DNA from: Rhodoferax sp. PAMC 29310
GTDB lineage: Bacteria; Pseudomonadota; Gammaproteobacteria; Burkholderiales; Burkholderiaceae_C
Assembly (NCBI RefSeq): GCF_017948265.1
Contig: NZ_CP072852.1
Location: 1,116,001-1,180,000 of the forward strand
Length of the DNA: 64,000 nucleotides
Direction: 5' to 3'
Positions within the stretch are counted from its first letter, which is position 1, and each line of letters begins with the position of its first letter. Below, one piece after another: positions 1-64,000 of this stretch. The notes beneath the pieces are model-generated. The model was not told the origin of the DNA. It saw only the letters and a program-made list of their open reading frames with translations, and did no database searches. Made by a program: the position numbers and the translations under genes.

Positions 1-799
1 GCGAACCCTGCTAGTGCTGGGACTGGGCTTTGTGGTGCTGACATTTGCCGTGGGAGACTATCTTTCCCCTGTCGCTGACCGGACCGGCCAACTATTGAAA
101 GCTCGGTTTCAAGGAAGCATCAGCGTCGGCCAAACTGGCGCCTGGTTGAGGGAGCGCCAAGCCAACGCTCAATACGCGGTCAATGTAGGCGGCCTGGAGT
201 CAGACGGCAGCCTGCGCAATGTGCGAATTTTCGAGTTTGACTCACGAGGCTATTTAAGTTCATTGACCCAAGCCGGCTCAGCTCATGTCGAGGGCGACGA
301 CGCCTGGACCCTGAATGAAGTCAACCGCACAAGCTTTCCAGCGAGAAACACCGACACAGCCCGGATAGAACGCACCGAGACGGCCACACAGCTATGGCCC
401 AACAACATCAGCCGGGAGATGGTGACTGCCGCCCTTCTCAAGCCTGAGCGCATGAGCACCATTGACCTTTTTCAATACATTCAGCACCTGCAAGCGAATG
501 CCCAAAGTGCACAGCGCTATGAAATCGAGTTCTGGAAAAAAGTTTTTTACCCCTTGAGTTGCCTGGTGATGGTGGTGCTGGCACTGCCATTTGCCTATCT
601 TCACTTCCGCTCTGGCGGCATTGCCACCTATGTGTTTGGCGGGGTCATGGCCGGCATCAGCTTCTTTTTGCTGAACAACGTCTTTGGCTACATTGGTAAC
701 CTGCAAAACTGGCAGCCGTGGCTCACGGCAGCGCTACCGGGCATGATTTACTCAGTCCTGTCCCTCACGGCGTTTGGATGGCTGGTGCTCCGTCGCTAA
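1..799 (+). CDS. lptG: LptG-type LPS export permease, C-terminal part (5' end outside window)
   Basis: Inner-membrane permease of the LptB2FG complex, which extracts lipopolysaccharide for transport to the outer membrane. The reading frame is open to the window edge (a GTG at 14 is probably internal), so only about the last 265 residues are visible; full LptF/LptG proteins are near 360. Visible parts are the end of one membrane helix, a soluble periplasmic domain of about 150 residues, and three C-terminal helices starting at the motif EFWKKVFYPLSCLVMVVLA, typical of the YjgP/YjgQ family. LptG rather than LptF is inferred from overall resemblance and is not certain. The gene ends 27 bp before cbiX. 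Confidence 0.85.
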   Translation, partial: RTLLVLGLGFVVLTFAVGDYLSPVADRTGQLLKARFQGSISVGQTGAWLRERQANAQYAVNVGGLESDGSLRNVRIFEFDSRGYLSSLTQAGSAHVEGDDAWTLNEVNRTSFPARNTDTARIERTETATQLWPNNISREMVTAALLKPERMSTIDLFQYIQHLQANAQSAQRYEIEFWKKVFYPLSCLVMVVLALPFAYLHFRSGGIATYVFGGVMAGISFFLLNNVFGYIGNLQNWQPWLTAALPGMIYSVLSLTAFGWLVLRR

Positions 800-826
800 C
801 AGAAACATTAAACGAAAGACGATTCA

Positions 827-1198
827 ATGAGCGATCCGATGACCCGCGCCACCATTCTCTTTGCACACGGTTCCCGCGACCCACTTTGGCGCCTGCCGAT
901 TGAAGCGGTCGCAACACATATGCGCCAAACGACCCCATCGTGCCAAGTGCGATGCGCCTATCTGGAGCTGACGCAACCTGACATCGCGACCAGCGCGGCT
1001 GAACTGGTGGCACTGGGAACGAAAACCATCTCTGTGCTGCCTCTTTTTTTGGGCGTCGGACGGCATGCGCGTGAAGACTTGCCGGTGTTGATGATTGAGT
1101 TGAAGCAGCGTTTTCCTCACGTCAACTTTGAATTGCGACCCGCGGTGGGCGAAGACCCTCGGGTGGTTGAACTGCTGGCCCATATTGCGTTGAACTGA
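827..1198 (+). CDS. cbiX: Small CbiX-type sirohydrochlorin chelatase
   Basis: Single-domain (123 aa) class II chelatase of the CbiX-short/SirB-like group, which inserts Co or Fe into sirohydrochlorin. The N-terminal FAHGSRD motif supplies the family metal-ligand His14, and VGRHARED supplies the second, His80. It lies just upstream of cysB in a genome with a siroheme-dependent sulfite reductase (54656-56431), so ferrochelation for siroheme is a likely role; cobalt chelation for B12 cannot be excluded from sequence. The length is normal for the short form, which acts as a homodimer. Confidence 0.85.
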   Translation: MSDPMTRATILFAHGSRDPLWRLPIEAVATHMRQTTPSCQVRCAYLELTQPDIATSAAELVALGTKTISVLPLFLGVGRHAREDLPVLMIELKQRFPHVNFELRPAVGEDPRVVELLAHIALN

Positions 1199-1244
1199 GG
1201 CAATCACCTCAGTCATAGCTCTAAATAGCCAATGACGCATAATA

Positions 1245-1256
1245 AATGACGTCATT
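1245..1256. promoter_or_regulatory. Perfect 12-bp palindrome in the cysB leader
   Basis: AATGACGTCATT is a perfect palindrome 14 bp upstream of the cysB ATG. A further AATGACG half-site lies just upstream, in an AT-rich leader. LysR-type genes commonly autoregulate through dyads in this position, so it may be an autoregulatory operator; no binding evidence exists in the sequence alone. Confidence 0.35.
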
Positions 1257-1270
1257 AGCTTAAATTCGAT

Positions 1271-2224
1271 ATGAACCTTCACCAATTTCGCTTTGTTCAG
1301 GAGGCCGTTCGCCGCAATCTGAACCTCACTGAAGCGGCCAAATCCCTGCACACCTCCCAGCCTGGCGTCTCCAAAGCCATCATTGAGCTGGAAGAAGAAC
1401 TGGGCATTGAGATATTTGCACGGCACGGAAAACGGCTCAAACGCGTCACCGAGCCGGGGCAGCATGTGCTGAAAAGCATTGAACTGATCATGCGAGAAGT
1501 GGGCAACCTCAAGCGCATTGGCGAGCAGTACAGCGCCGAAGACAGCGGCACGCTGTCAATCGCCACCACGCACACCCAGGCACGATACGTTTTACCCGAA
1601 CCCGTGGCCAAGTTGCGCCAGGCCTATCCCAAAGTGAACGTCAGCCTGCACCAAGGCTCACCCTCTCAAGTCGCCCAAATGCTGATTGACGAAGTTGCCG
1701 AGATTGGCGTGGCTACCGAGTCATTAGCCGGTTACAGCGAGCTGGTCACCCTGCCCTGTTATGAATGGCAACACGTACTGGTGCTGCCCGTGGGCCACCC
1801 CCTGTGTGCCAAGGAAAATATCACGCTGGAAGACATTGCCCTTGAGCCGCTGATCACCTACCACCCGTCCTTCACCGGGCGCACCAAGATCGACCACGCC
1901 TTTGCCACCCGCAAGCTGGAGCCGCGCATCGCTCTGGAAGCCATTGACTCGGACGTGATCAAGACTTATGTGCGGCTGGGCCTGGGTGTGGGCATTGCCG
2001 CAGAAATGGCTGTCAAAGACGTGTTGGCTGACGGTGACAAGAGCGACTTGGTGATTCGGCCAGCCGGCCAACTATTTGGCCAGAACGTGGCCCGGGTCGC
2101 CTTCAAAAAAGGGGCCTACCTGCGCAACTTTGTGTATAAATTTTCAGAACTGCTGGGTGACCGCCTCAGCCGTGATTTGGTGGCCCGCGCGATGTCAGGC
2201 CATGTTGACGACTACGAACTGTAA
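1271..2224 (+). CDS. cysB: LysR-family regulator CysB
   Basis: Transcriptional activator of sulfur assimilation, 317 aa. An N-terminal winged HTH (about residues 1-60, with LTEAAKSLHTSQPGVSKAI) is followed by a substrate-binding-like effector domain containing the CysB-typical TTHTQARYVLP segment near residue 100. In known systems CysB responds to N-acetylserine or O-acetylserine. Likely targets in this window are the tauE-cysI-cysH-cysD-cysN genes at 53812-59927, though that link is inferred. The gene follows cbiX and is followed after 5 bp by an aminotransferase gene. Confidence 0.93.
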   Translation: MNLHQFRFVQEAVRRNLNLTEAAKSLHTSQPGVSKAIIELEEELGIEIFARHGKRLKRVTEPGQHVLKSIELIMREVGNLKRIGEQYSAEDSGTLSIATTHTQARYVLPEPVAKLRQAYPKVNVSLHQGSPSQVAQMLIDEVAEIGVATESLAGYSELVTLPCYEWQHVLVLPVGHPLCAKENITLEDIALEPLITYHPSFTGRTKIDHAFATRKLEPRIALEAIDSDVIKTYVRLGLGVGIAAEMAVKDVLADGDKSDLVIRPAGQLFGQNVARVAFKKGAYLRNFVYKFSELLGDRLSRDLVARAMSGHVDDYEL

Positions 2225-2229
2225 AGAGC

Positions 2230-3381
2230 ATGTTGACTCCCACCCTGACCAGCCGCCTGCCCAATGTCGGCACGACCATCTTCACCGTCATGTCCAATTT
2301 GGCCGCCGAAAAAAACGCAGTCAACCTGGGCCAAGGTTTCCCTGACTTTGATTGCGACCCCACCTTGGTCACGGCAGTCAGCGCCGCCATGATCAAAGGG
2401 CTTAACCAATACCCGCCCATGCCAGGCATCGCGCCACTGCGTGCGGCGATTGCTAGCAAATTGGAAGCACTCTACGGCCATTCCTACAGCGCTGCGAGCG
2501 AAATTACCATCACAGCCGGCGCCACCCAAGCCATCATCACAGCGATTCTGGCCACCGTGCATTCCGGCGACGAGGTCATCGTGCTGGAGCCCTGTTACGA
2601 CAGCTACGTACCCAATATTGAGTTGGCCGGCGGCGTGGCCGTGCGTGTACCGTTGACCCCCGGCACCTTCCGGCCGGACTTTGACAAGATCTCAGCGGCT
2701 CTGACCCCGAAGACCCGCGCCATCATCATCAACTCGCCCCACAACCCGAGCGGCACGGTTTGGTCAGAACAAGACATGCTGAGCTTGCAGGAATTGCTGG
2801 CCCCCACCAATGTATTTCTGATCAGCGACGAGGTCTATGAACACATGGTCTTTGATGGCCAGTTGCACCAAAGTGCGGCGCGCTTTCCCGGCTTGGCCGC
2901 GCGGGCTTTCATCGTCTCCAGCTTTGGCAAGACTTACCACGTCACGGGCTGGAAAGTAGGTTATGTGGCCGCGCCCGCCCCCCTCATGGCCGAGTTTCGC
3001 AAGGTGCATCAGTTCAATGTGTTCACGGTCAATACCCCGGTGCAGCACGGTTTGACCAGCTACATGGCCAACCCGGCGCCCTACTTGGACCTGCCCGCGT
3101 TTTACCAACGCAAGCGCGACCTCTTTCGCGACGGCCTGAAAAATACCAAATTCAAGCTGCTGCCCAGCGAAGGCACTTACTTTCAGTGTGTCGATATTTC
3201 AGACGTCAGCGATCTGGACGAATCGGCGTTTTGCCAGTGGCTGACCGCTGAAGTCGGCGTGGCGGCGATTCCCTTGTCCGCCTTCTATGGCAATGGCTTT
3301 GACCAACGCGTCGTTCGTTTTTGCTTCGCCAAGAAAGACGACACTTTGAACGCCGCACTAGAGCGACTCGCCAAACTCTAA
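2230..3381 (+). CDS. PLP-dependent aminotransferase, methionine-aminotransferase-like
   Basis: Fold-type I class I/II aminotransferase (383 aa). Visible landmarks are NLGQGFPDF near residue 33, the NSPHNPSG asparagine motif near 168-175, DEVY (Asp200, Tyr203) contacting the PLP ring, and SSFGKTYHVTGWK with Schiff-base Lys234. The NLGQGFPDF and SFGKTYHVTGWK signatures resemble YbdL/kynurenine aminotransferase-like enzymes that act on methionine in E. coli. It starts 5 bp after cysB, so it is probably co-transcribed, which fits sulfur amino-acid metabolism. Exact substrate is unproven. Confidence 0.85.
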   Translation: MLTPTLTSRLPNVGTTIFTVMSNLAAEKNAVNLGQGFPDFDCDPTLVTAVSAAMIKGLNQYPPMPGIAPLRAAIASKLEALYGHSYSAASEITITAGATQAIITAILATVHSGDEVIVLEPCYDSYVPNIELAGGVAVRVPLTPGTFRPDFDKISAALTPKTRAIIINSPHNPSGTVWSEQDMLSLQELLAPTNVFLISDEVYEHMVFDGQLHQSAARFPGLAARAFIVSSFGKTYHVTGWKVGYVAAPAPLMAEFRKVHQFNVFTVNTPVQHGLTSYMANPAPYLDLPAFYQRKRDLFRDGLKNTKFKLLPSEGTYFQCVDISDVSDLDESAFCQWLTAEVGVAAIPLSAFYGNGFDQRVVRFCFAKKDDTLNAALERLAKL

Positions 3382-3382
3382 A

Positions 3383-3450
3383 CCGCTATTGATTTGAGAG
3401 TGGCCTGCCCAAGTTCTGCCTGCGCTAGCGGTCTATTTGGCATATAAAAA
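3383..3450. repeat. Candidate copy D of a dispersed degenerate repeat
   Basis: The intergenic stretch between two convergent genes contains CGCTATTGATTTGAGAG, a central CTGCCCAAGTTC, GCGCTAGCGG and a final TTTGGCAT. This follows the same order of blocks as copies at 6131, 26551, 43601, 55601 and 58551. It is the most divergent copy; the assignment rests on visual comparison. Confidence 0.35.
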
Positions 3451-3454
3451 CGCC

Positions 3455-4402
3455 TCAGCCTGTCACCTGAGCCCGTGAGCGCATCACATGTTCAGCGGCC
3501 ACCAAGTCTTGGGAAGCAAAGCCGACTGTTTTAAAAATGGTGATCTCCTGGTCCGACAAGCCCCCAGTGGCGGGCGTTGAAGGGGCCAACAAGTCTTTCA
3601 ACTCCCCGCAAATGTCAGACTCGGTGATCAGCCCCGCACGAAGGGCCTGCAACACCTCACCGCCTTTTTGCATCACGCCCTCTCTCGTGTCCACAAAAAT
3701 CCGGGCTTTTGTCATCAACTGCGGCTCTGCCTCTGACATATCAGCCGTGAAGGCGCCCACCAAACCCAGGTGCGTGCCGGGCTGCACCCAGTCGCTGCTA
3801 ATAAACGGGGTGGTCGCGGTGGTGGCAGCAACGGCGATATCGGTCGCTGCCAGAGTGGCCTGCAAATCGGTAGAGGCCACGGCGGCCACGCCTTGCTTGG
3901 CCAGTTCAGCTACCACGGCTTGCGCCTTGTCCAGATGGCGGCCCCAAATCACGGTCTCGGTCAAGGAAAACACGCTGTGGTGCGCCAGGGCCAAGTGGGT
4001 CGATAGCGCGCCGGTTCCCAACACCGCCAAGCGTTGGCTGGTGGGGCGGGCGAGCTTTTTGGCACCCAGCGCCGCCACGGCGGCCGTGCGCCGCAGCGTT
4101 AACTCCGTGCCATCCATCACCGCCAGCGTGGTGCCGTCTTCACAGGACAACAGCACATAAGTGCCAGACACGGCCGGTTTGCCCTTGGCGTTGTTCTCGG
4201 GCCAGATGGCCACAATCTTCACGCCCATCACCCCGCGCGGCTTCCAGGCCGACATCACCAGCACCGAACTGGCGTCATGGTTGGGGTTGAAGTGCCCGCG
4301 CGGGGGCGACTCAATGGGCTCCAGCAGTCCTTGGGCGAGCGATTCAATCAGCGAGCCATAGGCGGTGTGACGGGCGACTTCTTGTTGATCAATGGTTTGC
4401 AT
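3455..4402 (-). CDS. Ornithine cyclodeaminase / mu-crystallin family protein
   Basis: NAD(P)-binding enzyme of the OCD/mu-crystallin family (about 315 aa). It has the family Rossmann segment LAVLGTGALSTHLALAH in the middle, a preceding ARPTSQR stretch, and a later LGLVGAFTADMSEAEPQL that matches the GS-x-PxxxE-like region. Members catalyse ornithine cyclodeamination, alanine dehydrogenation or reduction of cyclic imines such as delta1-pyrroline-2-carboxylate; the sequence does not decide among these. The ATG at 4402 is preferred to an in-frame TTG at 4411. It may be co-transcribed with the SnoaL-like and MDR genes upstream on the same strand. Confidence 0.8.
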   Translation of the reverse strand: MQTIDQQEVARHTAYGSLIESLAQGLLEPIESPPRGHFNPNHDASSVLVMSAWKPRGVMGVKIVAIWPENNAKGKPAVSGTYVLLSCEDGTTLAVMDGTELTLRRTAAVAALGAKKLARPTSQRLAVLGTGALSTHLALAHHSVFSLTETVIWGRHLDKAQAVVAELAKQGVAAVASTDLQATLAATDIAVAATTATTPFISSDWVQPGTHLGLVGAFTADMSEAEPQLMTKARIFVDTREGVMQKGGEVLQALRAGLITESDICGELKDLLAPSTPATGGLSDQEITIFKTVGFASQDLVAAEHVMRSRAQVTG

Positions 4403-4545
4403 AGAGGGCAACTTTCTTCAAATTTCGAATGCTCTCAACACAGGCCTTGTTATCGGGGTCACCTGGCTTCGAACGGACTGGTCTGGCAGCGCATTCTGAA
4501 CCAACATCTTGGCTGGCAATCAAGGTGGTGCGAATGCCAGCCCCT

Positions 4546-4959
4546 TTAGAACATGCCATTGCCGTGAGCCGACTGAGCAGGCACCACCTGCAACACATCC
4601 CAGTGCTCCACAATTTTGCCGTCATCGTCCAGGCGAAAGATGTCAATGCCCGCCCAGTCCTTGTTGGCGTCGGTTGGCCACACTTGGTGGCAGTGCAACA
4701 CCACCAAGTTGCCTTCCGCCACAGACCGTTTGACATGCACCTTTTTGCCCGAGTACTCACGCGCCATGCGCTCAAAGTAGTCAACAAACGCTTGCTTGCC
4801 ATCGGCCACATGCGGGTTGTGCTGTTTGTACTCAGCACCCGCGTACCGCTCAATCGCCTCGGCGGGACGGCAGTCGTTGAACATGAGCTCGTAAAAAGCC
4901 ATCACATTGCGCCGGTTGCGCTCCAGGGTGTCGATCATCGGGATTCCAGTAAGTGACAT
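4546..4959 (-). CDS. SnoaL-like / NTF2-fold protein
   Basis: Small alpha+beta-barrel protein, 137 aa from the ATG at 4959 (an in-frame upstream start at 5031 would overlap the next gene's end). The motifs [26 protein letters not shown] and IVEHWDVLQ are characteristic of the SnoaL polyketide-cyclase-like family, where the HNP segment lines the pocket. Members include ester cyclases and many small-molecule proteins of unknown function. It lies between an MDR dehydrogenase and an OCD-family gene on the same strand. About 140 bp between this gene and the next show no convincing coding signal. Confidence 0.75.
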
Positions 4960-4999
4960 AGGCCGCCTGACTCTTCGGCCGGGGGCGGGGAGCAGGGTT

Positions 5000-6070
5000 T
5001 TAACGATCGCCATTCTGTCCCGAGACGTCAATCACCAACTTGCCAACGTGTTCTTTAGCGCCAAAGTCCTGTTGCGCGTCCTGAATTTTCGCCAGCGCAT
5101 AGGTCTTGGCAACCAGTGGCGCGACCTCTCCCGCTTCAATTCTTCGGATCAGGTTGGAGAAAACTGTGGGATGCAACACGGTGCAACCCAACAAGCTCAA
5201 ATCCTTGAGGTACAGCGTTCTCACATCCAGCTCCACCATCGGGCCGCCAATCGCGCCTGAAGCGGCATAGCGGCCAAACGGCTTGAGCACTTCCAGCAAA
5301 CTCGGCCACTGGGCGCCCGCCACCAAATCAATGACCACATCAACGCTGTTTTTGCCGAGCGCCTGCACCAAATTCGCCTGTCGCTCCAGCGTTTGCTCTG
5401 CCCCAAGCGCCAGGATTCGTTTTGCCTTTGTGGCCGACGTGACGGCAATCACCCGGGCTCCCCGGGCTTTGGCCAATTGGACTGCGGCCGAACCCACTCC
5501 CCCTGACGCGCCCGTCACCAACACCAGGTCGTTGGCGCCAACGTTGGCCCGGGTCAGCAGGTTCTCCGCCGTGGAGTAAGAGCAAGGAAAAGAGGCCAAC
5601 TCCACGTCGCTGAGCGAAGTGTTGACCGGATGGGCGTGGCGCGCTGCAACCACCGCGTACTCAGCGAATCCGCCGTCGCAGTCAGAGCCGAAGTACTGAG
5701 GCTCATCCAGCACCTTGCCAGCCACTTCCATCAAGCAAGGCTCCACCAGCACCCGTTGATGTAGCAGTTTCGGGTCAACCTCAGTGCCAATGGCCACGAC
5801 TTCGCCGCACACATCGGCCCCCTGGATGAGAGGGAAAGGAATGGCAGTGCCGGTCCAACCCGCATCGCTGCTACTGGCGTTGGACTTGGAATACCAGCCC
5901 ACGCGGGTATTGAGGTCGGTGTTGTTCACGCCGGCGGCGCCAACCCTGATCAGCACATCACGGGGGCCCGGCACAGGCACCGGTATGTCCTGGCGCAGCA
6001 CCAGCTTGTCCAGACCACCATGGCCTGTCAGCTGCACGCCCCTCATCATTTTTGGGAGTTGATTCATCAT
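5000..6070 (-). CDS. Medium-chain dehydrogenase/reductase (zinc-type alcohol dehydrogenase-like)
   Basis: MDR-superfamily oxidoreductase (356 aa). The N-terminal GroES-like domain carries [14 protein letters not shown] and the [12 protein letters not shown] loop; the nucleotide-binding domain has [20 protein letters not shown]. The usual catalytic-zinc Cys near residue 40 is replaced by the VNNTDLN sequence, which fits quinone-reductase-like rather than classical zinc alcohol dehydrogenase chemistry. The substrate is unknown. Two adjacent ATGs (6070, 6067) and a third at 6049 make the exact start uncertain. It heads a reverse-strand group with the SnoaL-like and OCD-family genes. Confidence 0.8.
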
Positions 6071-6130
6071 GAAATGATTTGATCACATGCAATAAACCAA
6101 AGTTCTCTCAGTGCCCTTTAATGCACCTTT

Positions 6131-6190
6131 TTTGCTTCTAAATAGATAGCGGCTCACGCAAGTAAATAGAGGGTAAGGAGCACTTATTAT
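6131..6190. repeat. Dispersed degenerate repeat, copy A
   Basis: GATAGCGGCTCACGCAAG, then TAGAGGGTAAGGAGCACTT and an AT-rich end, between the divergent MDR and DUF1223 genes. The blocks GATAGC, CGCA and TAGAGG recur in the same order at 43601 and, within genes, at 26551, 55601 and 58551. Confidence 0.55.
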
Positions 6191-6273
6191 ATAAAAATCA
6201 AGGCTGGAATCGTCATGTAAGAACTTGGCGCAGCCGGCGACCAACCAGCATTGACCACTGATGTGAGAGCCCC

Positions 6274-6999
6274 ATGTCCTTTTCCAAACGCCCCTCTTCA
6301 CTCTTTGCCCTGGCAATCTCCCTGCCCTTGACCGCCCTCGCCGCCAGCCCCACCTGTGAGGTGAAGTCCGGCGACAAAATCACACCGGTGCTGGAGCTGT
6401 ACACATCAGAAGGCTGCAGCTCCTGCCCGCCCGCTGACCAATGGCTCTCCACCCTGAAAGGTCAGCCCGTGGTGGCGCAGGCCTTTCATGTGGGGTACTG
6501 GGACTACATCGGCTGGGTGGACCGGTTTGCCACGCGAGCAAACACCACGCGCCAGCGCGAAATTGCCAGCATCAATCACTTGCGCAACATTTACACGCCG
6601 CAGTTCGTGCGCAACGGGCAAGACTGGCGCGACTACACCCGCGTACTGGACAGCACCATGCCCGCCAAGGCCAACATCGTGATGCAGCGCACCCAGGGCG
6701 CCGACAGCTTCAAGGCGATGGTAACGCCTGCCAGCGGCGTGGAGAGCTGGAGCGCCTACTGGTCGGTGACAGAGCATGGCCACAGCTCCCGCGTCAAAGC
6801 CGGCGAAAACTCGGGCGAGTTCCTAAAACACGACTTCGTGGTGCGCCAGCACACCTCAGTCGGCACCTACCAGGGCGCGCAAACCTTGAACTTCTCATCC
6901 ATTGCCGCACAAGCTGAGCACCCGCGCCAAATCAATCTGGTCGTGTCCGACCCGAAAACTGGTGCGCCGTTGCAGGCGGTGAGTTTGAGTTGTAGTTAA
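6274..6999 (+). CDS. Secreted DUF1223 protein, thioredoxin-like
   Basis: 241 aa with an N-terminal signal peptide (basic SKRP, hydrophobic core, likely cleavage after ALAAS near residue 25). The mature N-terminus has VLELYTSEGCSSCPPAD with Cys48 and Cys51, the DUF1223 signature, which resembles a thioredoxin-fold CxxC site. This suggests a periplasmic redox-active protein, but the family has no settled function. It is monocistronic, diverging from the MDR gene over about 200 bp that carry repeat copy A. Confidence 0.82.
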   Translation: MSFSKRPSSLFALAISLPLTALAASPTCEVKSGDKITPVLELYTSEGCSSCPPADQWLSTLKGQPVVAQAFHVGYWDYIGWVDRFATRANTTRQREIASINHLRNIYTPQFVRNGQDWRDYTRVLDSTMPAKANIVMQRTQGADSFKAMVTPASGVESWSAYWSVTEHGHSSRVKAGENSGEFLKHDFVVRQHTSVGTYQGAQTLNFSSIAAQAEHPRQINLVVSDPKTGAPLQAVSLSCS

Positions 7000-7831
7000 G
7001 TGCTGTCAAGGCGGAACGCCAGCCGAAAGGCTTTCTGTCTCGCCGATGCGATCCCTTTTTCGGCCTGTGTCGGGCCACCAGATTGGTTTTTGAAGTGTTC
7101 AAGCAGCATCCGCAGTGGAGCGACTCGAAAAGGCCTTGGATTCAACCGGTCGACGCTCGCATAAGTCAAGTACGTAGCGTTAGGAGTCAATCACGACCGG
7201 CAGCTTCCGGGTTGCCCTTTCGAGGGACAACCAGAAACTGATCATGGCGATGGTCATTTGCCCATTGTCGAAAAAAGTGCTGAAACGTTCACCGCTGGCA
7301 ATCTGAAGATTTCTTCGAACTGTCCAAAATTTGGTGCTCCGTCCTTCACACACATTAGTTGCGATGCCAACTCAAAAGTTGCCGCCAATGCAATGCCCAA
7401 CAAGGCCACTCCAATCCAGAACGTGACCGATTGCCCAAGCAAGGTCCAACTCACCATGCCGCACATGGCGCGAGGTTCACTCCTGAGTGTTGAAATCAGG
7501 TGAAGAGCCAATGCATCGGGTTCGCAGCGCGAACCGATCGTGACTCTTTGGGCGCGCCGCTCTGCAGGCGTGCAGGTCAACGCTTGAACTGATGTGTGCG
7601 AGGAAAACAGTGTCAAGCTCAACGCTGCCTGCCTCGCACTGCCAAGTCTGTACGTTGGCGAACGTTGGGGCCTGACGTGAGCTACTAAATCGTCGTTGGC
7701 AGGGTGGATGAGGGCTGCCGCACAGACTGCCGCAGTGTCGTGGCCTAGTCTTCATCCTAGGGTGCACGTCCCGTCAGTTTGCTTGGGCGTAGCCATCCGA
7801 AGAGTCTCGATATTCAACCAAGGAGTTAAAG
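7000..7831. other. Gene-poor stretch upstream of the Spy/CpxP-like gene
   Basis: Short open frames occur on both strands, but none shows a known domain or a good ribosome-binding site apart from the doubtful membrane ORF at 7254-7466. The reverse frame ending near 6996 gives a peptide with RPFRVAPLRMLLEHF that could be gene debris. No hairpin or repeat stands out. Confidence 0.4.
7254..7466 (-). CDS. Possible small membrane protein, unrecognised
   Basis: Reverse-strand reading frame, about 70 aa from the ATG at 7466, with one clear hydrophobic segment (FWIGVALLGIALAATFELA). I do not recognise a family. It lies in an 830-bp stretch (7000-7831) that otherwise has no convincing gene. An upstream in-frame start at 7622 would give 122 aa but adds low-complexity sequence. 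Could be spurious. Confidence 0.25.
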   Translation of the reverse strand: MCGMVSWTLLGQSVTFWIGVALLGIALAATFELASQLMCVKDGAPNFGQFEEIFRLPAVNVSALFSTMGK

Positions 7832-8323
7832 ATGAAGATGAAAAATGTTCTCGCAGGCGTTGCGGCCACCGTGGCGTTGGTCGGTGTGGCAGTTGCACAG
7901 CCTCAAGGCTTTGAGGGGGCCGCGTCGATGGACGGGTACGGCAGTGGCTATCGCATGGAGCAAGGGATGATGTACGGCATGGGGCAGGGGATGGGCCCCA
8001 ACATGATGTTCGGCTACTCCAACGAGGCTTACGCCGGCCTTGATCTCACCGCGGAGCAGCAGAAAAGCATCGCCAGCATCAATGCGCAGGCCTACAAGGC
8101 GATGTGGCCGCTCATGGGCACGATGCACGGACAGGGCTACCAGATGCAAGGCATGTTCGGCCCCGGCCCTGTAGACGAAGCCGCAGCGCGCAAGTCGTTC
8201 CAGACGATGGCTGAGACACAGAAGTCGATGTTCGAGTTGCAACTCGACGCACGCAAGAAGATCGACACCGTGCTGACGAAGAATCAGCGAGAGAAACTGA
8301 GCCGCTACTGGAGCAGCCGCTGA
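7832..8323 (+). CDS. Spy/CpxP-family periplasmic protein
   Basis: 163 aa; signal peptide with likely cleavage after VAVAQ near residue 23, then a Met/Gly/Tyr-rich segment (about residues 35-65) and two LTxxQ-type motifs: LTAEQQKSIASIN and LTKNQREKLSRYW. LTxxQ motifs define the Spy/CpxP fold, which forms a periplasmic chaperone cradle; related CnrX/ZraP-like proteins bind metals. The Met-rich segment suggests possible copper or silver contact, an inference. A strong AAGGAG precedes the ATG by 6 bp. It is followed 18 bp later by a frameshifted small membrane gene. Confidence 0.8.
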   Translation: MKMKNVLAGVAATVALVGVAVAQPQGFEGAASMDGYGSGYRMEQGMMYGMGQGMGPNMMFGYSNEAYAGLDLTAEQQKSIASINAQAYKAMWPLMGTMHGQGYQMQGMFGPGPVDEAAARKSFQTMAETQKSMFELQLDARKKIDTVLTKNQREKLSRYWSSR

Positions 8324-8341
8324 TTCGGTGACTGGCAGATC

Positions 8342-8469
8342 ATGGGATACGGCAACAGGATGGGTTGGGGTGGCGGCTGGATGAGCGGATACGGAGGCTA
8401 CTGGGGCAGTTCTTACTGGCGGTGATTGTCGGCGTCGTTATCTTGGCCATCATGCAAAAGCGAAAGTGA
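8342..8469 (+). pseudogene. Frameshifted small Gly/Trp-rich membrane protein gene
   Basis: From the ATG at 8342 the frame reads a Gly/Tyr/Trp-rich peptide (MGYGNRMGWGGGWMSGYGG) and stops at 8425. The adjacent frame across the same site continues as FLLAVIVGVVILAIMQKRK to a stop at 8469. Restoring one base near the GGGG run at about 8403-8406 would give a single protein of about 42 aa: a glycine-rich head, one membrane helix and a basic tail. Small proteins of this layout are often found beside Spy/CpxP-like genes. Either a real frameshift mutation or a base-call error in the G run. Confidence 0.55.
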
Positions 8470-8732
8470 CCGGGCCTGCTGATGTTGATCAGTAGCAGAC
8501 GAACCGCAGACATGAAACATGCGCTTGAAGCCACAGATTTGCCTTGATGAGATGACCGATGAGCGAACACGAACACACCTCACTATGTCAGGAGCGTGTC
8601 TTCACAAGACTGCCATGGGAAAAACCTCAATGACTGCTTCCGCCCGCAAAACGGAAGCCCGTTCCAGACTGAGTGCTGACCACTGATAGCCGGGTGCCGA
8701 GACAGCAGGGCGTTGGGGCGGAGCGGACTTGG
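8470..8732. other. Intergenic stretch with a small hairpin, no gene seen
   Basis: No convincing coding region. GCTTCCG (8636-8642) pairs with CGGAAGC (8652-8658) to form a 7-bp stem with a 9-base loop. The block at 8631-8648 recurs with one mismatch at 13477-13494 beside the IS5 remnant. Confidence 0.4.
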
Positions 8733-8996
8733 TCAGCACAGGTAGCGCCTACGGAGGTAGGTGACATGGCTGAGTGCGCAAAGTCCAGCGATCATCAAGG
8801 CGAGCATGGCGGGTTCGGGGACAGTGTTCGGTATGACCAACAGTGCCGAACCGCTGCCGACAACGTTTTGGGCCGCGCCGCCGATCGTGTCCGGCGTGAA
8901 GTTGCCCCTACCGTTGCTGTCGGCGAGCATGTCGCCGAGGTTGCTGTAGGTGATGCCATGCAGGCCTGCTGCGGAAAAAACGCACGAAAAACACAC
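8733..8996 (-). pseudogene. Orphan PEP-CTERM protein tail
   Basis: The reverse frame ends in the tripartite PEP-CTERM sorting signal: NTVPEPAMLALM, then a hydrophobic stretch and a basic YLRRRY end. In exosortase systems this signal targets a secreted protein for processing at the inner membrane. Only about 85-100 residues are open before an upstream in-frame stop, no signal peptide is present, and the start would be a GTG at 8996. This looks like the 3' end of a broken gene, with a Tn3-family remnant just upstream on the same strand. Confidence 0.6.
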
Positions 8997-9154
8997 CCCT
9001 GTCGCGCTGGACGGGGCGCAACAGCCATCACCTCACCACCGACGCAGGTGTTCATGGACGTGGCCTCGACAACCCAGACAACTTTGCGCCATAAATAGTC
9101 AAAATCGCGCTTATCAAAATACTTCTGTCGCCCAGACTCCTAGCAAACGCCCAC

Positions 9155-9316
9155 TCATGCATGGATCGGCAGGCCCGGCTTGTGGGCATCACCCCGGCGC
9201 GCATTGATTGCCTCACGCTCGGCACCGTCGACGGTGAAAAATGCCTTCATCTCGAAGTCGCTGATATCACGGGGCAGCTCGCGCATCCCCAAAAACGTCG
9301 TCTGCCAACCCTGCAT
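9155..9316 (-). pseudogene. N-terminal fragment of a Tn3-family transposase
   Basis: The reverse frame from the ATG at 9316 reads QGWQTTFLGMRELPRDISDF followed by EMKAFFT and ARRGDAHKPGLP, which resembles the N-terminus of Tn3-family (DUF4158-type) TnpA proteins of about 1000 aa. The frame ends after about 53 residues, so almost the whole transposase is missing. A terminal-repeat-like sequence lies about 110-145 bp upstream at 9424-9461, as expected for one intact end of such an element. Confidence 0.6.
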
Positions 9317-9423
9317 CGTGAACGCCAATAGTGGGGGGCCACGATACACGTTTCGAAAGTGAACAGAAAATCCAATTAAATCAACGATCTTCCAACACCA
9401 CCCACACGTCAGTGCTGAGTTTT

Positions 9424-9461
9424 CGAACCGTCACTTATTGCACTGAAAACGAGGGGACCCC
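9424..9461 (-). repeat. Tn3-family-like terminal inverted repeat
   Basis: Read on the minus strand from 9461 it begins GGGGTCCCCTCGTTTTCAG, continues with TGCAATAAGTGACGG, and is about 38 bp long. Tn3-family ends are about 38 bp and start with GGGG. It is placed and oriented correctly for the truncated transposase at 9155-9316. The partner end was not found. Confidence 0.55.
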
Positions 9462-9586
9462 ATGCTCCGAAGCAAAAAAGTTGCAGCCGGGCGTGACGCA
9501 CCCTATTCCACGGCGCCAGCGCGGGTTGTGGTGATGCGTTACAAACAGCGCTCCAGTATGTTCTGGCATGCCTGAAGCCGTTCATC

Positions 9587-10009
9587 ATGACCGCCGCCCG
9601 AAACACCCCACCCGCCCTGAACGATACGCCACTAACTCCGCCGCCTGCTGCGTGCGACGCGCTTACCGTGATGTTTGACGGAGCCTGCCCTCTGTGCCGG
9701 CGCGAGATCGGGCTGTACCAGTCGCTCACCCCGCTGGAGACCGTAGCTTGGTTGGACGTGAGTGAGGCCACGGCCAACCTCAATCCGGACGATCAGGCCA
9801 GGTACATGGCCCGCTTTCACGTGCGCCAAAAAGACGGCAGCCTGCTCAGTGGTGCAGAAGCTTTTGTCGCTTTATGGTTGACCATGCCAGGGTGGCGTTG
9901 GTTGGGCCGGTTCGGACGCCTGCCCGGAGTTACCCCGCTCTTGGAGATGGTGTACCGGGGCTTTTTGCACATACGTCCCACTTTACAGCGCTGGATGCGC
10001 GCAGCCTAA
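9587..10009 (+). CDS. DCC-family (DUF393) thiol-disulfide oxidoreductase-like protein
   Basis: 140 aa. The motif FDGACPLCRREI near residues 30-42 gives the D-x-x-C-x-x-C signature after which the DCC family is named; it is proposed to form a thioredoxin-like redox site. The later segments ARFHVRQKDGSLLSGAEAFVALW and GFLHIRPTLQRWM also match the family. Length is normal. No signal peptide, so probably cytosolic. It converges on the DUF2237/TIGR02450 pair. Biological role not established. Confidence 0.8.
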   Translation: MTAARNTPPALNDTPLTPPPAACDALTVMFDGACPLCRREIGLYQSLTPLETVAWLDVSEATANLNPDDQARYMARFHVRQKDGSLLSGAEAFVALWLTMPGWRWLGRFGRLPGVTPLLEMVYRGFLHIRPTLQRWMRAA

Positions 10010-10067
10010 GTCAGCTCCGCCTAAAGATTTACGCTGTCGCATGGTGTTGAAGGCGCTATGGGTAGTT

Positions 10068-10286
10068 TTACCAACCCCGGCGCCAAAGCGTTTCGTCTTG
10101 CAGCTCGCGCCAATGGATGCGCGTCACCGTCTTTGAGAAAACGGCCTCTAGTTCAACCCATTCAATCTTCACTAGCGGTGGTTCGGGCTCTATCACCCGG
10201 GACACCAGAAAGTGCTTGTTTTTAGCGACCGGACGCACAGCGGTCCATTTGGTGAGCAAGAGTTTTTTGGGATGGAGCGGTGTCAT
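10068..10286 (-). CDS. TIGR02450-type Trp-rich small protein
   Basis: 72 aa with the pattern HPKKLLLTKWTAV, KHFLVSRVI, WVELEAVFSK and IHWRELQDETLWRRGW, which matches the short tryptophan-rich conserved family TIGR02450 over its full length. Function unknown. It starts 19 bp after the DUF2237 gene stops on the same strand, so the two are probably co-transcribed. Confidence 0.8.
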   Translation of the reverse strand: MTPLHPKKLLLTKWTAVRPVAKNKHFLVSRVIEPEPPLVKIEWVELEAVFSKTVTRIHWRELQDETLWRRGW

Positions 10287-10305
10287 GTAACGATGGCTGA
10301 AAAGA

Positions 10306-10665
10306 CTAAATAGCGTGCAACCGGAGTTCTTCCAGAGTCACCAATTCCAGGGCTTTGGCATGCGTTGCCTCCAGCCATACGGGTGGAGCTACTCCAGCTG
10401 ACAAAGCCTCCTTCCAGCGCAGTGCGCACAGGCACCAGCGGTCACCCGGCTTGAGCCCAGCAAAACGGGATTCGGGTCTGGGCGTGATCAGGTCGTTCCC
10501 TCGCGCCAGCGAATAGTCCAAAAACTCTGCGGTGACTTTGGCGCATACGACGTGCGTGCCGTGGTCGTTCCCATCGGTATTGCAGCAGCCATCGCGAAAG
10601 TAGCCGGTTAATGGGGAAAAGGAGCACGCCGTTAGCGGGCCGCCCAGTACGTTCAAAGCAGTCAT
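10306..10665 (-). CDS. DUF2237 family protein
   Basis: 119 aa from the ATG at 10665 (an ATG at 10707 would add 14 residues that do not look conserved). It shows LNVLGGPLTACSFSPLTGYF, RDGCCNTDGNDHGTHVVCA and PGDRWCLCALRW, a conserved Cys-rich arrangement of the DUF2237 family. The conserved Cys, His and Asp residues hint at metal or thiol chemistry, but the function is unknown. First gene of a two-gene reverse unit with the TIGR02450 protein. Confidence 0.8.
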   Translation of the reverse strand: MTALNVLGGPLTACSFSPLTGYFRDGCCNTDGNDHGTHVVCAKVTAEFLDYSLARGNDLITPRPESRFAGLKPGDRWCLCALRWKEALSAGVAPPVWLEATHAKALELVTLEELRLHAI

Positions 10666-10784
10666 GTCAGTCAATATATCCGGGGTGTAGGGCCAATTAA
10701 GCCCCATGTTACGTGCACGCTGGTGCCCCTGAGAGAATCAAGGTCAGCAAGGATTGACACTCCCTTTCACCGGTTCTTGGCACT

Positions 10785-12131
10785 ATGCCCTCTAAAAAAC
10801 TCACCACCAACAACAATAGCTCAGCGGTGCCCAGCAGCCGCTTAGGGCGCTTGATGCGCTTGGGCACTATGGCCACTGGTGTGGCTGGCAATATGCTGGT
10901 AGCAGGTGCGCAACAGCTTGCCCAGGGTAAGCGCCCGAAACTCAGTGATCTGCTGCTCACTCCGGCAAATGCGCACAAGATCACACAACAGCTCTCCCAA
11001 ATGCGCGGCGCTGCGATGAAGCTGGGACAACTGATCTCGATGGATGCAGGCGATTTGTTGCCGCCCGAGATAGCTGCTGTTTTGGCACGCTTGCGCTCGG
11101 ATGCGCACGCCATGCCAGAGCGCCAGCTGCGAGCTGTGCTAACTGCCAATTGGGGTGCCCATTGGCAGCAGCGCTTTGCGTCTTTTTCTTTCACGCCCAT
11201 CGCGGCTGCCTCCATAGGCCAAGTTCACCGCGCAACCACCCCAGACGGACGCGACCTGGCCATAAAAATTCAGTACCCGGGTGTGCGTAAAAGCATCAGC
11301 AGCGATGTGAACAATGTGGCCTCACTGCTGCGCTTATCGGGTCTGCTGCCTAAAACATTGGACATAGCGCCGCTGCAGCTGCTGGCCAAACGCCAACTGC
11401 GCGAGGAGGCCGACTACGAAGCGGAGGGCATGCACCTGCAGCGCTTTGCCCAGTTGCTGGCCGACGTCCCAGAGTTTGTTGTGCCCGTATTGCACGCCGA
11501 CTTGACGACCAAAAATGTGTTGGCCATGTCTTTTGTAGCGGGGGTGCCCGTGGAATCCATGGCGGACGCACCGCAAGCCGAGCGTGACCGACTGCTGAGC
11601 CTGCTGGTGGGTCTCATGTTCCGCGAGTTGTTTGAGTTTGGACTCATGCAAACCGATCCTAACTTTGCCAACTACCGCTACGACCCTCAGAGCCAGCAGC
11701 TGATCTTGCTGGACTTTGGCGCCACCCGCAGTTTCACGCCGGCCTTCGGACAGGCTTACAAACAGCTGATGCGCGCAACCTTGGCGGGCGAGCGCGACGC
11801 CATGGCGCAAGCCGGTCTGGCCATTGGTTACTTCGATGGCAGAACCCAGGCCAAGCACCAAATGGCCGTGCTTGACCTGTTTGAGATCGCGCTCGAACCT
11901 CTCCGGTTTGACGGTGCTTTTGACTTTGACTGTACCGACATGGCCCCGCGCCTGCGTGAGGCCGGGTTGGCGCTAGGTCTGGACCGGGACTTTTGGCATA
12001 TTCCACCTATCGAAGCCCTGTTCTTGCATCGCAAGCTGGGAGGCTTGTTTCTGCTGGCGGCGCGGCTCAGGGCGCGAGTGAATGTGCAGCAACTTGCCAT
12101 GCCGTATTTGCGACCCGACGTCTTACGTTGA
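10785..12131 (+). CDS. ABC1/AarF (UbiB-like) atypical kinase
   Basis: 448 aa member of the ABC1/ADCK protein-kinase-like family. Features are the KxGQ-type motif MKLGQLISMDAGDLLPPEIA (near residue 80), the A-rich loop AAASIGQVHRA, the lysine strand LAIKIQYPGVR, the catalytic-loop equivalent GLMQTDPNFANYRY, and the metal-binding LLDFGATRSF. Related proteins support ubiquinone synthesis or lipid-linked functions through ATPase activity. The protein lacks the C-terminal membrane helices of E. coli UbiB, so it is more like the AarF paralogues found outside ubi operons. The next gene begins 3 bp after its stop. Confidence 0.82.
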   Translation: MPSKKLTTNNNSSAVPSSRLGRLMRLGTMATGVAGNMLVAGAQQLAQGKRPKLSDLLLTPANAHKITQQLSQMRGAAMKLGQLISMDAGDLLPPEIAAVLARLRSDAHAMPERQLRAVLTANWGAHWQQRFASFSFTPIAAASIGQVHRATTPDGRDLAIKIQYPGVRKSISSDVNNVASLLRLSGLLPKTLDIAPLQLLAKRQLREEADYEAEGMHLQRFAQLLADVPEFVVPVLHADLTTKNVLAMSFVAGVPVESMADAPQAERDRLLSLLVGLMFRELFEFGLMQTDPNFANYRYDPQSQQLILLDFGATRSFTPAFGQAYKQLMRATLAGERDAMAQAGLAIGYFDGRTQAKHQMAVLDLFEIALEPLRFDGAFDFDCTDMAPRLREAGLALGLDRDFWHIPPIEALFLHRKLGGLFLLAARLRARVNVQQLAMPYLRPDVLR

Positions 12132-12134
12132 AGT

Positions 12135-12689
12135 ATGGAAAACAGCGGCCAAACACCTTCAGAAATTCGCCATCGCATCTGGATGGAGCTGGGTCGCGCC
12201 ACCCAAGATCGGCTCCACGCTTGGCGTACTCCTGTACTGGCCACCACCGCCGAGGATGGGCTGCCCGATGCACGCACAGTGGTGCTGCGCGAGGCCGATG
12301 CCAACACAGCCCATCTTCGCTTTTACACCGATGGCCGTAGCGCAAAGATATCCCATCTGTCAGGTCAGCCGCAAGCCGTGCTGGTCTTTTGGAGCAAACG
12401 CTTGAACTGGCAGCTTCGGATGCGGGTGTCCATCACAACACACGCTGCGGGTCCGGTAGTGGATGCCGTTTGGGCGCGCGTCAGTCAATCGGCAGCCGCT
12501 GACGACTATCTGTCGCCATATGCACCTGGGTCAGCACTGTCTGCAGCGACGCCTACCGCTGCACCGTCCAGACACCACCTGGCGGTCTTGAGTGCCGAGG
12601 TGCATGACATCGACTGGCTTGAACTCGCACGGGGCGGCCATCGCCGTGCCAGGCTGGGGGCGGACACCTGGGATTGGCTCACGCCTTAA
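12135..12689 (+). CDS. Pyridoxamine-5'-phosphate-oxidase-like FMN-binding protein
   Basis: 184 aa split-barrel flavoprotein. The segments TPVLATTAEDGLPDARTVVLRE, LRFYTDGRSAKISHL and AVLVFWSKRLNWQLRMR match the Alr4036/PNPOx-like FMN-binding fold. The C-terminal substrate-recognition segment of true PdxH is not obvious, so the substrate is open. It lies 3 bp downstream of the ABC1 kinase gene, implying co-transcription. Confidence 0.78.
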   Translation: MENSGQTPSEIRHRIWMELGRATQDRLHAWRTPVLATTAEDGLPDARTVVLREADANTAHLRFYTDGRSAKISHLSGQPQAVLVFWSKRLNWQLRMRVSITTHAAGPVVDAVWARVSQSAAADDYLSPYAPGSALSAATPTAAPSRHHLAVLSAEVHDIDWLELARGGHRRARLGADTWDWLTP

Positions 12690-12807
12690 GTCACTGCAAG
12701 TGCGTTGCTTCAGCGCAGGGCGAGTTCGAAATCAAACATGTAATTGACGCTGGTGTCCCCGCAGCAGCGGGCTGTGTGTTGCAGGGGGTGTAATGCATGC
12801 GTCTTAG

Positions 12808-13451
12808 GGCAACGCTGAATAAGTCCCTCGATCACACAGGTCGTGGGTAAAGTATGGGTCGTGAAGTAACAGACCCTTGCCATGGCCGCCGACCAAACCT
12901 TTGAGCGCTACCGCAAGCCCACACGGCGCGACGAGTTCTTGAAGACGATACAGGCCATCGTTCCTTGGGTTTCGTTATGCGCCGTCATCGAACCCGACTA
13001 TCCCAAGGCAGGAGACGGGCGACCGCCTACTGGGCTTGAGCGCATGCTGCGCAACCACATCATCCAGCACTGGTTCAATCTGGCGGACCTATATTGCGAG
13101 GATCCCTTTTACGACAGCGCAAGCCTTCGCCGCTTTGTCGGCATTGACCTTGGGCGAGAAAGCGTTCCTGACGCCACCACGATGTTGAAGTTCCGCAAAC
13201 TCCTGCATGACAACCACCTCGGTGAGGCCTTGTTCGCCCAAGTAGGTCCTGTTTTGCAACGCAAAGGCTCCAAGGTCAATACCGGCACCATGGTGGATGC
13301 AACCCAAATTGGCGCACCCAGCTCAACGAAGAACGCAGATAAAGCACGTGACGCCGAGTTGGCTTTTGGTCGTCTGAGACGGATAGGCAGCACTTGTGGG
13401 CTGCGCGCGCATTTCCTGAAAGCTAAACGAAAGACTCCTTCGTGTCTTTGA
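12808..13451 (+). mobile_element. Truncated IS5-family insertion sequence
   Basis: TTAG at 12804-12807, matching the YTAR target of IS5-family elements, is followed at 12808 by GGCAACGCTGAATAAGTCC, whose GAATAAGT core resembles IS5-type ends. A transposase frame starts 74 bp later. The right half of the transposase and the right inverted repeat are not found, so the copy is inactive. Confidence 0.6.
12882..13451 (+). pseudogene. IS5-family transposase, N-terminal part only
   Basis: 190 codons are open. The first 150 or so match IS5-family transposases: an N-terminal DUF772-like region (GRPPTGLERMLRNHIIQHWF, NLADLYCEDPFYDSASLRRF), DATTMLKFRKLL, and then the first catalytic Asp in NTGTMVDATQIGAPSSTKN. 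After NADKARDAE the sequence diverges and no DDE-domain remainder follows, so the second Asp and the Glu are missing. The break lies near 13345-13360. Confidence 0.75.
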
Positions 13452-13909
13452 GAGTCATCCACTTTCAAATCGCCAATGACCGCTTCCGCCCGCATTGCTG
13501 CCCTTCTGCTCCAGCCCATATTTATCCGCTTTGCCAACGCGCCAGAAAATGGCCTGCTTGATGACGCAAAAACCAGCAACGCGGAAAGCCCAATTGCATG
13601 GGCGTTTATCGGATCCTTAAAAATCGATAGCTAGCGACATACGCTGTTGGCGGCGAAAGAATTGACCAAGTAGGTGGAATTTGAGCTTGGTAGCTATTAT
13701 CAACATGCACGAAACCACGAGATTTGCGATGCGGGGTGGCTGTCAGAAGCCATGTGGGGTAGAAGTTCTTCTACGTCGTTTTGATGTGTCGCATCATCAG
13801 CAGACTGGCGTTCCGTCAGCTCATTTTTCACCCTTATCGCAGCCAATTGCGCGGGCCCAGTCGCTCAAGGGCGTGCAGGGGGGACGCCGATCGGCGGTCC
13901 GTATTGTGG
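13452..13909. other. Intergenic stretch between IS5 remnant and the signalling island
   Basis: No convincing gene. It contains the 18-bp block at 13477-13494 shared with 8631-8648 and several short spurious frames. Possibly debris from the insertion that removed the IS5 right half. Confidence 0.4.
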
Positions 13910-14302
13910 TCATATCTCCGCCTTTCGCTTCAGAATAACCTCTATTTTTTTGCCCAACATGGCACTTGTTAAAGGCTTCACGATGTAGCCGTCGGCTCCG
14001 GCTTTGGCGGCTTCGATGATTTTGTCTTTGCGTGCTTCGGCGGTAACCAGCAAGAAAGGGAGGTGTTTGAGCTCGGGCGAGTTGCGTACTGCTTTGAGCA
14101 ACTCCAAACCCGTCATGTTGGGCATGTTCCAGTCACTCACAATAAGTTGGCAGTCTCCAACTTCGAGCTTGCGCAACGCTTCTGCCCCATCTGCAGCTTC
14201 CGAGATGCGGCTAAAACCACTTTCACGCAGCAAACCGGAGATGATGCAGCGCATGGCGACCAAGTCGTCTACAAGCATGTTTTTGTAATTTGAGAAGTCC
14301 AT
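13910..14302 (-). CDS. CheY-like single-domain response regulator
   Basis: 130 aa, receiver domain only. Acidic pair in VDD (residues 11-13), phospho-acceptor Asp57 in LIVSDWNMPNMTGLELL, switch Thr in LLVTAEARK, and Lys in YIVKPLTSA. The DWNMPNMTG sequence is close to chemotaxis CheY. With no output domain it must act by protein contact, for example on a motor, a kinase or a phosphorelay partner. Last gene of a reverse-strand trio; its 240-bp leader carries three perfect hairpins. Confidence 0.88.
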   Translation of the reverse strand: MDFSNYKNMLVDDLVAMRCIISGLLRESGFSRISEAADGAEALRKLEVGDCQLIVSDWNMPNMTGLELLKAVRNSPELKHLPFLLVTAEARKDKIIEAAKAGADGYIVKPLTSAMLGKKIEVILKRKAEI

Positions 14303-14365
14303 GAAATTTTTTGATGTGTGACCAGGCTCAATGCAGCCATTGCACTGACAAAAGAGTTTCTAGAC

Positions 14366-14473
14366 CGGGACATATTTTTGATGTCCCGTAAAGATATCTT
14401 GCGATTTCTATTGCGGTTATCGCAAGCAGGCAGTTGCGCCCGGTCCTAGAAATTTTTTCCTAGGACCGGGCGC
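14366..14473 (-). promoter_or_regulatory. Three tandem perfect hairpins in the leader of the CheY-like gene
   Basis: Stem 1: CGGGACAT (14366-14373) with ATGTCCCG (14381-14388). Stem 2: CTTGCGAT (14398-14405) with ATCGCAAG (14419-14426). Stem 3: GCGCCCGGTCCTAG (14436-14449) with CTAGGACCGGGCGC (14460-14473), a perfect 14 bp. Stem 3 could act as a transcription barrier after the HD-GYP gene, although no U-tract follows on the minus strand. The left flank of stem 1 (TTTCTAGACCGGG) can also pair with CCCGGTCCTAGAAA of stem 3 with one bulge, so alternative folds are possible. Confidence 0.55.
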
Positions 14474-14541
14474 ACCCTATTGATGAACGCTGGCAGGTCG
14501 CACCCCATTGCAAGGCGCGTCATTTTCCTGATCAGCCGTTC

Positions 14542-15681
14542 TCATTGAGCCAATTCAGACTGTTTCAGTTTTTCGAGTAACTCCTCTTCCGTATCGGCGA
14601 ATCGTGATGCAATGCCCTGAAAAACGCCGCCTAACGCGACGAATGCATCCACTAAGTCAGGGTCGAAATGAGACCCCCGTCCAGCTAGGATGATTTGTGT
14701 GGCATCTTGGTGCGACATCCCGTCCTTGTAGACCCGCTTGCTAATGAGTGCGTCGTAAACGTCCGCAATCGCCATCAGTCGGGCGGGAATAGGAATGTCA
14801 TCGCCTTTCAGTCCTTGGGGGTAGCCAGAACCGTCCCATTTTTCGTGGTGTGAATAGACGATCTCCTTGGCGATCTGCAAGAACTCGCTCTGGTCTCCAA
14901 CGAGCGACTGGGCTTTTACGATTGCGTCGTGACCAAGCTTGGGGTGCGCTTTCATCACCTCATACTCGGCCTCCTCGTAGCGGCCAGGCTTGAGAAGAAT
15001 TTTGTCCGGGATGCCGACCTTGCCAATGTCATGAAGCGGAGCGCACTTAAAGATGATGTCCAGGCGTTCCGCGGTTAAATAGCGAGTGAATCTGGGATTG
15101 CTACGAAGATACTGCCCCAGCGCAAAGATGTAGTGCTGTGTTCGCTTCAGATGGTTGCCGGTTTCCGAGTCCCGAATTTCAGCCAGCGAGGCAAGTGCCA
15201 ACAAAGTGACCTCCTGCAGTGCAGCCAGTTGTCTGCTGTGCCGGAGTGCCTCATGATTCATGATATCGGTATGAGCGCGATGATCGCGTCGCACAACGGA
15301 ATCAGCCAGATGCGCTCTGATGCGGGCCAACATGGTGCCAGGATGGATGGGCCGCGGAATATAGTCAACCGCACCCAAGTCGAACATCAATTGTTGTTGA
15401 TCCGCGTCCGCCTCCCGTGTCAAGAAGATAACGGGGATTTGGCGTGTGTGATCTGCCTGTTTGAGTTGGAGACAAACTTCAAACCCCTGATTACCTGGGC
15501 GGATCGTGTCGATCAAAACAAGGTCTGGCTGTTCGTCGCTGCACACCTGTTGCACGCTACGCCCCCCCGACACAGCCTTGACGGTGTAGCGCGAACTGAG
15601 GAGTTCGCCTATGCGGAGCAGGCTTTTATCAGAGTTCTCGAGAATCAAAACGGTGGGCTTGGCTGCTTGAAAGATTTCCAT
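14542..15681 (-). CDS. Response regulator with HD-GYP c-di-GMP phosphodiesterase domain
   Basis: 379 aa, RpfG-like. The N-terminal receiver (about 10-130) has Asp58 in DLVLIDTIRPG, with Thr and a Lys-like position following. The C-terminal HD-GYP domain carries the intact catalytic motifs LHDIGKVGIPDKIL, AHPKLGHD, YSHHEKWDGSGYPQGLKG and MAIADVYDAL. Intact HD and GYP motifs predict hydrolysis of cyclic di-GMP, controlled by phosphorylation. Middle gene of the reverse trio, 84 bp after the single-domain regulator at 15766. This gene gives the island a second-messenger output. Confidence 0.93.
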   Translation of the reverse strand: MEIFQAAKPTVLILENSDKSLLRIGELLSSRYTVKAVSGGRSVQQVCSDEQPDLVLIDTIRPGNQGFEVCLQLKQADHTRQIPVIFLTREADADQQQLMFDLGAVDYIPRPIHPGTMLARIRAHLADSVVRRDHRAHTDIMNHEALRHSRQLAALQEVTLLALASLAEIRDSETGNHLKRTQHYIFALGQYLRSNPRFTRYLTAERLDIIFKCAPLHDIGKVGIPDKILLKPGRYEEAEYEVMKAHPKLGHDAIVKAQSLVGDQSEFLQIAKEIVYSHHEKWDGSGYPQGLKGDDIPIPARLMAIADVYDALISKRVYKDGMSHQDATQIILAGRGSHFDPDLVDAFVALGGVFQGIASRFADTEEELLEKLKQSELAQ

Positions 15682-15765
15682 TGCTTATTTCCGGTGGCAT
15701 TCAATTAAAAAGTGCTGCGGTCAACGGTGGTGTCCTTAACTGCAGTATTCACATGGCGTCTTGGC

Positions 15766-16146
15766 TCATTTCAGCTTGTTGCTGACCCAAGCCATAATCT
15801 CCGCGGGGCTAAAAGGCTTGATGAAATAGGCATCAGCGCCGCGCTTTTGAGCCTCTTCCTGATCAGCGATTTGACCTCGGGCGCTGAGTATGGCCACGAG
15901 GGTACCGCTGGTCGTTGGATTCGCTTTGATCTCCGACAGCACGTCCAATCCATCGATGGCGCCGGGCATCATCACGTCAAGCAAAACCAATCTGGGCTGA
16001 TGGTGTCGCACCGCCTCCAATGCGCTGGCGCCGTCTTCAGCCTCGACGATGCTGTAGCGGTCATCAAGCGTGACCTGAAGCAAGCGCCGAATATCACTGT
16101 GGTCATCCACAATGAGAATTGGCCGTATGGTTGACGGGACGGTCAT
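15766..16146 (-). CDS. Single-domain response regulator
   Basis: 126 aa receiver. Acidic residues in LIVDDHSDIR, phospho-acceptor Asp57 in LVLLDVMMPGAIDGLDVL, Ser in AILSARGQ and Lys in YFIKPFSPAEI. It closely resembles the single-domain regulator at 17633-18010 (shared LLDVMMPGAIDG and a KPFSP motif), so the two are probably paralogues in a phosphorelay or competing phosphate sinks. First gene of the reverse trio, facing the pseudokinase gene across a 371-bp divergent region. Confidence 0.9.
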   Translation of the reverse strand: MTVPSTIRPILIVDDHSDIRRLLQVTLDDRYSIVEAEDGASALEAVRHHQPRLVLLDVMMPGAIDGLDVLSEIKANPTTSGTLVAILSARGQIADQEEAQKRGADAYFIKPFSPAEIMAWVSNKLK

Positions 16147-16297
16147 TTTTTTGTCTCCTTCATGGTGAGGCCACTAGGGCCAAACCTCATACGCATGCGA
16201 TTGTGCATAGTTACTGCCGGCTTCACGCGACGGCTGACCGTTGACGAGTTCTTTCGGCTGCACATTTAGATATTCGACTTATTTTTTTTAAAATATT

Positions 16298-16315
16298 TAT
16301 CAAATTTATCATATT
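16298..16315. promoter_or_regulatory. Tandem 9-bp AT-rich direct repeat, left site
   Basis: TATCAAATT immediately followed by TATCATATT. The reverse complement of this arrangement recurs at 16475-16492 near the other end of the same divergent region. The site lies about 150 bp upstream of the reverse-strand receiver gene. Head-to-tail AT-rich repeats are the kind of site bound by BldC/excisionase-type HTH proteins, one of which is encoded at 23653-24291; that link is inference. Confidence 0.55.
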
Positions 16316-16474
16316 TAAACTAAGGCTGCAAGCAATTTTTTGACGGGGGAGGCACCGATGTGACCTTAATTTCGACAACAGGTCATGCATAAGCTCGGGA
16401 TCCAATCAGGTCGCGGTCACCCGCGGGCTAAATCTTTTTAGATGGGCCAATTGCCAGCGAAATATCTGTTGCTT

Positions 16475-16492
16475 AATTTGATAAATATGATA
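16475..16492. promoter_or_regulatory. Tandem 9-bp AT-rich direct repeat, right site (inverted)
   Basis: AATTTGATA immediately followed by AATATGATA. On the minus strand this reads TATCATATT-TATCAAATT, the same two 9-mers as the left site. It ends 25 bp before the ATG of the pseudokinase gene, where a bound protein would overlap the promoter or leader. The rest of the 371-bp region is AT-rich and contains no gene. Confidence 0.55.
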
Positions 16493-16517
16493 GATTTTAA
16501 AGAAATCTAAAAATCAA

Positions 16518-17633
16518 ATGGAAAAACCCTACCACCAGCCCTCAGTAGATGCACTCTTTGATGCGGTGCCTTGGCCCGTTATCACCCTTGCACTGAACGG
16601 AAAAGTAACGTATGCCAATGTGGCCGCCAGGCAACATCCCGGTAATCCGGTGCAAGAAATGAATGGCAGGCCTTCCATCGCATCATCGATCCGTGATTTT
16701 CTGACTGGTAAAGTGAAACTACCCCATGCCCTCGAATTAGAGTGGGCCAACGGCCACCGTCTCAGAGGTCAGTTCATGCCCGGCCCCGCCGGCATTGGTG
16801 GGCGTGAAATATCATTCATTGCGACCCCGACCGCCTCCGATGTGGAGGCCAGTGGACCCAAGCGAATGAGCTTGAGTGACATCATCGACCTGCTCCGTCA
16901 GGAACTACAGTCACCTTTCAAGAGGCTCTCGGACACGCTGGGGGATTTGCCCCAAACGCCACAAAGTGAACGATTGGAAGATGCCGCAAACGCCCTTAAA
17001 GAACGCTTGCACAGATTGAGCGATTTGGTCGCTATTTTCGGCGACGAAGTCATCGTCGCCAATGAGCGCGTTGAATTGGCACACATGGTTCAAACCATCT
17101 GCAAAGAACTGGAACCGCGCGCCACCAGCATGAAGATTCGATTCGAAGTGGCAGAACCGAATCAGACCTTGCCCGCCATTTACGGCAGCGCGCAACTGAT
17201 ACGCCGTGCACTTCATGAGTGCATTGACAACGCACTGACGCACTCCCAGCGAGACTTAAATCGCCAGCAATTCATAGCCGTGAAAATCAACTACATGATG
17301 ACTGGCGAGCACGTCCTCATCACTTTACGCAACCAGGCGGAGCTTACCGCTGAAACTCGTGGCATCGAAATTCGAGAACCCTTCGAAAAGACTTCAAAAA
17401 GAAATACATCCCCTTCAAATGGGCGGCTGGGACTGCCGCTCGTGCAGCGCATTGTGGAGTTGCACGGGGGCCGCATGCGCGTTTCAACAGTGGATGATGA
17501 CGAAGTCAAAGTCATGATCGAATTCCCAATCGGCGCGCCCTTGCGAGGCCAAGCCAAACTTGATGCGGCGCAGACCCAGCGTTACGCAACAGATCTTGCA
17601 TTGCTGATGTCACGTCGAAAAAAGGAAAAATAA
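16518..17633 (+). CDS. Histidine-kinase-like protein lacking the phospho-acceptor His
   Basis: 371 aa, no membrane segment. An N-terminal PAS-like region (about 8-105: DAVPWPVITLALNGKVTYAN) is followed by a degenerate dimerisation helix and a C-terminal HATPase-like domain with N-box ALHECIDNALTHS and G2-type GRLGLPLVQRIVELHGG. In the H-box the expected SHELRTPL is RQELQSPF, putting Gln128 where the phospho-accepting His should be. It is therefore unlikely to autophosphorylate in the usual way and may regulate or scaffold. Its stop overlaps the next receiver gene (TAATG). First gene of the forward operon. Confidence 0.82.
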   Translation: MEKPYHQPSVDALFDAVPWPVITLALNGKVTYANVAARQHPGNPVQEMNGRPSIASSIRDFLTGKVKLPHALELEWANGHRLRGQFMPGPAGIGGREISFIATPTASDVEASGPKRMSLSDIIDLLRQELQSPFKRLSDTLGDLPQTPQSERLEDAANALKERLHRLSDLVAIFGDEVIVANERVELAHMVQTICKELEPRATSMKIRFEVAEPNQTLPAIYGSAQLIRRALHECIDNALTHSQRDLNRQQFIAVKINYMMTGEHVLITLRNQAELTAETRGIEIREPFEKTSKRNTSPSNGRLGLPLVQRIVELHGGRMRVSTVDDDEVKVMIEFPIGAPLRGQAKLDAAQTQRYATDLALLMSRRKKEK

Positions 17634-18010
17634 TGCGCCTCAAAGCCCTGATCGTCGATGATCAACCCGATATCAGAAAACTCATTCTGATGACCATGGA
17701 GTGTGAAGACTACGAGTTGCATGAAGCGGAAAACGGCGACGAAGCTTGGCGCCTTGCACAAAGTCTTCGCCCCGCCATCATTTTGTTGGACGTGATGATG
17801 CCTGGTGCCATAGATGGTTATCAGGTCTGCGAAAAAATCAAGGGGGACCCTTACCTCAAAGCAAACACCAAAGTCATTCTGCTAACGGCGAGGGGACAGC
17901 GCACCGACCTTGATCGTGGCAAATCCGCTGGTTGCGACGCTTACCTGGTCAAACCCTTCAGTCCGATAGAGTTGCTGGACACTGTAGACCGTTTAGTGGC
18001 ACAGCCATGA
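17633..18010 (+). CDS. Single-domain response regulator
   Basis: 125 aa receiver. LIVDDQPDIRK, phospho-acceptor Asp53 in IILLDVMMPGAIDGYQVC, Thr in VILLTARGQRTD and Lys in YLVKPFSPIELLD. All functional residues are present. It overlaps the upstream pseudokinase stop by one base and the downstream PhnD-like gene start by four bases (ATGA), so it is translationally coupled on both sides. Closely related to the regulator at 15766-16146. Probable phosphate carrier between the kinases and the outputs of the island. Confidence 0.9.
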   Translation: MRLKALIVDDQPDIRKLILMTMECEDYELHEAENGDEAWRLAQSLRPAIILLDVMMPGAIDGYQVCEKIKGDPYLKANTKVILLTARGQRTDLDRGKSAGCDAYLVKPFSPIELLDTVDRLVAQP

Positions 18011-18888
18011 GCGACTCTGGCGCACCTGACTCCCGTCGTCGCCAGGTGATCAAGGAAGTTGGTGCCGGCCTTGGGATAGGCTTGGTCGCGTGGTCCCCGC
18101 TGCTTACGGCCCGAGCACAAACAGCGCTTCCGGTAAAGAAATGACGGCTGTCCGTTGTGCCGCAGTTGACGCCGGTTGAAATGTCGCGGTACTGGTCGCC
18201 GGTCGTCGCCGCGCTGGGTTTGGCAGGCATCCCGTGTGAGCTTGTCGTGTACCGGACGATTGCCGAATTTGAAGCCGAGTTCAACGAGGGCCGTGCCGAT
18301 ATCGTGTACCTGAATCCCTACCACATGGTTATGGCCAGTCGCTCAAAGAGATACAAAGCGCTCGTGCGTGACGCTCGTGGCTTGGAGGGCGTGCTGGTTG
18401 TAAAACGTGACGGGCCAGTCGGAAACGTCGCGCAACTGGAGCACCAGACGATCTCATTTCCGGCACCCAATGCATTCGGGGCCAGTCTGTATGTGCGCTC
18501 GGTGTTGGACCGTCACTACCAGATTTCGTTCAAAGCTCAGTATGACGGCACGCATCGCAATGCCGTGCGTCAGGTTCTTATCGGCGAGTCCGCTGCAGCC
18601 GGGGTGATCAAGACTACTTTGGAGATGGAGCCGCCAGACGTTCAAAATGATCTGCGCGTGGTCTACACAACACCGGCGTTGTCGCCCCACCCTGTCGCAG
18701 CTCATCCTCGAGTGCCTGTGGCCGTTCGCAACAAAATTATCGAGACCTTGTTGTCGCTGGCGGCCAATCCCGAGACGAAATCTGTCATGAGGAATATCCA
18801 GATACCTAATCCGGTTAGGGCGGACTACGACGTCGACTATGCGCCGCTCGAGGCACTTGGCATAGAAAAATATGTCATCGCAGACTAG
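18007..18888 (+). pseudogene. PhnD-like periplasmic binding protein with in-frame TGA
   Basis: The ATG at 18007 starts a Tat-like signal sequence (SRRRQVIKEVGAGLGIGLVA, then a likely AQ cleavage) and hits an in-frame TGA at 18142-18144. The same frame then continues as a 244-residue PhnD/TakP-like binding domain from a GTG at 18157, including LTPVEMSRYWSPVVAALG, YLNPYHMVMA, FPAPNAFGASLYVRS and THRNAVRQV. A TGG-to-TGA change would explain it. As written, either the secreted protein is lost or a leaderless version starts at GTG. The intact homologue would be a periplasmic sensor subunit for the kinase encoded next. Confidence 0.7.
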
Positions 18889-21508
18889 GCTTGTGATGAA
18901 ACTTCTTGCACGATTGAATCGGAAATGGCGTCGTGTTTACAGCCTGAACACCATTCTTCTATTCAGTGCCTTTGTCGTTTTGGTCCTGGCTGCCACCGCC
19001 TATAGCACCGTCTTACACCACCAGTTGGAGACCGAAACCTTGAAGAGGGCAAAAAGTTGGGCCGACTCGGTCGCAGAATTGGTGGCGACAGCCAACGCCA
19101 CTGCCCTGATCGTCAACGACATGGCGGTCATCGAAACCAATTTACGCGGTGTCGCATGGCTACCAAGCATTCAAAACGTCGCAATTTTCCGGGCCGATGG
19201 TGGCATGTTGATGCAGTTGTCCCGAACGGGCAACCAGATCGAATCCCAATTTGCAGGCGACGAACGCATGGACTTGCCCCACACCGGGGTCAAGGCGCTG
19301 CCAAGTGGCATCAAGGACACCTTTTACGAGACGTGGTCAGGGGTAGATGCCGGCGCAACGTTTCCCAAGGCATGGGTTCGGATTCAGTTCAGCTTGCAGG
19401 AACGAAATGAGGAGATGAATCTCTTAACAAGCCAGATCCTTCTTGACACCATTCTTTTAATCGGAGGCGTCTTGCTGGGTCTGCATCTGATCGTTTCCAG
19501 GGCTATTCGCCCCCTTCGAGATTTATCCGTCTTTGCAGAGAAGACGCCCTCAAATATGGGAGCCCAAATCACGACCGATGGCTGCTGTTTCGAGGTGAAT
19601 CAGCTCGCATTGGCGCTAAACCAGGCAAGCCATAGCGCAGCCGAGCAGATTGGCCGAATGGGGGCCATCCTGAATACAGCCGCCGAGGCCATCGTGGGTC
19701 TGGATGCAAAAGGTGTCATCGTCACAGTGAATCAAGCGGCCATCAGCTTTTTCGGACGCGCTGAAGACGCACTGATAGCACTGTCGTTTGATGCTTGCAT
19801 CCCTGGCCTCGGGTTGCCCGCCCTGCAGAAAATGTTTGACGACTCCGCAGGTGGTTACGCCGGCGCTAGTCGTGTTGTGCGCCACGATTTATTTGGCAGT
19901 CGCGCGGATGGCACCTTATTTCCAGTCGAGGTTTCACTGGGAAGGGTTGAGAGAGACAACGCACTGTGCTATGTGTGCATTTTTCGCGACGTCACCGACG
20001 AACGAGCATCTCAGGGATTTACCGAGTTGTATGAGCGTGCGCTTGACTGCAGCCACAACGCGGTGTTCATTACCAATGGGGCGCTTTCTCACCAACCGAT
20101 CGTGTATGTCAATGAGGCGTTTCAGTCGCTAGAGGGAGAGCCGGCGTACAAAGTGCTGGGAACAAGCTTGGCTGATCGGATTGGAATGTCGTCGGATGCA
20201 GCCGGTCGCCGAGAGTTGACCCGCGCTGTGGCTGAGCAACGCAATGCCAATGTCACCTTGTTCACAGACCTGGCCGACGGAAAACAGAGAGTTACCGAAA
20301 TCTCGCTGTCCCCCGTCCTCTCGAGCGGTGGCGTCCTGACGAATTTCATCGGTATTGTTTCGGATGTGACTGCCCGGGTGCAGGCTGTCGCGGCGATTGC
20401 CGAGCGGCGAGCCCAGCTTGATGCCATCTTCAGCCTGAGTCCCGATGGTTTTGTGGTGTTTGACTCCAATGAAAAAATGGTCTTTGCCAACCCTGCCTTT
20501 GAACGAATGACGGGGTTGAGCTGGGTGACTGAGTCGGCTCTTCCGACACTGGATGACTTTTTAGTGGCAATGACCTTGCTGTGCGATGACGCCCAGATCT
20601 TGCCATGCATCCAGCTAGACGCCGAAGATGGCATGCCATGGCGGGCACGCCTTCAGTTGATACGCCCGCAAATGCGTGTGTTGATGGCAGAGTCGCGTCG
20701 CAATACGGGTGGTCAAGATGAGACGATCCTGTATTTTCGTGATATCACCCATGAGGACGAAGTTGATCGGATAAAGAGCGAGTTTCTTGCGGCGGCCGCG
20801 CATGAACTTCGGACCCCCATGGTCAGCATCTTTGGCTTCACCGAACTACTTCTCAAGCGTCAATTTACCGAAGAGCGCCGTGCGGACATGCTAGAGACGA
20901 TTCACCGTCAATCTGGTTTTTTGATAAAGATGCTTAACGAGTTGCTCGATCTTTCGCGTATTGAATCCCGTCTCGGACTTGACCTGGAAATCGCTGCACA
21001 TTCTCTGGAGGAGCTGGTATCAAACAGTGTCAAAGGCCTCATGCGAACAGACACCGATCGTCAGGTGCTTGTTGGCGTGGTGCCCAAGGTCGCTGTGCTG
21101 ATCGATCCCGAAAAAATGCAATTAGTGATGAACAACCTATTAAGCAATGCGTTCAAATATTCACCCGGCGGGGGCGACGTGACATTGAATGCCAGGCTGG
21201 ATCAAGCTGATTCAGTTCACTACGCGGTGATCGACATTCGCGATCACGGAATCGGTATGACCCCAGAACAGATCAACAGGGCGTTTGATCGCTTTTACCG
21301 TGCGGATGCCTCAGGGCACATTCCGGGCACCGGCCTGGGCTTGAGTATGGTCAAAGAGGTCGTTGGTCTGCACAAAGGCCGTGTCGAACTCGCAAGCGAG
21401 TCTGGCAAGGGGACCACGGTCAGTGTGTGGACACCGTTGGCAAATGCAGTTCGAGTTACGGGCGAGAGAAGCGTCGCAGGAGCGGGAGAAGTCCATGAAT
21501 TCCAATGA
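18872..21508 (+). CDS. Membrane sensor histidine kinase with three PAS-like domains
   Basis: 878 aa. TM1 (about 26-44), an extracytoplasmic domain (about 45-187, CHASE8-like in appearance), TM2 (about 188-208) and a short HAMP-like linker. Three PAS-type modules follow at about 262-375, 385-500 and 510-625. HisKA has FLAAAAHELRTPMVS with His644; the HATPase shows NNLLSNAFKYSP, DHGIGMT and GTGLGLSMVKE. It overlaps the PhnD-like gene by 17 bp (an ATG at 18896 just after its stop is an alternative), suggesting that the binding protein feeds the periplasmic domain. The kinase core is strongly similar to those at 22065 and 24329. Confidence 0.9.
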   Translation: MSSQTRLVMKLLARLNRKWRRVYSLNTILLFSAFVVLVLAATAYSTVLHHQLETETLKRAKSWADSVAELVATANATALIVNDMAVIETNLRGVAWLPSIQNVAIFRADGGMLMQLSRTGNQIESQFAGDERMDLPHTGVKALPSGIKDTFYETWSGVDAGATFPKAWVRIQFSLQERNEEMNLLTSQILLDTILLIGGVLLGLHLIVSRAIRPLRDLSVFAEKTPSNMGAQITTDGCCFEVNQLALALNQASHSAAEQIGRMGAILNTAAEAIVGLDAKGVIVTVNQAAISFFGRAEDALIALSFDACIPGLGLPALQKMFDDSAGGYAGASRVVRHDLFGSRADGTLFPVEVSLGRVERDNALCYVCIFRDVTDERASQGFTELYERALDCSHNAVFITNGALSHQPIVYVNEAFQSLEGEPAYKVLGTSLADRIGMSSDAAGRRELTRAVAEQRNANVTLFTDLADGKQRVTEISLSPVLSSGGVLTNFIGIVSDVTARVQAVAAIAERRAQLDAIFSLSPDGFVVFDSNEKMVFANPAFERMTGLSWVTESALPTLDDFLVAMTLLCDDAQILPCIQLDAEDGMPWRARLQLIRPQMRVLMAESRRNTGGQDETILYFRDITHEDEVDRIKSEFLAAAAHELRTPMVSIFGFTELLLKRQFTEERRADMLETIHRQSGFLIKMLNELLDLSRIESRLGLDLEIAAHSLEELVSNSVKGLMRTDTDRQVLVGVVPKVAVLIDPEKMQLVMNNLLSNAFKYSPGGGDVTLNARLDQADSVHYAVIDIRDHGIGMTPEQINRAFDRFYRADASGHIPGTGLGLSMVKEVVGLHKGRVELASESGKGTTVSVWTPLANAVRVTGERSVAGAGEVHEFQ

Positions 21509-21526
21509 AAAATTGAGGAAATTTAT

Positions 21527-22078
21527 ATGTACGGATTGGTAAACAGAGCGGTTGAACAGTTGGTCGTTTCGCTAAAGGGAGAGCCCGGGTGGCGCGGCGT
21601 CTGTGCGCATGCCGGTGTCTCCTCAGACGGCTTTGTCGCCACAAAAAGTTACGATGACAAATTAACCTTCGATCTCGTCAACGCGGTTAGTGTTCGTATG
21701 GGCTTACCCGCAGAAACAGTTTTGGAGGCCTTTGGTGAGTACTGGATTACTTACACGGCGGCAGAAGGCTATGAGTCCATCCTGTCCTCAAGTGGCAGCA
21801 ACCTGCGCGAATTTCTGGACAACCTGAATAAGATGCATGATCGGGTAAGGACTATTTTTACACACCTGTCCATCCCCCAATTCCGCGTGGAGGACATCTC
21901 CCACGATGAGTACCACCTCTTTTACCGATCAACACGTGATGGGCTGGCGCCCATGGTCATCGGCCTGCTTAAAGGATTGGGAAAACGGTTTAATCAAAAG
22001 ATTGAAGTCAGTCAGACCTTTGCCAAGACAAATGTGAACGACGAAGATATCTTCTTGGTTCGCCATGTCGCAGTTTGA
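21527..22078 (+). CDS. H-NOX heme nitric oxide/oxygen sensor protein
   Basis: 183 aa stand-alone H-NOX (HNOB) domain. Full-length family pattern: MYGLVNRAVEQLVV at the N-terminus, EAFGEYWITYTAAEGY, proximal heme ligand His104 in NKMHDRV, and the heme-propionate motif Y-x-S-x-R as YRSTR (Tyr133, Ser135, Arg137) followed by GLAPMVIGLLKGLGKRF. Such proteins bind NO, and some bind O2, and regulate a partner kinase or cyclase. No obvious distal Tyr could be assigned by eye, so NO selectivity is a guess. An ATG 18 bp after the big kinase gene is used; its 3' end overlaps the HNOBA kinase by 14 bp. Confidence 0.95.
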   Translation: MYGLVNRAVEQLVVSLKGEPGWRGVCAHAGVSSDGFVATKSYDDKLTFDLVNAVSVRMGLPAETVLEAFGEYWITYTAAEGYESILSSSGSNLREFLDNLNKMHDRVRTIFTHLSIPQFRVEDISHDEYHLFYRSTRDGLAPMVIGLLKGLGKRFNQKIEVSQTFAKTNVNDEDIFLVRHVAV

Positions 22079-23618
22079 TACCGGCGAGACAACCGACAAG
22101 GCAATCAGTTTGACGCCTCCATCGCTGAGTGGCAGTGCGTTCGTCCGTGCATTTCCTTTTTACTTGGAACTCGATCGGAACTTGCACGTTCTGTCAGTTG
22201 GGCCATCCCTTCACAAGGCCTGTCCGGCCCTTGAAGCTGGATCTGATTTTTCAGATTTTTTTCAGGTCAGCCTTTCGACCAACCTGAAAAACAGCAAAGA
22301 ATGGCATGCACACACAGGTCAGTTGATCATGTTGAAGGGACTAGGCTCAACGCCCCTGACCTTGCGAGGCAGCGCGGAAAGTGGCGAGGATGGATCCTTG
22401 CTGTTACTGGTAAGTCCGGTGATTCAAACACGGCATGAAAAGCAACAGTTGGGTCTGACGCTTAATGACTTCGCCAATCATGACAACGTCAGTGACACCT
22501 TGCTTCTGGCTGATACGACCCGCATGGCTGCGAAGGACGCCGAACGCATGGCAGAGCGTTTGAATGATCGCACGATGCAAATGACCGCCATCATGGAGTT
22601 GAGTGACAACGGCACCGCCTATTTCGGAGCAGACTCCATGCTCCGTCACACCAACTCCGCGTTGCGCAAAATGTTGGATATTGGCGAGGCAGAGGCCTTC
22701 GATCTGGATATCGACGCATTTGACTCCCGGGTGAGCGCCCTGCTCAGACAGTCAGACGATGGCGTCAGCCACCCGCAGTCGCGCTTGATCGCGTCGACCC
22801 AAGATGAGGTCGCAGGAATTCGCATTGAATTGGCAAGACCCAGGGTCGCGGTGATTCATGTCAAATCTGCTCGTACAAAGGACGGTGGATGGGTGTTCTA
22901 TTTCAGGGACATCACTCATGAAGACGCCGTTGATCGAATGAAAAGTGAGTTTCTGGCGGCGGCGGCGCACGAACTTCGCACCCCCATGGTGAGCGTCCTG
23001 GGATTCATAGAACTTCTCATTGAACGAAAGTTTTCTGACGAGCGCCGCGCAGACATGCTTGGGATCATTCACCGGCAATCCAAATTGATGGTGAAAATGA
23101 TCAATGAGCTGCTCGACCTGGCCCGCATCGAAAGTGAACGTGGACTTGAATTCCAGATAACTGCCCATCCGCTAAATGTGATTCTGGACACCACCGTCAA
23201 GGGACTCATGCGCCGTGACACTGACAGCCAAGTCATCGTTGGTGAGGTTCCCCATGCTTTGGTCATGGTCGATCCCGAAAAAATGAAACAGGCCGTGAGC
23301 AACTTGTTGAGCAACGCATTCAAGTACTCCCCAAGTGGTGGGGAGGTGACATTGACCGCAACGTTGGATGTGCATGAGACGCGTGAGTTCGCTGTCATCG
23401 AGATCATGGACCGAGGCATCGGAATGACCCCTTCACAACTGGTCCGCGCGTTTGAACGCTTTTACAGGGTCGATGCTTCCGGCAAAGTTCCCGGTACAGG
23501 CTTGGGGCTTAGCATAGTGAAAGAGCTGGTTGACCTGCACCATGGCCGGATTGAACTAGAGAGTGAGGCGGGACAGGGCACCACTGCCCGTCTTTGGATA
23601 CCGCTTGCGCCGCGTTAG
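22065..23618 (+). CDS. Cytosolic HNOBA-domain histidine kinase (H-NOX partner)
   Basis: 517 aa without a membrane segment. Residues about 25-165 form an HNOBA (heme-NO-binding-associated) domain: AFPFYLELDRNLHVLSVGPS, LLLLVSPVI, LGLTLNDFANHDNVSDTLLL and a coiled-coil-like AKDAERMAERLNDR. A PAS-like segment (about 170-280) follows, then HisKA with FLAAAAHELRTPMVS (His302) and an HATPase with SNLLSNAFKYSP and GTGLGLSIVKE. HNOBA is the usual interaction and signal module paired with H-NOX, as in soluble guanylate cyclase. The 14-bp overlap with the H-NOX gene supports a direct sensor-kinase pair. All catalytic motifs are intact. Confidence 0.93.
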   Translation: MSQFDTGETTDKAISLTPPSLSGSAFVRAFPFYLELDRNLHVLSVGPSLHKACPALEAGSDFSDFFQVSLSTNLKNSKEWHAHTGQLIMLKGLGSTPLTLRGSAESGEDGSLLLLVSPVIQTRHEKQQLGLTLNDFANHDNVSDTLLLADTTRMAAKDAERMAERLNDRTMQMTAIMELSDNGTAYFGADSMLRHTNSALRKMLDIGEAEAFDLDIDAFDSRVSALLRQSDDGVSHPQSRLIASTQDEVAGIRIELARPRVAVIHVKSARTKDGGWVFYFRDITHEDAVDRMKSEFLAAAAHELRTPMVSVLGFIELLIERKFSDERRADMLGIIHRQSKLMVKMINELLDLARIESERGLEFQITAHPLNVILDTTVKGLMRRDTDSQVIVGEVPHALVMVDPEKMKQAVSNLLSNAFKYSPSGGEVTLTATLDVHETREFAVIEIMDRGIGMTPSQLVRAFERFYRVDASGKVPGTGLGLSIVKELVDLHHGRIELESEAGQGTTARLWIPLAPR

Positions 23619-23652
23619 GGCCCATTATTCGTCACATGGCCGCCAGAGGCCA

Positions 23653-24291
23653 CTACAGCTTGTCTAGTCCCTTGCCAGCCCTTTGGACATGCATAGCCTT
23701 GACCAGTTGCTCCAGTTTTGGAAAATCTACCGGCTTTTGAAAAAAGATGACATCTTCAGGCAAGCCGCCCCGCTCCTTGATGTCGCTCAGTCCCAAAGCC
23801 GAAACCACGATCAGCTTGAGGGCAGCAAATCCTGAGCCCGGTTTTTTAAGTGCACGAAGCATTTCAAACCCATCCATGCCTGGCATGCTCAAGTCAGTAA
23901 TGACGACATCCGGCTGTCTTTTGCCGATACACAGTAGGCCCTCAAAGCCATTGACGGCCAATATAAGCTCCACAGGGAAATTCCAACCGTCGATAACCAT
24001 CGAGAACAGTTCCAACAACGAGGGGTCATCCTCCACAACCAGGATTTTTGTTGGCCGGATCTTTGCGCTGGTTTCACTACCGGCGGATTGCTCGGGCGCG
24101 AGCACCAAGGCCCGCTCTGACATCAATTTTTCAACCGCACTTCGTGCGATTCTGCGGTGGCCACCCGCCGTGCGCCAAGCAGGCAGCACGCCAGATTCGA
24201 CCCAAAGTTGAACTGTTCGCACGGCGACGCCAAGAGTTGCACCGGCCTCTCGGGTGGTCATCAATGCATCATTTGCTGCAATTTTTCTCAT
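23653..24291 (-). CDS. Response regulator with N-terminal MerR/excisionase-type HTH
   Basis: 212 aa with reversed domain order. Residues about 10-58 are a BldC/excisionase-like winged HTH (MTTREAGATLGVAVRTVQLW, RTAGGHRRIARSAVEKLM); residues about 82-205 are a receiver with VVEDD and phospho-acceptor Asp133 in VVITDLSMPGMDGFEML, Ser in VVSALG and Lys in FFQKPVDF. Typical DNA-binding regulators have the receiver first. It is the only DNA-binding protein in the island and thus the candidate transcription regulator of it. It lies 37 bp downstream of a kinase gene on the same strand and converges with the HNOBA kinase. Confidence 0.88.
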   Translation of the reverse strand: MRKIAANDALMTTREAGATLGVAVRTVQLWVESGVLPAWRTAGGHRRIARSAVEKLMSERALVLAPEQSAGSETSAKIRPTKILVVEDDPSLLELFSMVIDGWNFPVELILAVNGFEGLLCIGKRQPDVVITDLSMPGMDGFEMLRALKKPGSGFAALKLIVVSALGLSDIKERGGLPEDVIFFQKPVDFPKLEQLVKAMHVQRAGKGLDKL

Positions 24292-24328
24292 CGTTCCATT
24301 TCAAATTTACATCGCAAAATGCGGGTGG

Positions 24329-25492
24329 TCAGTCTTGCTCAAGGGGAAACGGTTGGGACAAAAGAAAGTCTGACGCCGTTGGAAACCAAAGGGTGACTGA
24401 AGTTCCCTGCCCTAGCTGGCTTTCGATCTCCACATGGCCATCCTGCAATTCAGTAATTTCTTTGACCAGGCTCATTCCCAATCCAGTTCCAGGAATTTTG
24501 CCAGAGGGATCGACTCGAAAAAAACGATTGAAAACTCTTGCCGCGTCTTCTGGCGTCAACCCGAGGCCATGATCCGTGACGCGAATACCCACTTCTTGCA
24601 CGGCACCCAGATCCCTGACCAGGGTGTCGAGTTCGATGGCACCACCCTGAGGCGAGTACTTGAAAGCATTCGAGAGCACGTTCAGCAAAGCCTGAGAAGT
24701 CTTGTCGGGGTCCACAAGAATTCGCTGTTTTTCATGGTCAAACTTAACCGAGACTTGTCGCTTGTCTCCCTTGATCAGCAAGCCGCTGATGGTTTGCCTG
24801 ACGATACTGTCCACCCTGCATTGCTGCCGGTGAAAATCTTTTCCCTGTCGAGCCTCGATTCTGGAAAGGTCCAGCAACTCATTGATCAATTCGGCAAGCA
24901 AAAGCCCCTGCCTATGCACCGTTTGCAGGAGATTACGTTGTTTTTCAGGCGCCATGACCCGGTCGATCATCAGCTCAGTGAAGCCAAGAATGCTGGACAG
25001 GGGTGTCCGCAACTCATGGGCCGCAGTCGCGAGAAACTCACTTTTCATGCGGTCGACTTCGAATTCAACGGTGATGTCTCGAAAATGGAGCACCAGGTCT
25101 CCGTCTGAAGTCACCCTGGCGTTGATCTGGAGTACCGCCGGTTTGGGTGAGGCCAGTTTGATGACATTGGTGAGACCCCGCATCTGCCCAATCACGCCAA
25201 AACGCATTTCGTCCAGAATGGCATCAATCGGTCTGCGAGTGGGCTCGTCCGCGTCAAGCATGGCGCACAAGTGGCTTTCGATTGAGGTCAGGGTAAGCGG
25301 GCATTTCCAGTCTGGATCAATGCCGAGCATCTGCAGCAGAGTGCGATTCACGTAAGTGACGGCGCCCTTGGCTTCGGCGTGAATGACGCCGCTATCACTC
25401 ATCTCCAAGGTAGCGAGCAACTGTTCATTACGCCTGTTCAGGAGCGTCAATTCGACTTGACTTGTCGAAGGCTGCGCAGAGTCTTTTTTCAT
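24329..25492 (-). CDS. Cytosolic PAS-domain sensor histidine kinase
   Basis: 387 aa, no membrane segment. A PAS-like domain (about 22-140: NEQLLATLEMSDSGVIHAE, VTYVNRTLLQMLG) precedes HisKA with FLATAAHELRTPLSS (His159) and HATPase motifs LNVLSNAFKYSP, DHGLGLT and GTGLGMSLVKE. The kinase core is paralogous to those at 18872 and 22065. Pairs with the HTH-receiver protein encoded 37 bp downstream, probably in one transcript. The 163-bp upstream region is AT-rich and contains TATCGAATT, one mismatch from the 9-mer at 16298. Confidence 0.9.
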   Translation of the reverse strand: MKKDSAQPSTSQVELTLLNRRNEQLLATLEMSDSGVIHAEAKGAVTYVNRTLLQMLGIDPDWKCPLTLTSIESHLCAMLDADEPTRRPIDAILDEMRFGVIGQMRGLTNVIKLASPKPAVLQINARVTSDGDLVLHFRDITVEFEVDRMKSEFLATAAHELRTPLSSILGFTELMIDRVMAPEKQRNLLQTVHRQGLLLAELINELLDLSRIEARQGKDFHRQQCRVDSIVRQTISGLLIKGDKRQVSVKFDHEKQRILVDPDKTSQALLNVLSNAFKYSPQGGAIELDTLVRDLGAVQEVGIRVTDHGLGLTPEDAARVFNRFFRVDPSGKIPGTGLGMSLVKEITELQDGHVEIESQLGQGTSVTLWFPTASDFLLSQPFPLEQD

Positions 25493-25655
25493 GCTAGCGA
25501 GGGCTTAAACAAGCCTGAGAAGCAGGCCATAATTGACGTTTTAGTTGGGTTCACATCTTCCTTGATATGAATTGATTTGGATAATTTAGCAATTTAATTA
25601 TTTTTATCGAATTTCATTAAAAGAGCAAGGTTATTTGCTCGCCGGGGAGCAACTC

Positions 25656-28600
25656 CTACCCCAACTGAACCCAGGCCTTTTCCAGCCGTTTCACGCTCAC
25701 CGGCTGCGGGGTGCGCAGCTCCTGGGCGAAGAAGCTGACGCGCAACTCTTCCAGCAACCAGCGGAACTCTTGGGCGCGGTCGTCCATGACGCCTTTGCGC
25801 TCGGCCACCAAACGCCAGTAGCGCTGCTCAAGCGGGCGCAGCTCAGCCAAGCGCGCTGCATCGCGTGCCGGGTCGGCGCGGTATTTTTCCAGCCGCGCGG
25901 TGATGGCTTTGAGGTAGCGGGAAAAGTGCTGCAGCGACCCCCACGGGGACTGGAGCAAAAATCGTTTGGGCATGAGGCGGGCCAGTTGCTGGGCCGCGTC
26001 GCCCGTGGCATCGGGTGCGTTTTTGGTGTCTTTGATCTTGCGGGCCGCCGTTGCGTATTCCGCCAGAATCGTGGAGGCTAGGCGGGCCACTTCGGTCGCA
26101 ATCAGGGTCATCCGTCCCCTGCCCTCGTCTACCCGGCGTTTGAAGTCAAACTCATTGATCGGCAACGGGTCCAGCAGAAAGGCGCGGTCCAAGGCGACTG
26201 CGATGATTTGCTCACGCAACTCTTCAATCGTGCCGCCGCCTGAGCCATCGGCATTCTTGCCCACGGTCATGAAGGTCACTGCCATCTTTTGAAGGTCGGG
26301 GATGTTTTTCTCAAGGTACTTCAGCGCATCCTTGATTTGCAGTGAAAACAGGCGGCGCAAGCCAGCCCGGTGTTTGGTGGCCGCCACCTCGGGTTCGTCA
26401 AACACTTCCACCGTGACGGCGTCGCCACCGTCAATCAGGGCCGGGTAACCAATCAGGGTTTGGCCGCTTTTTTGAATTTCCAGCAACTCTGGCAGCTCAC
26501 CAAAGGTCCAGGCGGTGTGACGCTGGCCAGCCGGCGCAGCAGGTTTCACTACGCTTTTAATAGCTTCTTTCGCACTGTGGACGCGGACTACAGGCTGATT
26601 TTCCCTAAAAACAGGCAAGGCCGCAGCATCTTTGGCCATCTTCAACCCAGCCAGCACCTGGAAGGCGCCGCGGGCCTTGGCACCCAACTCTGCCTTCAGC
26701 GCGCCCAGATTGCGACCTGTGCCCAGTTGGCGGCCATGCTCATCGACCACCCTAAAGTTCATGAAGAAGTGCGGGCTGAGCATGTCGGCCTTGATGTCGG
26801 CGCGAACAATGTCGATCGAGGTGGCCAGGCGCACCAGCTTGAGCACCGCGTCCAGCAGCGAGCCGTGGCCAAACACCTCGGGCGCGTTCAGCGTCTCGGC
26901 CATTTTGGTGGCGGTGTCTGGCAGGGGCACGAGGCGCGAACGGGGCCGTTGGTGCAGAGTCTTGATCAACGCCTGCACCTTGTCTTTGAGCATGCCGGGC
27001 ACCAGCCATTCGCAGCGCTCTTCGTTCACCTGGTTCAACACAAACAGCGGCACAGTCACGGTCAGGCCGTCTTTGGAGTCACCGGGCTCGTGCAGGTAGG
27101 TAGCAGCGCAATCCACCCCACCCAGGCGAATGGTTTTGGGGAAGGATTGGATGGTGATGCCAGCGGCCTCGTGGCGCATCAGCTCTTCGCGCGTCAGCTG
27201 CAGCAGCGCCGGGTTTGGCTTGATGGCCTCGCGGTACCAGTTCTCAAAGCTGTAGCCGCTGCACACGTCGGCCGGCAGTTGCTGGTCGTAAAAGGCGTAA
27301 ATCAGCTCGTCGTCCACCAACACGTCTTGGCGGCGTGCCTTGTGCTCCAAGTCTTCTACTTGGCGAATGAGCTTGTGGTTGGCGGCCAAGAAAGGCAGCT
27401 TGGTTTCCCACTGCTCGCCCACCAGCGCTTCGCGGATGAAAATCTCGCGCGCACCGGGCATGTCGACCCGGCCATAGTTGGTGCGCCGACCGCTGTAAAC
27501 CACGATGCCGTACAGCGTGGCCCGCTCCAGCGCCACGACCTCTGCCGACTTTTTCTCCCAGTGCGGGTCCAGCAGCTGCTTCTTCAGCAGGTGGGCGCCG
27601 ACTTTTTCCAGCCACTGCGGATCAATGTTGGCAATGCCCCGGCCAAACAGGCGCGTGGTTTCCACCAGCTCGGCGGCCACAATCCATTTGCCTGGCTTCT
27701 TGACCAAATGCGCACCCGGATGGGCAAAAAACTTGATGCCACGTGCGCCCAGGTATTCGCCTTGCGGGCCATCGCCCTCCAGCTTGAAACCAACATTGCC
27801 CAGCAAGCCGGACAACATGGACAGGTGCAGGTCGTCATAACTGGCGGGCAGCGTGTTGAGCCGCCAATTGTGCTCGGCCACCACGGTGTGCAACTGCGAA
27901 TGAATATCGCGCCACTCGCGCACCCGGCGAATGTTGACAAAGTTTTGACGCAGCAACTGCTCGTACTGGCGGTTAGACAGCTTGTGCTGGCCCGTGCCGC
28001 CCTTGCCGTCGTTAATCCATTTCCACAAGCGCAGGTAGCCGGAAAACTCGCTTTTCTCGTCGTCAAACTTGACATGGGCCTGGTCAGCCTGCTGCTGCGC
28101 CTCCATGGGCCGGTCGCGCACGTCTTGCACGGAGAGTGCCGAGGCAATCACCAGCACCTCGTCCAGTGCGCCGCGGCTGCGGGCTTCCAGAATCATGCGG
28201 CCCACGCGCGGGTCCAGCGGCAGTTTGGACAACTCGTGCCCCATAGCGGTCAGCTCATTGGCATCGTCCACGGCACCGAGTTCGGCCAGCAGTTGGTAGC
28301 CGTCGGCAATGGCGCGGCCGGATGGTTTCTCAATGAAGGGGAAGTCTTCCACCAAGCCCATGTGGAGCGACTTCATCCGCAAAATCACGCCAGCCAGCGA
28401 ACTGCGAAGAATCTCGGGGTCGGTAAAGCGCGGGCGCCCGTCAAAGTCTTTCTGGTCGTACAGGCGAATACAAATGCCGTTGGCCACCCGGCCGCAGCGT
28501 CCCGAACGCTGGTTGGCAGACGACTGACTGATGGGCTCCACCAGCAACTGCTCCACCTTGCTCCTGAAACTGTAGCGCTTCATGCGCGCTGTGCCTACGT

Positions 28601-29549
28601 CAATGACGTATCGAATGCCTGGCACGGTGAGCGAGGTCTCGGCCACGTTGGTGGCCAGCACAATGCGTCGCCCTGTGTGGCCGTCAAAAATTCGGTCTTG
28701 CTCGGCCTGGCTCAGGCGGGCAAACAAAGGCAGCACCTCGGCGTTGCGGAACAGGGGCTGATGGCTCAGGTGCTTGCGCAGATGGTCGGCGGCTTCGCGA
28801 ATCTCGCGCTCACCCGGCAAAAACACCAGAATGTCGCCGCTGTTGTGCACGTCGCGCCAAAGTTCGTCCACGCCGTCGGCAATGGCGGCATTAAGGTCGT
28901 AGTCGCGCGATTCTTCAAACGGGCGATAACGCTGCTCCACCGGAAACATGCGCCCCGACACCATGATGATGGGCGCTGGCCCCTGGCGGGAGGCAAAGTG
29001 GTCGGCAAAACGCTGGGCATCAATGGTGGCCGAGGTGACCACAACCTTCAGGTCCGGGCGGCGCGGCAGAATTTGGCGCAGGTAGCCCAGCAGAAAGTCA
29101 ATGTTCAGGCTGCGCTCATGGGCCTCGTCAATGATGATGGTGTCGTAGGCCTTGAGCAGCGGGTCGGTTTGCGTCTCTGCCAGCAAAATACCGTCCGTCA
29201 TCAGCTTGACCGAACTGTCGCGGCTCAACCGGTCCTGAAACCGCACCTTGAAACCCACCACGTCGCCCAGCGGGGTTTTCAGCTCCTCGGCAATGCGCTT
29301 GGCCACGCTACTGGCCGCAATGCGACGCGGCTGCGTGTGGCCAATGAGTTTGCCCTGCCCGGGCGGGGCATTGCACTTGCCGCGCCCCATGGCCAGCGCG
29401 ATCTTGGGCAACTGGGTGGTTTTACCGGAGCCGGTCTCCCCGCACACGATGATGACCTGGTGCGCCTGCATGGCGGCCATGATCTCGTCGCGTTTGGCCG
29501 ACACCGGCAAGGATTCGGGGAAGTCGATTTGGAAGGGCTGTACTGTCAA
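25656..29549 (-). CDS. hrpA: ATP-dependent RNA helicase HrpA
   Basis: 1297 aa DEAH-box helicase, the usual HrpA length. Motifs in order are GETGSGKTTQLPK (Walker A, residues about 36-48), TQPRRIAA (Ia), IIDEAHERSLN (DEAH), VVTSATID (III), VFLPGEREI, TNVAETSLTVPGIRYVIDVG and QRSGRCGRV (VI). The helicase-associated and OB-fold regions follow, then the long DUF3418-type C-terminus. E. coli HrpA resolves stalled ribosomes and processes fimbrial mRNA. A linker near residue 1000 (QPVVRVHSAKEAIKSVV) is encoded by a copy of the dispersed repeat (26551-26606). Divergent from argA. Confidence 0.95.
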   Translation of the reverse strand: MTVQPFQIDFPESLPVSAKRDEIMAAMQAHQVIIVCGETGSGKTTQLPKIALAMGRGKCNAPPGQGKLIGHTQPRRIAASSVAKRIAEELKTPLGDVVGFKVRFQDRLSRDSSVKLMTDGILLAETQTDPLLKAYDTIIIDEAHERSLNIDFLLGYLRQILPRRPDLKVVVTSATIDAQRFADHFASRQGPAPIIMVSGRMFPVEQRYRPFEESRDYDLNAAIADGVDELWRDVHNSGDILVFLPGEREIREAADHLRKHLSHQPLFRNAEVLPLFARLSQAEQDRIFDGHTGRRIVLATNVAETSLTVPGIRYVIDVGTARMKRYSFRSKVEQLLVEPISQSSANQRSGRCGRVANGICIRLYDQKDFDGRPRFTDPEILRSSLAGVILRMKSLHMGLVEDFPFIEKPSGRAIADGYQLLAELGAVDDANELTAMGHELSKLPLDPRVGRMILEARSRGALDEVLVIASALSVQDVRDRPMEAQQQADQAHVKFDDEKSEFSGYLRLWKWINDGKGGTGQHKLSNRQYEQLLRQNFVNIRRVREWRDIHSQLHTVVAEHNWRLNTLPASYDDLHLSMLSGLLGNVGFKLEGDGPQGEYLGARGIKFFAHPGAHLVKKPGKWIVAAELVETTRLFGRGIANIDPQWLEKVGAHLLKKQLLDPHWEKKSAEVVALERATLYGIVVYSGRRTNYGRVDMPGAREIFIREALVGEQWETKLPFLAANHKLIRQVEDLEHKARRQDVLVDDELIYAFYDQQLPADVCSGYSFENWYREAIKPNPALLQLTREELMRHEAAGITIQSFPKTIRLGGVDCAATYLHEPGDSKDGLTVTVPLFVLNQVNEERCEWLVPGMLKDKVQALIKTLHQRPRSRLVPLPDTATKMAETLNAPEVFGHGSLLDAVLKLVRLATSIDIVRADIKADMLSPHFFMNFRVVDEHGRQLGTGRNLGALKAELGAKARGAFQVLAGLKMAKDAAALPVFRENQPVVRVHSAKEAIKSVVKPAAPAGQRHTAWTFGELPELLEIQKSGQTLIGYPALIDGGDAVTVEVFDEPEVAATKHRAGLRRLFSLQIKDALKYLEKNIPDLQKMAVTFMTVGKNADGSGGGTIEELREQIIAVALDRAFLLDPLPINEFDFKRRVDEGRGRMTLIATEVARLASTILAEYATAARKIKDTKNAPDATGDAAQQLARLMPKRFLLQSPWGSLQHFSRYLKAITARLEKYRADPARDAARLAELRPLEQRYWRLVAERKGVMDDRAQEFRWLLEELRVSFFAQELRTPQPVSVKRLEKAWVQLG
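26551..26606. repeat. Dispersed degenerate repeat, copy B, inside hrpA
   Basis: CGCTTTTAATAGCTTCTTTC then GCAC, GCGGACTACAGGCTGATTTT. It keeps the block order (G)CTATT/ATAGC, CTT-CGCA, GCG-CTA-AGGC, TTTT seen in the other copies and is read in frame as a variable linker of HrpA. Confidence 0.5.
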
Positions 29550-29616
29550 GGCATTAACTTCGTAGAGAATCGAGGATTATCCCAGTCAACGTCCCCCTAA
29601 CCCGCACCGCACCTGC

Positions 29617-30966
29617 ATGTCCTCTGTTTTCAACTTCACCTTTGTGCCTTGGTTCCGCTCCGTGGCGCCTTACATCCACAAATTTCGCAACCAGACCTTT
29701 GTGGTGGGCATTGCAGGTGAGGCCATTGAGGCGGGCAAACTGCCCCATTTGGCGCAAGACTTGGCGCTGATTCAGAGCATGGGCGTCAAGGTGGTGTTGG
29801 TGCACGGTTTTCGCCCGCAGGTGAATGAGCAACTGGCGGCCAAAGGCCACACGCCGCGCTACTCACACGGCATGCGCATCACCGACGGCGTGGCGCTGGA
29901 CTGCGCCCAGGAAGCCGCCGGCCAGTTGCGCTACGAGATTGAAGCCGCCTTTAGTCAGGGCCTACCCAACACGCCCATGGCGGGCGCGACGATTCGGGTC
30001 ATTTCTGGCAATTTTTTGACCGCGCGGCCGGTAGGCATCGTGGACGGCATCGACTTCCAGCACTCTGGCGTGGTTCGCAAAGTAGATACTGCAGGCATCA
30101 CCCGCACGTTGGACGTGGGCGCCATGGTGCTGCTGTCGCCGTTTGGCTTCTCGCCCACTGGCGAGGCGTTCAATTTGGCCATGGAAGAAGTGGCCACCTC
30201 TGTGGCCACCGCGCTGCAGGCTGACAAATTGATTTTTGTGACCGAGGTGCCTGGCATTCGGGTCGAGCCCGGCCAGCCTGAAAGTGACGAGAACCCCATT
30301 GACACCGAAATGTCTCTGGGGGTCGCTGAGCGTTTGCTGTCCGAGTTGCCGGCTGCCAACCAGCCCACCGACACGGCGTTTTACTTGCAGCACTGCGTGA
30401 AGGCTTGCAAAGGCGGCGTGGAGCGCAGCCACATCATTCCGTTCGCTATTGATGGCTCCATCTTGCTGGAGGTGTATGTGCACGATGGCATTGGCACCAT
30501 GGTGGTCGACGAGAAGCTAGAGAGCCTGCGCGAAGCCACGGTGGACGATGTGGGCGGCATCCTGCAACTGATTGAGCCGTTGGAGAAGGACGGCACGCTG
30601 GTCAAACGCAGCCGCACCGAGATTGAGCGCGACATTGGGCTTTATACGGTGATCGAGCACGACGGCGTGATCTTTGCCTGCGCTGCCCTGTACGCCTACC
30701 CAGAGGCCAAAACTGCCGAAATGGCAGCGCTGACGGTGTCAACCCAGGTGCAAGGCCAAGGCGACGGTGAGCGTGTGTTGAAGCGCATTGAGCAACGCGC
30801 CCGCGCCGACAAGCTAGACAGCATTTTTGTGCTGACCACCCGCACCACGCACTGGTTCCGAAAGCGCGGCTTTGTACAGGTCGACCCCGACTGGCTGCCA
30901 GAAGCTCGCAAGCGCAAGTACAACTGGGACCGCAAGAGCCAGGTTCTGGTCAAAAAGCTGAGCTGA
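29617..30966 (+). CDS. argA: N-acetylglutamate synthase
   Basis: 449 aa classical ArgA, first enzyme of arginine synthesis (acetyl-CoA + glutamate). The N-terminal amino-acid-kinase-like domain (about 1-290) shows FRNQTFVVGIAGEAI, VKVVLVHGFRPQVN and DGVALDCAQEA; the C-terminal GNAT domain (about 300-449) shows the acetyl-CoA loop VSTQVQGQGDGERVL and TTHWFRKRGFVQV. The kinase fold carries arginine feedback control in known ArgA. Divergent from hrpA over 67 bp and followed 17 bp later by a LysR gene. Confidence 0.95.
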   Translation: MSSVFNFTFVPWFRSVAPYIHKFRNQTFVVGIAGEAIEAGKLPHLAQDLALIQSMGVKVVLVHGFRPQVNEQLAAKGHTPRYSHGMRITDGVALDCAQEAAGQLRYEIEAAFSQGLPNTPMAGATIRVISGNFLTARPVGIVDGIDFQHSGVVRKVDTAGITRTLDVGAMVLLSPFGFSPTGEAFNLAMEEVATSVATALQADKLIFVTEVPGIRVEPGQPESDENPIDTEMSLGVAERLLSELPAANQPTDTAFYLQHCVKACKGGVERSHIIPFAIDGSILLEVYVHDGIGTMVVDEKLESLREATVDDVGGILQLIEPLEKDGTLVKRSRTEIERDIGLYTVIEHDGVIFACAALYAYPEAKTAEMAALTVSTQVQGQGDGERVLKRIEQRARADKLDSIFVLTTRTTHWFRKRGFVQVDPDWLPEARKRKYNWDRKSQVLVKKLS

Positions 30967-30983
30967 GCGGCGCAGGCCCGGCC

Positions 30984-31898
30984 ATGAACCTTCGTTTTGT
31001 CGAGGCCTTTTACTGGGTTGCGTCGCTGAAAAGCATCTCGCGTGCGGCGGAAAAACTGTTTCTGACCCAGTCGGCCATGTCCAGCCGCATCGCCAAGCTG
31101 GAAGAAGAACTGGGCGTGCTGCTGCTGGACCGCAGCGACAAACAATTCAAACTCACTGCGGCAGGCGCCCGGTTTTTGATGCACGCCAACAAACTGCTGG
31201 AGCTGCAACGCGACGCGAAAGCGGAAATGGGCTCGGGCGAATCAGCCGCTATTTCCTTGCGCATCGGTGCCATTGAGTCGGTACTGCATTCTTGGCTGAT
31301 TCCCTGGCTGGAGCAGCTTCGACTGGAGCAGCCCTGCCTGGAGCTCGAGTTAACGGTGGAAACCACGCCGATTCTCAACGACCAGATTCAGCGCGGCACA
31401 GTGGACCTGGCCTTTGCGGTACTGCCCTCCTCGGCCGATGGGGTGCGCAATCAGGCCCTCACGCCCATGGATATGGCGTTTGTGGGCCACCCCGAGCGCC
31501 ACGCGAAGAAAAAATACCGGCTTGAGGACCTCGCCGACCTGGAGTTGTTGACCTTTCAAAAAGGTTCGCAGCCCAACCTCACCTTGCTGGACCTGTTTCG
31601 CCAGCATCGCCTCCAACCCAAAAAGGTGCATGCCATCTCTTCAATCTCGGCCATGGTTCAGTTGGTGCAGGGGGGCTTTGGTGTGGCCTTATTGCCGGTA
31701 GCCGCCGTGGAGCGTTTGTCAGGCTTTGCCAGTCTGAGAATCCTGCCGTGTGACGTGGCAGTGCAGTCTCTACCCATCCACGCCAGCTACCGGGCGGACC
31801 CGACCAGTAACTTGCTGGAAACGGTGGTTCAGTCGGCCCTGATGTTCGCTGAAGGTGCATACCATGCACCAAAAAAATCAATGAAGGGTAAACCCTAA
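30984..31898 (+). CDS. LysR-family transcriptional regulator
   Basis: 304 aa. The N-terminal HTH (MNLRFVEAFYWVASLKSISR, AAEKLFLTQSAMSSRIAKLE) and a C-terminal effector-binding domain are intact. It sits directly upstream, in the same orientation, of the DUF1445-TRAP-oxoprolinase genes and a perfect T-N11-A dyad lies just after its stop, so it is the probable regulator of that locus. The inducer may be pyroglutamate or a related compound, by inference from neighbours only. Confidence 0.85.
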   Translation: MNLRFVEAFYWVASLKSISRAAEKLFLTQSAMSSRIAKLEEELGVLLLDRSDKQFKLTAAGARFLMHANKLLELQRDAKAEMGSGESAAISLRIGAIESVLHSWLIPWLEQLRLEQPCLELELTVETTPILNDQIQRGTVDLAFAVLPSSADGVRNQALTPMDMAFVGHPERHAKKKYRLEDLADLELLTFQKGSQPNLTLLDLFRQHRLQPKKVHAISSISAMVQLVQGGFGVALLPVAAVERLSGFASLRILPCDVAVQSLPIHASYRADPTSNLLETVVQSALMFAEGAYHAPKKSMKGKP

Positions 31899-31900
31899 TA

Positions 31901-31915
31901 ATCGAAAAAATCGAT
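31901..31915. promoter_or_regulatory. Candidate LysR-type operator
   Basis: ATCGA-AAAAA-TCGAT, a perfect 5-bp inverted repeat containing the LysR consensus T-N11-A (T31902 to A31914). It lies in the 110-bp gap between the LysR gene and the DUF1445 gene, where an operator controlling the downstream genes would be expected. Confidence 0.45.
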
Positions 31916-32008
31916 GGTGAACCCAGTATTTTTTGAGTTTGCCGAACAGGTAAACGGCTCGCACAATGAGGCATCGTCATGACAATGACATGCTGAACAA
32001 GGAAATCC

Positions 32009-32833
32009 GTGCAGGCCACATCGACATCCGCAACCACTGTTTTTGGCGCCCAAGGCATGCGCAACGCCCGCCATGTGCGAAAGCTCATTCGCCAGGGCGC
32101 CTGGCAGTCCCACACCAGCGGGCTGGCCAGCGATCACGTTCAGGGCAACCTGGTGATTCTTCCGGAGGCGCAGGCGGGTGACTTCTTGCGTTTTTGCCAG
32201 CGCAACCCCAAGCCCTGCCCGGTGCTGGCCGTTTCCGAGCCGGGCCAACCGCAGTTGCCCACACTGGGCCACGACATTGATATTCGCACCGATGTGCCGT
32301 TGTACCGCGTCTGGCGGCATGGCGAGATGGTGAGTGAAATCGGCGACATCAGCGCTCTGTGGCGCGATGACTTGGTGAGCTTTGTGCTGGGTTGCTCGTT
32401 CTCGTTCGAATTCGCGCTCCTGGAAGCTGGCCTGCGCCTGCGCCATATTGACCAGGGCAAAAACGTCGCAATGTATCGCACCAACCTTCAAACCCAGGCG
32501 GCGGGCGTGTTCCACGGCCCCATGGTGGTGTCGATGCGTCCAATGCTGGCCAAAGATGCCATTCGGGCGGTGCAGGTCACTTCCCGCTTCCCCAATGTGC
32601 ACGGGGCACCGGTGCACATTGGTGACCCGTCCCTGATCGGTATTGCCGATCTCCAAAAACCAGATTACGGCGACGCCGTGGACATTGAGGCTGGAGAACT
32701 GCCCGTGTTCTGGGCCTGCGGCGTGACGCCACAGGCCGCACTGGTTCAGGCCCGTCCTGAGTTCTGCATCACCCATGCCCCTGGGGCGATGCTGATCACC
32801 GATCTTTTGAATCAACAACTCGCCTCGTTTTGA
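32009..32833 (+). CDS. DUF1445 putative hydro-lyase (D-glutamate-cyclase-like)
   Basis: 274 aa from a GTG at 32009 preceded by AAGGAAAT. The motifs [75 protein letters not shown] and [12 protein letters not shown] match the DUF1445 family over its whole length. Mammalian proteins with this domain interconvert D-glutamate and 5-oxo-D-proline. Placement upstream of a TRAP transporter and a 5-oxoprolinase supports a 5-oxoproline-related role here; biochemical function in bacteria is inferred. Confidence 0.8.
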
Positions 32834-32855
32834 GCGCGAACAACCCGGAGCTCCT

Positions 32856-33827
32856 ATGAAAAAACTGTCCATGACTCTCGCCTGTGCGGCCACCCTGGCC
32901 GCACCATTGGCTCACGCACAAGCCACTTGGGATTTGCCCACTGGCTATGCGACCAACACCTTCCAGACCGAGAACGTGCAGCAATTTGCAGACGATGTGG
33001 CCAAAGCCACCGGCGGCAAACTGAAGATCACCGTGCACGCCGGCGCATCGCTGTACAAAATGCCCGAAATCAAACGCGCGGTCCAAACCGGCCAAACCCA
33101 AGCGGGCGAGTTCATTCTATCGGCCTATGCCAACGAAAACCCCTTGTTCGGCATTGACTCCATTCCCTTCCTGGCTACCGGCTATGACGCGGCTCAAAAG
33201 CTCTACACCGCCGCCAGGCCTGCCACTGAAAAACTGCTGGCCGAGCAGGGCATGAAGCTTTTGTTCTCCGTGCCATGGCCCGGTCAGTCGCTGTACTCGG
33301 TCAAGCCCATCACCACCATGGAGGACTTCAAGGGCACGAAGATGCGTGCCTACAACCCCGCAACCACCAAAATTGCACAACTGGTGAAAGCCCAACCGGT
33401 GACGATTCAACTGGCTGAACTGGGGCAGGCCTTGGCCACAGGGGCCGCAGAAAACTTCTTGACCTCCAGCGCCAGTGGCATGGACAGCAAGCTGTATGAG
33501 CAAACCAAATACTTCTACGTGGTGAATGCCTGGTTGCCCCGCAATGCGACCGTAGTCAACAAAAAGGCGTTTGACGCGCTTGACAAGGCAACCCAAGACG
33601 CCGTGGTTGCCGCTGGCAAAGCTGCCGAGGCAAGGGGTTGGGCTGCCAGCAGCAACAAGGATGCCACTTACATCAAAGACCTTGCTAAAAATGGCATGAC
33701 CACCGCTCCGCCAAGTGAGACGGTGCGCCTCGGCCTGAACAAGATCGGTGAAACTATGATCGAAGACTGGATTAAAGCAGCCGGTGCCGACGGTAAGGCG
33801 ATCATCGACGCTTACAAAAAAATGTAA
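32856..33827 (+). CDS. TRAP transporter solute-binding protein (DctP family)
   Basis: 323 aa with a signal peptide (MKKLSMTLACAATLAAPLAH, cleavage near AHAQ). The DctP fold is marked by TFQTENVQQFADDVAKATGG, MPEIKRAVQTGQTQAGEF and the ligand-contact segment FKGTKMRAYNPATTKIAQL, whose Arg normally salt-bridges the ligand carboxylate. Periplasmic capture of a small organic acid; pyroglutamate is the favoured candidate given the neighbouring oxoprolinase and the known pyroglutamate-binding DctP proteins of Bordetella. Good SD (GGAG) 8 bp before the ATG. Confidence 0.9.
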   Translation: MKKLSMTLACAATLAAPLAHAQATWDLPTGYATNTFQTENVQQFADDVAKATGGKLKITVHAGASLYKMPEIKRAVQTGQTQAGEFILSAYANENPLFGIDSIPFLATGYDAAQKLYTAARPATEKLLAEQGMKLLFSVPWPGQSLYSVKPITTMEDFKGTKMRAYNPATTKIAQLVKAQPVTIQLAELGQALATGAAENFLTSSASGMDSKLYEQTKYFYVVNAWLPRNATVVNKKAFDALDKATQDAVVAAGKAAEARGWAASSNKDATYIKDLAKNGMTTAPPSETVRLGLNKIGETMIEDWIKAAGADGKAIIDAYKKM

Positions 33828-33924
33828 GCCATCAGATGTAGCGGGCCAATTCAGGGCCACGCTGCAACTCCACTGCGCCAGCCTGACAGGGCTGGAGCAG
33901 CCCCCACCCCAACACAAGCTCTCC

Positions 33925-34437
33925 ATGAATAAACTCGCCAACAATATTTACAAAGTGCTGATGTTCGGTGCCTGCCTGTCCATGGTGTCGGCCTTTGGCG
34001 TCATCTTGCTGGGCATTGCCGCTCGAGAGTTTGTCTGGGACATTCCCGGCTTGGACGCGTATGCCGGGTATGCCATCGCTGGCGCCTTGTTTTTGGCACT
34101 GCCAGGCACGCTGCGCCACGGGGACCATATCCGGGTGAGCATGGTGCTGCAAAAGCTGCCACCACGGGCCAAATCAATTCTGGAATACTGGTGCCTTGGC
34201 GCCGGTACTTTTTTGAGCGCGTATTTCGCCTGGTATGCCGTTCGCATGACCTGGATTTCCTACTCCTTTCATGACGTCTCCCCCGCCGCAGATGCAAGTC
34301 CGCTTTGGATTCCACAGATTTTGATGGTTCTGGGCAGCCTGGGCTTTGTGGTGGCGTTTGCCGACGCCTTCATCTGCCACCTCCGGGGTCGCCCCTTCTT
34401 TGAAGCGCAAGACGGCGAAGCCGCACGCGCCGAATAG
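33925..34437 (+). CDS. TRAP transporter small permease (DctQ family)
   Basis: 170 aa from the ATG at 33925 (an upstream in-frame start at 33784 would overlap the dctP end and add non-membrane sequence). Four hydrophobic segments begin at about residues 10, 45, 88 and 130, with the family-typical GTLRHGDHIRVSMVLQKLP loop. DctQ scaffolds the large permease in tripartite TRAP systems. Sits between dctP and dctM. Confidence 0.88.
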   Translation: MNKLANNIYKVLMFGACLSMVSAFGVILLGIAAREFVWDIPGLDAYAGYAIAGALFLALPGTLRHGDHIRVSMVLQKLPPRAKSILEYWCLGAGTFLSAYFAWYAVRMTWISYSFHDVSPAADASPLWIPQILMVLGSLGFVVAFADAFICHLRGRPFFEAQDGEAARAE

Positions 34438-34463
34438 ACCACTGCCCACACTGAAAGACCGAT

Positions 34464-35759
34464 ATGGATATTTGGATTGCTGGCGCGTTGATATTGACGC
34501 TCTTTATTGTTTTAGGCTCCGGGCTGTGGATTGGACTGTCCTTGTTGGGGGTGGCCATCATCGCGATGGAGCTGTTCACCCAACGCCCTGTGGGGGACGC
34601 CATGTCGCTCACCATTTGGGGAACCACGTCCAGTTGGACGCTCACCGCCCTACCCTTGTTTTTGTGGATGGGCGAGATTTTGTTTCGCAGCAAGCTGTCT
34701 GACGGCCTGTTCAAAGGCTTGGCACCCTGGTTGAACCACCTGCCCGGTCGTCTGCTGCATGTGAACGTGGTCGGTAGCGCCATTTTTGCAGCGGTCTCTG
34801 GTTCGTCAGCGGCCACCTGCGCCACCATCGGGAAGATAGCCTTGCCGGAACTCAAGAAACGCGGCTACCCCGACAGTCTGGCCATTGGTACGCTGGCCGG
34901 CGCCAGCACCTTGGGGCTGTTGATTCCCCCCTCCATCATCATGATTGTGTATGGGGTGGCAGCTAACGTCTCCATTGCTAAGCTGTTCATCGCCGGGGTG
35001 ATTCCGGGCATCGTTTTAGCCTGTCTTTTCAGTGGCTATATCGTGATCTGGTCGCTGCTGAACAAAGACAAAATCCCGCCACCGGACGCACCCACCACAT
35101 TCGGACAAAAACTCTATGCCTCACGGCACCTGATTCCGGTGGTGTCGCTGATTGCCTTGGTGCTGGGTTCAATCTATTCCGGCATTGCGACCGCCACCGA
35201 AGCGGCAGCGCTGGGCGTAGGTGGCGCCTTGTTGCTGTCCCTGATTGAACGCACCTTGACCTGGGAGACCTTCAAGTCAGGGCTGCAGGCCGCCTGCCGC
35301 GTGTACTGCATGATTGGTCTCATTCTGGCTGGCGCTGCGTTTCTGACACTGGCCATGGGCTTCATCGGGCTGCCGCGCCACTTGGCGGAATATGTGGGCT
35401 CCTTGAACTTGTCACCCCTCATGTTGATTGTGTTGTTGGTGGGCTTCTTCATTGTGCTGGGCTGCTTCCTGGACGGCATCTCCATGGTAGTGCTCACTAT
35501 GTCAGTCTTGTTGCCCACGGTCGAAAAGGCTGGGTTTGACTTGATCTGGTTCGGTGTCTTCATCGTGCTGGTCGTCGAAATGGCGCAAATCACGCCGCCG
35601 GTCGGGTTCAACCTGTTTGTTCTGCAAGGGTTGACCAAGCGCCAATTGGCGTACCTGGGTTGGGTGGCAATGCCATTTTTCCTGGTTATGTTGGTGATGG
35701 TTTTGCTGACGTACTTTGTGCCAGACCTGGTGCTCTGGCTACCCAGAAACATGAGTTGA
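34464..35759 (+). CDS. TRAP transporter large permease (DctM family)
   Basis: 431 aa, about 11-12 hydrophobic segments, the standard DctM size. Characteristic stretches include ALPLFLWMGEILFRS, the glycine/serine-rich VVGSAIFAAVSGSSAATCAT hairpin region, AGASTLGLLIPPSIIMIVYG and LGCFLDGISMVVLTM. This is the Na+-coupled transport subunit. It starts 26 bp after dctQ and is followed by the 5-oxoprolinase gene after 156 bp with no clear terminator, so co-expression is likely. Confidence 0.92.
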   Translation: MDIWIAGALILTLFIVLGSGLWIGLSLLGVAIIAMELFTQRPVGDAMSLTIWGTTSSWTLTALPLFLWMGEILFRSKLSDGLFKGLAPWLNHLPGRLLHVNVVGSAIFAAVSGSSAATCATIGKIALPELKKRGYPDSLAIGTLAGASTLGLLIPPSIIMIVYGVAANVSIAKLFIAGVIPGIVLACLFSGYIVIWSLLNKDKIPPPDAPTTFGQKLYASRHLIPVVSLIALVLGSIYSGIATATEAAALGVGGALLLSLIERTLTWETFKSGLQAACRVYCMIGLILAGAAFLTLAMGFIGLPRHLAEYVGSLNLSPLMLIVLLVGFFIVLGCFLDGISMVVLTMSVLLPTVEKAGFDLIWFGVFIVLVVEMAQITPPVGFNLFVLQGLTKRQLAYLGWVAMPFFLVMLVMVLLTYFVPDLVLWLPRNMS

Positions 35760-35915
35760 TGCACCCGCACGCGCCCCCCTGACAACCGCCCGCCCGCATC
35801 GCGGAGCCCAGACTGAGATGAGCAACGATGGCCGCCGAGAACGTGACCAGGTGGCGGTGCACGCCCCCACTCCCCTCCACAGACGCTTACGTCTTTCCAA
35901 ACATCGAAAAATACC

Positions 35916-38900
35916 ATGCCAAATACGACAGACACACACGCCCTCGACAGCAAACTCTGGCAGTTCTGGATTGACCGGGGCGGCACGTTCACCGACGTCG
36001 TTGGTAAACGCCCCGATGGCACGCTGGTCACCCACAAGCTTCTGAGCGAAAACCCGGAGCAATACAAAGACGCAGCGGTGGCCGGTATTCGCCATTTACT
36101 TGGACTTAAAAACGGCGAGCCGGTGACGCCAGACCGAGTGGCCTGCGTAAAGATGGGGACCACGGTCGCAACCAACGCCTTGCTGGAACGCAAGGGCGAG
36201 CCGACGCTGCTGGTGACGACACGGGGATTTCGTGACGCCCTGCGCATTGCCTACCAAAATCGCCCGCGTATTTTTGACCGCAACATTCAACTGCCCGAGC
36301 TGCTTTACTCCGCTGTGGTGGAAGCGCAAGAGCGCGTGGGTGCGCACGGTGATGTGATCGAACCCCTGAACGAATCGCTATTAAAAGAGGAGCTATTTGC
36401 GCAGTATCGAATTGGGCTCAGAAGCATTTCCATTGTTTTTATGCATGGCTACCGTTACACCGCCCATGAGGTGGCTGCCAAACGTCTGGCAGAGGAAATC
36501 GGATTCACGCAAATCAGTACCTCGCATGAAACCAGCCCAATGATGAAATTTGTCAGCCGGGGCGACACGACGGTGGTCGACGCCTACCTGTCCCCCATCC
36601 TGCGTCGCTATGTGGCGCAGGTCGCCGGCGAAATGCCGGGCGTCAAGCTGTTCTTCATGCAGTCCTCAGGCGGTTTAACCGATGCCCGCGTGTTCCAGGG
36701 CAAGGACGCGATTTTGAGCGGCCCCGCCGGCGGAATTGTCGGCATGGCCCGCACCGCCGCCATTGCGGGCATTGAAAAGATCATCGGATTTGACATGGGT
36801 GGTACCTCCACCGACGTGTCGCACTATGCGGGCGAATTCGAGCGCGAGTTTGAAACCCAAGTGGCCGGCGTGCGCATGCGTGCTCCCATGATGAGCATTC
36901 ACACGGTCGCGGCGGGCGGCGGGTCACTACTCGCCTTTGATGGCGCCCGCTTTCGGGTCGGGCCAGAGAGCGCGGGCGCCAACCCGGGCCCGGCCAGTTA
37001 CCGCCGTGGCGGCTCATTGGCGGTGACAGACGCCAACGTGATGATGGGCAAGATTCAGCCTCGCTACTTTCCCAAGGTGTTTGGTCCCAACGCCGATGAG
37101 GCGCTCAGTTTGGAGGCGGTTCAACACCAATTTGGCGAACTGGCCCAGCAAACCCAGCGCACACCCGAAGAAGTGGCCGAAGGATTCATCAACATCGCGG
37201 TGCAGCAGATGGCTAACGCGATCAAAAAGATTTCGGTCGCGCGCGGCTATGACGTTACCAACTACACCTTGCAATGCTTTGGCGGCGCAGGTGGACAGCA
37301 CGCTTGTTTGGTGGCCGATGCGTTGGGCATGAGCCGCGTCTTTGTTCACCCCTTGGCTGGCGTATTGAGTGCGTATGGCATGGGGCTGGCGGACCAGACC
37401 GTGATCCGTGAGCAGGCCGTCGAGGTCAAACTCGTGCCAACTGCCTTGGCCGAGATCAGCGCCACGCTGGACACCCTTGCGGCCCACGCCGAAGATGAGC
37501 TGAGGGGCCAGCAGGTCAACCAGGGCAGCATGGCCACACAGCGGCGGGTGCACGTGCGCTATGACGGCAGCGACGCCGCGCTGGTGGTGGCCTACCCTAC
37601 CGAGGCCAGCGATACCGAATCGGCGACTGCGCTGATCGTGAGCCGCTTTGAAGCTGCCTATCGGCAGCGGTTTGCCTTCCTGATGCAGGGCAAGGGCTTG
37701 ACGGTAGAAGCCGTGTCCGTAGAAGCAGCCATCGCAGGCGATGCGCCCCAAGAGCCGCGCCATGCCATGAACCCGGCTCGCGACCTGAAGAAAGCCCAAC
37801 TTGTGCGGGAATCCGTGCGCATGTACACCGGCGGTCAATGGGTGCAGGCCACGTTGGTGGTGCGTGAAGACCTTCGCCCCGGCGACGTGATTCCAGGCCC
37901 TGCCATCATTGCTGAAAAGAACGCAACCACCGTGGTTGAACCGGGCTGGCAGGCCACGCTCACCGAATTTGACCATTTGAATCTGGTGCGTACCGAAAAA
38001 CGGGTGGTCACCTTTGCGGTCGGTACAACGGTCGACCCGGTATTGCTTGAGGTGTTCAACAACCTGTTCATGAACATTGCCGAACAGATGGGCTTGCAAC
38101 TGCAAAACACCGCCTACTCGGTCAATATCAAAGAGCGACTGGATTTCAGCTGCGCCTTGTTCGACGCCGCAGGCAACCTGATTGCCAATGCACCCCACAT
38201 GCCGGTGCATCTGGGCTCCATGGGAGAAAGTATCAAGACCGTGGTGCGTGAGAACGCCACCACCATGAAACCCGGCGACGTCTACGTGCTGAACGACCCG
38301 TACCACGGCGGCACCCATTTGCCCGACATCACGGTCATCACCCCGGTCTATCTGGACGGGAAACCCACCTTCTACGTCGGCTCCCGAGGTCACCATGCCG
38401 ATGTCGGAGGCACCACACCCGGCTCTATGCCGCCCTTCTCCACCCGCATTGAGGAAGAAGGGGTACAGATCAATAACTTCAAACTGCTGGACCAGGGCGT
38501 CCTGCGCGAAGCGGAAATGGTGGCGCTGCTGAGCAGCGGCACCTACCCCTCCCGCAATACACAGCAAAATATGGCTGACCTCAAAGCCCAGATCGCAGCC
38601 AATGAAAAAGGCGTGCAAGAGCTGGGCAAGATGGTGACGCACTACGGCTTGGACGTGGTGCAAGCCTATATGAGCCATGTGCAGGCCAATGCCGAAGAGT
38701 CGGTGCGACGAGTCATTACCCGCCTGAAAGACGGTGCATTCACCCTGCCCTTGGACAATGGGGCGCAGATCAAGGTGGCGATTCGGGTAAATGCCATTGA
38801 GCGCAGCGCAGTGATTGACTTCACTGGCACCTCGGCGCAACAGGTCAACAACTTCAATGCGCCCACAGCCGTGTGCATGGCTGCCGTACTGTATGTCTTT

Positions 38901-39611
38901 CGCACCTTGGTGGACGACGATATTCCGCTCAATGCAGGTTGCCTCAAACCGCTTCAAGTCATCATCCCGGAAGGCTCCATGCTGAACCCGAACCCGCCGG
39001 CCTCGGTGGTGGCGGGTAATGTGGAAACATCCAGTTGCATCACCAATGCCTTGTATGGGGCACTCGGTGTCATGGCCGCCAGCCAGTGCACCATGAACAA
39101 CTTCACCTTTGGCAACGCCAACTACCAGTACTACGAAACGATTTCCGGGGGTTCCGGCGCTGGCGCGACCACCAACGCAGAGGGCGAACGGTTGGGAGGC
39201 TTCAACGGCACCAGCGTCGTGCAAACACACATGACCAACTCCCGCCTCACCGATCCTGAAATACTGGAATTCCGGTTTCCGGTTCGACTGGACAGCTATG
39301 AAATCCGGGAAGGATCAGGCGGTGCAGGCCAGTGGCATGGCGGTGACGGCGGTGTGCGCCGCGTGCGCTTCCTGGAACCGATGACGGCCAGCATCTTGTC
39401 AAACGGGCGGGTCCATGGCGCCTTTGGGTTGGAAGAGGGCGCGCCGGGTCAGATTGGTACCAATCGGGTGCTGCGTTCAAATGGCAACGTCGAGGAGTTG
39501 GGTCACATCGGTCAGGCCGAGATGCAGCCCGGAGACGTTTTCGAAATAGCCACACCCGGAGGCGGCGGGTACGGCGCGCCCTTTTCCTCAGGTGATTGCT
39601 CTCCCAAATAA
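35916..39611 (+). CDS. Fused HyuA-HyuB protein, probable ATP-dependent 5-oxoprolinase
   Basis: 1231 aa, the size of eukaryotic-type fused 5-oxoprolinase. The HyuA half (about 10-690) has the ATPase-fold motifs [54 protein letters not shown] and [13 protein letters not shown]; the HyuB half (about 700-1231) has [19 protein letters not shown] and [17 protein letters not shown]. The reaction would be ATP-driven opening of 5-oxoproline to glutamate; N-methylhydantoinase activity is the main alternative. Context with TRAP transporter and DUF1445 protein favours oxoproline. No heterologous base composition noted. Confidence 0.85.
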
Positions 39612-39732
39612 AGCCGATGGACGCGGCACTCCCCACCTTGGGTGGCCGTATCATTGAACTCAAACCCTGTCCATTGCGCAACAGCGCAATCAGATGGGCC
39701 CGAATCAATTCATCCATTCAACAAGGGCAATC

Positions 39733-40437
39733 ATGAACACTCTCAACTTCATTGGCGGCGAAAAAGGCGGCGTTGGAAAGTCGGTCGTTTCACGGGTACT
39801 CGCGCAGTATTTCATCGACAACAACCGCCCCTTCATCGGCTTTGACACGGACCGGTCGCACCAGTCGTTCACCCGCTTTTATGGTGACTTCGCCTCGCCG
39901 GTCATCGTCGACACCTTTGAGGGCCTGGACGTCATCGCCAGCGCCTTTGAGGAAGCCACTGAAAAAGGGCAGGAACAAAACGTCATTGTTGATCTGGCCG
40001 CCCAAACCGGCATGCCGTTGACACGCTGGATCAAGGACTCGGACCTGTTTGCGGTGATGGCCGAGATGTGCGTCGCCGTCAACTTCTGGCATGTGGCCGA
40101 CGTGGGCAAAGACTCGGTGGAACTGCTGGGCCGACTGATCAATACGTTTGAGTCTGGTCCCAATTACTTTGTGGTGAAAAATGAAGGTCGTGGGTCCGAT
40201 TTCTCCATGCTGGAGGAGTCGGCTGCCTTGATCAAGGCGCTGACCCTTGGCGCCAGGGTGGTCACGCTGGCTCAATTGCATGAGGCCAGCATGCGCAAGA
40301 TTGACCGTCAAAATGCCAGCTTCTGGGCGGCGCTCAATAACCGCACCGACCCCGATTCACTCGGCTTGCTGGAACGCCAGCGCGTCAAGCATTGGCTGAA
40401 GAAGACCTATGATACCTTGGACACCTTGCCCCTCTAA
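39733..40437 (+). CDS. ParA/MinD-like P-loop ATPase, stand-alone
   Basis: 234 aa from the ATG at 39733 (the next ATG upstream, 39694, adds a poor extension). The deviant Walker A GGEKGGVGKSVVSRVLAQYF near residues 7-26 with the signature second Lys places it in the ParA/MinD/SIMIBI family; IGFDTDRSHQSFTRFYGD matches the Walker A' region and NVIVDLAAQTG the Walker B. No ParB, MinE or plasmid gene is adjacent, so partition is unlikely to be its only role; I do not recognise the subfamily. Ends 6 bp before a perfect hairpin shared with dsbB. Confidence 0.75.
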   Translation: MNTLNFIGGEKGGVGKSVVSRVLAQYFIDNNRPFIGFDTDRSHQSFTRFYGDFASPVIVDTFEGLDVIASAFEEATEKGQEQNVIVDLAAQTGMPLTRWIKDSDLFAVMAEMCVAVNFWHVADVGKDSVELLGRLINTFESGPNYFVVKNEGRGSDFSMLEESAALIKALTLGARVVTLAQLHEASMRKIDRQNASFWAALNNRTDPDSLGLLERQRVKHWLKKTYDTLDTLPL

Positions 40438-40443
40438 GGAAAA

Positions 40444-40474
40444 ATGGGCACGCTTTCCAAGAAAGCGTGCCCAT
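40444..40474. terminator. Bidirectional Rho-independent terminator
   Basis: ATGGGCACGCTTTC (40444-40457), loop CAA, GAAAGCGTGCCCAT (40461-40474): a perfect 14-bp stem between the convergent ParA-like and dsbB genes. On the minus strand the stem runs into a TTTT stretch (40444-40441), which makes it a good terminator for dsbB; the plus-strand side lacks a U-tract. Confidence 0.85.
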
Positions 40475-40527
40475 CAATCCCACAGTCGGAAAAAGTGACA
40501 ACCTGCCCCTTATTCGAGGCGAGTTAC

Positions 40528-41046
40528 TTAATGGCGCTTGATCATTCGCACCACAAGGACCAGTGAAACGACGGCAATGCCGGCGAAGCACAGGAAAGAC
40601 CAATTGGCGATCGAGCCGCCCAGGAAGGTCCAGTCCACCACGCTGCAATCACCGCCGCCCTTGAAGATCATGGGAATTGCGCGCTGCAACGGAAAGCTTT
40701 CAATCATTCCGTAGAAATCACGGCCACAGGTTGCCACCTCTGGTGGATACCACTGCAACCAGCTTTGTCGAGCTGCCACAAATGCTCCAAAACCTGCCGT
40801 GAGTATGAGTAAAAATGAGGCACCCATATGAATGCCTTTTTTGCCACTCGCGCCCGCCAGACCAGCGATGATTGCTACGAAAAGAAGAGCATAGCGCTGC
40901 ACGATGCACATCGGGCACGGGGCGAGCCCGACGACATGCTGCAGATACAGGCCATAGGCCAACAAGCCGACACTGATCGTGCACAGAAGGACAAAAATCC
41001 GGCGTGGAATCGGATCCAGCCGGTCTCCCATCAAACTGAACGTCAT
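40528..41046 (-). CDS. dsbB: Disulfide bond formation protein B
   Basis: 172 aa, four membrane helices. The first periplasmic loop holds the quinone-proximal pair in LAPCPMCIVQRYALL (CxxC), and the second loop holds the other Cys pair in VATCGRDFYG and GGGDCSVVDWTFLG. DsbB reoxidises DsbA and passes electrons to ubiquinone. Length and Cys pattern are typical. Converges with the ParA-like gene at a perfect terminator hairpin. Confidence 0.95.
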   Translation of the reverse strand: MTFSLMGDRLDPIPRRIFVLLCTISVGLLAYGLYLQHVVGLAPCPMCIVQRYALLFVAIIAGLAGASGKKGIHMGASFLLILTAGFGAFVAARQSWLQWYPPEVATCGRDFYGMIESFPLQRAIPMIFKGGGDCSVVDWTFLGGSIANWSFLCFAGIAVVSLVLVVRMIKRH

Positions 41047-41050
41047 CTGA

Positions 41051-41281
41051 TCAGCCTATGGCTTCGTCAAGCGCCTTGCACGAAGGTGCACAAACTGCTT
41101 GAGACTTACCCAGTATCTTTTTCGAGATCATCTGTGAGCGAGCGCGATGCTTGCCACACAGAAAACACGACATCGTTGCAGCCCCAAACGACGTTGCCGC
41201 CGTGAAGGGAGAACCGGATACTTTTGATTTGTAACGAAGGCCGTCGGCCAACATTTTCGTTTTAGTGTCTGCTTTTGCCAT
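41051..41281 (-). CDS. Small Cys-containing hypothetical protein
   Basis: 76 aa from the ATG at 41281 (in-frame starts at 41293 and 41335 also exist). It is basic at the N-terminus (AKADTKTKMLADGLRYKSK) and contains MSCFLCGKHRARSQM and VCAPSCKALDEA, so a CxxC...CxxxC arrangement that could bind zinc. I do not recognise the family; the balanced composition and conserved-looking Cys motif suggest a real gene. It lies 4 bp upstream of dsbB on the same strand. Confidence 0.6.
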   Translation of the reverse strand: MAKADTKTKMLADGLRYKSKVSGSPFTAATSFGAATMSCFLCGKHRARSQMISKKILGKSQAVCAPSCKALDEAIG

Positions 41282-41472
41282 AGCTTTGATCATACTTGGG
41301 CCAGCGTTGTTACGATGGCTGGTTTGCACATTCAACCGTATCTAGAGGGGTTTTGATGCAATTTAGTGGCCTCAGTTCCCCAAAATAGCGTGCTCTCGTC
41401 CCCCCGCGGGCCATATGGCAATCTAAATCTTGCTAAAGTTCGCCTCTTATTTGAATTAGGCAAAGGTTACAA

Positions 41473-41745
41473 ATGGCTCGCACACTGAATTGCATCAAAC
41501 TCGGCAAAGAAGCAGAAGGCTTGGACTTCGCACCCTACCCAGGGGACCTCGGCAAGCGCATTTGGGAAAGCGTCAGCAAAGAAGCTTGGGCAGCTTGGTT
41601 GAAGCACCAAACCATGCTGGTCAACGAAAACCGACTGAATCTGGCAGATGCCCGTGCCCGCCAATACTTGGCGCGTCAAATGGAAAACCATTTCTTCGGT
41701 GACGGCGCCGATGCCGCCCAAGGCTACGTTCCGCCCAGCGCCTGA
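41473..41745 (+). CDS. yggX: Probable Fe(2+)-trafficking protein YggX
   Basis: 90 aa, complete. It starts [19 protein letters not shown], with the single conserved Cys7 near the N-terminus, and contains [29 protein letters not shown] and [15 protein letters not shown], all diagnostic of YggX. The family protects Fe-S enzymes against oxidative damage. RBS AAAGG 6 bp before the ATG. It lies 11 bp upstream of mnmC. Confidence 0.95.
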
Positions 41746-41756
41746 TTAAACGGGCC

Positions 41757-43592
41757 ATGGATGCTCAGGCACCACCCCTGACCTCTTCGGCCCGCGAGCT
41801 CCCTCTCGCGTGGGCGAACGCCCCCGCCTGGCGAATCCTTGATACGCAATTTGATTCCGGGCATGCCTTTTTGGCAGCCTGGCAAGCGTGGCAAGACGAC
41901 CCCAGTCGCCCTCGCCTTCTTCACTATGTCGCCTTGGCCCCGGTCGCCCCCCCTCTAGCCAACTTGCTTTCCCGGCAGGCTCACAACCCGAATTGGGCTG
42001 CGCTATTGGATGAGTTGACGCCCCATTGGTTTGGGCTTCTTCCCGGGTTTCACCGAATCAGTCTTGACGACGGTCAAGTGCTGTTGACCCTTTGCATTGG
42101 CCCCACCTCTGAGCTGCTTCGCCAGCAACATTTTTATGCAGACACGGTGTACCTGGGCAGCGGTGAATCAGGCAACACCGACCTATGGGACACATGGACA
42201 AGCAAGTCACTGGCGCGCTGCTGTCGCCGGGGCACCCGCCTATGGGTCAGCCAACCTCATCACAGCTTGCTAACCATCCTGACGCAATGTGGTTTTGTGT
42301 TTGAGGCAAACGATGCAATTGAGCAGCAGTGCGCGGTATTTTCCCCTCGCTGGACACTGAAAAACACCCGAAACGCTCAGCCCGCAGAGGCCACACACCC
42401 CAGCACTTGTGCTGTCATTGGGGCTGGAATGGCCGGCGCGAGCGTCGCAGCCTCATTGGCCAGGCGTGGTTGGCGGGTGACCGTGCTCGATGCAGCCTCA
42501 GCACCAGCATCGGGCGCGTCAGGGCTTCCAGTTGGCTTAGTGGCGCCTCATGACTCGGCCGACGACTGTAAACTGTCTCGCCTGACTCGCGCTGGCGTGC
42601 GATTGACGCTGGGCGAGGCCGCGCGCCTCCTGGTTGATGGTCAGGATTGGGCCTTGAGCGGGTCTACTGAGTTTCGCTTTGATGGTAGCCATAACCTGCC
42701 AGAGCATTGGTCGCCAGAAGGGGCTGCATGGTCACTCGCCATTGCGCCAGCTCCGCTCAATGACTCGGCTTCAGCGTCGGCCAAAAGCGAGACACAGGCT
42801 GGCGGTCCGGCGATCTGGCACGCCCACTCCGCCTGGATCAAACCAGCCCAATTGGTACGTGCCTGGCTTTCGACTCCAAATATTACGTTCCAACCCAACG
42901 CCCAAGTGAGCACCCTCACCCGGATGAATGAGCAATGGGTTCTCCACAATGCACCGGGCCAACCTTTGGCCAGTGTCGACCGGGTGGTGTTTGCCAATGC
43001 AATCGCCGCGTTTTCACTGCTGCAGCAAGTACAGAAAGATTTTCCGCGCGACCCGCTGCACCTGGAACAGCTCCCGGCAGTGCATGGTGTTCGTGGGCAA
43101 CTGAGCATCGGACGCCATGCGGACACTCAGAACGCGGTGTTCCCAGCCACACCCATCAACGGCTCGGGCTGCGTCATTCCGCAAATACCAACTGCTGAGG
43201 GGTTGACCTGGTTTGTCGGGTCAAGTTACCAGCCTGAAAGTCAACCGCCCTTGGCGCTTGAGCAGAATCACTATTCAAATTTTGAGCGACTCCAAATACT
43301 GAGCCCAGTACTGGCGAATCACCTCAAATCACAGTTCGAGGGCCAGCACGTCCGTGATTGGATCAACACCCGGTGCGTCACGGTCGATCGTTTACCGGTG
43401 GTTGGCGCGTTGGGGGACGCGCAGGAAACGAGTTTGTGGGTTTGTGCTGGCATGGGGTCCAGGGGACTAAGTTTTTCTGTCCTATGCGCAGAATTGCTGG
43501 CCGCACAATGGAGCGGCGAGCCACTTCCTACTGAGTTCAATCTCGCTCAGTCATTCAATGCCCGAAGGGCGGCGAAGCAAGAAGCGACCTAA
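41757..43592 (+). CDS. mnmC: tRNA wobble-uridine modification protein MnmC with altered methyltransferase domain
   Basis: 611 aa, two-domain architecture. The C-terminal FAD domain (about 215-605) has CAVIGAGMAGASVAASLARRG (dinucleotide motif) and a terminal CAGMGSRGLSFSVLCAELLA; it converts cmnm5s2U34 to nm5s2U34. The N-terminal DUF752 domain (about 1-200) should carry a SAM-binding ETGFGTGLNF-type loop, but the aligned sequence is DTQFDSGHAFLAAW, so the glycines are mostly lost. It may therefore be an oxidoreductase whose methyltransferase half is weakened or inactive. Eleven bp after yggX. Confidence 0.85.
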   Translation: MDAQAPPLTSSARELPLAWANAPAWRILDTQFDSGHAFLAAWQAWQDDPSRPRLLHYVALAPVAPPLANLLSRQAHNPNWAALLDELTPHWFGLLPGFHRISLDDGQVLLTLCIGPTSELLRQQHFYADTVYLGSGESGNTDLWDTWTSKSLARCCRRGTRLWVSQPHHSLLTILTQCGFVFEANDAIEQQCAVFSPRWTLKNTRNAQPAEATHPSTCAVIGAGMAGASVAASLARRGWRVTVLDAASAPASGASGLPVGLVAPHDSADDCKLSRLTRAGVRLTLGEAARLLVDGQDWALSGSTEFRFDGSHNLPEHWSPEGAAWSLAIAPAPLNDSASASAKSETQAGGPAIWHAHSAWIKPAQLVRAWLSTPNITFQPNAQVSTLTRMNEQWVLHNAPGQPLASVDRVVFANAIAAFSLLQQVQKDFPRDPLHLEQLPAVHGVRGQLSIGRHADTQNAVFPATPINGSGCVIPQIPTAEGLTWFVGSSYQPESQPPLALEQNHYSNFERLQILSPVLANHLKSQFEGQHVRDWINTRCVTVDRLPVVGALGDAQETSLWVCAGMGSRGLSFSVLCAELLAAQWSGEPLPTEFNLAQSFNARRAAKQEAT

Positions 43593-43600
43593 AAGACAAG

Positions 43601-43660
43601 AGAAATCAGCTATTTCCTCTAGCTTCCCCAGCAAGCCGCTATATTTTCAATAGCACTTTT
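43601..43660. repeat. Dispersed degenerate repeat, copy C
   Basis: Read on the minus strand: GCTATTGAAAATATAGCGGC, TTGCTGGGGAAGCTAGAGG, then AAATAGCTGATTTC. It lies between mnmC and a receiver gene and overlaps the last codons of the latter. Strong match to copy A over ATAGCGGCT and TAGAGG. Confidence 0.55.
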
Positions 43661-43998
43661 TGAACCTGAAACGGATCAAATGGTTTCTCGAGAACATCAC
43701 GGCAACCCGCTGCCTCAGCCAGTTCAGACAAGTCGGCCAAACTATTGGCGCAGGTCACAACCACAGGACCAATATCAGGCTCCAAAGCCACCAATTGGCG
43801 CACCAGCTCCCAGCCCACCATGTCCGGGACCTCCAGGTTGACGATCACCAAATCAAAGTAGTTTTGCCGGACCAAGTCCAAGCCATGCAGCGCGGTGTCT
43901 GCCTCATACATCTGTGTCCGCCCAGCCAGGGCCAATCGAGCGCGAAGGTAGAAACGATCTTCCTTGCACGGGTCAATGACCAGCGTCACTTTTTTCAT
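43639..43998 (-). CDS. Degenerate single-domain receiver protein
   Basis: 119 aa with the overall receiver fold: VIDPCKEDRF at the acidic position, FDLVIVNLEVPDMVGWELV at the phospho-acceptor position, VVVTCANS with the switch Thr, and DVLEKPFDPFQV with the conserved Lys. The phospho-acceptor Asp is replaced by Asn54 (VNLEVP instead of VDLxMP). It is likely a phosphorylation-independent pseudo-receiver. Monocistronic, between mnmC and the nucleoside transporter; function unknown. Confidence 0.8.
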   Translation of the reverse strand: MKKVTLVIDPCKEDRFYLRARLALAGRTQMYEADTALHGLDLVRQNYFDLVIVNLEVPDMVGWELVRQLVALEPDIGPVVVTCANSLADLSELAEAAGCRDVLEKPFDPFQVQKVLLKI

Positions 43999-44079
43999 GG
44001 CTCAAACCCTTGACCAAACATCATCGGTAAATACTCCTGTCGGCAAACATCGCATGCCGTGCGTCGGCCAGTTTAGCCA

Positions 44080-45048
44080 TCACCGCTCTTTCAAGTACGG
44101 TCGACCCAGCGCTTGCGGTGCAACAGCCTTACCAATAAAGCCGGCGAGCAAGACTACCGTCAATACATATGGTAGGGCCTGAATCGCCTGAACTGGCACC
44201 TCTCCCACGCCCGGCAAGTGAACGCCCTGAAGGCGAATGGCGGCGGCGTCCAGAAAACCGAACAGCAAGCAAGCCCACAAGGCATTGACGGGGTGCCAAC
44301 GACCAAAAATAAGGGCTGCCAACGCCATGAAGCCTCGACCGGCCGTCATATTCTGGGAAAAAGAGGCACTTTGCGCGAGAACAAGATAGCTTCCCGCCAA
44401 ACCGCACAGCATGCCATTCATGGTCAGGGCCATATAGCGCAGTCGCGTCACGGAAACGCCCGCGGCATCTACCATTTGCGGATTCTCACCCACCGCCCGC
44501 AAACGAAGACCAAAGCGCGTTCTAAACAAGATCCACCAAGTGACGGGCACCAAAATCAGTGCCAGGTAGACCATGCCGTTGTGACTCAACAGGCCCTCCC
44601 CCAGAATCATCCCCACCCAGGGCAAGCTGCGCACTGACTGTGCGAATTCGGGGAATAGGGGCTGAATCCGCACGGCGTCCGAGACCGGTGGTGTTTGACC
44701 GCCTTGTGAAAACCAAGCTACTCCCAACACCACGGTCAAACCCGCAGCAATGATGTTGATCGCCACGCCGGACACGACCTGGTCGCCTCGATGGCTGACA
44801 CAGGCCAGGCCATGCATCCAGGACAGAGCAATGCCAACGCCCATCGCGGCCAGCAGAGCAATCGTCATGGAGCCGTAGATCGCCCCACTGGCACCTGCGG
44901 CAAATGCAGCGAACAGCATCTTGCCCTCCAGGCCAATGTCAACCACACCCGAGCGCTCGGACAACAGTCCAGCCAATGCGCAGAAAATCAGGGGGGTAGA
45001 CACCCTCAAGGTCGAGGCAAGCATGGCCCCCAACAACGCCTCATCCAT
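44080..45048 (-). CDS. Nucleoside-type ABC transporter permease 2
   Basis: 322 aa membrane protein of the BPD_transp_2 family (YufQ/NupQ-like). It has about nine hydrophobic segments and the motifs AGLLSERSGVVDIGLEGKML, GDQVVSGVAINIIAAGLT and RLRYMALTMNGMLCGLAGSY. Together with the adjacent permease it forms the channel of a BMP-dependent nucleoside importer. Its start overlaps the upstream permease end by 8 bp, indicating translational coupling. Confidence 0.9.
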   Translation of the reverse strand: MDEALLGAMLASTLRVSTPLIFCALAGLLSERSGVVDIGLEGKMLFAAFAAGASGAIYGSMTIALLAAMGVGIALSWMHGLACVSHRGDQVVSGVAINIIAAGLTVVLGVAWFSQGGQTPPVSDAVRIQPLFPEFAQSVRSLPWVGMILGEGLLSHNGMVYLALILVPVTWWILFRTRFGLRLRAVGENPQMVDAAGVSVTRLRYMALTMNGMLCGLAGSYLVLAQSASFSQNMTAGRGFMALAALIFGRWHPVNALWACLLFGFLDAAAIRLQGVHLPGVGEVPVQAIQALPYVLTVVLLAGFIGKAVAPQALGRPYLKER

Positions 45049-46186
45049 GGTGATCTCCCGATTGAGCTACTGCTTTAGGGTGCGGCAACAGACCGCTGAA
45101 AAACCCAAGAGCCCGTGCGACCCATGGCGCAATGACATACACCATGGCCCCCGAAAAAAGAACAATGAAGCCTTGCAGCATCACTACCATGTCACGGCTG
45201 AAGCCGCGGACTTCAAAAGCAACCTCAGCGCCGCCTTGAAACAGTGCGCCGAACAAAACACTGGCAAAAATGATGCCCAGAGGATGGTTGCGCCCCATTA
45301 GAGCCACTGCAATGCCGGTGAAGCCCGCGCCGCTCACAAACTCCAACAGCAACTTGCCGTTGACCCCGGCAATTTCATTCATGCCGACCAAGCCCGCTAG
45401 CGCGCCAGAAATTGACATCGCAATGACGACTTGACGCTTGGATCGCACGCCGGCGTATTCGGCGGCGCTGGGGCTGGATCCCACTGATCTCAGGTGGTAG
45501 CCCGCTCTCGTTCGCCACAAGAACAGATACACACCAAAAGCCGCCAATAACGCCAGAAACAAACTGATGTTGAGGGGTGATGCAGGCCACTCCACGCCCA
45601 GCCAAGCCAGCGCGTGCTGCATGCTGGGCAATTTGGCTGACTCGGAAAATGGCGCGCTCTCGACCGACATGACACCTGGCGGGCGCAAATGATTGACCAG
45701 AAGGTAAACCAGCAAACTGCTGGCAATAAAGTTAAACATGATGGTCGTGATCACCACATGGCTGCCGCGGTAGGCTTGCAGGTAAGCCGGGACAGCTGCC
45801 CACGCCATCCCGAACAGGGCGCCTGACACCAGCATGAGCGGCAACATGATCCATGCAGGCAGAAAGGCAGAGAACCAAAGTGCGACCAGGCCGGTGCCCA
45901 AACCACCCAAAATAGCCTGGCCTTCGCCTCCAATATTGAACAAGCCCCCATGAAAGGCCACCGCCACCGCGAGCCCGGTAAAAATGAAGGTCGTGGCGTA
46001 ATACAGGGTGTAGCTCAAGCCACGGGGTGTGCCAAACGCACCGTGAATCAGCACCGTGATCACCTCAACGGGGTCCTGACCCACGAGAGCCACGACGCCC
46101 GCGGCGGCCATCAAGGCCACCAAAAGACACACGGCGGGTAACAAAATCAGATCGGCCCAGCGGGGCAAGGCGCTGGGCGCACTCAT
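45041..46186 (-). CDS. Nucleoside-type ABC transporter permease 1
   Basis: 381 aa, BPD_transp_2 family (YufP/NupP-like), with about ten hydrophobic segments. Typical segments are LAVAVAFHGGLFNIGGEGQA, HVVITTIMFNFIASSLLVYL, RSVGSSPSAAEYAGV and NEIAGVNGKLLLEFVSGAGF with GIAVALMGRNHPLG. It overlaps the ATP-binding gene by 4 bp (ATGA). Partner of the permease encoded at 44080-45048. Confidence 0.92.
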   Translation of the reverse strand: MSAPSALPRWADLILLPAVCLLVALMAAAGVVALVGQDPVEVITVLIHGAFGTPRGLSYTLYYATTFIFTGLAVAVAFHGGLFNIGGEGQAILGGLGTGLVALWFSAFLPAWIMLPLMLVSGALFGMAWAAVPAYLQAYRGSHVVITTIMFNFIASSLLVYLLVNHLRPPGVMSVESAPFSESAKLPSMQHALAWLGVEWPASPLNISLFLALLAAFGVYLFLWRTRAGYHLRSVGSSPSAAEYAGVRSKRQVVIAMSISGALAGLVGMNEIAGVNGKLLLEFVSGAGFTGIAVALMGRNHPLGIIFASVLFGALFQGGAEVAFEVRGFSRDMVVMLQGFIVLFSGAMVYVIAPWVARALGFFSGLLPHPKAVAQSGDHHG

Positions 46187-47736
46187 TCGCCGTCTCCCGT
46201 CATGAGCAGACCCAGGCCTGCTTCTGTGCAGTCCTCGATGGCCAACTCTCCCGTAATACGCCCCTGATTCATGACAATTACCCTGTCTGACAAAGCCAAA
46301 ATTTCGTCGAGTTCACTCGACACCACCAGCACCGCACAGCCGGCGTCACGCATGGCGCGCAACTGGCTGTAAATAAACTCAATCGCACCAATATCGACGC
46401 CGCGGGTCGGCTGCCCCACCAGCAGGACTTTGGGCGCTTGTCCCAACTCACGCGCCAACACCAATTTTTGTTGATTGCCGCCTGAGAACTTGCTGCTCAA
46501 TAACTCCGGATCCTGAGGGCGAACATCAAATCGTTCCATCATCTGAGCGGTTGCCTGCCGCATTCGGCCATGGTTCATCCAGCCTGCGCTGGCGTACTCT
46601 GGCAAACCGTCGTACCCGAGCACGGCGGACTCCCAGGCCACAAAATCCATGACCAATGCGCGGGCGTGGCGATCTTCCGGCACATGGGCCAACCCCAGCT
46701 CTCGCGCCTTGTGCGGATCAAGCCACTTTTGGGGTTGAAACTCCTGTCCGACCAATGTCATATGGCCCGTATCGGGTTGAAGCAATCCGCTCAGTACGTC
46801 AATCAATTCACTCTGGCCATTGCCAGACACGCCGGCCACCCCAACGATTTCGCCAGCGCGCAGCGTCAAACTGACATCGTTCAAACGAACAACGCGCATC
46901 GCATCCTTGACCTTCAGGTGGCTGGCCTGCAGCAACACTTCGCCCGCGTCCGTTTTTTCAGCCTCAAGGCGCCCAATGTTGACCTTGCGCCCCACCATGG
47001 CCTCGGCCAAACCCTCAATGGAGGCATGACTGATATCCAGTTCCTGAACCACCCGGCCAGCACGCATGACCGTGACCCGATCACACAAACGCATGACCTC
47101 CTTTAGCTTGTGTGTGATGAGAAGAATCGTGGTGCCTTGCTCCCGAAGCAACTTCAAAACCTCGAACAAGTGTCCCGTTTCCTGAGGCGTCAGAACAGCA
47201 GTCGGTTCATCGAGGATCAGAACTTTGGCGCCACGGTACAAGGCCTTCAAAATTTCAAGCCGCTGCCGATCCCCAACTGACAGGTCGCTCACCAGAGCAT
47301 CCAATGCAACCTGCAGGCCGGTTGCCTCCATTAGCTCGTTCAATTTGGTGCGCACGGCGGCGTCAGCCCGGCCCAGCAGCCAATGCGGCTCTGCGCCCAA
47401 CATGACATTCTCCAACGCACTCAGGGTGTCGACCAACATAAAGTGCTGATGAACCATGCCAATACCCAAGGCGATCGCTTCGTCAGCGTTGCGAATGGTT
47501 GCGGACTTGCCAAACACCTCTATGTTGCCGCTGTCAGCCTGATAGAAGCCATAGAGAATGGACATCAGGGTGCTTTTTCCGGCGCCGTTCTCCCCCACCA
47601 GGCCATGAACGGTACCTGGCGCCACCGTCAAAGTGACGTTGTCATTGGCCGCGACGGCACCGAACCGCTTGCTGACACCGGTCATTCGCACCGCCAGATC
47701 AGCCTCACCGTGTGTCACGCTGGGATGTGGACTCAA
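46183..47736 (-). CDS. Nucleoside-type ABC transporter ATP-binding protein (two ABC domains)
   Basis: 517 aa, tandem ABC ATPase of the sugar/nucleoside (YufO/NupO) type. Domain 1 has GENGAGKSTLMSILYG, LSVGDRQRLEILKALYRG and LILDEPTAVL; domain 2 has a looser Walker A, GVSGNGQSELIDVLSG, with SGGNQQKLVLARELG and the degenerate Walker B LLVGQPTRGVDIG, as usual for this class where one site is non-canonical. It energises uptake via the two downstream permeases. An intergenic terminator-like hairpin separates it from the binding-protein gene. Confidence 0.93.
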   Translation of the reverse strand: MSPHPSVTHGEADLAVRMTGVSKRFGAVAANDNVTLTVAPGTVHGLVGENGAGKSTLMSILYGFYQADSGNIEVFGKSATIRNADEAIALGIGMVHQHFMLVDTLSALENVMLGAEPHWLLGRADAAVRTKLNELMEATGLQVALDALVSDLSVGDRQRLEILKALYRGAKVLILDEPTAVLTPQETGHLFEVLKLLREQGTTILLITHKLKEVMRLCDRVTVMRAGRVVQELDISHASIEGLAEAMVGRKVNIGRLEAEKTDAGEVLLQASHLKVKDAMRVVRLNDVSLTLRAGEIVGVAGVSGNGQSELIDVLSGLLQPDTGHMTLVGQEFQPQKWLDPHKARELGLAHVPEDRHARALVMDFVAWESAVLGYDGLPEYASAGWMNHGRMRQATAQMMERFDVRPQDPELLSSKFSGGNQQKLVLARELGQAPKVLLVGQPTRGVDIGAIEFIYSQLRAMRDAGCAVLVVSSELDEILALSDRVIVMNQGRITGELAIEDCTEAGLGLLMTGDGE

Positions 47737-47766
47737 AATTCGCTCCTTTAGCGCGCAAAATGAAAC

Positions 47767-47800
47767 AAAAAACCCACGGGGCCAATAGCGCCGCGGGTTT
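47767..47800 (-). terminator. Intercistronic terminator or attenuator after the BMP gene
   Basis: On the minus strand AAACCCGCGG pairs with CCGTGGGTTT (one G-U pair) across a 10-12 base loop and runs into TTTTTT. It sits between the BMP binding-protein gene and the ABC ATPase gene, so partial termination would give more binding protein than membrane components, a common arrangement for importers. Confidence 0.75.
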
Positions 47801-47859
47801 CAGGTGTTGCGAATAATGTGCGAAAGGGCATTTTTAGGCCCTTGCGCGCACTGTTCGAC

Positions 47860-48840
47860 TTAGTACTTACAGGCGTTATCTGCCATGTAGTCGGCGACCT
47901 TGATTTTGCCGCTCACGATGTCGGCTTTCGCAGCTTCCACGCGTTTTTTCATATCGGCAGTGACCAGTTTGGCGTTGTTGTCATCCATGGCATAGTCCAC
48001 GCCGCCCTCTTTCAGCCCCAACACAGACAGACCAGCCTTGTGGCTCTTGGCCACGTTGTACACCGCCACATCAACGCGCTTGAGCATCGAAGTCAGCATC
48101 GTTCCGGGCTGCAGATGGTTTTGATTGCTGTCCACACCAATGGCCAACTTGCCGCTGTCTTTCGCTGCTTGGTACACACCCATGCCGGTGCCGCCAGCCG
48201 CTGCAAAAACCACGTCAGCACCTTTTGCAAACTGGGCTTTTGCAAGTTCACCGCCACGGGCTGGATCGTTCCATGCTGCACCAGTAGTACCGGTCATGTT
48301 CCCAAACACTTCAATTTTTGGATTTCCGTATTTGGCACCTTGCTCGTAACCACACTGAAATTTGCGAATCAGGGGAATGTCCATGCCGCCCACGAAGCCC
48401 ACTTTACCGGTCTTGCTGGCTTGTGCTGCCATCAAGCCGACCAGAAAACTGCCTTCCTGCTCTTTAAAGACCACGGACTGAACGTTTGGCAGGTCAACCA
48501 CCATGTCGATGATGGCAAAGTTCAGTTTGGGAAACTCTTTGGCAACTTTTTCAATGCTGGACGCCTGACCAAAACCAATACCGATGATGGGGCTGGCGCC
48601 TCGTTCTGCCATTCGGCGAATGGCTTGCTCACGCTGGGATTCATTGGAAATTTCGAAATCGAGGTAATTGCCACCAGTTTCCTTTTTCCACTGCTCCATG
48701 CCACGGTAGGCGGCTTCGTTGAACGACTTGTCAAATTTGCCGCCCATGTCAAAAACGACGGCAGGCGCTGCAATGGCTTGAAAACTAGCGACCAATGCGG
48801 TTGCCAACAAGGTCAACCGCGTTGTTTTCGTGAAATTCAT
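47860..48840 (-). CDS. BMP-family nucleoside-binding lipoprotein-like/periplasmic protein
   Basis: 326 aa with signal peptide (TRLTLLATALVASFQAIAAP; no lipobox Cys, so probably soluble periplasmic). It has the BMP/PnrA signatures VVFDMGGKFDKSFNEAAYRG, GIGFGQASSIEKVA, GFVGGMDIPLIRKFQCGYEQ and AAGGTGMGVYQAA, which build the nucleoside pocket with an Asp contacting ribose in known members. Located 105 bp after psuG; that gap contains a plausible own promoter. The neighbours suggest pseudouridine or general nucleoside ligands. Confidence 0.92.
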   Translation of the reverse strand: MNFTKTTRLTLLATALVASFQAIAAPAVVFDMGGKFDKSFNEAAYRGMEQWKKETGGNYLDFEISNESQREQAIRRMAERGASPIIGIGFGQASSIEKVAKEFPKLNFAIIDMVVDLPNVQSVVFKEQEGSFLVGLMAAQASKTGKVGFVGGMDIPLIRKFQCGYEQGAKYGNPKIEVFGNMTGTTGAAWNDPARGGELAKAQFAKGADVVFAAAGGTGMGVYQAAKDSGKLAIGVDSNQNHLQPGTMLTSMLKRVDVAVYNVAKSHKAGLSVLGLKEGGVDYAMDDNNAKLVTADMKKRVEAAKADIVSGKIKVADYMADNACKY

Positions 48841-48945
48841 GATTTCTCCCGATTCTCTTTAAGTTAATGGGTTTGAGCGTAAAAGTATGACACAAGGGCG
48901 CAAGGTTACTTCGCTCCAAGACAGCTGCGAAACAGGGGCTTTCCC

Positions 48946-49884
48946 CTAGATAAATTCCTTGGCGGTGACGCCATTCAACTCAATGCCTACCGCCGCAGCC
49001 AGTCTCGCGTTGTTCAATACCAATTGAATGTTGGCAGCCAAGCTGTCGCCACCGGTCAACTCACACACCCGGGCCAACAAGAATGGGGTCGACTCCTTGC
49101 CTCCAATGCCCTGAGCCGTCGCCTCGCCCAGCGCCTGTTGAATCGCACCGTCAATCAAAGCTCTGGGCATGGCGAACGAGTCGGGGATGGGGTTGGCAAT
49201 CACCATCCCGCCCTTCAAGCCCATCGCCCACTTGGCATGAAGCACTCGGGCAATGCTCAGTGGAGTGTCAAGTCGATAGTCAACCGGAAATTCGCTTTCC
49301 CGCGTGAAAAATGCCGGCAAGGTGTCTGACTGGTAGCCCACCACCGGTACACCATGGGTTTCCAGGTACTCCAGCGTCAGGCGAAGATCCAAAATGGACT
49401 TGGCACCGGCGCACACCACGGCAACCGGTGTCTGGGACAGTTCTTGCAAATCGGCAGATATATCGAAACTTTGTTGGGCATTGCGGTGCACCCCGCCAAT
49501 ACCTCCGGTGGCAAAAATTTTGATTCCCGCCATGGCCGCCACAATCATCGTAGACGCCACTGTGGTCGCGCCCATCTGTTTGGCGGCGATCACAAATGGA
49601 ATGTCTCTGCGACTGACCTTGATGGCGTCACGGCCCCGCTGGCCCAGCGCTTCAATTTCCTGCGCGGACAAGCCCGCTTTGAGGCGTCCGTCGATGATCG
49701 CGATGGTCGCTGGCACCGCCCCATGGGCACGCACCTCGGCCTCGACCTGCAAGGCGGTCGCCACGTTTTGCGGGTACGGCATGCCATGAGAAATAATGGT
49801 GGACTCCAGCGCGACGACAGGCTTGTTGTCGCGCAAGGCCTGCTGCACTTCAGCGGCAATGTCTAAGAACTGGGGAATATTCAT
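48946..49884 (-). CDS. psuG: Pseudouridine-5'-phosphate glycosidase
   Basis: 312 aa. Cleaves the C-C glycosidic bond of pseudouridine 5'-phosphate to uracil and ribose 5-phosphate. Family landmarks are PVVALESTIISHGMPYPQN, VPATIAIIDGRLKAGLS, KVSRRDIPFVIA, the metal/phosphate region FATGGIGGVHRNAQQSFDIS and SADLQELSQTPVAVVCAGAKSILD. Full length, normal for PsuG. Its ATG overlaps the psuK stop by 4 bp, so the two are translationally coupled. Confidence 0.96.
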   Translation of the reverse strand: MNIPQFLDIAAEVQQALRDNKPVVALESTIISHGMPYPQNVATALQVEAEVRAHGAVPATIAIIDGRLKAGLSAQEIEALGQRGRDAIKVSRRDIPFVIAAKQMGATTVASTMIVAAMAGIKIFATGGIGGVHRNAQQSFDISADLQELSQTPVAVVCAGAKSILDLRLTLEYLETHGVPVVGYQSDTLPAFFTRESEFPVDYRLDTPLSIARVLHAKWAMGLKGGMVIANPIPDSFAMPRALIDGAIQQALGEATAQGIGGKESTPFLLARVCELTGGDSLAANIQLVLNNARLAAAVGIELNGVTAKEFI

Positions 49885-50834
49885 GAAGATGTGCTCTCGG
49901 ATTGACAGGATTTGCTTGCCTGCCAGCCCTGAACGGCGCTGACAGACAAGTCGGGATGATTCGCAAAAGTGGTGCCCAGCGTCAACTCAGCACAGGCCAT
50001 GGCAAATGTTACAGCTTCCAGCATGGGCTGCTCCGCCAAATGGGCATGAACCAGTCCTGCCAACAAGGCGTCGCCTGCCCCTGAGCTGTTAACCACGCTC
50101 ATTGGCCTCGCGGCGCAAGCCCCTACTACACCAGCGTCGTCACACCAGCAAACGCCATGTGCGCCCATGCTCACCACCACCCTGCGCACACCCTGTTGAT
50201 GCAAAGCCAATGCGGCCGCCTGGGCGCCCTTGAGGGATTGGGTGGGCAAGCCGCTGAGTGCCTGGGCTTCCAGCTGATTGACCTTAAGCGTATGGATGCC
50301 TTCTAGCAGACCCCGCAAACGCTGACACTTTTGCGCCGATACACCGTCGACGAAAACCGGCACATTAGCCGCTTGGGTCATCAACCAGGCCAACGTGGGG
50401 GCTGGTAGATTGCAATCCAGCACGAGTGCCGATGCCGCGCCAATGGTCGCGGATTGCGACTGCAAAAACTCGGGCGTGAAGAACTCCAGAATGGCCATGT
50501 CATTCACGGCCAAGCTCATATCCCCGTCAGCGCCATGTACTGACAAGTAGGTGGCCGTGCGCATGGTGGGCAACACCTGAACCCCTGAGATGTCCACGCC
50601 AGCCGCTTGCGTCGCCATACGCAGTGATTGGCCAAACTGGTCCTCGCCCACCGCGCTGATCAAACAGGCGTGACGACCCAGGCGGGCCAGGTTCTCGGCC
50701 AAATTGCGTGCCACGCCACCCGGTGAACAGTGAATCTGCCCGGGCGTGGAGTCGCCCGTGATCGCCTCCCCGTGGGTTCGTGCCACGATATCCATGTTGG
50801 CGCCCCCCACCACAGCAACAAAAATAAGCGGCAC
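49881..50834 (-). CDS. psuK: PfkB-family kinase, probable pseudouridine kinase
   Basis: 317 aa ribokinase-like fold. The start is GTG at 50834, with AAAGGA 6 bp upstream. VVGGANMDIVART and GGVARNLAENLARLGRHACL form the substrate lid region; NSSGAGDALLAGLVHA contains the catalytic GAGD. The role as pseudouridine kinase comes from the coupling to psuG: PsuK phosphorylates pseudouridine, PsuG then splits it. Only 32 bp separate its start from the divergent rbsK start. Confidence 0.92.
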   Translation of the reverse strand: MPLIFVAVVGGANMDIVARTHGEAITGDSTPGQIHCSPGGVARNLAENLARLGRHACLISAVGEDQFGQSLRMATQAAGVDISGVQVLPTMRTATYLSVHGADGDMSLAVNDMAILEFFTPEFLQSQSATIGAASALVLDCNLPAPTLAWLMTQAANVPVFVDGVSAQKCQRLRGLLEGIHTLKVNQLEAQALSGLPTQSLKGAQAAALALHQQGVRRVVVSMGAHGVCWCDDAGVVGACAARPMSVVNSSGAGDALLAGLVHAHLAEQPMLEAVTFAMACAELTLGTTFANHPDLSVSAVQGWQASKSCQSESTSS

Positions 50835-50866
50835 AATCGTTCCTTTTTTGAAGCCTGAAAAGAGAT

Positions 50867-51805
50867 TTGATGATACTGGTCGCCGGCTCTGCCAACCTGG
50901 ACTTTGTGGTTCGGGCCCACCATATTCCCAGTCCGGGCGAAACCGTTCTGGGCCGTGATTTCAAGACCTTCCCTGGCGGCAAGGGGGCCAACCAGGCTGT
51001 TGCCTGCGCCCGAGCGGGTGGCGTGCCCACCCATATGCTGCTGGCCCTGGGGGATGACGCCTTTGCCACGCCGATTGAGGCATCGCTGACGGCTGCCAAC
51101 GTTCAACTGCACCTGGTTCGGGTACCCCAACACCCAACCGGCACCGCTTTCATCTGTGTGTCCGATGATGCCGAAAACGCCATCACCGTGGCGCCGGGCG
51201 CCAATGAACACCTTCAAGCCAGTGATTTGCCCTCGCTAGCCGGCTTCACCCATTTGCTGCTGCAGCTGGAGACGCCTCTGGCCGCAGTGACAGCCTATGC
51301 CCAAGCCGCGAAAGACCAAGGGGTAACCGTGGTTCTGAATGCAGCGCCCGCTCAAGCATTGCCCGTCCAATTGCTCGACTTGGTTGACGTGCTGGTGGTC
51401 AATGAAGGCGAACTGGCGACCGTGTCTGCGCACAACGGCAGTATTGCCGACTGCCTGGAGAGCATATCAACGCCCACCGTCGTGGTCACCCTCGGCCACC
51501 ACGGCTGCTGTGCGCGCAGTCAGGGCCAGTTTATGGTGCAGCCAGCGTTCAAAGTGACGCCGGTAGACACCACGGCGGCCGGTGACACCTTTTGCGGCGG
51601 CTTGGTCGCTGCACTGGCGCAGGGCGCCGAGATGGCTCAGGCCCTTCGCCAAGCCAGCGCCGCCGGGGCACTGGCTTGCACACAACTGGGTGCCCAGTCC
51701 AGCATCCCCAATGCGACCGATATAACTGCTTTTTTGGCGTCTCAAGCCAACGAGCCGACGCCTTCCGAGCTTGACGCTTTGCGCGCCTTCTGCGGCCTGA
51801 AATAA
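50867..51805 (+). CDS. rbsK: Ribokinase
   Basis: 312 aa PfkB-family kinase. MILVAGSANLDFVVRAHHIP, GKGANQAVACARAGG and the catalytic TTAAGDTFCGGLVAALAQG are the ribokinase signatures (ATP + ribose to ribose 5-phosphate). Neighbouring nucleoside hydrolase would supply free ribose, so the pair completes salvage of the sugar. Its start lies 32 bp from the divergent psuK start; SD AAAGAG 6 bp before the ATG. Confidence 0.92.
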   Translation: MMILVAGSANLDFVVRAHHIPSPGETVLGRDFKTFPGGKGANQAVACARAGGVPTHMLLALGDDAFATPIEASLTAANVQLHLVRVPQHPTGTAFICVSDDAENAITVAPGANEHLQASDLPSLAGFTHLLLQLETPLAAVTAYAQAAKDQGVTVVLNAAPAQALPVQLLDLVDVLVVNEGELATVSAHNGSIADCLESISTPTVVVTLGHHGCCARSQGQFMVQPAFKVTPVDTTAAGDTFCGGLVAALAQGAEMAQALRQASAAGALACTQLGAQSSIPNATDITAFLASQANEPTPSELDALRAFCGLK

Positions 51806-51836
51806 GTACCGTCCACTCGAATTGGAGACACCCCCC

Positions 51837-52835
51837 ATGAACACCAACACCTCAAGCCCACGCAAGGTCATTTTTGACACCGATCCCGGCGTGGACGACG
51901 CCATGGCCTTGTATTTCGCTCTGGCCCATCCTGAAATCGAGGTCGTGGGTATTACAACCACCTTCGGCAACGTCTCCGTAGACCAAGCGGCAACCAACGC
52001 GCTGTACCTCACGGAAATCGCCAAACGGGCGATTCCTGTGACCAAGGGCGTCAAGTTGCCCTGGTGCAAGCCCGGCGAGGCACCGCCAGACTTTATTCAC
52101 GGGCGCGACGGCTTGGGCAACCTTCCTTCACGCGAGGGCATGGCCAACCAGTTGGACCCTCGCTCCTCCGCCCAATTTATCGTGGACATGGCCCGGGCGC
52201 ACCCAGGCGAGATTACGCTGGTGGCCGTGGGCCCGCTGGGCAACCTCAGCACCGCTCTCAAACTAGCGCCTGAACTGCCCACGCTGCTCAAGGAAGTCAT
52301 CATCATGGGTGGCACCATTTCGGAGGCCGGCAATGTCTCGCCTGTCGCAGAAGCCAACATCTGGAACGACCCGCACGCGGCAGACCAGGTATTCACGGCC
52401 GGCTGGAAACTGACCATGGTGGGGCTGGATGTGACGCATCAGGTGATCCTGCCGCTGAGCATGTTCAAACGCATTGCGGATCACCACCACCATGTGGCTA
52501 CTGATGTACTGCACCACGCCGTCAGCTTCTATGTCGACTTTTACAGCAATCTGCACCCGCATGTGGCGGCAGTCAATGGCTGTTTCGGTCATGACGTGCT
52601 GGCCTTTGTGTACCTGACCAACCCCGAGTTGTTTGGTGTCAAGAGTGGCCGCATTCGCGTCGCCACTGAAGGCCTGGCTCAGGGCCAAACCATGATGCGC
52701 CGTCACGATATCGATTACCCCCAGGCGGGCTGGAGTGACGATATTCCCGACGCCCATGCCTGTTTGCACGTCGACGCCGAGGCCTGCAACACCCTCATCG
52801 AAACCACCCTGATGCGCGACTGGCTGAACGCCTAA
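51837..52835 (+). CDS. Nucleoside hydrolase (inosine-uridine type)
   Basis: 332 aa from the ATG at 51837, which has GGAG 10 bp upstream (an in-frame TTG at 51822 is less likely). The N-terminal FDTDPGVDDAMAL is the calcium-binding Asp cluster of the IUNH family; IIMGGTISEAGNVSPVAEAN and WKLTMVGLDVTHQV are also conserved, and NGCFGHDVLAFVYL carries the C-terminal Asp/His region. Hydrolyses ribonucleosides to base and ribose. Base specificity cannot be read from sequence. Confidence 0.93.
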   Translation: MNTNTSSPRKVIFDTDPGVDDAMALYFALAHPEIEVVGITTTFGNVSVDQAATNALYLTEIAKRAIPVTKGVKLPWCKPGEAPPDFIHGRDGLGNLPSREGMANQLDPRSSAQFIVDMARAHPGEITLVAVGPLGNLSTALKLAPELPTLLKEVIIMGGTISEAGNVSPVAEANIWNDPHAADQVFTAGWKLTMVGLDVTHQVILPLSMFKRIADHHHHVATDVLHHAVSFYVDFYSNLHPHVAAVNGCFGHDVLAFVYLTNPELFGVKSGRIRVATEGLAQGQTMMRRHDIDYPQAGWSDDIPDAHACLHVDAEACNTLIETTLMRDWLNA

Positions 52836-52862
52836 GCCCGGACACGACCTCAAGGACACGCC

Positions 52863-53717
52863 ATGCATCTGCCCGTTGTTGATTTTCAAAGCCCCACTGC
52901 AGCCGCCGACTTTTGTCAAAGCCTTCATGAGACCGGTTTTGGTGTGCTGCGCAATCACCCACTGAGCCAGTCGCTGGTTGAAGGCATCTACGCCGAATGG
53001 CTGGATTTTTTCAGATCGGACGCCAAAAACAACTACGCGCAAGACCCGGTCAAGTTTGACGGCTACTTCTCACCGAGCATTTCGGAGACGGCCAAAAACC
53101 ACACCCAGCGCGATTTGAAAGAGTTTTTTCACATCTACCCTTGGGGCCGCTACCCGACAGAGGTGTCCGATGCCGCCCAGCGCTATTACAAAGAAGGCAG
53201 TGAACTGGCCGTAACCCTGCTGAAATGGGTCGAGGCACACTCACCGGCCGACGTCAAGGCCCGGTACGCCGTGCCCTTGCCTGACATGCTGGAAGGCAGT
53301 GACCACACATTGCTGCGGGTGCTGCACTACCCGCCCCTGTCTGGCCAGGAAGAGCCAGGTGCCGTTCGCGCGGCAGCGCACGGAGACATCAACCTGCTCA
53401 CCATCCTGCCGGCGGCCACCGAACCGGGCTTGCAAGTCTTGGGCAAGGATGACGTCTGGCACGATGTGCCTTGTGACTTTGGTTTGCTGATCGTCAATAT
53501 TGGCGACATGTTGGAAGAGGCCTCTGGCCACTACTACCCGTCCACCGTGCACCGCGTGCTCAACCCAACAGGCGAGGGTCGCTTCAAGCCGCGGATTTCA
53601 TTGCCGCTGTTTTTGCATCCTCGCCGGGATGTGGTCTTGTCAGAGCGCTACACCGTCGGCACCTACTTTGATGAACGCATGCAAGAGTTGCGCGGTAGCA
53701 AACCCAAAATGCAATAA
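52863..53717 (+). CDS. 2-oxoglutarate/Fe(II)-dependent oxygenase, isopenicillin-N-synthase-like
   Basis: 284 aa double-stranded beta-helix oxygenase of the DIOX_N/2OG-FeII_Oxy type. Iron ligands are in AAHGDINLLTILP (H-x-D) and the distal His in STVHRVLNP; the Arg-x-Ser 2-oxoglutarate clamp appears as KPRISLPLFLHP. It is 27 bp after the nucleoside hydrolase gene with AAGGA before the ATG, so it belongs to the same transcript. A nucleobase or nucleoside hydroxylase activity, as in thymine-7-hydroxylase-type enzymes, is a reasonable guess but unproven. Confidence 0.85.
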   Translation: MHLPVVDFQSPTAAADFCQSLHETGFGVLRNHPLSQSLVEGIYAEWLDFFRSDAKNNYAQDPVKFDGYFSPSISETAKNHTQRDLKEFFHIYPWGRYPTEVSDAAQRYYKEGSELAVTLLKWVEAHSPADVKARYAVPLPDMLEGSDHTLLRVLHYPPLSGQEEPGAVRAAAHGDINLLTILPAATEPGLQVLGKDDVWHDVPCDFGLLIVNIGDMLEEASGHYYPSTVHRVLNPTGEGRFKPRISLPLFLHPRRDVVLSERYTVGTYFDERMQELRGSKPKMQ

Positions 53718-53734
53718 ACACCGTCGCGGCCCCT

Positions 53735-53750
53735 CTTTATTCAAATAAAG
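53735..53750. promoter_or_regulatory. Perfect palindrome upstream of the sulfur-assimilation genes
   Basis: CTTTATTCAAATAAAG, two 7-bp arms around CA, in the AT-rich 95-bp gap between the oxygenase gene and the TauE/SafE gene. It could be a weak terminator for the nucleoside transcript or an operator (for example for CysB) of the downstream genes; the AT-rich region after it (ATATAGAAACCACAATAATG) looks promoter-like. Confidence 0.4.
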
Positions 53751-53811
53751 CATATAGAAACCACAATAATGTAGTTTGCAATATAAGGAAGCATGGCTAC
53801 AGTGACCTCCT

Positions 53812-54603
53812 ATGCATGATTTAGCGTTCATTTTTGCTGGTTTTTTTGTCGGCTTTGTTGTCGGCCTAACCGGTGTCGGCGGCGGCTCATTGATGACGCC
53901 CATCCTGATCTTCTTCTTCGGGGTCAAGCCTTATCTGGCGGTCGGCACTGACTTGCTGTTTGCGGCGTTCACCAAACTGGGTGGCACCGTCAAACTGGCC
54001 CGGGCCCGCATCATTGACTGGCGGGTGGTGGCGCATTTGAGCGCTGGCAGTATTCCTGCCGCCTTGGTCACCTTGTATGTGTTGAACCGTGTGGGCCCCG
54101 CCAGCGCCCAGGCGCAGGGCCTGATGACCACAACACTGGGTTTTGCGCTGCTGCTCACCGCGGCCGCAACCCTGTACAAGGCGATTCGTGGGAAAAAAAC
54201 CCCAACAACCATTGCCACCGGACAAGAAGAGAAAGCCGCCAAGCCTTTGCACTGGACGCTCCCCATTTTGTTTGGCGCCCTGATTGGCACCATGGTGACC
54301 CTGACTTCTGTGGGTGCTGGCGCTATTGGCGTCACCGTGCTGATGATTTTGTACCCCCTGCTGCCACTGCCACGCATCGTCGCAGCGGACATCGCTTATG
54401 CCGTGCCGCTGACCTTGGTGGCCGGCTTTGGACACGCTTCAATGGGTTCTGTCGATTGGCCGTTGCTGGCAAAACTGCTGGTGGGGTCTATCCCCGGCAT
54501 CTGGATTGGCTCGCATTTGATGACCCGAATTCCCGAGCGCGCCATCCGCTCCCTGTTGTCCGTTTTGCTGGCCTATGCCGGTTTGAAACTGATTGCCCTG
54601 TAA
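53812..54603 (+). CDS. TauE/SafE-family membrane protein
   Basis: 263 aa, about eight hydrophobic segments, with the family motif GFVVGLTGVGGGSLMTPILI near the N-terminus and VTLTSVGAGAIGVTVLMILYP in the second half (the internal duplication of the family). Members export sulfite or other sulfonate-derived anions, or import sulfur compounds. Placement directly upstream of sulfite reductase suggests handling of sulfite or sulfate here, possibly as the sulfate uptake route since no CysTWA is seen in the window. Confidence 0.85.
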   Translation: MHDLAFIFAGFFVGFVVGLTGVGGGSLMTPILIFFFGVKPYLAVGTDLLFAAFTKLGGTVKLARARIIDWRVVAHLSAGSIPAALVTLYVLNRVGPASAQAQGLMTTTLGFALLLTAAATLYKAIRGKKTPTTIATGQEEKAAKPLHWTLPILFGALIGTMVTLTSVGAGAIGVTVLMILYPLLPLPRIVAADIAYAVPLTLVAGFGHASMGSVDWPLLAKLLVGSIPGIWIGSHLMTRIPERAIRSLLSVLLAYAGLKLIAL

Positions 54604-54655
54604 CTATTGAGAATCGCCCGCCCCTAACCACGGCGTGCCTAAAGAGAGATTGACC

Positions 54656-56431
54656 ATGTACAAATACACCGACTTCGACCGCCAGTTTGTTCGCAACCGT
54701 GCAGAACAGTACCGCGACCAATTGGGCCGTTTTCTGGACGGCACATTAAGCAATGACGAGTTTCTGCCGCTGCGCCTGCAAAACGGCTGGTATGTCCAGC
54801 GCTACGCGCCCATGCTCCGCGTAGCCGTGCCGTATGGCGAGCTGACCAGCGCCCAGTTGCGCGTGCTGGCCACCATTGCGCGTGATTACGATCAGCCTAG
54901 CGCCGAGGTGTACCGGACTGCCAGCACCACGCAAGGCGCCTTTGGCACCGTGAACATGCCCGTGGGTTACGGTCACTTCACCACCCGCCAAAACGTTCAG
55001 TTCAACTGGATCCCATTGGAAAAAAGCGCTGACGTGATGGATTTGCTGGCGTCTGTGGATATGCACGGCATCCAGACCAGTGGCAACTGCATCCGTAATG
55101 TCACCAGCGACGAGCGGGCTGGCATTGCGGTGGACGAAATCATTGACCCCCGCCCTTTCTGCGAATTGCTGCGCCAATGGAGCACTTTGCACCCCGAATA
55201 CGCCTTTCTGCCGCGCAAGTTCAAGGTCGCCGTCTCCGGCGCGCGGGAAGACCGCGCGGCCACACAGTGGCACGACGTGGGCCTGCACGTGCTGCACAAC
55301 GAAGCGGGCGAGGTAGGCTTTAAAGTCATGGTTGGAGGCGGCATGGGCCGCACGCCCGTCATCGCCTCAACCATCCGAGAGTTTCTTCCCTGGCAAGAAA
55401 TTCTGAACTACCTGGAAGCCGTGGTGCGCGTCTACAACCGTTGGGGTCGCCGCGACAACAAGTACAAGGCCCGCATCAAGATACTGGTCAAGGCCGAAGG
55501 CCAGCGCTTCATCGACGAGGTCGAGACCGAGTACCGCGAAATTGTGGAACTCGACGGCGCCCTTCACACCTTGACTCAGGCTGAATTTGACCGCGTTTCA
55601 GCATCATTTGTGCCTCCAGCCCTTGCTGGTGTTACGCAAGGAGCTATCAATAACGCAGCACCGTCGCACTCGGCTGAAGAAGCGGTTGAATACGCTCGCT
55701 GGTTGAAGCAAAACGTGGCTGCGCACAAGAACCCCAACTTGCGCGCCGTCACCCTGTCCTTCAAACGTTTGGGCCAGGCACCCGGCGATGCCACCGCCGA
55801 CCAGCTCGACATTGCCGCCAGTTTGGTGGACCGCTTCAGTGTGGGCGAGGTTCGCGTGACGCACGACCAAAACCTGGTTCTGCCGTGGGTTGCTGTTGAG
55901 CAGTTGCCGGAAATGTGGGCTGCCGCCCGCCAGGCGGGTTTCGCCCGCTCCAACATTCGCCTGCTCACCGACATGATTGCCTGCCCCGGCGGAGATTTCT
56001 GCGCCTTGGCCAACGCCCGTTCGATCCCGATCGCGGAAGCGATCACCGAGCGCTACCAGGACATGGACGAGTTGCACGATCTGGGTGAAATTGATCTGCA
56101 CATCAGCGGATGCATCAACTCCTGCGGCCATCACCACAGCGGCCACATCGGCATTCTGGGCGTCGACAAGGACGGTAAGGAGTGGTACCAGGTCTCCCTG
56201 GGCGGCTCGGATGGCTCCACTTTGAGCGGCCCGTCCACACCGGGTAAAGTCGTCGGCCCTTCATTCGGTGCCAACGAGGTGCCAGACGTGATTGAAGCCG
56301 TCTTGCTCACCTACCGCGAAGTTCGCCAGTCAGGCGAGACCTTCATTGATGCGCTGCGTCGCGTCGGCCCTGATCCATTCAAGGTAGCGGCCAACGGCGC
56401 CCGCCATACGGCTGAACTTGAATTGGCTTGA
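54656..56431 (+). CDS. cysI: Assimilatory nitrite/sulfite reductase hemoprotein (CysI type)
   Basis: 591 aa from the ATG at 54656 (SD AGAGAG). Siroheme-Fe4S4 reductase with the duplicated ferredoxin-like halves: TTQGAFGTVNMPVGYGHFTT, TSGNCIRNVTSDERAG and GGGMGRTPVIASTIREFL in the first, and the Cys ligands in CPGGDFCALANARS and CINSCGHHHSGHIG near the C-terminus. Reduces sulfite to sulfide in cysteine synthesis. No CysJ flavoprotein is present in the window, so electrons may come from ferredoxin. A linker between the halves (SASFVPPALAGVTQGAINNA) is encoded by repeat copy E. Confidence 0.92.
   Translation: MYKYTDFDRQFVRNRAEQYRDQLGRFLDGTLSNDEFLPLRLQNGWYVQRYAPMLRVAVPYGELTSAQLRVLATIARDYDQPSAEVYRTASTTQGAFGTVNMPVGYGHFTTRQNVQFNWIPLEKSADVMDLLASVDMHGIQTSGNCIRNVTSDERAGIAVDEIIDPRPFCELLRQWSTLHPEYAFLPRKFKVAVSGAREDRAATQWHDVGLHVLHNEAGEVGFKVMVGGGMGRTPVIASTIREFLPWQEILNYLEAVVRVYNRWGRRDNKYKARIKILVKAEGQRFIDEVETEYREIVELDGALHTLTQAEFDRVSASFVPPALAGVTQGAINNAAPSHSAEEAVEYARWLKQNVAAHKNPNLRAVTLSFKRLGQAPGDATADQLDIAASLVDRFSVGEVRVTHDQNLVLPWVAVEQLPEMWAAARQAGFARSNIRLLTDMIACPGGDFCALANARSIPIAEAITERYQDMDELHDLGEIDLHISGCINSCGHHHSGHIGILGVDKDGKEWYQVSLGGSDGSTLSGPSTPGKVVGPSFGANEVPDVIEAVLLTYREVRQSGETFIDALRRVGPDPFKVAANGARHTAELELA
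55601..55660. repeat. Dispersed degenerate repeat, copy E, inside cysI
   Basis: On the minus strand: GTTATTGATAGCTCCTTGCG, TAACACCAGCAAGGGCTGG, AGGCACAAATGATG. Best-preserved coding copy; the CTTGCG and CAAGG arms are inverted. Read in frame as a linker of CysI. Confidence 0.6.
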
Positions 56432-56444
56432 GAGAATAGAAACT

Positions 56445-56831
56445 ATGAAATTAATAGCATCTACCCAACACTCTGCGCCCGAAGACGGCCAGTTTGGCAT
56501 CGAAGTCAGCAATGAAGTTGACCCCCGCGACCTCAGCCTGGAAGGCGTCACCCGGGTGGACCTGAGCTTTCCCAAGTTCAGCGACGGCCGCGCATTCAGC
56601 CAGGCCGTTTTGTTGCGCCGTCGCCTCGGTTTCAAGGGCGAAATTCGCGCCACGGGCGACGTTCTGGTTGACCAACTGGTGCAAATGCAGCGCAGTGGCT
56701 TCGACGTGGCCGTGCTGCGTGAAGACCAGAACCCCGAGGTCGCCCAGCGCCAGTTTGACCGCTACAGCGCCTTTTACCAGGGCGACGTCAAAAACAAACC
56801 CTATTTTCTTGACGCAGGAGCAGGTATATGA
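56445..56831 (+). CDS. DUF934 sulfite-reductase-associated protein
   Basis: 128 aa from the ATG at 56445 (13 bp after cysI). VDLSFPKFSDGRAFSQAVLL and GEIRATGDVLVDQLVQMQRSGFDVAVL are the family signature. DUF934 genes almost always accompany cysI in beta- and alphaproteobacteria, so a role in assembly or electron supply to sulfite reductase is likely but not biochemically settled. Its stop overlaps the cysH start by 4 bp. Confidence 0.88.
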   Translation: MKLIASTQHSAPEDGQFGIEVSNEVDPRDLSLEGVTRVDLSFPKFSDGRAFSQAVLLRRRLGFKGEIRATGDVLVDQLVQMQRSGFDVAVLREDQNPEVAQRQFDRYSAFYQGDVKNKPYFLDAGAGI

Positions 56832-57589
56832 GCGCGATTGATCTGAATGCCCGGGCGTCCAACGACTTCGACGCCAAGCTGGCCGAAACCATTGCCGTGC
56901 TGCAACAAGCCGCGCTGGACTACGCGTCATTGACCGATGGCGGTGTCGCCAGCGTCAGCCAAGCCTCCAGCCTGGGCGCGGAAGACGTGGTGGTCAGCCA
57001 CCTGATCAACACATTGCGGCTGAACATTGGCATCTTCGTGCTGGAAACCGGCATGTTGCACCCCGAAACCATTGCTTTGCTGGAGCGCCTCAAAGCCACG
57101 TCCCGTGCGCCAGTCGAGGTGTTCACACCCGTGAACGAATCGGTGGTGCAGTTTGTGGGCCGCGAGGGCAAGGAGCCGATGTACAAGAGCATCGAGTTGC
57201 GCAAGGCCTGCTGCGGTATCCGAAAAATGGAGCCACTGGCCCGTGCGCTGGATGGCAAAGCCGCCTGGATCACCGGGTTGCGCCGGGAACAATCGGGCGC
57301 GCGTGCTGACGTGTCGCTGATCGACATCAGCGACGCCACCCGGGTCAAGATCAACCCCCTGGCCAACTGGACCTGGGGCGATGTCTGGCACTTCATCTCC
57401 CTGCATAACATCGACTACAACCCGCTGCACGATCAATTCTTCCCCAGCATTGGCTGTGCGCCCTGCACCCGCGCCATCAGCATGGGCGAAGACTTTCGCG
57501 CCGGCCGCTGGTGGTGGGAAAACGAATCGGCCAAAGAGTGCGGATTGCACGTGAACCAAACCAGCTCCCTAGAGAAAGCGCCAGCATGA
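56828..57589 (+). CDS. cysH: Adenylyl-sulfate (APS/PAPS) reductase CysH
   Basis: 253 aa. The PP-loop-like N-terminus carries SLGAEDVVVSHLI; the two Cys pairs KACCGIRKMEP and IGCAPCTR are the Fe4S4 ligands of APS-type reductases, absent from enterobacterial PAPS reductase. APS is therefore the likely substrate, matching the absence of cysC in the window. Reduces APS to sulfite. Overlaps the DUF934 stop and the cysD start by 4 bp each. Confidence 0.92.
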   Translation: MSAIDLNARASNDFDAKLAETIAVLQQAALDYASLTDGGVASVSQASSLGAEDVVVSHLINTLRLNIGIFVLETGMLHPETIALLERLKATSRAPVEVFTPVNESVVQFVGREGKEPMYKSIELRKACCGIRKMEPLARALDGKAAWITGLRREQSGARADVSLIDISDATRVKINPLANWTWGDVWHFISLHNIDYNPLHDQFFPSIGCAPCTRAISMGEDFRAGRWWWENESAKECGLHVNQTSSLEKAPA

Positions 57590-58545
57590 ACGCCCGAACC
57601 GGATCAGAACAATTACAAGCCATGTCCCACGACCACCGCCCCGACCATTTGAGCAACGCCCACCTGGACGCCCTGGAAGAGGAAACAATCTTCATCCTGC
57701 GTGAAGTGGCGGCCGCTTTTGAGCGCCCTACTCTGCTTTTCTCGGGTGGCAAAGATTCGTTGGTGATGTTGAAGTGCGCTGAAAAAGCGTTTGGCATTGG
57801 CAACATCCCCTACCCCTTGCTGATGATCGACACCGGCCACAACTTCCATGAAGTGACCGATTTCCGCGACTCCCGCGCCAAAGAGCTGGGCGCCGAACTG
57901 ATTGTGCGCAGCGTGGAAGACTCCATGGCCCGCGGCACCGTTCGCCTGGCTCACCCCGGCGAGTCCCGCAATGTGCACCAGTCGGTCACGCTGCTGGAGT
58001 CGATTGACGAGTTCCGTTTTGACGCCTTGATCGGTGGCGCCCGCCGTGACGAGGAAAAGGCCCGCGCCAAGGAGCGCATCTTCTCCCACCGCGACAGGTT
58101 CGGCCAGTGGCAGCCCAAAGCGCAGCGCCCGGAGTTGTGGACGCTGTTCAACACCCGGTTGCAGCCCGGCGAGCACTTCCGCGTGTTCCCGATCAGCAAC
58201 TGGACCGAGCTGGACGTGTGGCAGTACATTGCCCGCGAAAAAATTGAGCTGCCGTCGCTCTACTACACCCACAAGCGCGACGTGGTGGAGCGCAAAGGCC
58301 TGCTGGTGCCCATCACCGAACTGACGCCCGCCAAAGAAGGCGAAACCGTGGAGTCACGCGATGTGCGCTTCCGCACTGTGGGCGATATCACTTGCACTTG
58401 CCCGGTGGCCAGCGTGGCGGCCAACGCCGACGACATCGTGATTGAAACACTGGGGGTGGAGGTCAGCGAACGCGGTGCCACCCGCATGGACGACAAAACC
58501 TCAGAGGCTTCGATGGAGAAGCGCAAGAAAGACGGATACTTCTAA
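57586..58545 (+). CDS. cysD: Sulfate adenylyltransferase small subunit CysD
   Basis: 319 aa from the ATG at 57586, which forms an ATGA overlap with the cysH stop; a second Met at 57622 is possible. PP-loop ATPase motif LLFSGGKDSLVMLKCAEKAF, then IDTGHNFHEVTDFRD, GGARRDEEKARAKERIFS and FPISNWTELDVWQYI, all classic CysD. Makes APS from sulfate and ATP together with the GTPase CysN. Its stop and the cysN ATG share one base (TAATG). Confidence 0.95.
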   Translation: MNARTGSEQLQAMSHDHRPDHLSNAHLDALEEETIFILREVAAAFERPTLLFSGGKDSLVMLKCAEKAFGIGNIPYPLLMIDTGHNFHEVTDFRDSRAKELGAELIVRSVEDSMARGTVRLAHPGESRNVHQSVTLLESIDEFRFDALIGGARRDEEKARAKERIFSHRDRFGQWQPKAQRPELWTLFNTRLQPGEHFRVFPISNWTELDVWQYIAREKIELPSLYYTHKRDVVERKGLLVPITELTPAKEGETVESRDVRFRTVGDITCTCPVASVAANADDIVIETLGVEVSERGATRMDDKTSEASMEKRKKDGYF

Positions 58546-59927
58546 TGAACGCTACTACTTCGATAGCTGCTCCCGCAACAGTAGCTAGCTCTACAGCACC
58601 AAAAGACACTCAATCTGCACTCAAATTCATCACCTGCGGCTCCGTCGATGACGGCAAGAGCACGCTGATTGGCCGCCTGCTGGTGGACAGCCGCGCGGTC
58701 TTGCAAGACCAACTGGCCAACGTCTCCAAGACCGGTGAGGTCGATTTGGCCCAATTCACCGACGGCTTGAGCGCTGAGCGCGAGCAAGGCATCACCATTG
58801 ACGTGGCCTACCGCTACTTCAACACGGCTGAGCGCAAGTTCATCATTGGCGACGCGCCCGGCCACGAGCAATACACCCGCAACATGGTCACGGCCGCCTC
58901 CAGCGCCGACGCGGCTGTGGTGCTGGTGGACGCCACCAAACTGAAGTGGCAAACCAATGCGCTGGAGTTGCTGCCGCAAACGCGCCGCCACTCTTTGCTG
59001 GTCAACATGCTGCGTGTGCCTTCCATCGTGTTCGCCGTCAACAAGCTGGATGCGTTGGAAGACGCCTCCAAGCCGGAAACGCTGGGCCAGGCCGCCGTGG
59101 CGTTTGACAACATCAGCCATGCGCTGGAGGCGTTTGCCAAAGCCGCCAACATCCCGGTGACCGCCATTGTTCCGATTTCGGCGCTGAAAGGCCACAACGT
59201 GGTCGAGCCCGCCGAAGGCTGGTGTGGCTACCAGGGCGCCAGCTTGCTGGATATTTTGGAGCAATTGCCCGCGACGCCGGCCGAGACGGAAACGCCCTTC
59301 GCCTTCCCGGTGCAGTGGGTCGAAAAATTCTCGTCATCCAGCGACACCTCGCAGGGTCGGCGTGTGTTCTGGGGCCGTGTGGCCACCGGCGTGGCACGCG
59401 TGGGCCAAACCATCTCCGTGCTGCCCAGTGGCCAAACGGCTGTCATTGCCCAAGTGCTGGGCCATACCCGCAAGCCTGGCGACGTGATTGCCGGACACAG
59501 CGCGGGTGTGGTGCTGGACCGCGAAGTCGACGTGTCGCGCGGCGACTGGTTGCTGGCAGTGGAGCCTAAAGCGGCTGATGCCGACGAGTTTGATACGGCC
59601 CCCGGCATCTTCAGCCCCCATCGCGAACTGAAAGCCACGGTGGCCTGGATGGACGATGAGCCATTGGTTGCCGGCCGCGTGTACTGGGCCCTGCACGGCC
59701 ACCGCTGGATCAAAGCCAAAATCAAGCGCATCGTGCACAAGCTCGACGTCAACACATTGGCCGAAGAAGACGCCTCGCAGTTGGATGCGAACGCCATCGG
59801 CCACGTGGAGTTGACCTTGCAGGAAGCCATTGCCACCGTTCCCTACAGCCGCTCACGGGTGCTGGGATCGTTGATTCTGGTCGACACCGCATCGCACAAA
59901 ACCGCCGGCGCTGTCTTGATCAACTGA
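58545..59927 (+). CDS. cysN: Sulfate adenylyltransferase large subunit CysN
   Basis: 460 aa EF-Tu-like GTPase. GSVDDGKSTLIGRLLVDSR (G1), AEREQGITIDVAYRYF (G2), DAPGHEQYTRNM (G3) and NKLD (G4), followed by two beta-barrel domains. GTP hydrolysis drives APS formation. No fused CysC (APS kinase) domain, which fits an APS-reducing CysH. The first 25 or so residues (TTSIAAPATVASSTAPK) precede the conserved core and are encoded by repeat copy F. Confidence 0.94.
   Translation: MNATTSIAAPATVASSTAPKDTQSALKFITCGSVDDGKSTLIGRLLVDSRAVLQDQLANVSKTGEVDLAQFTDGLSAEREQGITIDVAYRYFNTAERKFIIGDAPGHEQYTRNMVTAASSADAAVVLVDATKLKWQTNALELLPQTRRHSLLVNMLRVPSIVFAVNKLDALEDASKPETLGQAAVAFDNISHALEAFAKAANIPVTAIVPISALKGHNVVEPAEGWCGYQGASLLDILEQLPATPAETETPFAFPVQWVEKFSSSSDTSQGRRVFWGRVATGVARVGQTISVLPSGQTAVIAQVLGHTRKPGDVIAGHSAGVVLDREVDVSRGDWLLAVEPKAADADEFDTAPGIFSPHRELKATVAWMDDEPLVAGRVYWALHGHRWIKAKIKRIVHKLDVNTLAEEDASQLDANAIGHVELTLQEAIATVPYSRSRVLGSLILVDTASHKTAGAVLIN
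58551..58605. repeat. Dispersed degenerate repeat, copy F, at the start of cysN
   Basis: GCTACTACTTCGATAGCTGC, TCCCGCAACAGTAGCTAGC, TCTACAGCACCAAAA. Block order GATAGCTGCT, CGCAA, GCTAG, ending in AAAA. It encodes the variable N-terminal extension of CysN. Confidence 0.55.
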
Positions 59928-59981
59928 TCAATCGCAAGGTACCCCGCCGCCTGTGAAGGCCAATCTGAACCCCATGGATCA

Positions 59982-60008
59982 GGAAACCCAATAAAATAGA
60001 GGGTTTCC
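59982..60008. terminator. Hairpin between cysN and fdxA
   Basis: GGAAACCC (59982-59989) and GGGTTTCC (60001-60008) form an 8-bp stem with an 11-base loop containing AATAAAAT. It may terminate the cys transcript, but the AT-rich loop also resembles a -10 region for fdxA and there is no U-tract. Confidence 0.45.
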
Positions 60009-60028
60009 CCCATACGCCAAAAAATAAA

Positions 60029-60358
60029 ATGACTCATACCGTCACCGAAGCCTGTATCAAATGCAAGTACACCGACTGCGTCGATGTCTGCCCCGTGGAC
60101 TGCTTCCGCGAAGGCCCTAACTTCCTGACCATCGACCCCGACGAGTGCATTGACTGCGCCGTGTGCATTCCCGAGTGCCCCGTGAACGCCATTTATGCGG
60201 AAGAAGATGTGCCCGCCGACCAGCAGCACATGACCAAACTCAATGCTGAGTTGGCCCTCTTGCCCACCTGGAAGAGCATCACCAAGCGCAAGGCGCCGCT
60301 GGACACCGCTGAAGAGTGGAAAGACAAAACGGGCAAGTTGCCCCAGCTTGAGCGCTGA
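60029..60358 (+). CDS. fdxA: Seven-iron-type ferredoxin FdxA
   Basis: 109 aa. Cys9, 12, 17, 21 and 25 in [18 protein letters not shown] and Cys40, 43, 46 and 50 in [12 protein letters not shown] give the 3Fe-4S plus 4Fe-4S pattern of FdxA. The C-terminal extension ([20 protein letters not shown]) is also typical. A soluble electron carrier; the adjacent reductase gene and upstream sulfite reductase make both plausible partners. Confidence 0.95.
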
Positions 60359-60372
60359 GTACTGCCCCTCGC

Positions 60373-61473
60373 ATGGATGCCCAACTGTCACCCGAGGTGA
60401 TTGACACCACGCTCGCGCACGACGGCCCCATTGAAACTGACGCCGTCATCATCGGCGCCGGTCCCGTGGGTTTGTTCCAGGTGTTCGAGTTGGGCCTGCT
60501 GGAAGTCAAAGTCCATGTCATCGACTCGCTGGCCTATGCGGGCGGCCAATGTATTGAGTTGTACCCCGACAAGCCGATTTACGACATTCCTGCTGTGCCC
60601 GTATGCACTGGCAGAGAGTTGACTGACAGACTGCTCAAGCAAATTGAGCCCTTCGGAGCCACGTTCCACTTCAGCCAGGGAGTCTCCACGGTTCAAAAGC
60701 AGGACGATGGGCGTTTCTTCGTTGAAACATCCATAGGCGTCCGGTTTCTAACCAAAACCATCTTCATTGCCGCTGGTGTAGGCGCCTTTCAGCCTCGCAC
60801 CTTGAAGGTGGAGGGCCTGCCCGCCTTTGAAAATACACAAGTCTTTTACAACGTCAAAAATCCTGAAGACTTTGCCGGGAAAAACCTGGTGATTGTGGGC
60901 GGCGGTGACTCGGCGCTGGACTGGGCGTTGGAATTCGTCAAAGACACGCCGCACAAAGCCGAAAGCGTCATCCTGATTCACCGCCGAGACGCCTTTCAGG
61001 CGGCACCGGCCAACATCGCCAAGATGCGGGCGCTGTGTGAGGCTCAAGAGATGCAATTCATGGTCGGCCAGGTCACAGGTTACGAAGAAGCAGACGGACG
61101 CCTTACTGGGGCGAAAGTCACCGGGGTTGACGCCGTGACCCGGGTTGTGCCATTGGATATGCTGCTGGTCTTTTTTGGCCTGAGCCCAAAACTCGGGCCG
61201 ATTGCCGACTGGGGCCTGGACATTGAACGCAAGCAACTCAAAGTGGACACCGAGAAATTTTCAACCAGTGTTCCCGGCATCTTTGCGGTGGGAGACATCA
61301 ATGTGTATCCCGGCAAGAAGAAGCTGATTCTGTGCGGCTTTCATGAGTGTGCTTTGGCGGCTTTTGGCGCCATGCCCATCATCGTGCCCGAGAAGAAAGT
61401 CTTTTTGCTGTACACCACCACCAGTCCCAAGCTGCACAAAGTATTGGGCGTCGAATCGCCCGTGTTCGATTAA
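60373..61473 (+). CDS. Ferredoxin--NADP reductase, thioredoxin-reductase-like type
   Basis: 366 aa FAD/NADPH enzyme of the TrxR-like FNR group (similar to Bacillus YumC and green sulfur bacterial FNR). FAD motif [20 protein letters not shown], then [25 protein letters not shown] motif [17 protein letters not shown] and the FAD motif [15 protein letters not shown]. It lacks the CxxC of thioredoxin reductase. Located 14 bp after fdxA; the pair would transfer electrons between NADPH and ferredoxin. Confidence 0.92.
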
Positions 61474-61500
61474 GTAGAATTCACCGGTGCTCTGAAAAGC

Positions 61501-61595
61501 ACATTCGCTAGGGGTGTTGCCCTGCCATCACGGCAGAACGACTGAGAAAGTCCCTTTGAACCTGATTGAGGTAATCCTCGCGCAGGGAAGCATGT
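61501..61595 (+). ncRNA. TPP riboswitch (THI element)
   Basis: AGGGGTG near 61510, CTGAGA at 61542-61547 and the conserved thi-box ACCTGATTGAGGTAAT with CGCGCAGGGAAGC (61560-61591) are all present in order; ACAT at 61501 can pair with ATGT at 61592 to close P1. The aptamer is followed by a 170-nt leader containing the hairpin TTGCCA-CATTCTC-TGGCAA before the thiO start. It should lower thi expression when thiamine diphosphate is abundant. Confidence 0.95.
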
Positions 61596-61764
61596 CCGGT
61601 TTCATGGGGGTTGCCACATTCTCTGGCAATGCATGACCTCATCCTGATAGGGCTCACCTGCCAACTTTTTGCGTGGAGCAATTGATGGCACAACCGAGTT
61701 TTCAGAACTCTCATTTCCTACAAACCCATGGTGATCAGGGCACGCCTAACCGCTGCTGCACGCC

Positions 61765-62841
61765 ATGAAGTTCGTCATTCTGGGCGCTGGCCTGATGGGT
61801 CGACTACTGGCCTGTCAACTTGCGCGAGAGGGCCACACAATTGATTTGTTCGACGCCGGCGGCCCGCAAGCAGAGAAATCGGCAGCACGCGCTGCCGCCG
61901 CGATGCTTGCCCCGCTGGCGGAATCTGCGGTGACTGAGCCCAATGTGGTTCAAATGGGCATCTATGCCTTGACTCGTTGGCCAACGTTGATCGCCCAGCT
62001 GAGACAGCCGGTTTACTTTCAGCAAGAAGGCACCCTGGTGCTATGGCATCAACAGGACAGTGCAGATGCAGAGCGATTCAAGCGCCAAATGGCGATCACA
62101 CAAAAATTGATCCCGTCCCTTCCAGCGATGCAAACGCTGAACGCACAAGGGGTCACCCAACTTGAGCCGTCTCTGGACGGTCGATTCTCGCAAGGAATTT
62201 ACCTGCCGGGAGAGGGTCAGCTCGATAACCATCAACTGCTGGCGGCCATGTTGGAGCAACTCCAGCGCCTCAACGTCAGACTCAACTGGCACAGCCCACG
62301 GTTGGTCGAAGAGTTTAATCCGGGCCAGCCTGGCCAGCCGGACTGGGTGCTGGACTGCCGTGGGTTGGGGGCGCAGCCGCAATGGACAGCGCTGCGCGGG
62401 GTGCGCGGTGAAATCATCACGGTGGAAGCCAAAGAAGTCCAGCTCAGACGCCCCACCCGCCTGATTCACCCCCGTTATCCCATCTACATTGCACCGAAAG
62501 AAAATGGCATATTTTTGCTCGGGGCAACAGAAATTGAATCCAACGACACCTCTCCGATGACCGTGCGCTCGGCGCTGGAACTGCTCAGCGCCGCCTACTC
62601 GGTAGACCCGCGTTTTGGCGAGGCCCGCATTCTGGATCTGGTCAGCCAGTGCCGCCCCACCTTGCCTGACAACTTGCCCGTCATTCGACGCAGCGCCGAT
62701 CGAGTGTTGCAGATCAACGGCTTGTACCGCCACGGCTACCTGATCGCTCCGGCGGTCATGGATGTGGTGATCGAGTTGATACGCAACGACTCTTCGCCCC
62801 TGTCTACGCGCCTGTCTCTTTCCGTCCAAACCACTTATTAA
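61765..62841 (+). CDS. thiO: FAD-dependent glycine oxidase ThiO
   Basis: 358 aa DAO-family flavoenzyme. FAD motif FVILGAGLMGRLLACQLARE, SAARAAAAMLAPLAES, YLPGEGQLDNHQLLAAM and a C-terminal LPVIRRSADRVLQINGLYRHGY. Oxidises glycine to the iminoacetate (dehydroglycine) needed by ThiG for the thiazole ring in aerobes, in place of ThiH. First gene after the TPP riboswitch; thiS begins 6 bp after its stop. Confidence 0.92.
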   Translation: MKFVILGAGLMGRLLACQLAREGHTIDLFDAGGPQAEKSAARAAAAMLAPLAESAVTEPNVVQMGIYALTRWPTLIAQLRQPVYFQQEGTLVLWHQQDSADAERFKRQMAITQKLIPSLPAMQTLNAQGVTQLEPSLDGRFSQGIYLPGEGQLDNHQLLAAMLEQLQRLNVRLNWHSPRLVEEFNPGQPGQPDWVLDCRGLGAQPQWTALRGVRGEIITVEAKEVQLRRPTRLIHPRYPIYIAPKENGIFLLGATEIESNDTSPMTVRSALELLSAAYSVDPRFGEARILDLVSQCRPTLPDNLPVIRRSADRVLQINGLYRHGYLIAPAVMDVVIELIRNDSSPLSTRLSLSVQTTY

Positions 62842-62847
62842 GTGCCT

Positions 62848-63045
62848 ATGAAGATATCGATTAATCAGTTGCCGCATGAATTGTCTGAACCCGCGACCCT
62901 GGCAGACGCGGTGGCCTGCATCCAGGCTCAGCCGCCCTTTGCGGCGGCCGTCAATCTTCAGTTTGTGCCCCAGTCGCAATACCACCACTGGCGCCTACAG
63001 GCCAATGACCGCATCGACATCATTGCGCCGGTCACCGGTGGATAA
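62848..63045 (+). CDS. thiS: Sulfur-carrier protein ThiS
   Basis: 65 aa ubiquitin-fold protein from the ATG at 62848 (an in-frame GTG at 62842 is possible). It ends in the diagnostic APVTGG, whose C-terminal Gly is adenylated by ThiF and then thiocarboxylated. The internal NDRIDII segment is also typical. Donates sulfur to the thiazole made by ThiG, encoded 13 bp downstream. Confidence 0.92.
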   Translation: MKISINQLPHELSEPATLADAVACIQAQPPFAAAVNLQFVPQSQYHHWRLQANDRIDIIAPVTGG

Positions 63046-63058
63046 CGGATACACAGCC

Positions 63059-63874
63059 ATGGCACAAAACCTCAGTTCAAGCCACTTTGAAGACCCGTTT
63101 GTTCTTTACGGAGAGACCTTCAGCAGTCGCTTGCTGCTCGGCACCTCACGCTACCCGTCCCCGAAGGTATTGCTCGACGCCGTGCTCAAAGCACAACCGG
63201 CCATGTTGACAGCCTCCCTGCGACGTCAAACCTCGGGGGAGCAACAAGGTGGCAACCGCTTTTGGGAGATGCTGGACCAATTGGGCGTGCCAGTGCTGCC
63301 CAACACCGCCGGTTGTCACAGTGCACAGGAGGCCATCACCACAGCGCACATGGCCCGTGAGGTGTTCGGGACAGATTGGATCAAACTCGAACTCATTGGG
63401 GACGATTACACACTCCAACCCGACACGCTCAACCTGGTCGACACAGCCAGCCGACTGATCAAGGACGGTTTCAAAGTGCTGCCCTATTGCACTGATGATT
63501 TGGTGCTTTGCCAGCGCTTGGTGGACGCGGGTTGCCAGGCCATCATGCCGTGGGCGGCGCCCATTGGCACCGGCAAAGGGCCGATCAACCCGTTTGCGCT
63601 GCAAACACTGCGCAGTCGCATTCAAGTCCCCATGATTGTGGACGCCGGACTAGGGCGACCATCCCATGCTTGCCAAGTTATGGAGTGGGGTTTTGATGGT
63701 GTCTTGCTCAATACCGCTGTCGCACTGGCGCTGGACCCGGTCGCCATGGCGGGGGCTTTTTCCGCGGCGACACAGGCAGGGCGGGATGCCTATCTGAGTG
63801 GCACCATGGCCGAACAAGCATCGGCGCAACCCAGCACCCCCGTGATCGGCACGCCCTTTTGGCACCACGCTTGA
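63059..63874 (+). CDS. thiG: Thiazole synthase ThiG
   Basis: 271 aa from the ATG at 63059. LYGETFSSRLLLGTSRYPSP, AMLTASLRRQ, the Lys-containing segment DWIKLELIGDDYTLQPD, MPWAAPIGTGKGP and VDAGLGRPSHACQVMEWGFDG with NTAVALALDPVAMA are the ThiG signatures; the Lys in WIKLELIG is the expected Schiff-base residue. Condenses dehydroglycine, deoxyxylulose 5-phosphate and ThiS-thiocarboxylate. Confidence 0.95.
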   Translation: MAQNLSSSHFEDPFVLYGETFSSRLLLGTSRYPSPKVLLDAVLKAQPAMLTASLRRQTSGEQQGGNRFWEMLDQLGVPVLPNTAGCHSAQEAITTAHMAREVFGTDWIKLELIGDDYTLQPDTLNLVDTASRLIKDGFKVLPYCTDDLVLCQRLVDAGCQAIMPWAAPIGTGKGPINPFALQTLRSRIQVPMIVDAGLGRPSHACQVMEWGFDGVLLNTAVALALDPVAMAGAFSAATQAGRDAYLSGTMAEQASAQPSTPVIGTPFWHHA

Positions 63875-63886
63875 GTAGCCCTACCT

Positions 63887-64000
63887 ATGAGCACCACTTT
63901 CGACAACGTCTCAGCCATACAAGCCATCGTCGCTGCCCACAGCGCACTGGCAGTGGACCACGCACACATTGTTGGCAAAAGCCCTCCGGCGGGCAATGCG
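63887..64000 (+). CDS. 5' end of the next thi-operon gene (partial)
   Basis: An ATG 12 bp after thiG opens a frame of 38 codons to the window edge with no stop. The peptide (SAIQAIVAAHSALAVDHAHI) is too short to assign. Position in the operon suggests ThiE (thiamine phosphate synthase) or ThiD. Confidence 0.6.
   Translation, partial: MSTTFDNVSAIQAIVAAHSALAVDHAHIVGKSPPAGNA

What the first reader, a model, noticed from the sequence alone, without database searches (positions are those of the whole stretch)
13910..25492. Compact H-NOX-linked multi-kinase signalling island with a c-di-GMP output
Seen: one H-NOX, three intact and one His-less kinase-like protein, five receiver proteins, one HD-GYP regulator with intact catalytic motifs, and one PhnD-like binding protein, all contiguous. 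Known: in Shewanella and Vibrio, H-NOX controls a kinase that phosphorylates c-di-GMP-active and DNA-binding regulators. Inference: this island joins a heme gas input, a periplasmic ligand input and a third cytosolic PAS input onto a shared set of receivers, with both HD-GYP and DNA-binding outputs. The combination with HNOBA as the H-NOX partner and a pseudokinase is one I do not recognise as described.
Basis: partly seen in the sequence, partly recalled or inferred. Interest (0 to 1): 0.82.

Follow-up and report, generated by a model that had tools for sequence, protein, structure and literature searches.

The report
Pseudokinase–receiver hub with swappable sensor kinases
A bacterial gene cluster that looked like a nitric-oxide sensing island turns out to be built on a recurring pair, a dead histidine kinase and a small receiver protein, beside which different sensors (here including a nitric-oxide sensor) are found; this suggests an unusual wiring in which the dead kinase reads the receiver instead of phosphorylating it.

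Summary
The genes are there as described: H-NOX, three intact kinases, a His-less kinase, five receiver proteins (one with HD-GYP), a PhnD-like protein. Two were misjudged: a stop codon interrupts the PhnD-like frame before its domain, and the HD-GYP protein's receiver has lost conserved residues.

H-NOX is not the organising element. Of 24 family genomes with the His-less kinase, 20 loci were laid out: all hold it directly followed by a small receiver; an HK1-type kinase comes next in 18; an HTH-receiver lies nearby in 12. An HNOBA kinase is present in 4 (H-NOX weak in one), PhnD in 1. A same-genus genome carries the core beside hrpA without H-NOX or its kinase. The His-less kinase is a family: in 79 homologues Asp replaces His in 64, and none has the ATP-site Asp.

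The window's HNOBA kinase is a chimera: its input half matches other H-NOX partners, its kinase core falls inside the local HK1 clade (AU p 1e-6). NO and membrane inputs therefore probably share receivers. Best reading: a DivL/DivK-like reader circuit with exchangeable sensors, biochemically unproven. HNOBA kinases followed H-NOX in all ten hand-picked loci from other lineages.

The parts
13910..14302 (-). CheY-like single-domain receiver, phosphorylation residues intact
   Evidence: (best NCBIfam model CheY, 143 bits, cut-off 189); not found on the same-genus island contigs
14542..15681 (-). Receiver-HD-GYP protein; HD-GYP motifs intact, receiver degenerate (E-N for the acidic pair, R for Lys)
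   Evidence: matches at E<=1e-40 in 199 of 399 family genomes, own included
15766..16146 (-). Single-domain receiver (RECb), upstream of and on the same strand as the HD-GYP gene; 63-66% identical to receivers in three loci with HTH-receiver, HK1-type kinase and HD-GYP
16518..17633 (+). PAS + DHp + CA pseudokinase; Q at the phospho-His position, no Asp in the G1 box, conserved C-terminal tail
17633..18010 (+). Single-domain receiver (RECc), start overlapping the pseudokinase stop; D-D-T-K intact; 53-80% identity to the receivers of the 20 loci
18007..18888 (+). PhnD-like periplasmic binding protein gene, interrupted by an in-frame stop at 18142-18144
18872..21508 (+). HK1: kinase with N-terminal hydrophobic segments (by eye), PAS domains, HisKA and HATPase
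21527..22078 (+). H-NOX; heme ligand His and YxSxR present, no Tyr at the presumed distal position
22065..23618 (+). HK2: HNOBA-PAS input half joined to a kinase core of the local HK1 clade
23653..24291 (-). HTH_17 (MerR/excisionase-like) followed by an intact receiver; likely DNA-binding output
24329..25492 (-). HK3: PAS kinase without hydrophobic segment (by eye), upstream of and co-directional with the HTH-receiver gene

Best explanation
The locus is a branched two-component circuit whose fixed core is a catalytically dead kinase (16518-17633) coupled to a single-domain receiver (17633-18010), with an HK1-type kinase and, often, an HTH-receiver (here with HK3). Sensors are exchangeable. In this genome an H-NOX, probably NO-binding, controls an HNOBA kinase whose transmitter belongs to the local HK1 clade, so NO and the HK1 signal set phosphorylation of the same receiver. 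The dead kinase cannot phosphorylate; like Caulobacter DivL with DivK, it most likely docks the (phosphorylated) receiver and passes its state on to the active kinases, which set the HTH-receiver's activity. HD-GYP and its neighbouring receiver give a c-di-GMP arm. Shown from sequence: gene linkage, loss of catalytic residues, the chimera.
For: A pseudokinase directly followed by a receiver in 20 of 20 loci laid out, HK1-type kinase next in 18, H-NOX plus HNOBA kinase in that place in the other 2. In 79 homologues: Asp at the His position in 64, His in 3, no Asp at the G1 position; sharp gap to ordinary kinases (41%, then 26% identity, in the best 120 of 134 listed); conserved C-terminal tail; the model keeps PAS, DHp hairpin and CA-like fold, mean pLDDT 79.6. 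HK2 core 69% and 66% identical to the HK1 cores of the same-genus genome and the window, 56% to the best other H-NOX kinase core, whereas its input half is 46% identical to that kinase and 28% to the best-scoring HK1; AU test rejects holding it with that kinase, p 1e-6. Same-genus island with HK1 and HTH-receiver abutting and no H-NOX. DivL lacks kinase and phosphatase activity and reads DivK~P, with its PAS domains adding phospho-specificity (PMC4211667, sections 12 and 14 read).
Against: No biochemical data. The two nearest pseudokinase homologues (83%, 73%) and the H-NOX-linked one of L027 keep His, so the family is not uniformly His-less and the Q here may be recent. The profile matches ordinary kinases better than DivL (4q20, E 3.7e-11, 16th of 61). 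H-NOX mostly occurs without the pseudokinase: of the 80 loci found by H-NOX, 5 showed it within the fetched stretch at BLAST E<=1e-8, and of 10 family genomes with strong H-NOX 4 hold it, 3 beside H-NOX. HK2 tracks HK1 in the window, but not in L180, L182 or L038, which hold both kinds; L028 is unresolved. The HTH-receiver was not seen in 8 of 20 loci, of which some stretches are short.
Confidence: 0.42

Rival explanations
1. The dead kinase works by pairing with the active kinases (RetS-like heterodimer) and blocks or tunes them; the receiver next to it is an ordinary substrate and is not read by it.
For: It keeps a DHp hairpin and CA-like fold; RetS structures are among the profile hits (6dk7, E 1.8e-8); an HK1-type kinase is next in 18 of 20 loci.
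Against: The tightest neighbour is the receiver (20 of 20; gaps of -3 to 65 bases in the 18 loci where the ORF ends are clear), not HK1. How RetS acts is recalled, not looked up.
Confidence: 0.25
2. Each kinase is insulated with its own receiver (HK3 with the HTH-receiver, HK1 with one receiver, HK2 with another), and the genes are clustered because they move together.
For: HK3 and HTH-receiver form a separate co-directional pair, also in the same-genus genome and in G274 and G405; low G+C from 14 to 26 kb and a transposase fragment upstream.
Against: HK1 and HK2 cores fall in one clade with the HK1 cores of related loci and have identical residues at three DHp positions recalled as specificity positions (H+7, H+11, H+12: V, G, F; HK3 has S, G, F), read.
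Confidence: 0.18
3. One reading: an H-NOX-centred NO to c-di-GMP switch comparable to HnoX-HnoK-HnoB, with HD-GYP as the direct output.
For: H-NOX, a kinase and an HD-GYP protein with intact motifs are present; HD-GYP recurs in 6 of 20 loci.
Against: H-NOX in 4 of 20 loci, one weak; the HD-GYP receiver lacks the acidic pair and Lys, so direct phospho-control is doubtful; no EAL domain in the 11 proteins scanned.
Confidence: 0.1
4. The island is decaying in this strain: interrupted PhnD, degenerate receiver and His-to-Gln are all loss, and little of it signals.
For: In-frame stop; the two nearest pseudokinase homologues keep His.
Against: No other interruption was seen among the eleven frames; absence of the G1 Asp is shared by all 79 homologues; H-NOX and the three active kinases keep their domains.
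Confidence: 0.05

Closest known systems
DivL-DivK-CckA-CtrA (Caulobacter)
   Same: PAS-bearing pseudokinase without the phospho-His, a single-domain receiver, an active kinase, a DNA-binding receiver (DivL: outline and sections 12 and 14 of PMC4211667; the rest of the pathway partly recalled)
   Different: Asp or Gln instead of Tyr; G1 Asp absent; pseudokinase and receiver are adjacent genes; its own C-terminal tail; profile no nearer to DivL than to ordinary kinases
H-NOX followed by an HNOBA kinase (Alr2278-type H-NOX; cyanobacteria and other lineages)
   Same: HNOBA kinase directly after H-NOX (10 of 10 hand-picked loci); best solved relative of the H-NOX is Alr2278
   Different: Here the kinase core groups with the neighbouring HK1 core
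HnoX-HnoK-HnoB-HnoD (Shewanella)
   Same: H-NOX as auxiliary sensor of a kinase with c-di-GMP proteins (PMC8846402 passages)
   Different: No EAL output here; HD-GYP catalytic motifs intact; pseudokinase-receiver core
NosP-NosK-NosR (Burkholderia)
   Same: NO sensor, kinase and receiver-HD-GYP protein (PMC12570481 passages)
   Different: Sensor is FIST, not H-NOX; there the HD-GYP motif is degenerate, here its receiver is
H-NOX/HqsK feeding a shared quorum-sensing relay (Vibrio)
   Same: NO-regulated kinase joins other sensor kinases on a common phospho-acceptor (PMC6759604 passages)
   Different: Hybrid kinase and LuxU there; separate receivers and a pseudokinase here

Membership tests
H-NOX | HNOB domain with proximal His and YxSxR | tested here: met
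   PF07700 E 8e-46; H104, P117, Y133, S135, R137 invariant in the 30 aligned of 957 matches
H-NOX | NO-selective (lacks the distal residues of O2-binding members) | tested here: inconclusive
   V at 9 and P142 five residues after the YxSxR Arg; the O2-binding residues Trp-9, Asn-74, Tyr-140 are from PMC1435932 passages, the spacing is recalled, Asn-74 was not placed; no spectra
H-NOX plus HNOBA kinase pair | HNOBA kinase gene adjacent to H-NOX | tested here: met
   PF07701 49 bits, cut-off 23.4; the genes overlap
Shewanella Hno system | EAL phosphodiesterase output HnoB | tested here: not met
   No EAL among the island's 11 proteins; that HnoB is an EAL protein is recalled, PMC8846402 calls it a PDE
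DivL family | Non-His at the phospho-acceptor position of a PAS-DHp-CA protein | tested here: met
   Q128 here; of 79 homologues 75 have another residue than His, 3 have His, 1 a gap; 52 of 55 aligned rows lack His
DivL family | Closer to DivL than to ordinary kinases | tested here: not met
   DivL 4q20 ranks 16th of 61 profile hits
DivL-like function | Binds the phosphorylated single-domain receiver, no kinase or phosphatase activity | not testable with these tools
   Only indirect: adjacency and residue loss
HD-GYP phosphodiesterase | HD and HHExxDGxGYP motifs | tested here: met
   Positions 217 and 278 of 14542-15681
Response regulator (HD-GYP protein's receiver) | Acidic pair, Asp, Thr/Ser, Lys | tested here: not met
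   E-N, D, T, R. Of six homologues aligned, five keep the acidic pair; Lys is kept in one, R in four, Y in one, so R alone need not mean inactive
PhnD-like sensor binding protein | Uninterrupted secreted protein | tested here: not met
   In-frame stop at 18142-18144

The most novel reading that the evidence does not exclude
An apparently separate, family-wide case of reversed two-component signalling: an Asp-for-His pseudokinase that reads a dedicated receiver and lets NO, membrane and cytosolic kinases be swapped onto one circuit, in this lineage by joining a new sensor half to the local kinase core.
Probability: 0.3. Interest if true: 0.75.

Novelty: new variant of a known kind. Interest (0 to 1): 0.52.

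Why it matters
The DivL authors wrote that the extent to which nature uses reversed signalling warrants further investigation (PMC4211667). A pseudokinase family with 79 matches in the protein search, and a receiver beside it in all 20 loci laid out, makes that testable in a different group of bacteria. The HNOBA-HK1 chimera is also a natural experiment in rewiring: a new sensor seems to have entered an existing circuit by using the local transmitter.

Tried and rejected
H-NOX-centred reading: rejected because H-NOX is optional. HNOBA partner as novelty: rejected (ten loci picked by hand from L040-L106, nine from other phyla and one Pseudomonadales MAG; loci whose next gene gave no kinase match, such as L050, L057 and L070, were not scanned). 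HK2 simply inherited with H-NOX: rejected for the core, kept for the input half. Tracking of HK1 by HK2 as a general rule: not seen in L180, L182 and L038; L028 unresolved; L032 not testable, its HK2 was dropped as a long branch. Whether the same-genus genome lost H-NOX or the window gained it: not resolved; the HK2 core branches outside the HK1 pair of the two genomes, which fits loss, but that order is weakly supported. Iyer et al. 2003 could not be read; it is recalled, and seen as a citation in PMC6759604. Paper searches listed nothing that I recognised as describing this combination; I saw titles and abstract starts, and opened five papers (PMC8846402, PMC4211667, PMC1435932, PMC12570481, PMC6759604) in part. 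Fold search with the pseudokinase model (first 50 of 1035 seen) listed ordinary kinases, RetS, NifL and phytochromes and did not discriminate.

Rows dropped: before the second tree five duplicate rows and two long branches were left out of the 52. The AU pair was chosen after the first tree was seen. Of 24 genomes with the pseudokinase at E<1e-20 (own excluded), 20 were laid out; G323 was seen as L003 and L027 (not in the 20); G387, G298 and G324 were not. L186 and L036 are the same locus (G135, Ideonella paludis). In L179 the receiver follows a second pseudokinase, not the one by which the locus was chosen. In L172 and L173 the mechanical ORFs overlap, so no gap is given and the receivers' single-domain nature is not proven there. 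HD-GYP labels under 60 bits (L170, L183, L184, L185) were not counted; they may be receiver matches. A2 holds the window protein, 39 of the 79 homologues and 15 locus translations. One of the 79 (P0214) is partial.
Full report
What is there. The window lies at 1,116,001-1,180,000 of a one-contig 4.59-Mb genome. G+C is 51-56% in the 2-kb bins from 14 to 26 kb and 55-62% in the others, and a truncated transposase (PF05598) lies at 12882-13451. Two parts are weaker than stated. The PhnD-like gene is interrupted: the frame that starts at 18007 with an RRR-containing signal-like sequence meets a TGA at 18142-18144, before the binding domain. The HD-GYP protein keeps its catalytic motifs, but its receiver shows E-N for the acidic pair and R for Lys; of six homologues aligned there, five keep the acidic pair and one keeps Lys.

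H-NOX and its partner. The H-NOX keeps the heme His and YxSxR and has Pro at the presumed distal Tyr position, which suggests an NO sensor. Its best solved relative is Alr2278. In ten hand-picked loci of other lineages the next gene is an HNOBA kinase in 10 of 10, so the HNOBA partner is ordinary. Among 35 same-genus genomes H-NOX gave one weak match (25% identity); of 399 family genomes 24 had any match, own included, and 10 others one at E<1e-30.

The constant part. The same 399 family genomes were searched with the His-less kinase: 24 besides the own genome match at E<1e-20. Twenty of these 24 loci were fetched and laid out. All 20 hold a pseudokinase directly followed by a receiver like 17633-18010 (53-80% identity); in L179 it is a second pseudokinase that has the receiver. 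Next comes an HK1-type kinase in 18 of 20, in some after one gene (HD-GYP or PhnD); in the other two (L181, L186) the next kinase is the HNOBA kinase with its H-NOX. An HTH-receiver like 23653-24291 lies nearby in 12, an HD-GYP protein (over 100 bits) in 6, a kinase with an HNOBA-type input half in 4 (L180, L181, L182, L186; input halves compared), H-NOX by BLAST in 3 of these and only as a weak partial match in L180, PhnD in 1. H-NOX at E<1e-30 and the pseudokinase co-occur in 4 of 398 genomes where 0.6 would be expected (Fisher p 0.0017, phylogeny ignored); in three of the four they are neighbours, in G424 they lie on different contigs. Seen from the H-NOX side the link is looser: of 80 loci found with H-NOX, five show the pseudokinase in the fetched stretch: a Burkholderiales MAG (L027), a Rubrivivax MAG (L028), Chitinibacter tainanensis (L032), Ideonella paludis (L036) and Parachitinimonas caeni (L038); Rubrivivax albus (L029) shows the receiver without it. 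L027 and L036 are G323 and G135 again.

A near-empty site. A same-genus genome (G469) holds the core on two contigs that break inside the receiver gene. On one, the aminotransferase of window 2230-3381 (80%) is followed by the pseudokinase (49%) and the first 86 residues of the receiver (84%). On the other come the receiver's end, an intact PhnD-like protein (59%), HK1 (59%), HTH-receiver (68%), HK3 (67%) and, after other genes, hrpA (89%). H-NOX, HK2 and the 13910-16146 block were not found there, and HK1 and HTH-receiver abut. These two are the only ones of 60 same-genus genomes, own included, with a receiver at 80% identity or more. That the two contigs join is inferred.

The pseudokinase. 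The protein search gave 134 matches, of which 79 among the 120 listed are members (41-83% identity, one partial) before a drop to ordinary kinases at 26%. At the phospho-His position these 79 have D 64, A 8, H 3, V 1, E 1, N 1 and one gap; at the G1 Asp position R 72, H 5, S 1, Q 1. In the 55-row alignment, which adds 15 more distant loci, 52 lack both residues and the three with His lack the Asp. Those three include the two nearest homologues (83%, 73%), so Gln here may be a recent change. The C-terminus (TGAP..R.. to QAQRYA.DLA.LM.RRK) is highly conserved. The AlphaFold model shows PAS, a DHp hairpin and a CA-like domain with a low-confidence lid (mean pLDDT 79.6, pTM 0.54). By profile it matches ordinary kinases best and DivL at E 3.7e-11.

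The chimera. In trees of kinase cores the window's HK2 falls inside the HK1 clade of the same locus type (7 rows, 100/97; 99/96) and not with other H-NOX kinases; holding it with its best H-NOX counterpart (L027) costs 94 log-likelihood units (AU p 1e-6; pair chosen after the first tree). Core identities: 69% to the same-genus HK1, 66% to the window's HK1, 56% to L027; input half: 46% to L027, 28% to the best-scoring HK1. In a scan of 30-residue steps L027 leads or is level up to residue 300, HK1 leads from 301, most clearly from 361 to 450, and they are level at 481-510. In L180, L182 and L038, which hold both kinds of kinase, this is not seen. HK1 and HK2 share V, G, F at H+7, H+11, H+12, positions recalled as specificity positions; HK3 has S, G, F.

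The HD-GYP arm. Relatives of 14542-15681 are common (199 of 399 family genomes at E<=1e-40). Six of the closer ones were fetched. Five (55-58% identity) lie next to HK1-type kinases, with HTH-receivers and receivers 63-66% identical to 15766-16146 in three of them (L196, L197, L199) and PhnD-like proteins in three (L196, L198, L199); the sixth (L201, 51%) has neither. So this block resembles a sister version of the same kind of system, which supports a c-di-GMP arm, although its own receiver looks impaired.

How it probably works. H-NOX tunes HK2; HK2 and HK1, having related transmitters, set the state of a shared receiver; the pseudokinase reads that receiver and adjusts the active kinases; the HTH-receiver changes transcription and the HD-GYP protein c-di-GMP. 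DivL is the model: it has neither kinase nor phosphatase activity, binds DivK~P, and its PAS domains add phospho-specificity (PMC4211667, sections 12 and 14 read). Steps shown: gene order, residue loss, chimera. Steps inferred: everything about binding, phosphotransfer and direction.

Novelty. The parts are known kinds. What I did not find described in ten paper searches (listings, with five papers opened in part) is the pseudokinase-receiver core with exchangeable sensors, and an H-NOX kinase whose transmitter groups with its neighbour's. The library holds open-licence papers only.

Noticed in passing
18142-18144: In-frame stop inside the PhnD-like gene between signal-like sequence and domain; an intact copy exists in a same-genus genome (L192:129-1001).
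   Followed up: partly
12882-13451: Truncated transposase (PF05598, 189 aa) upstream of the island; with the low G+C it fits mobility of the upstream block.
   Followed up: no
3382-16517: About 13 kb (ornithine cyclodeaminase-like, ADH, DUF1223, DCC1-like, ABC1, PNPOx-like, transposase, CheY, HD-GYP, receiver) lies between two genes that are neighbours in the same-genus genome G469.
   Followed up: partly
L197:8008-12293: Compact gene run HTH-receiver, receiver, HK1-type kinase, HD-GYP with a degenerate receiver: a small sister version of the island.
   Followed up: partly
L179:9120-15232: One genome (G191) holds two pseudokinases of this family about 4 kb apart, only one beside the receiver.
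   Followed up: no
L032:9215-9979: 254-aa protein without a Pfam match at E<=0.01 between an HK1-type kinase and H-NOX in Chitinibacter tainanensis.
   Followed up: partly
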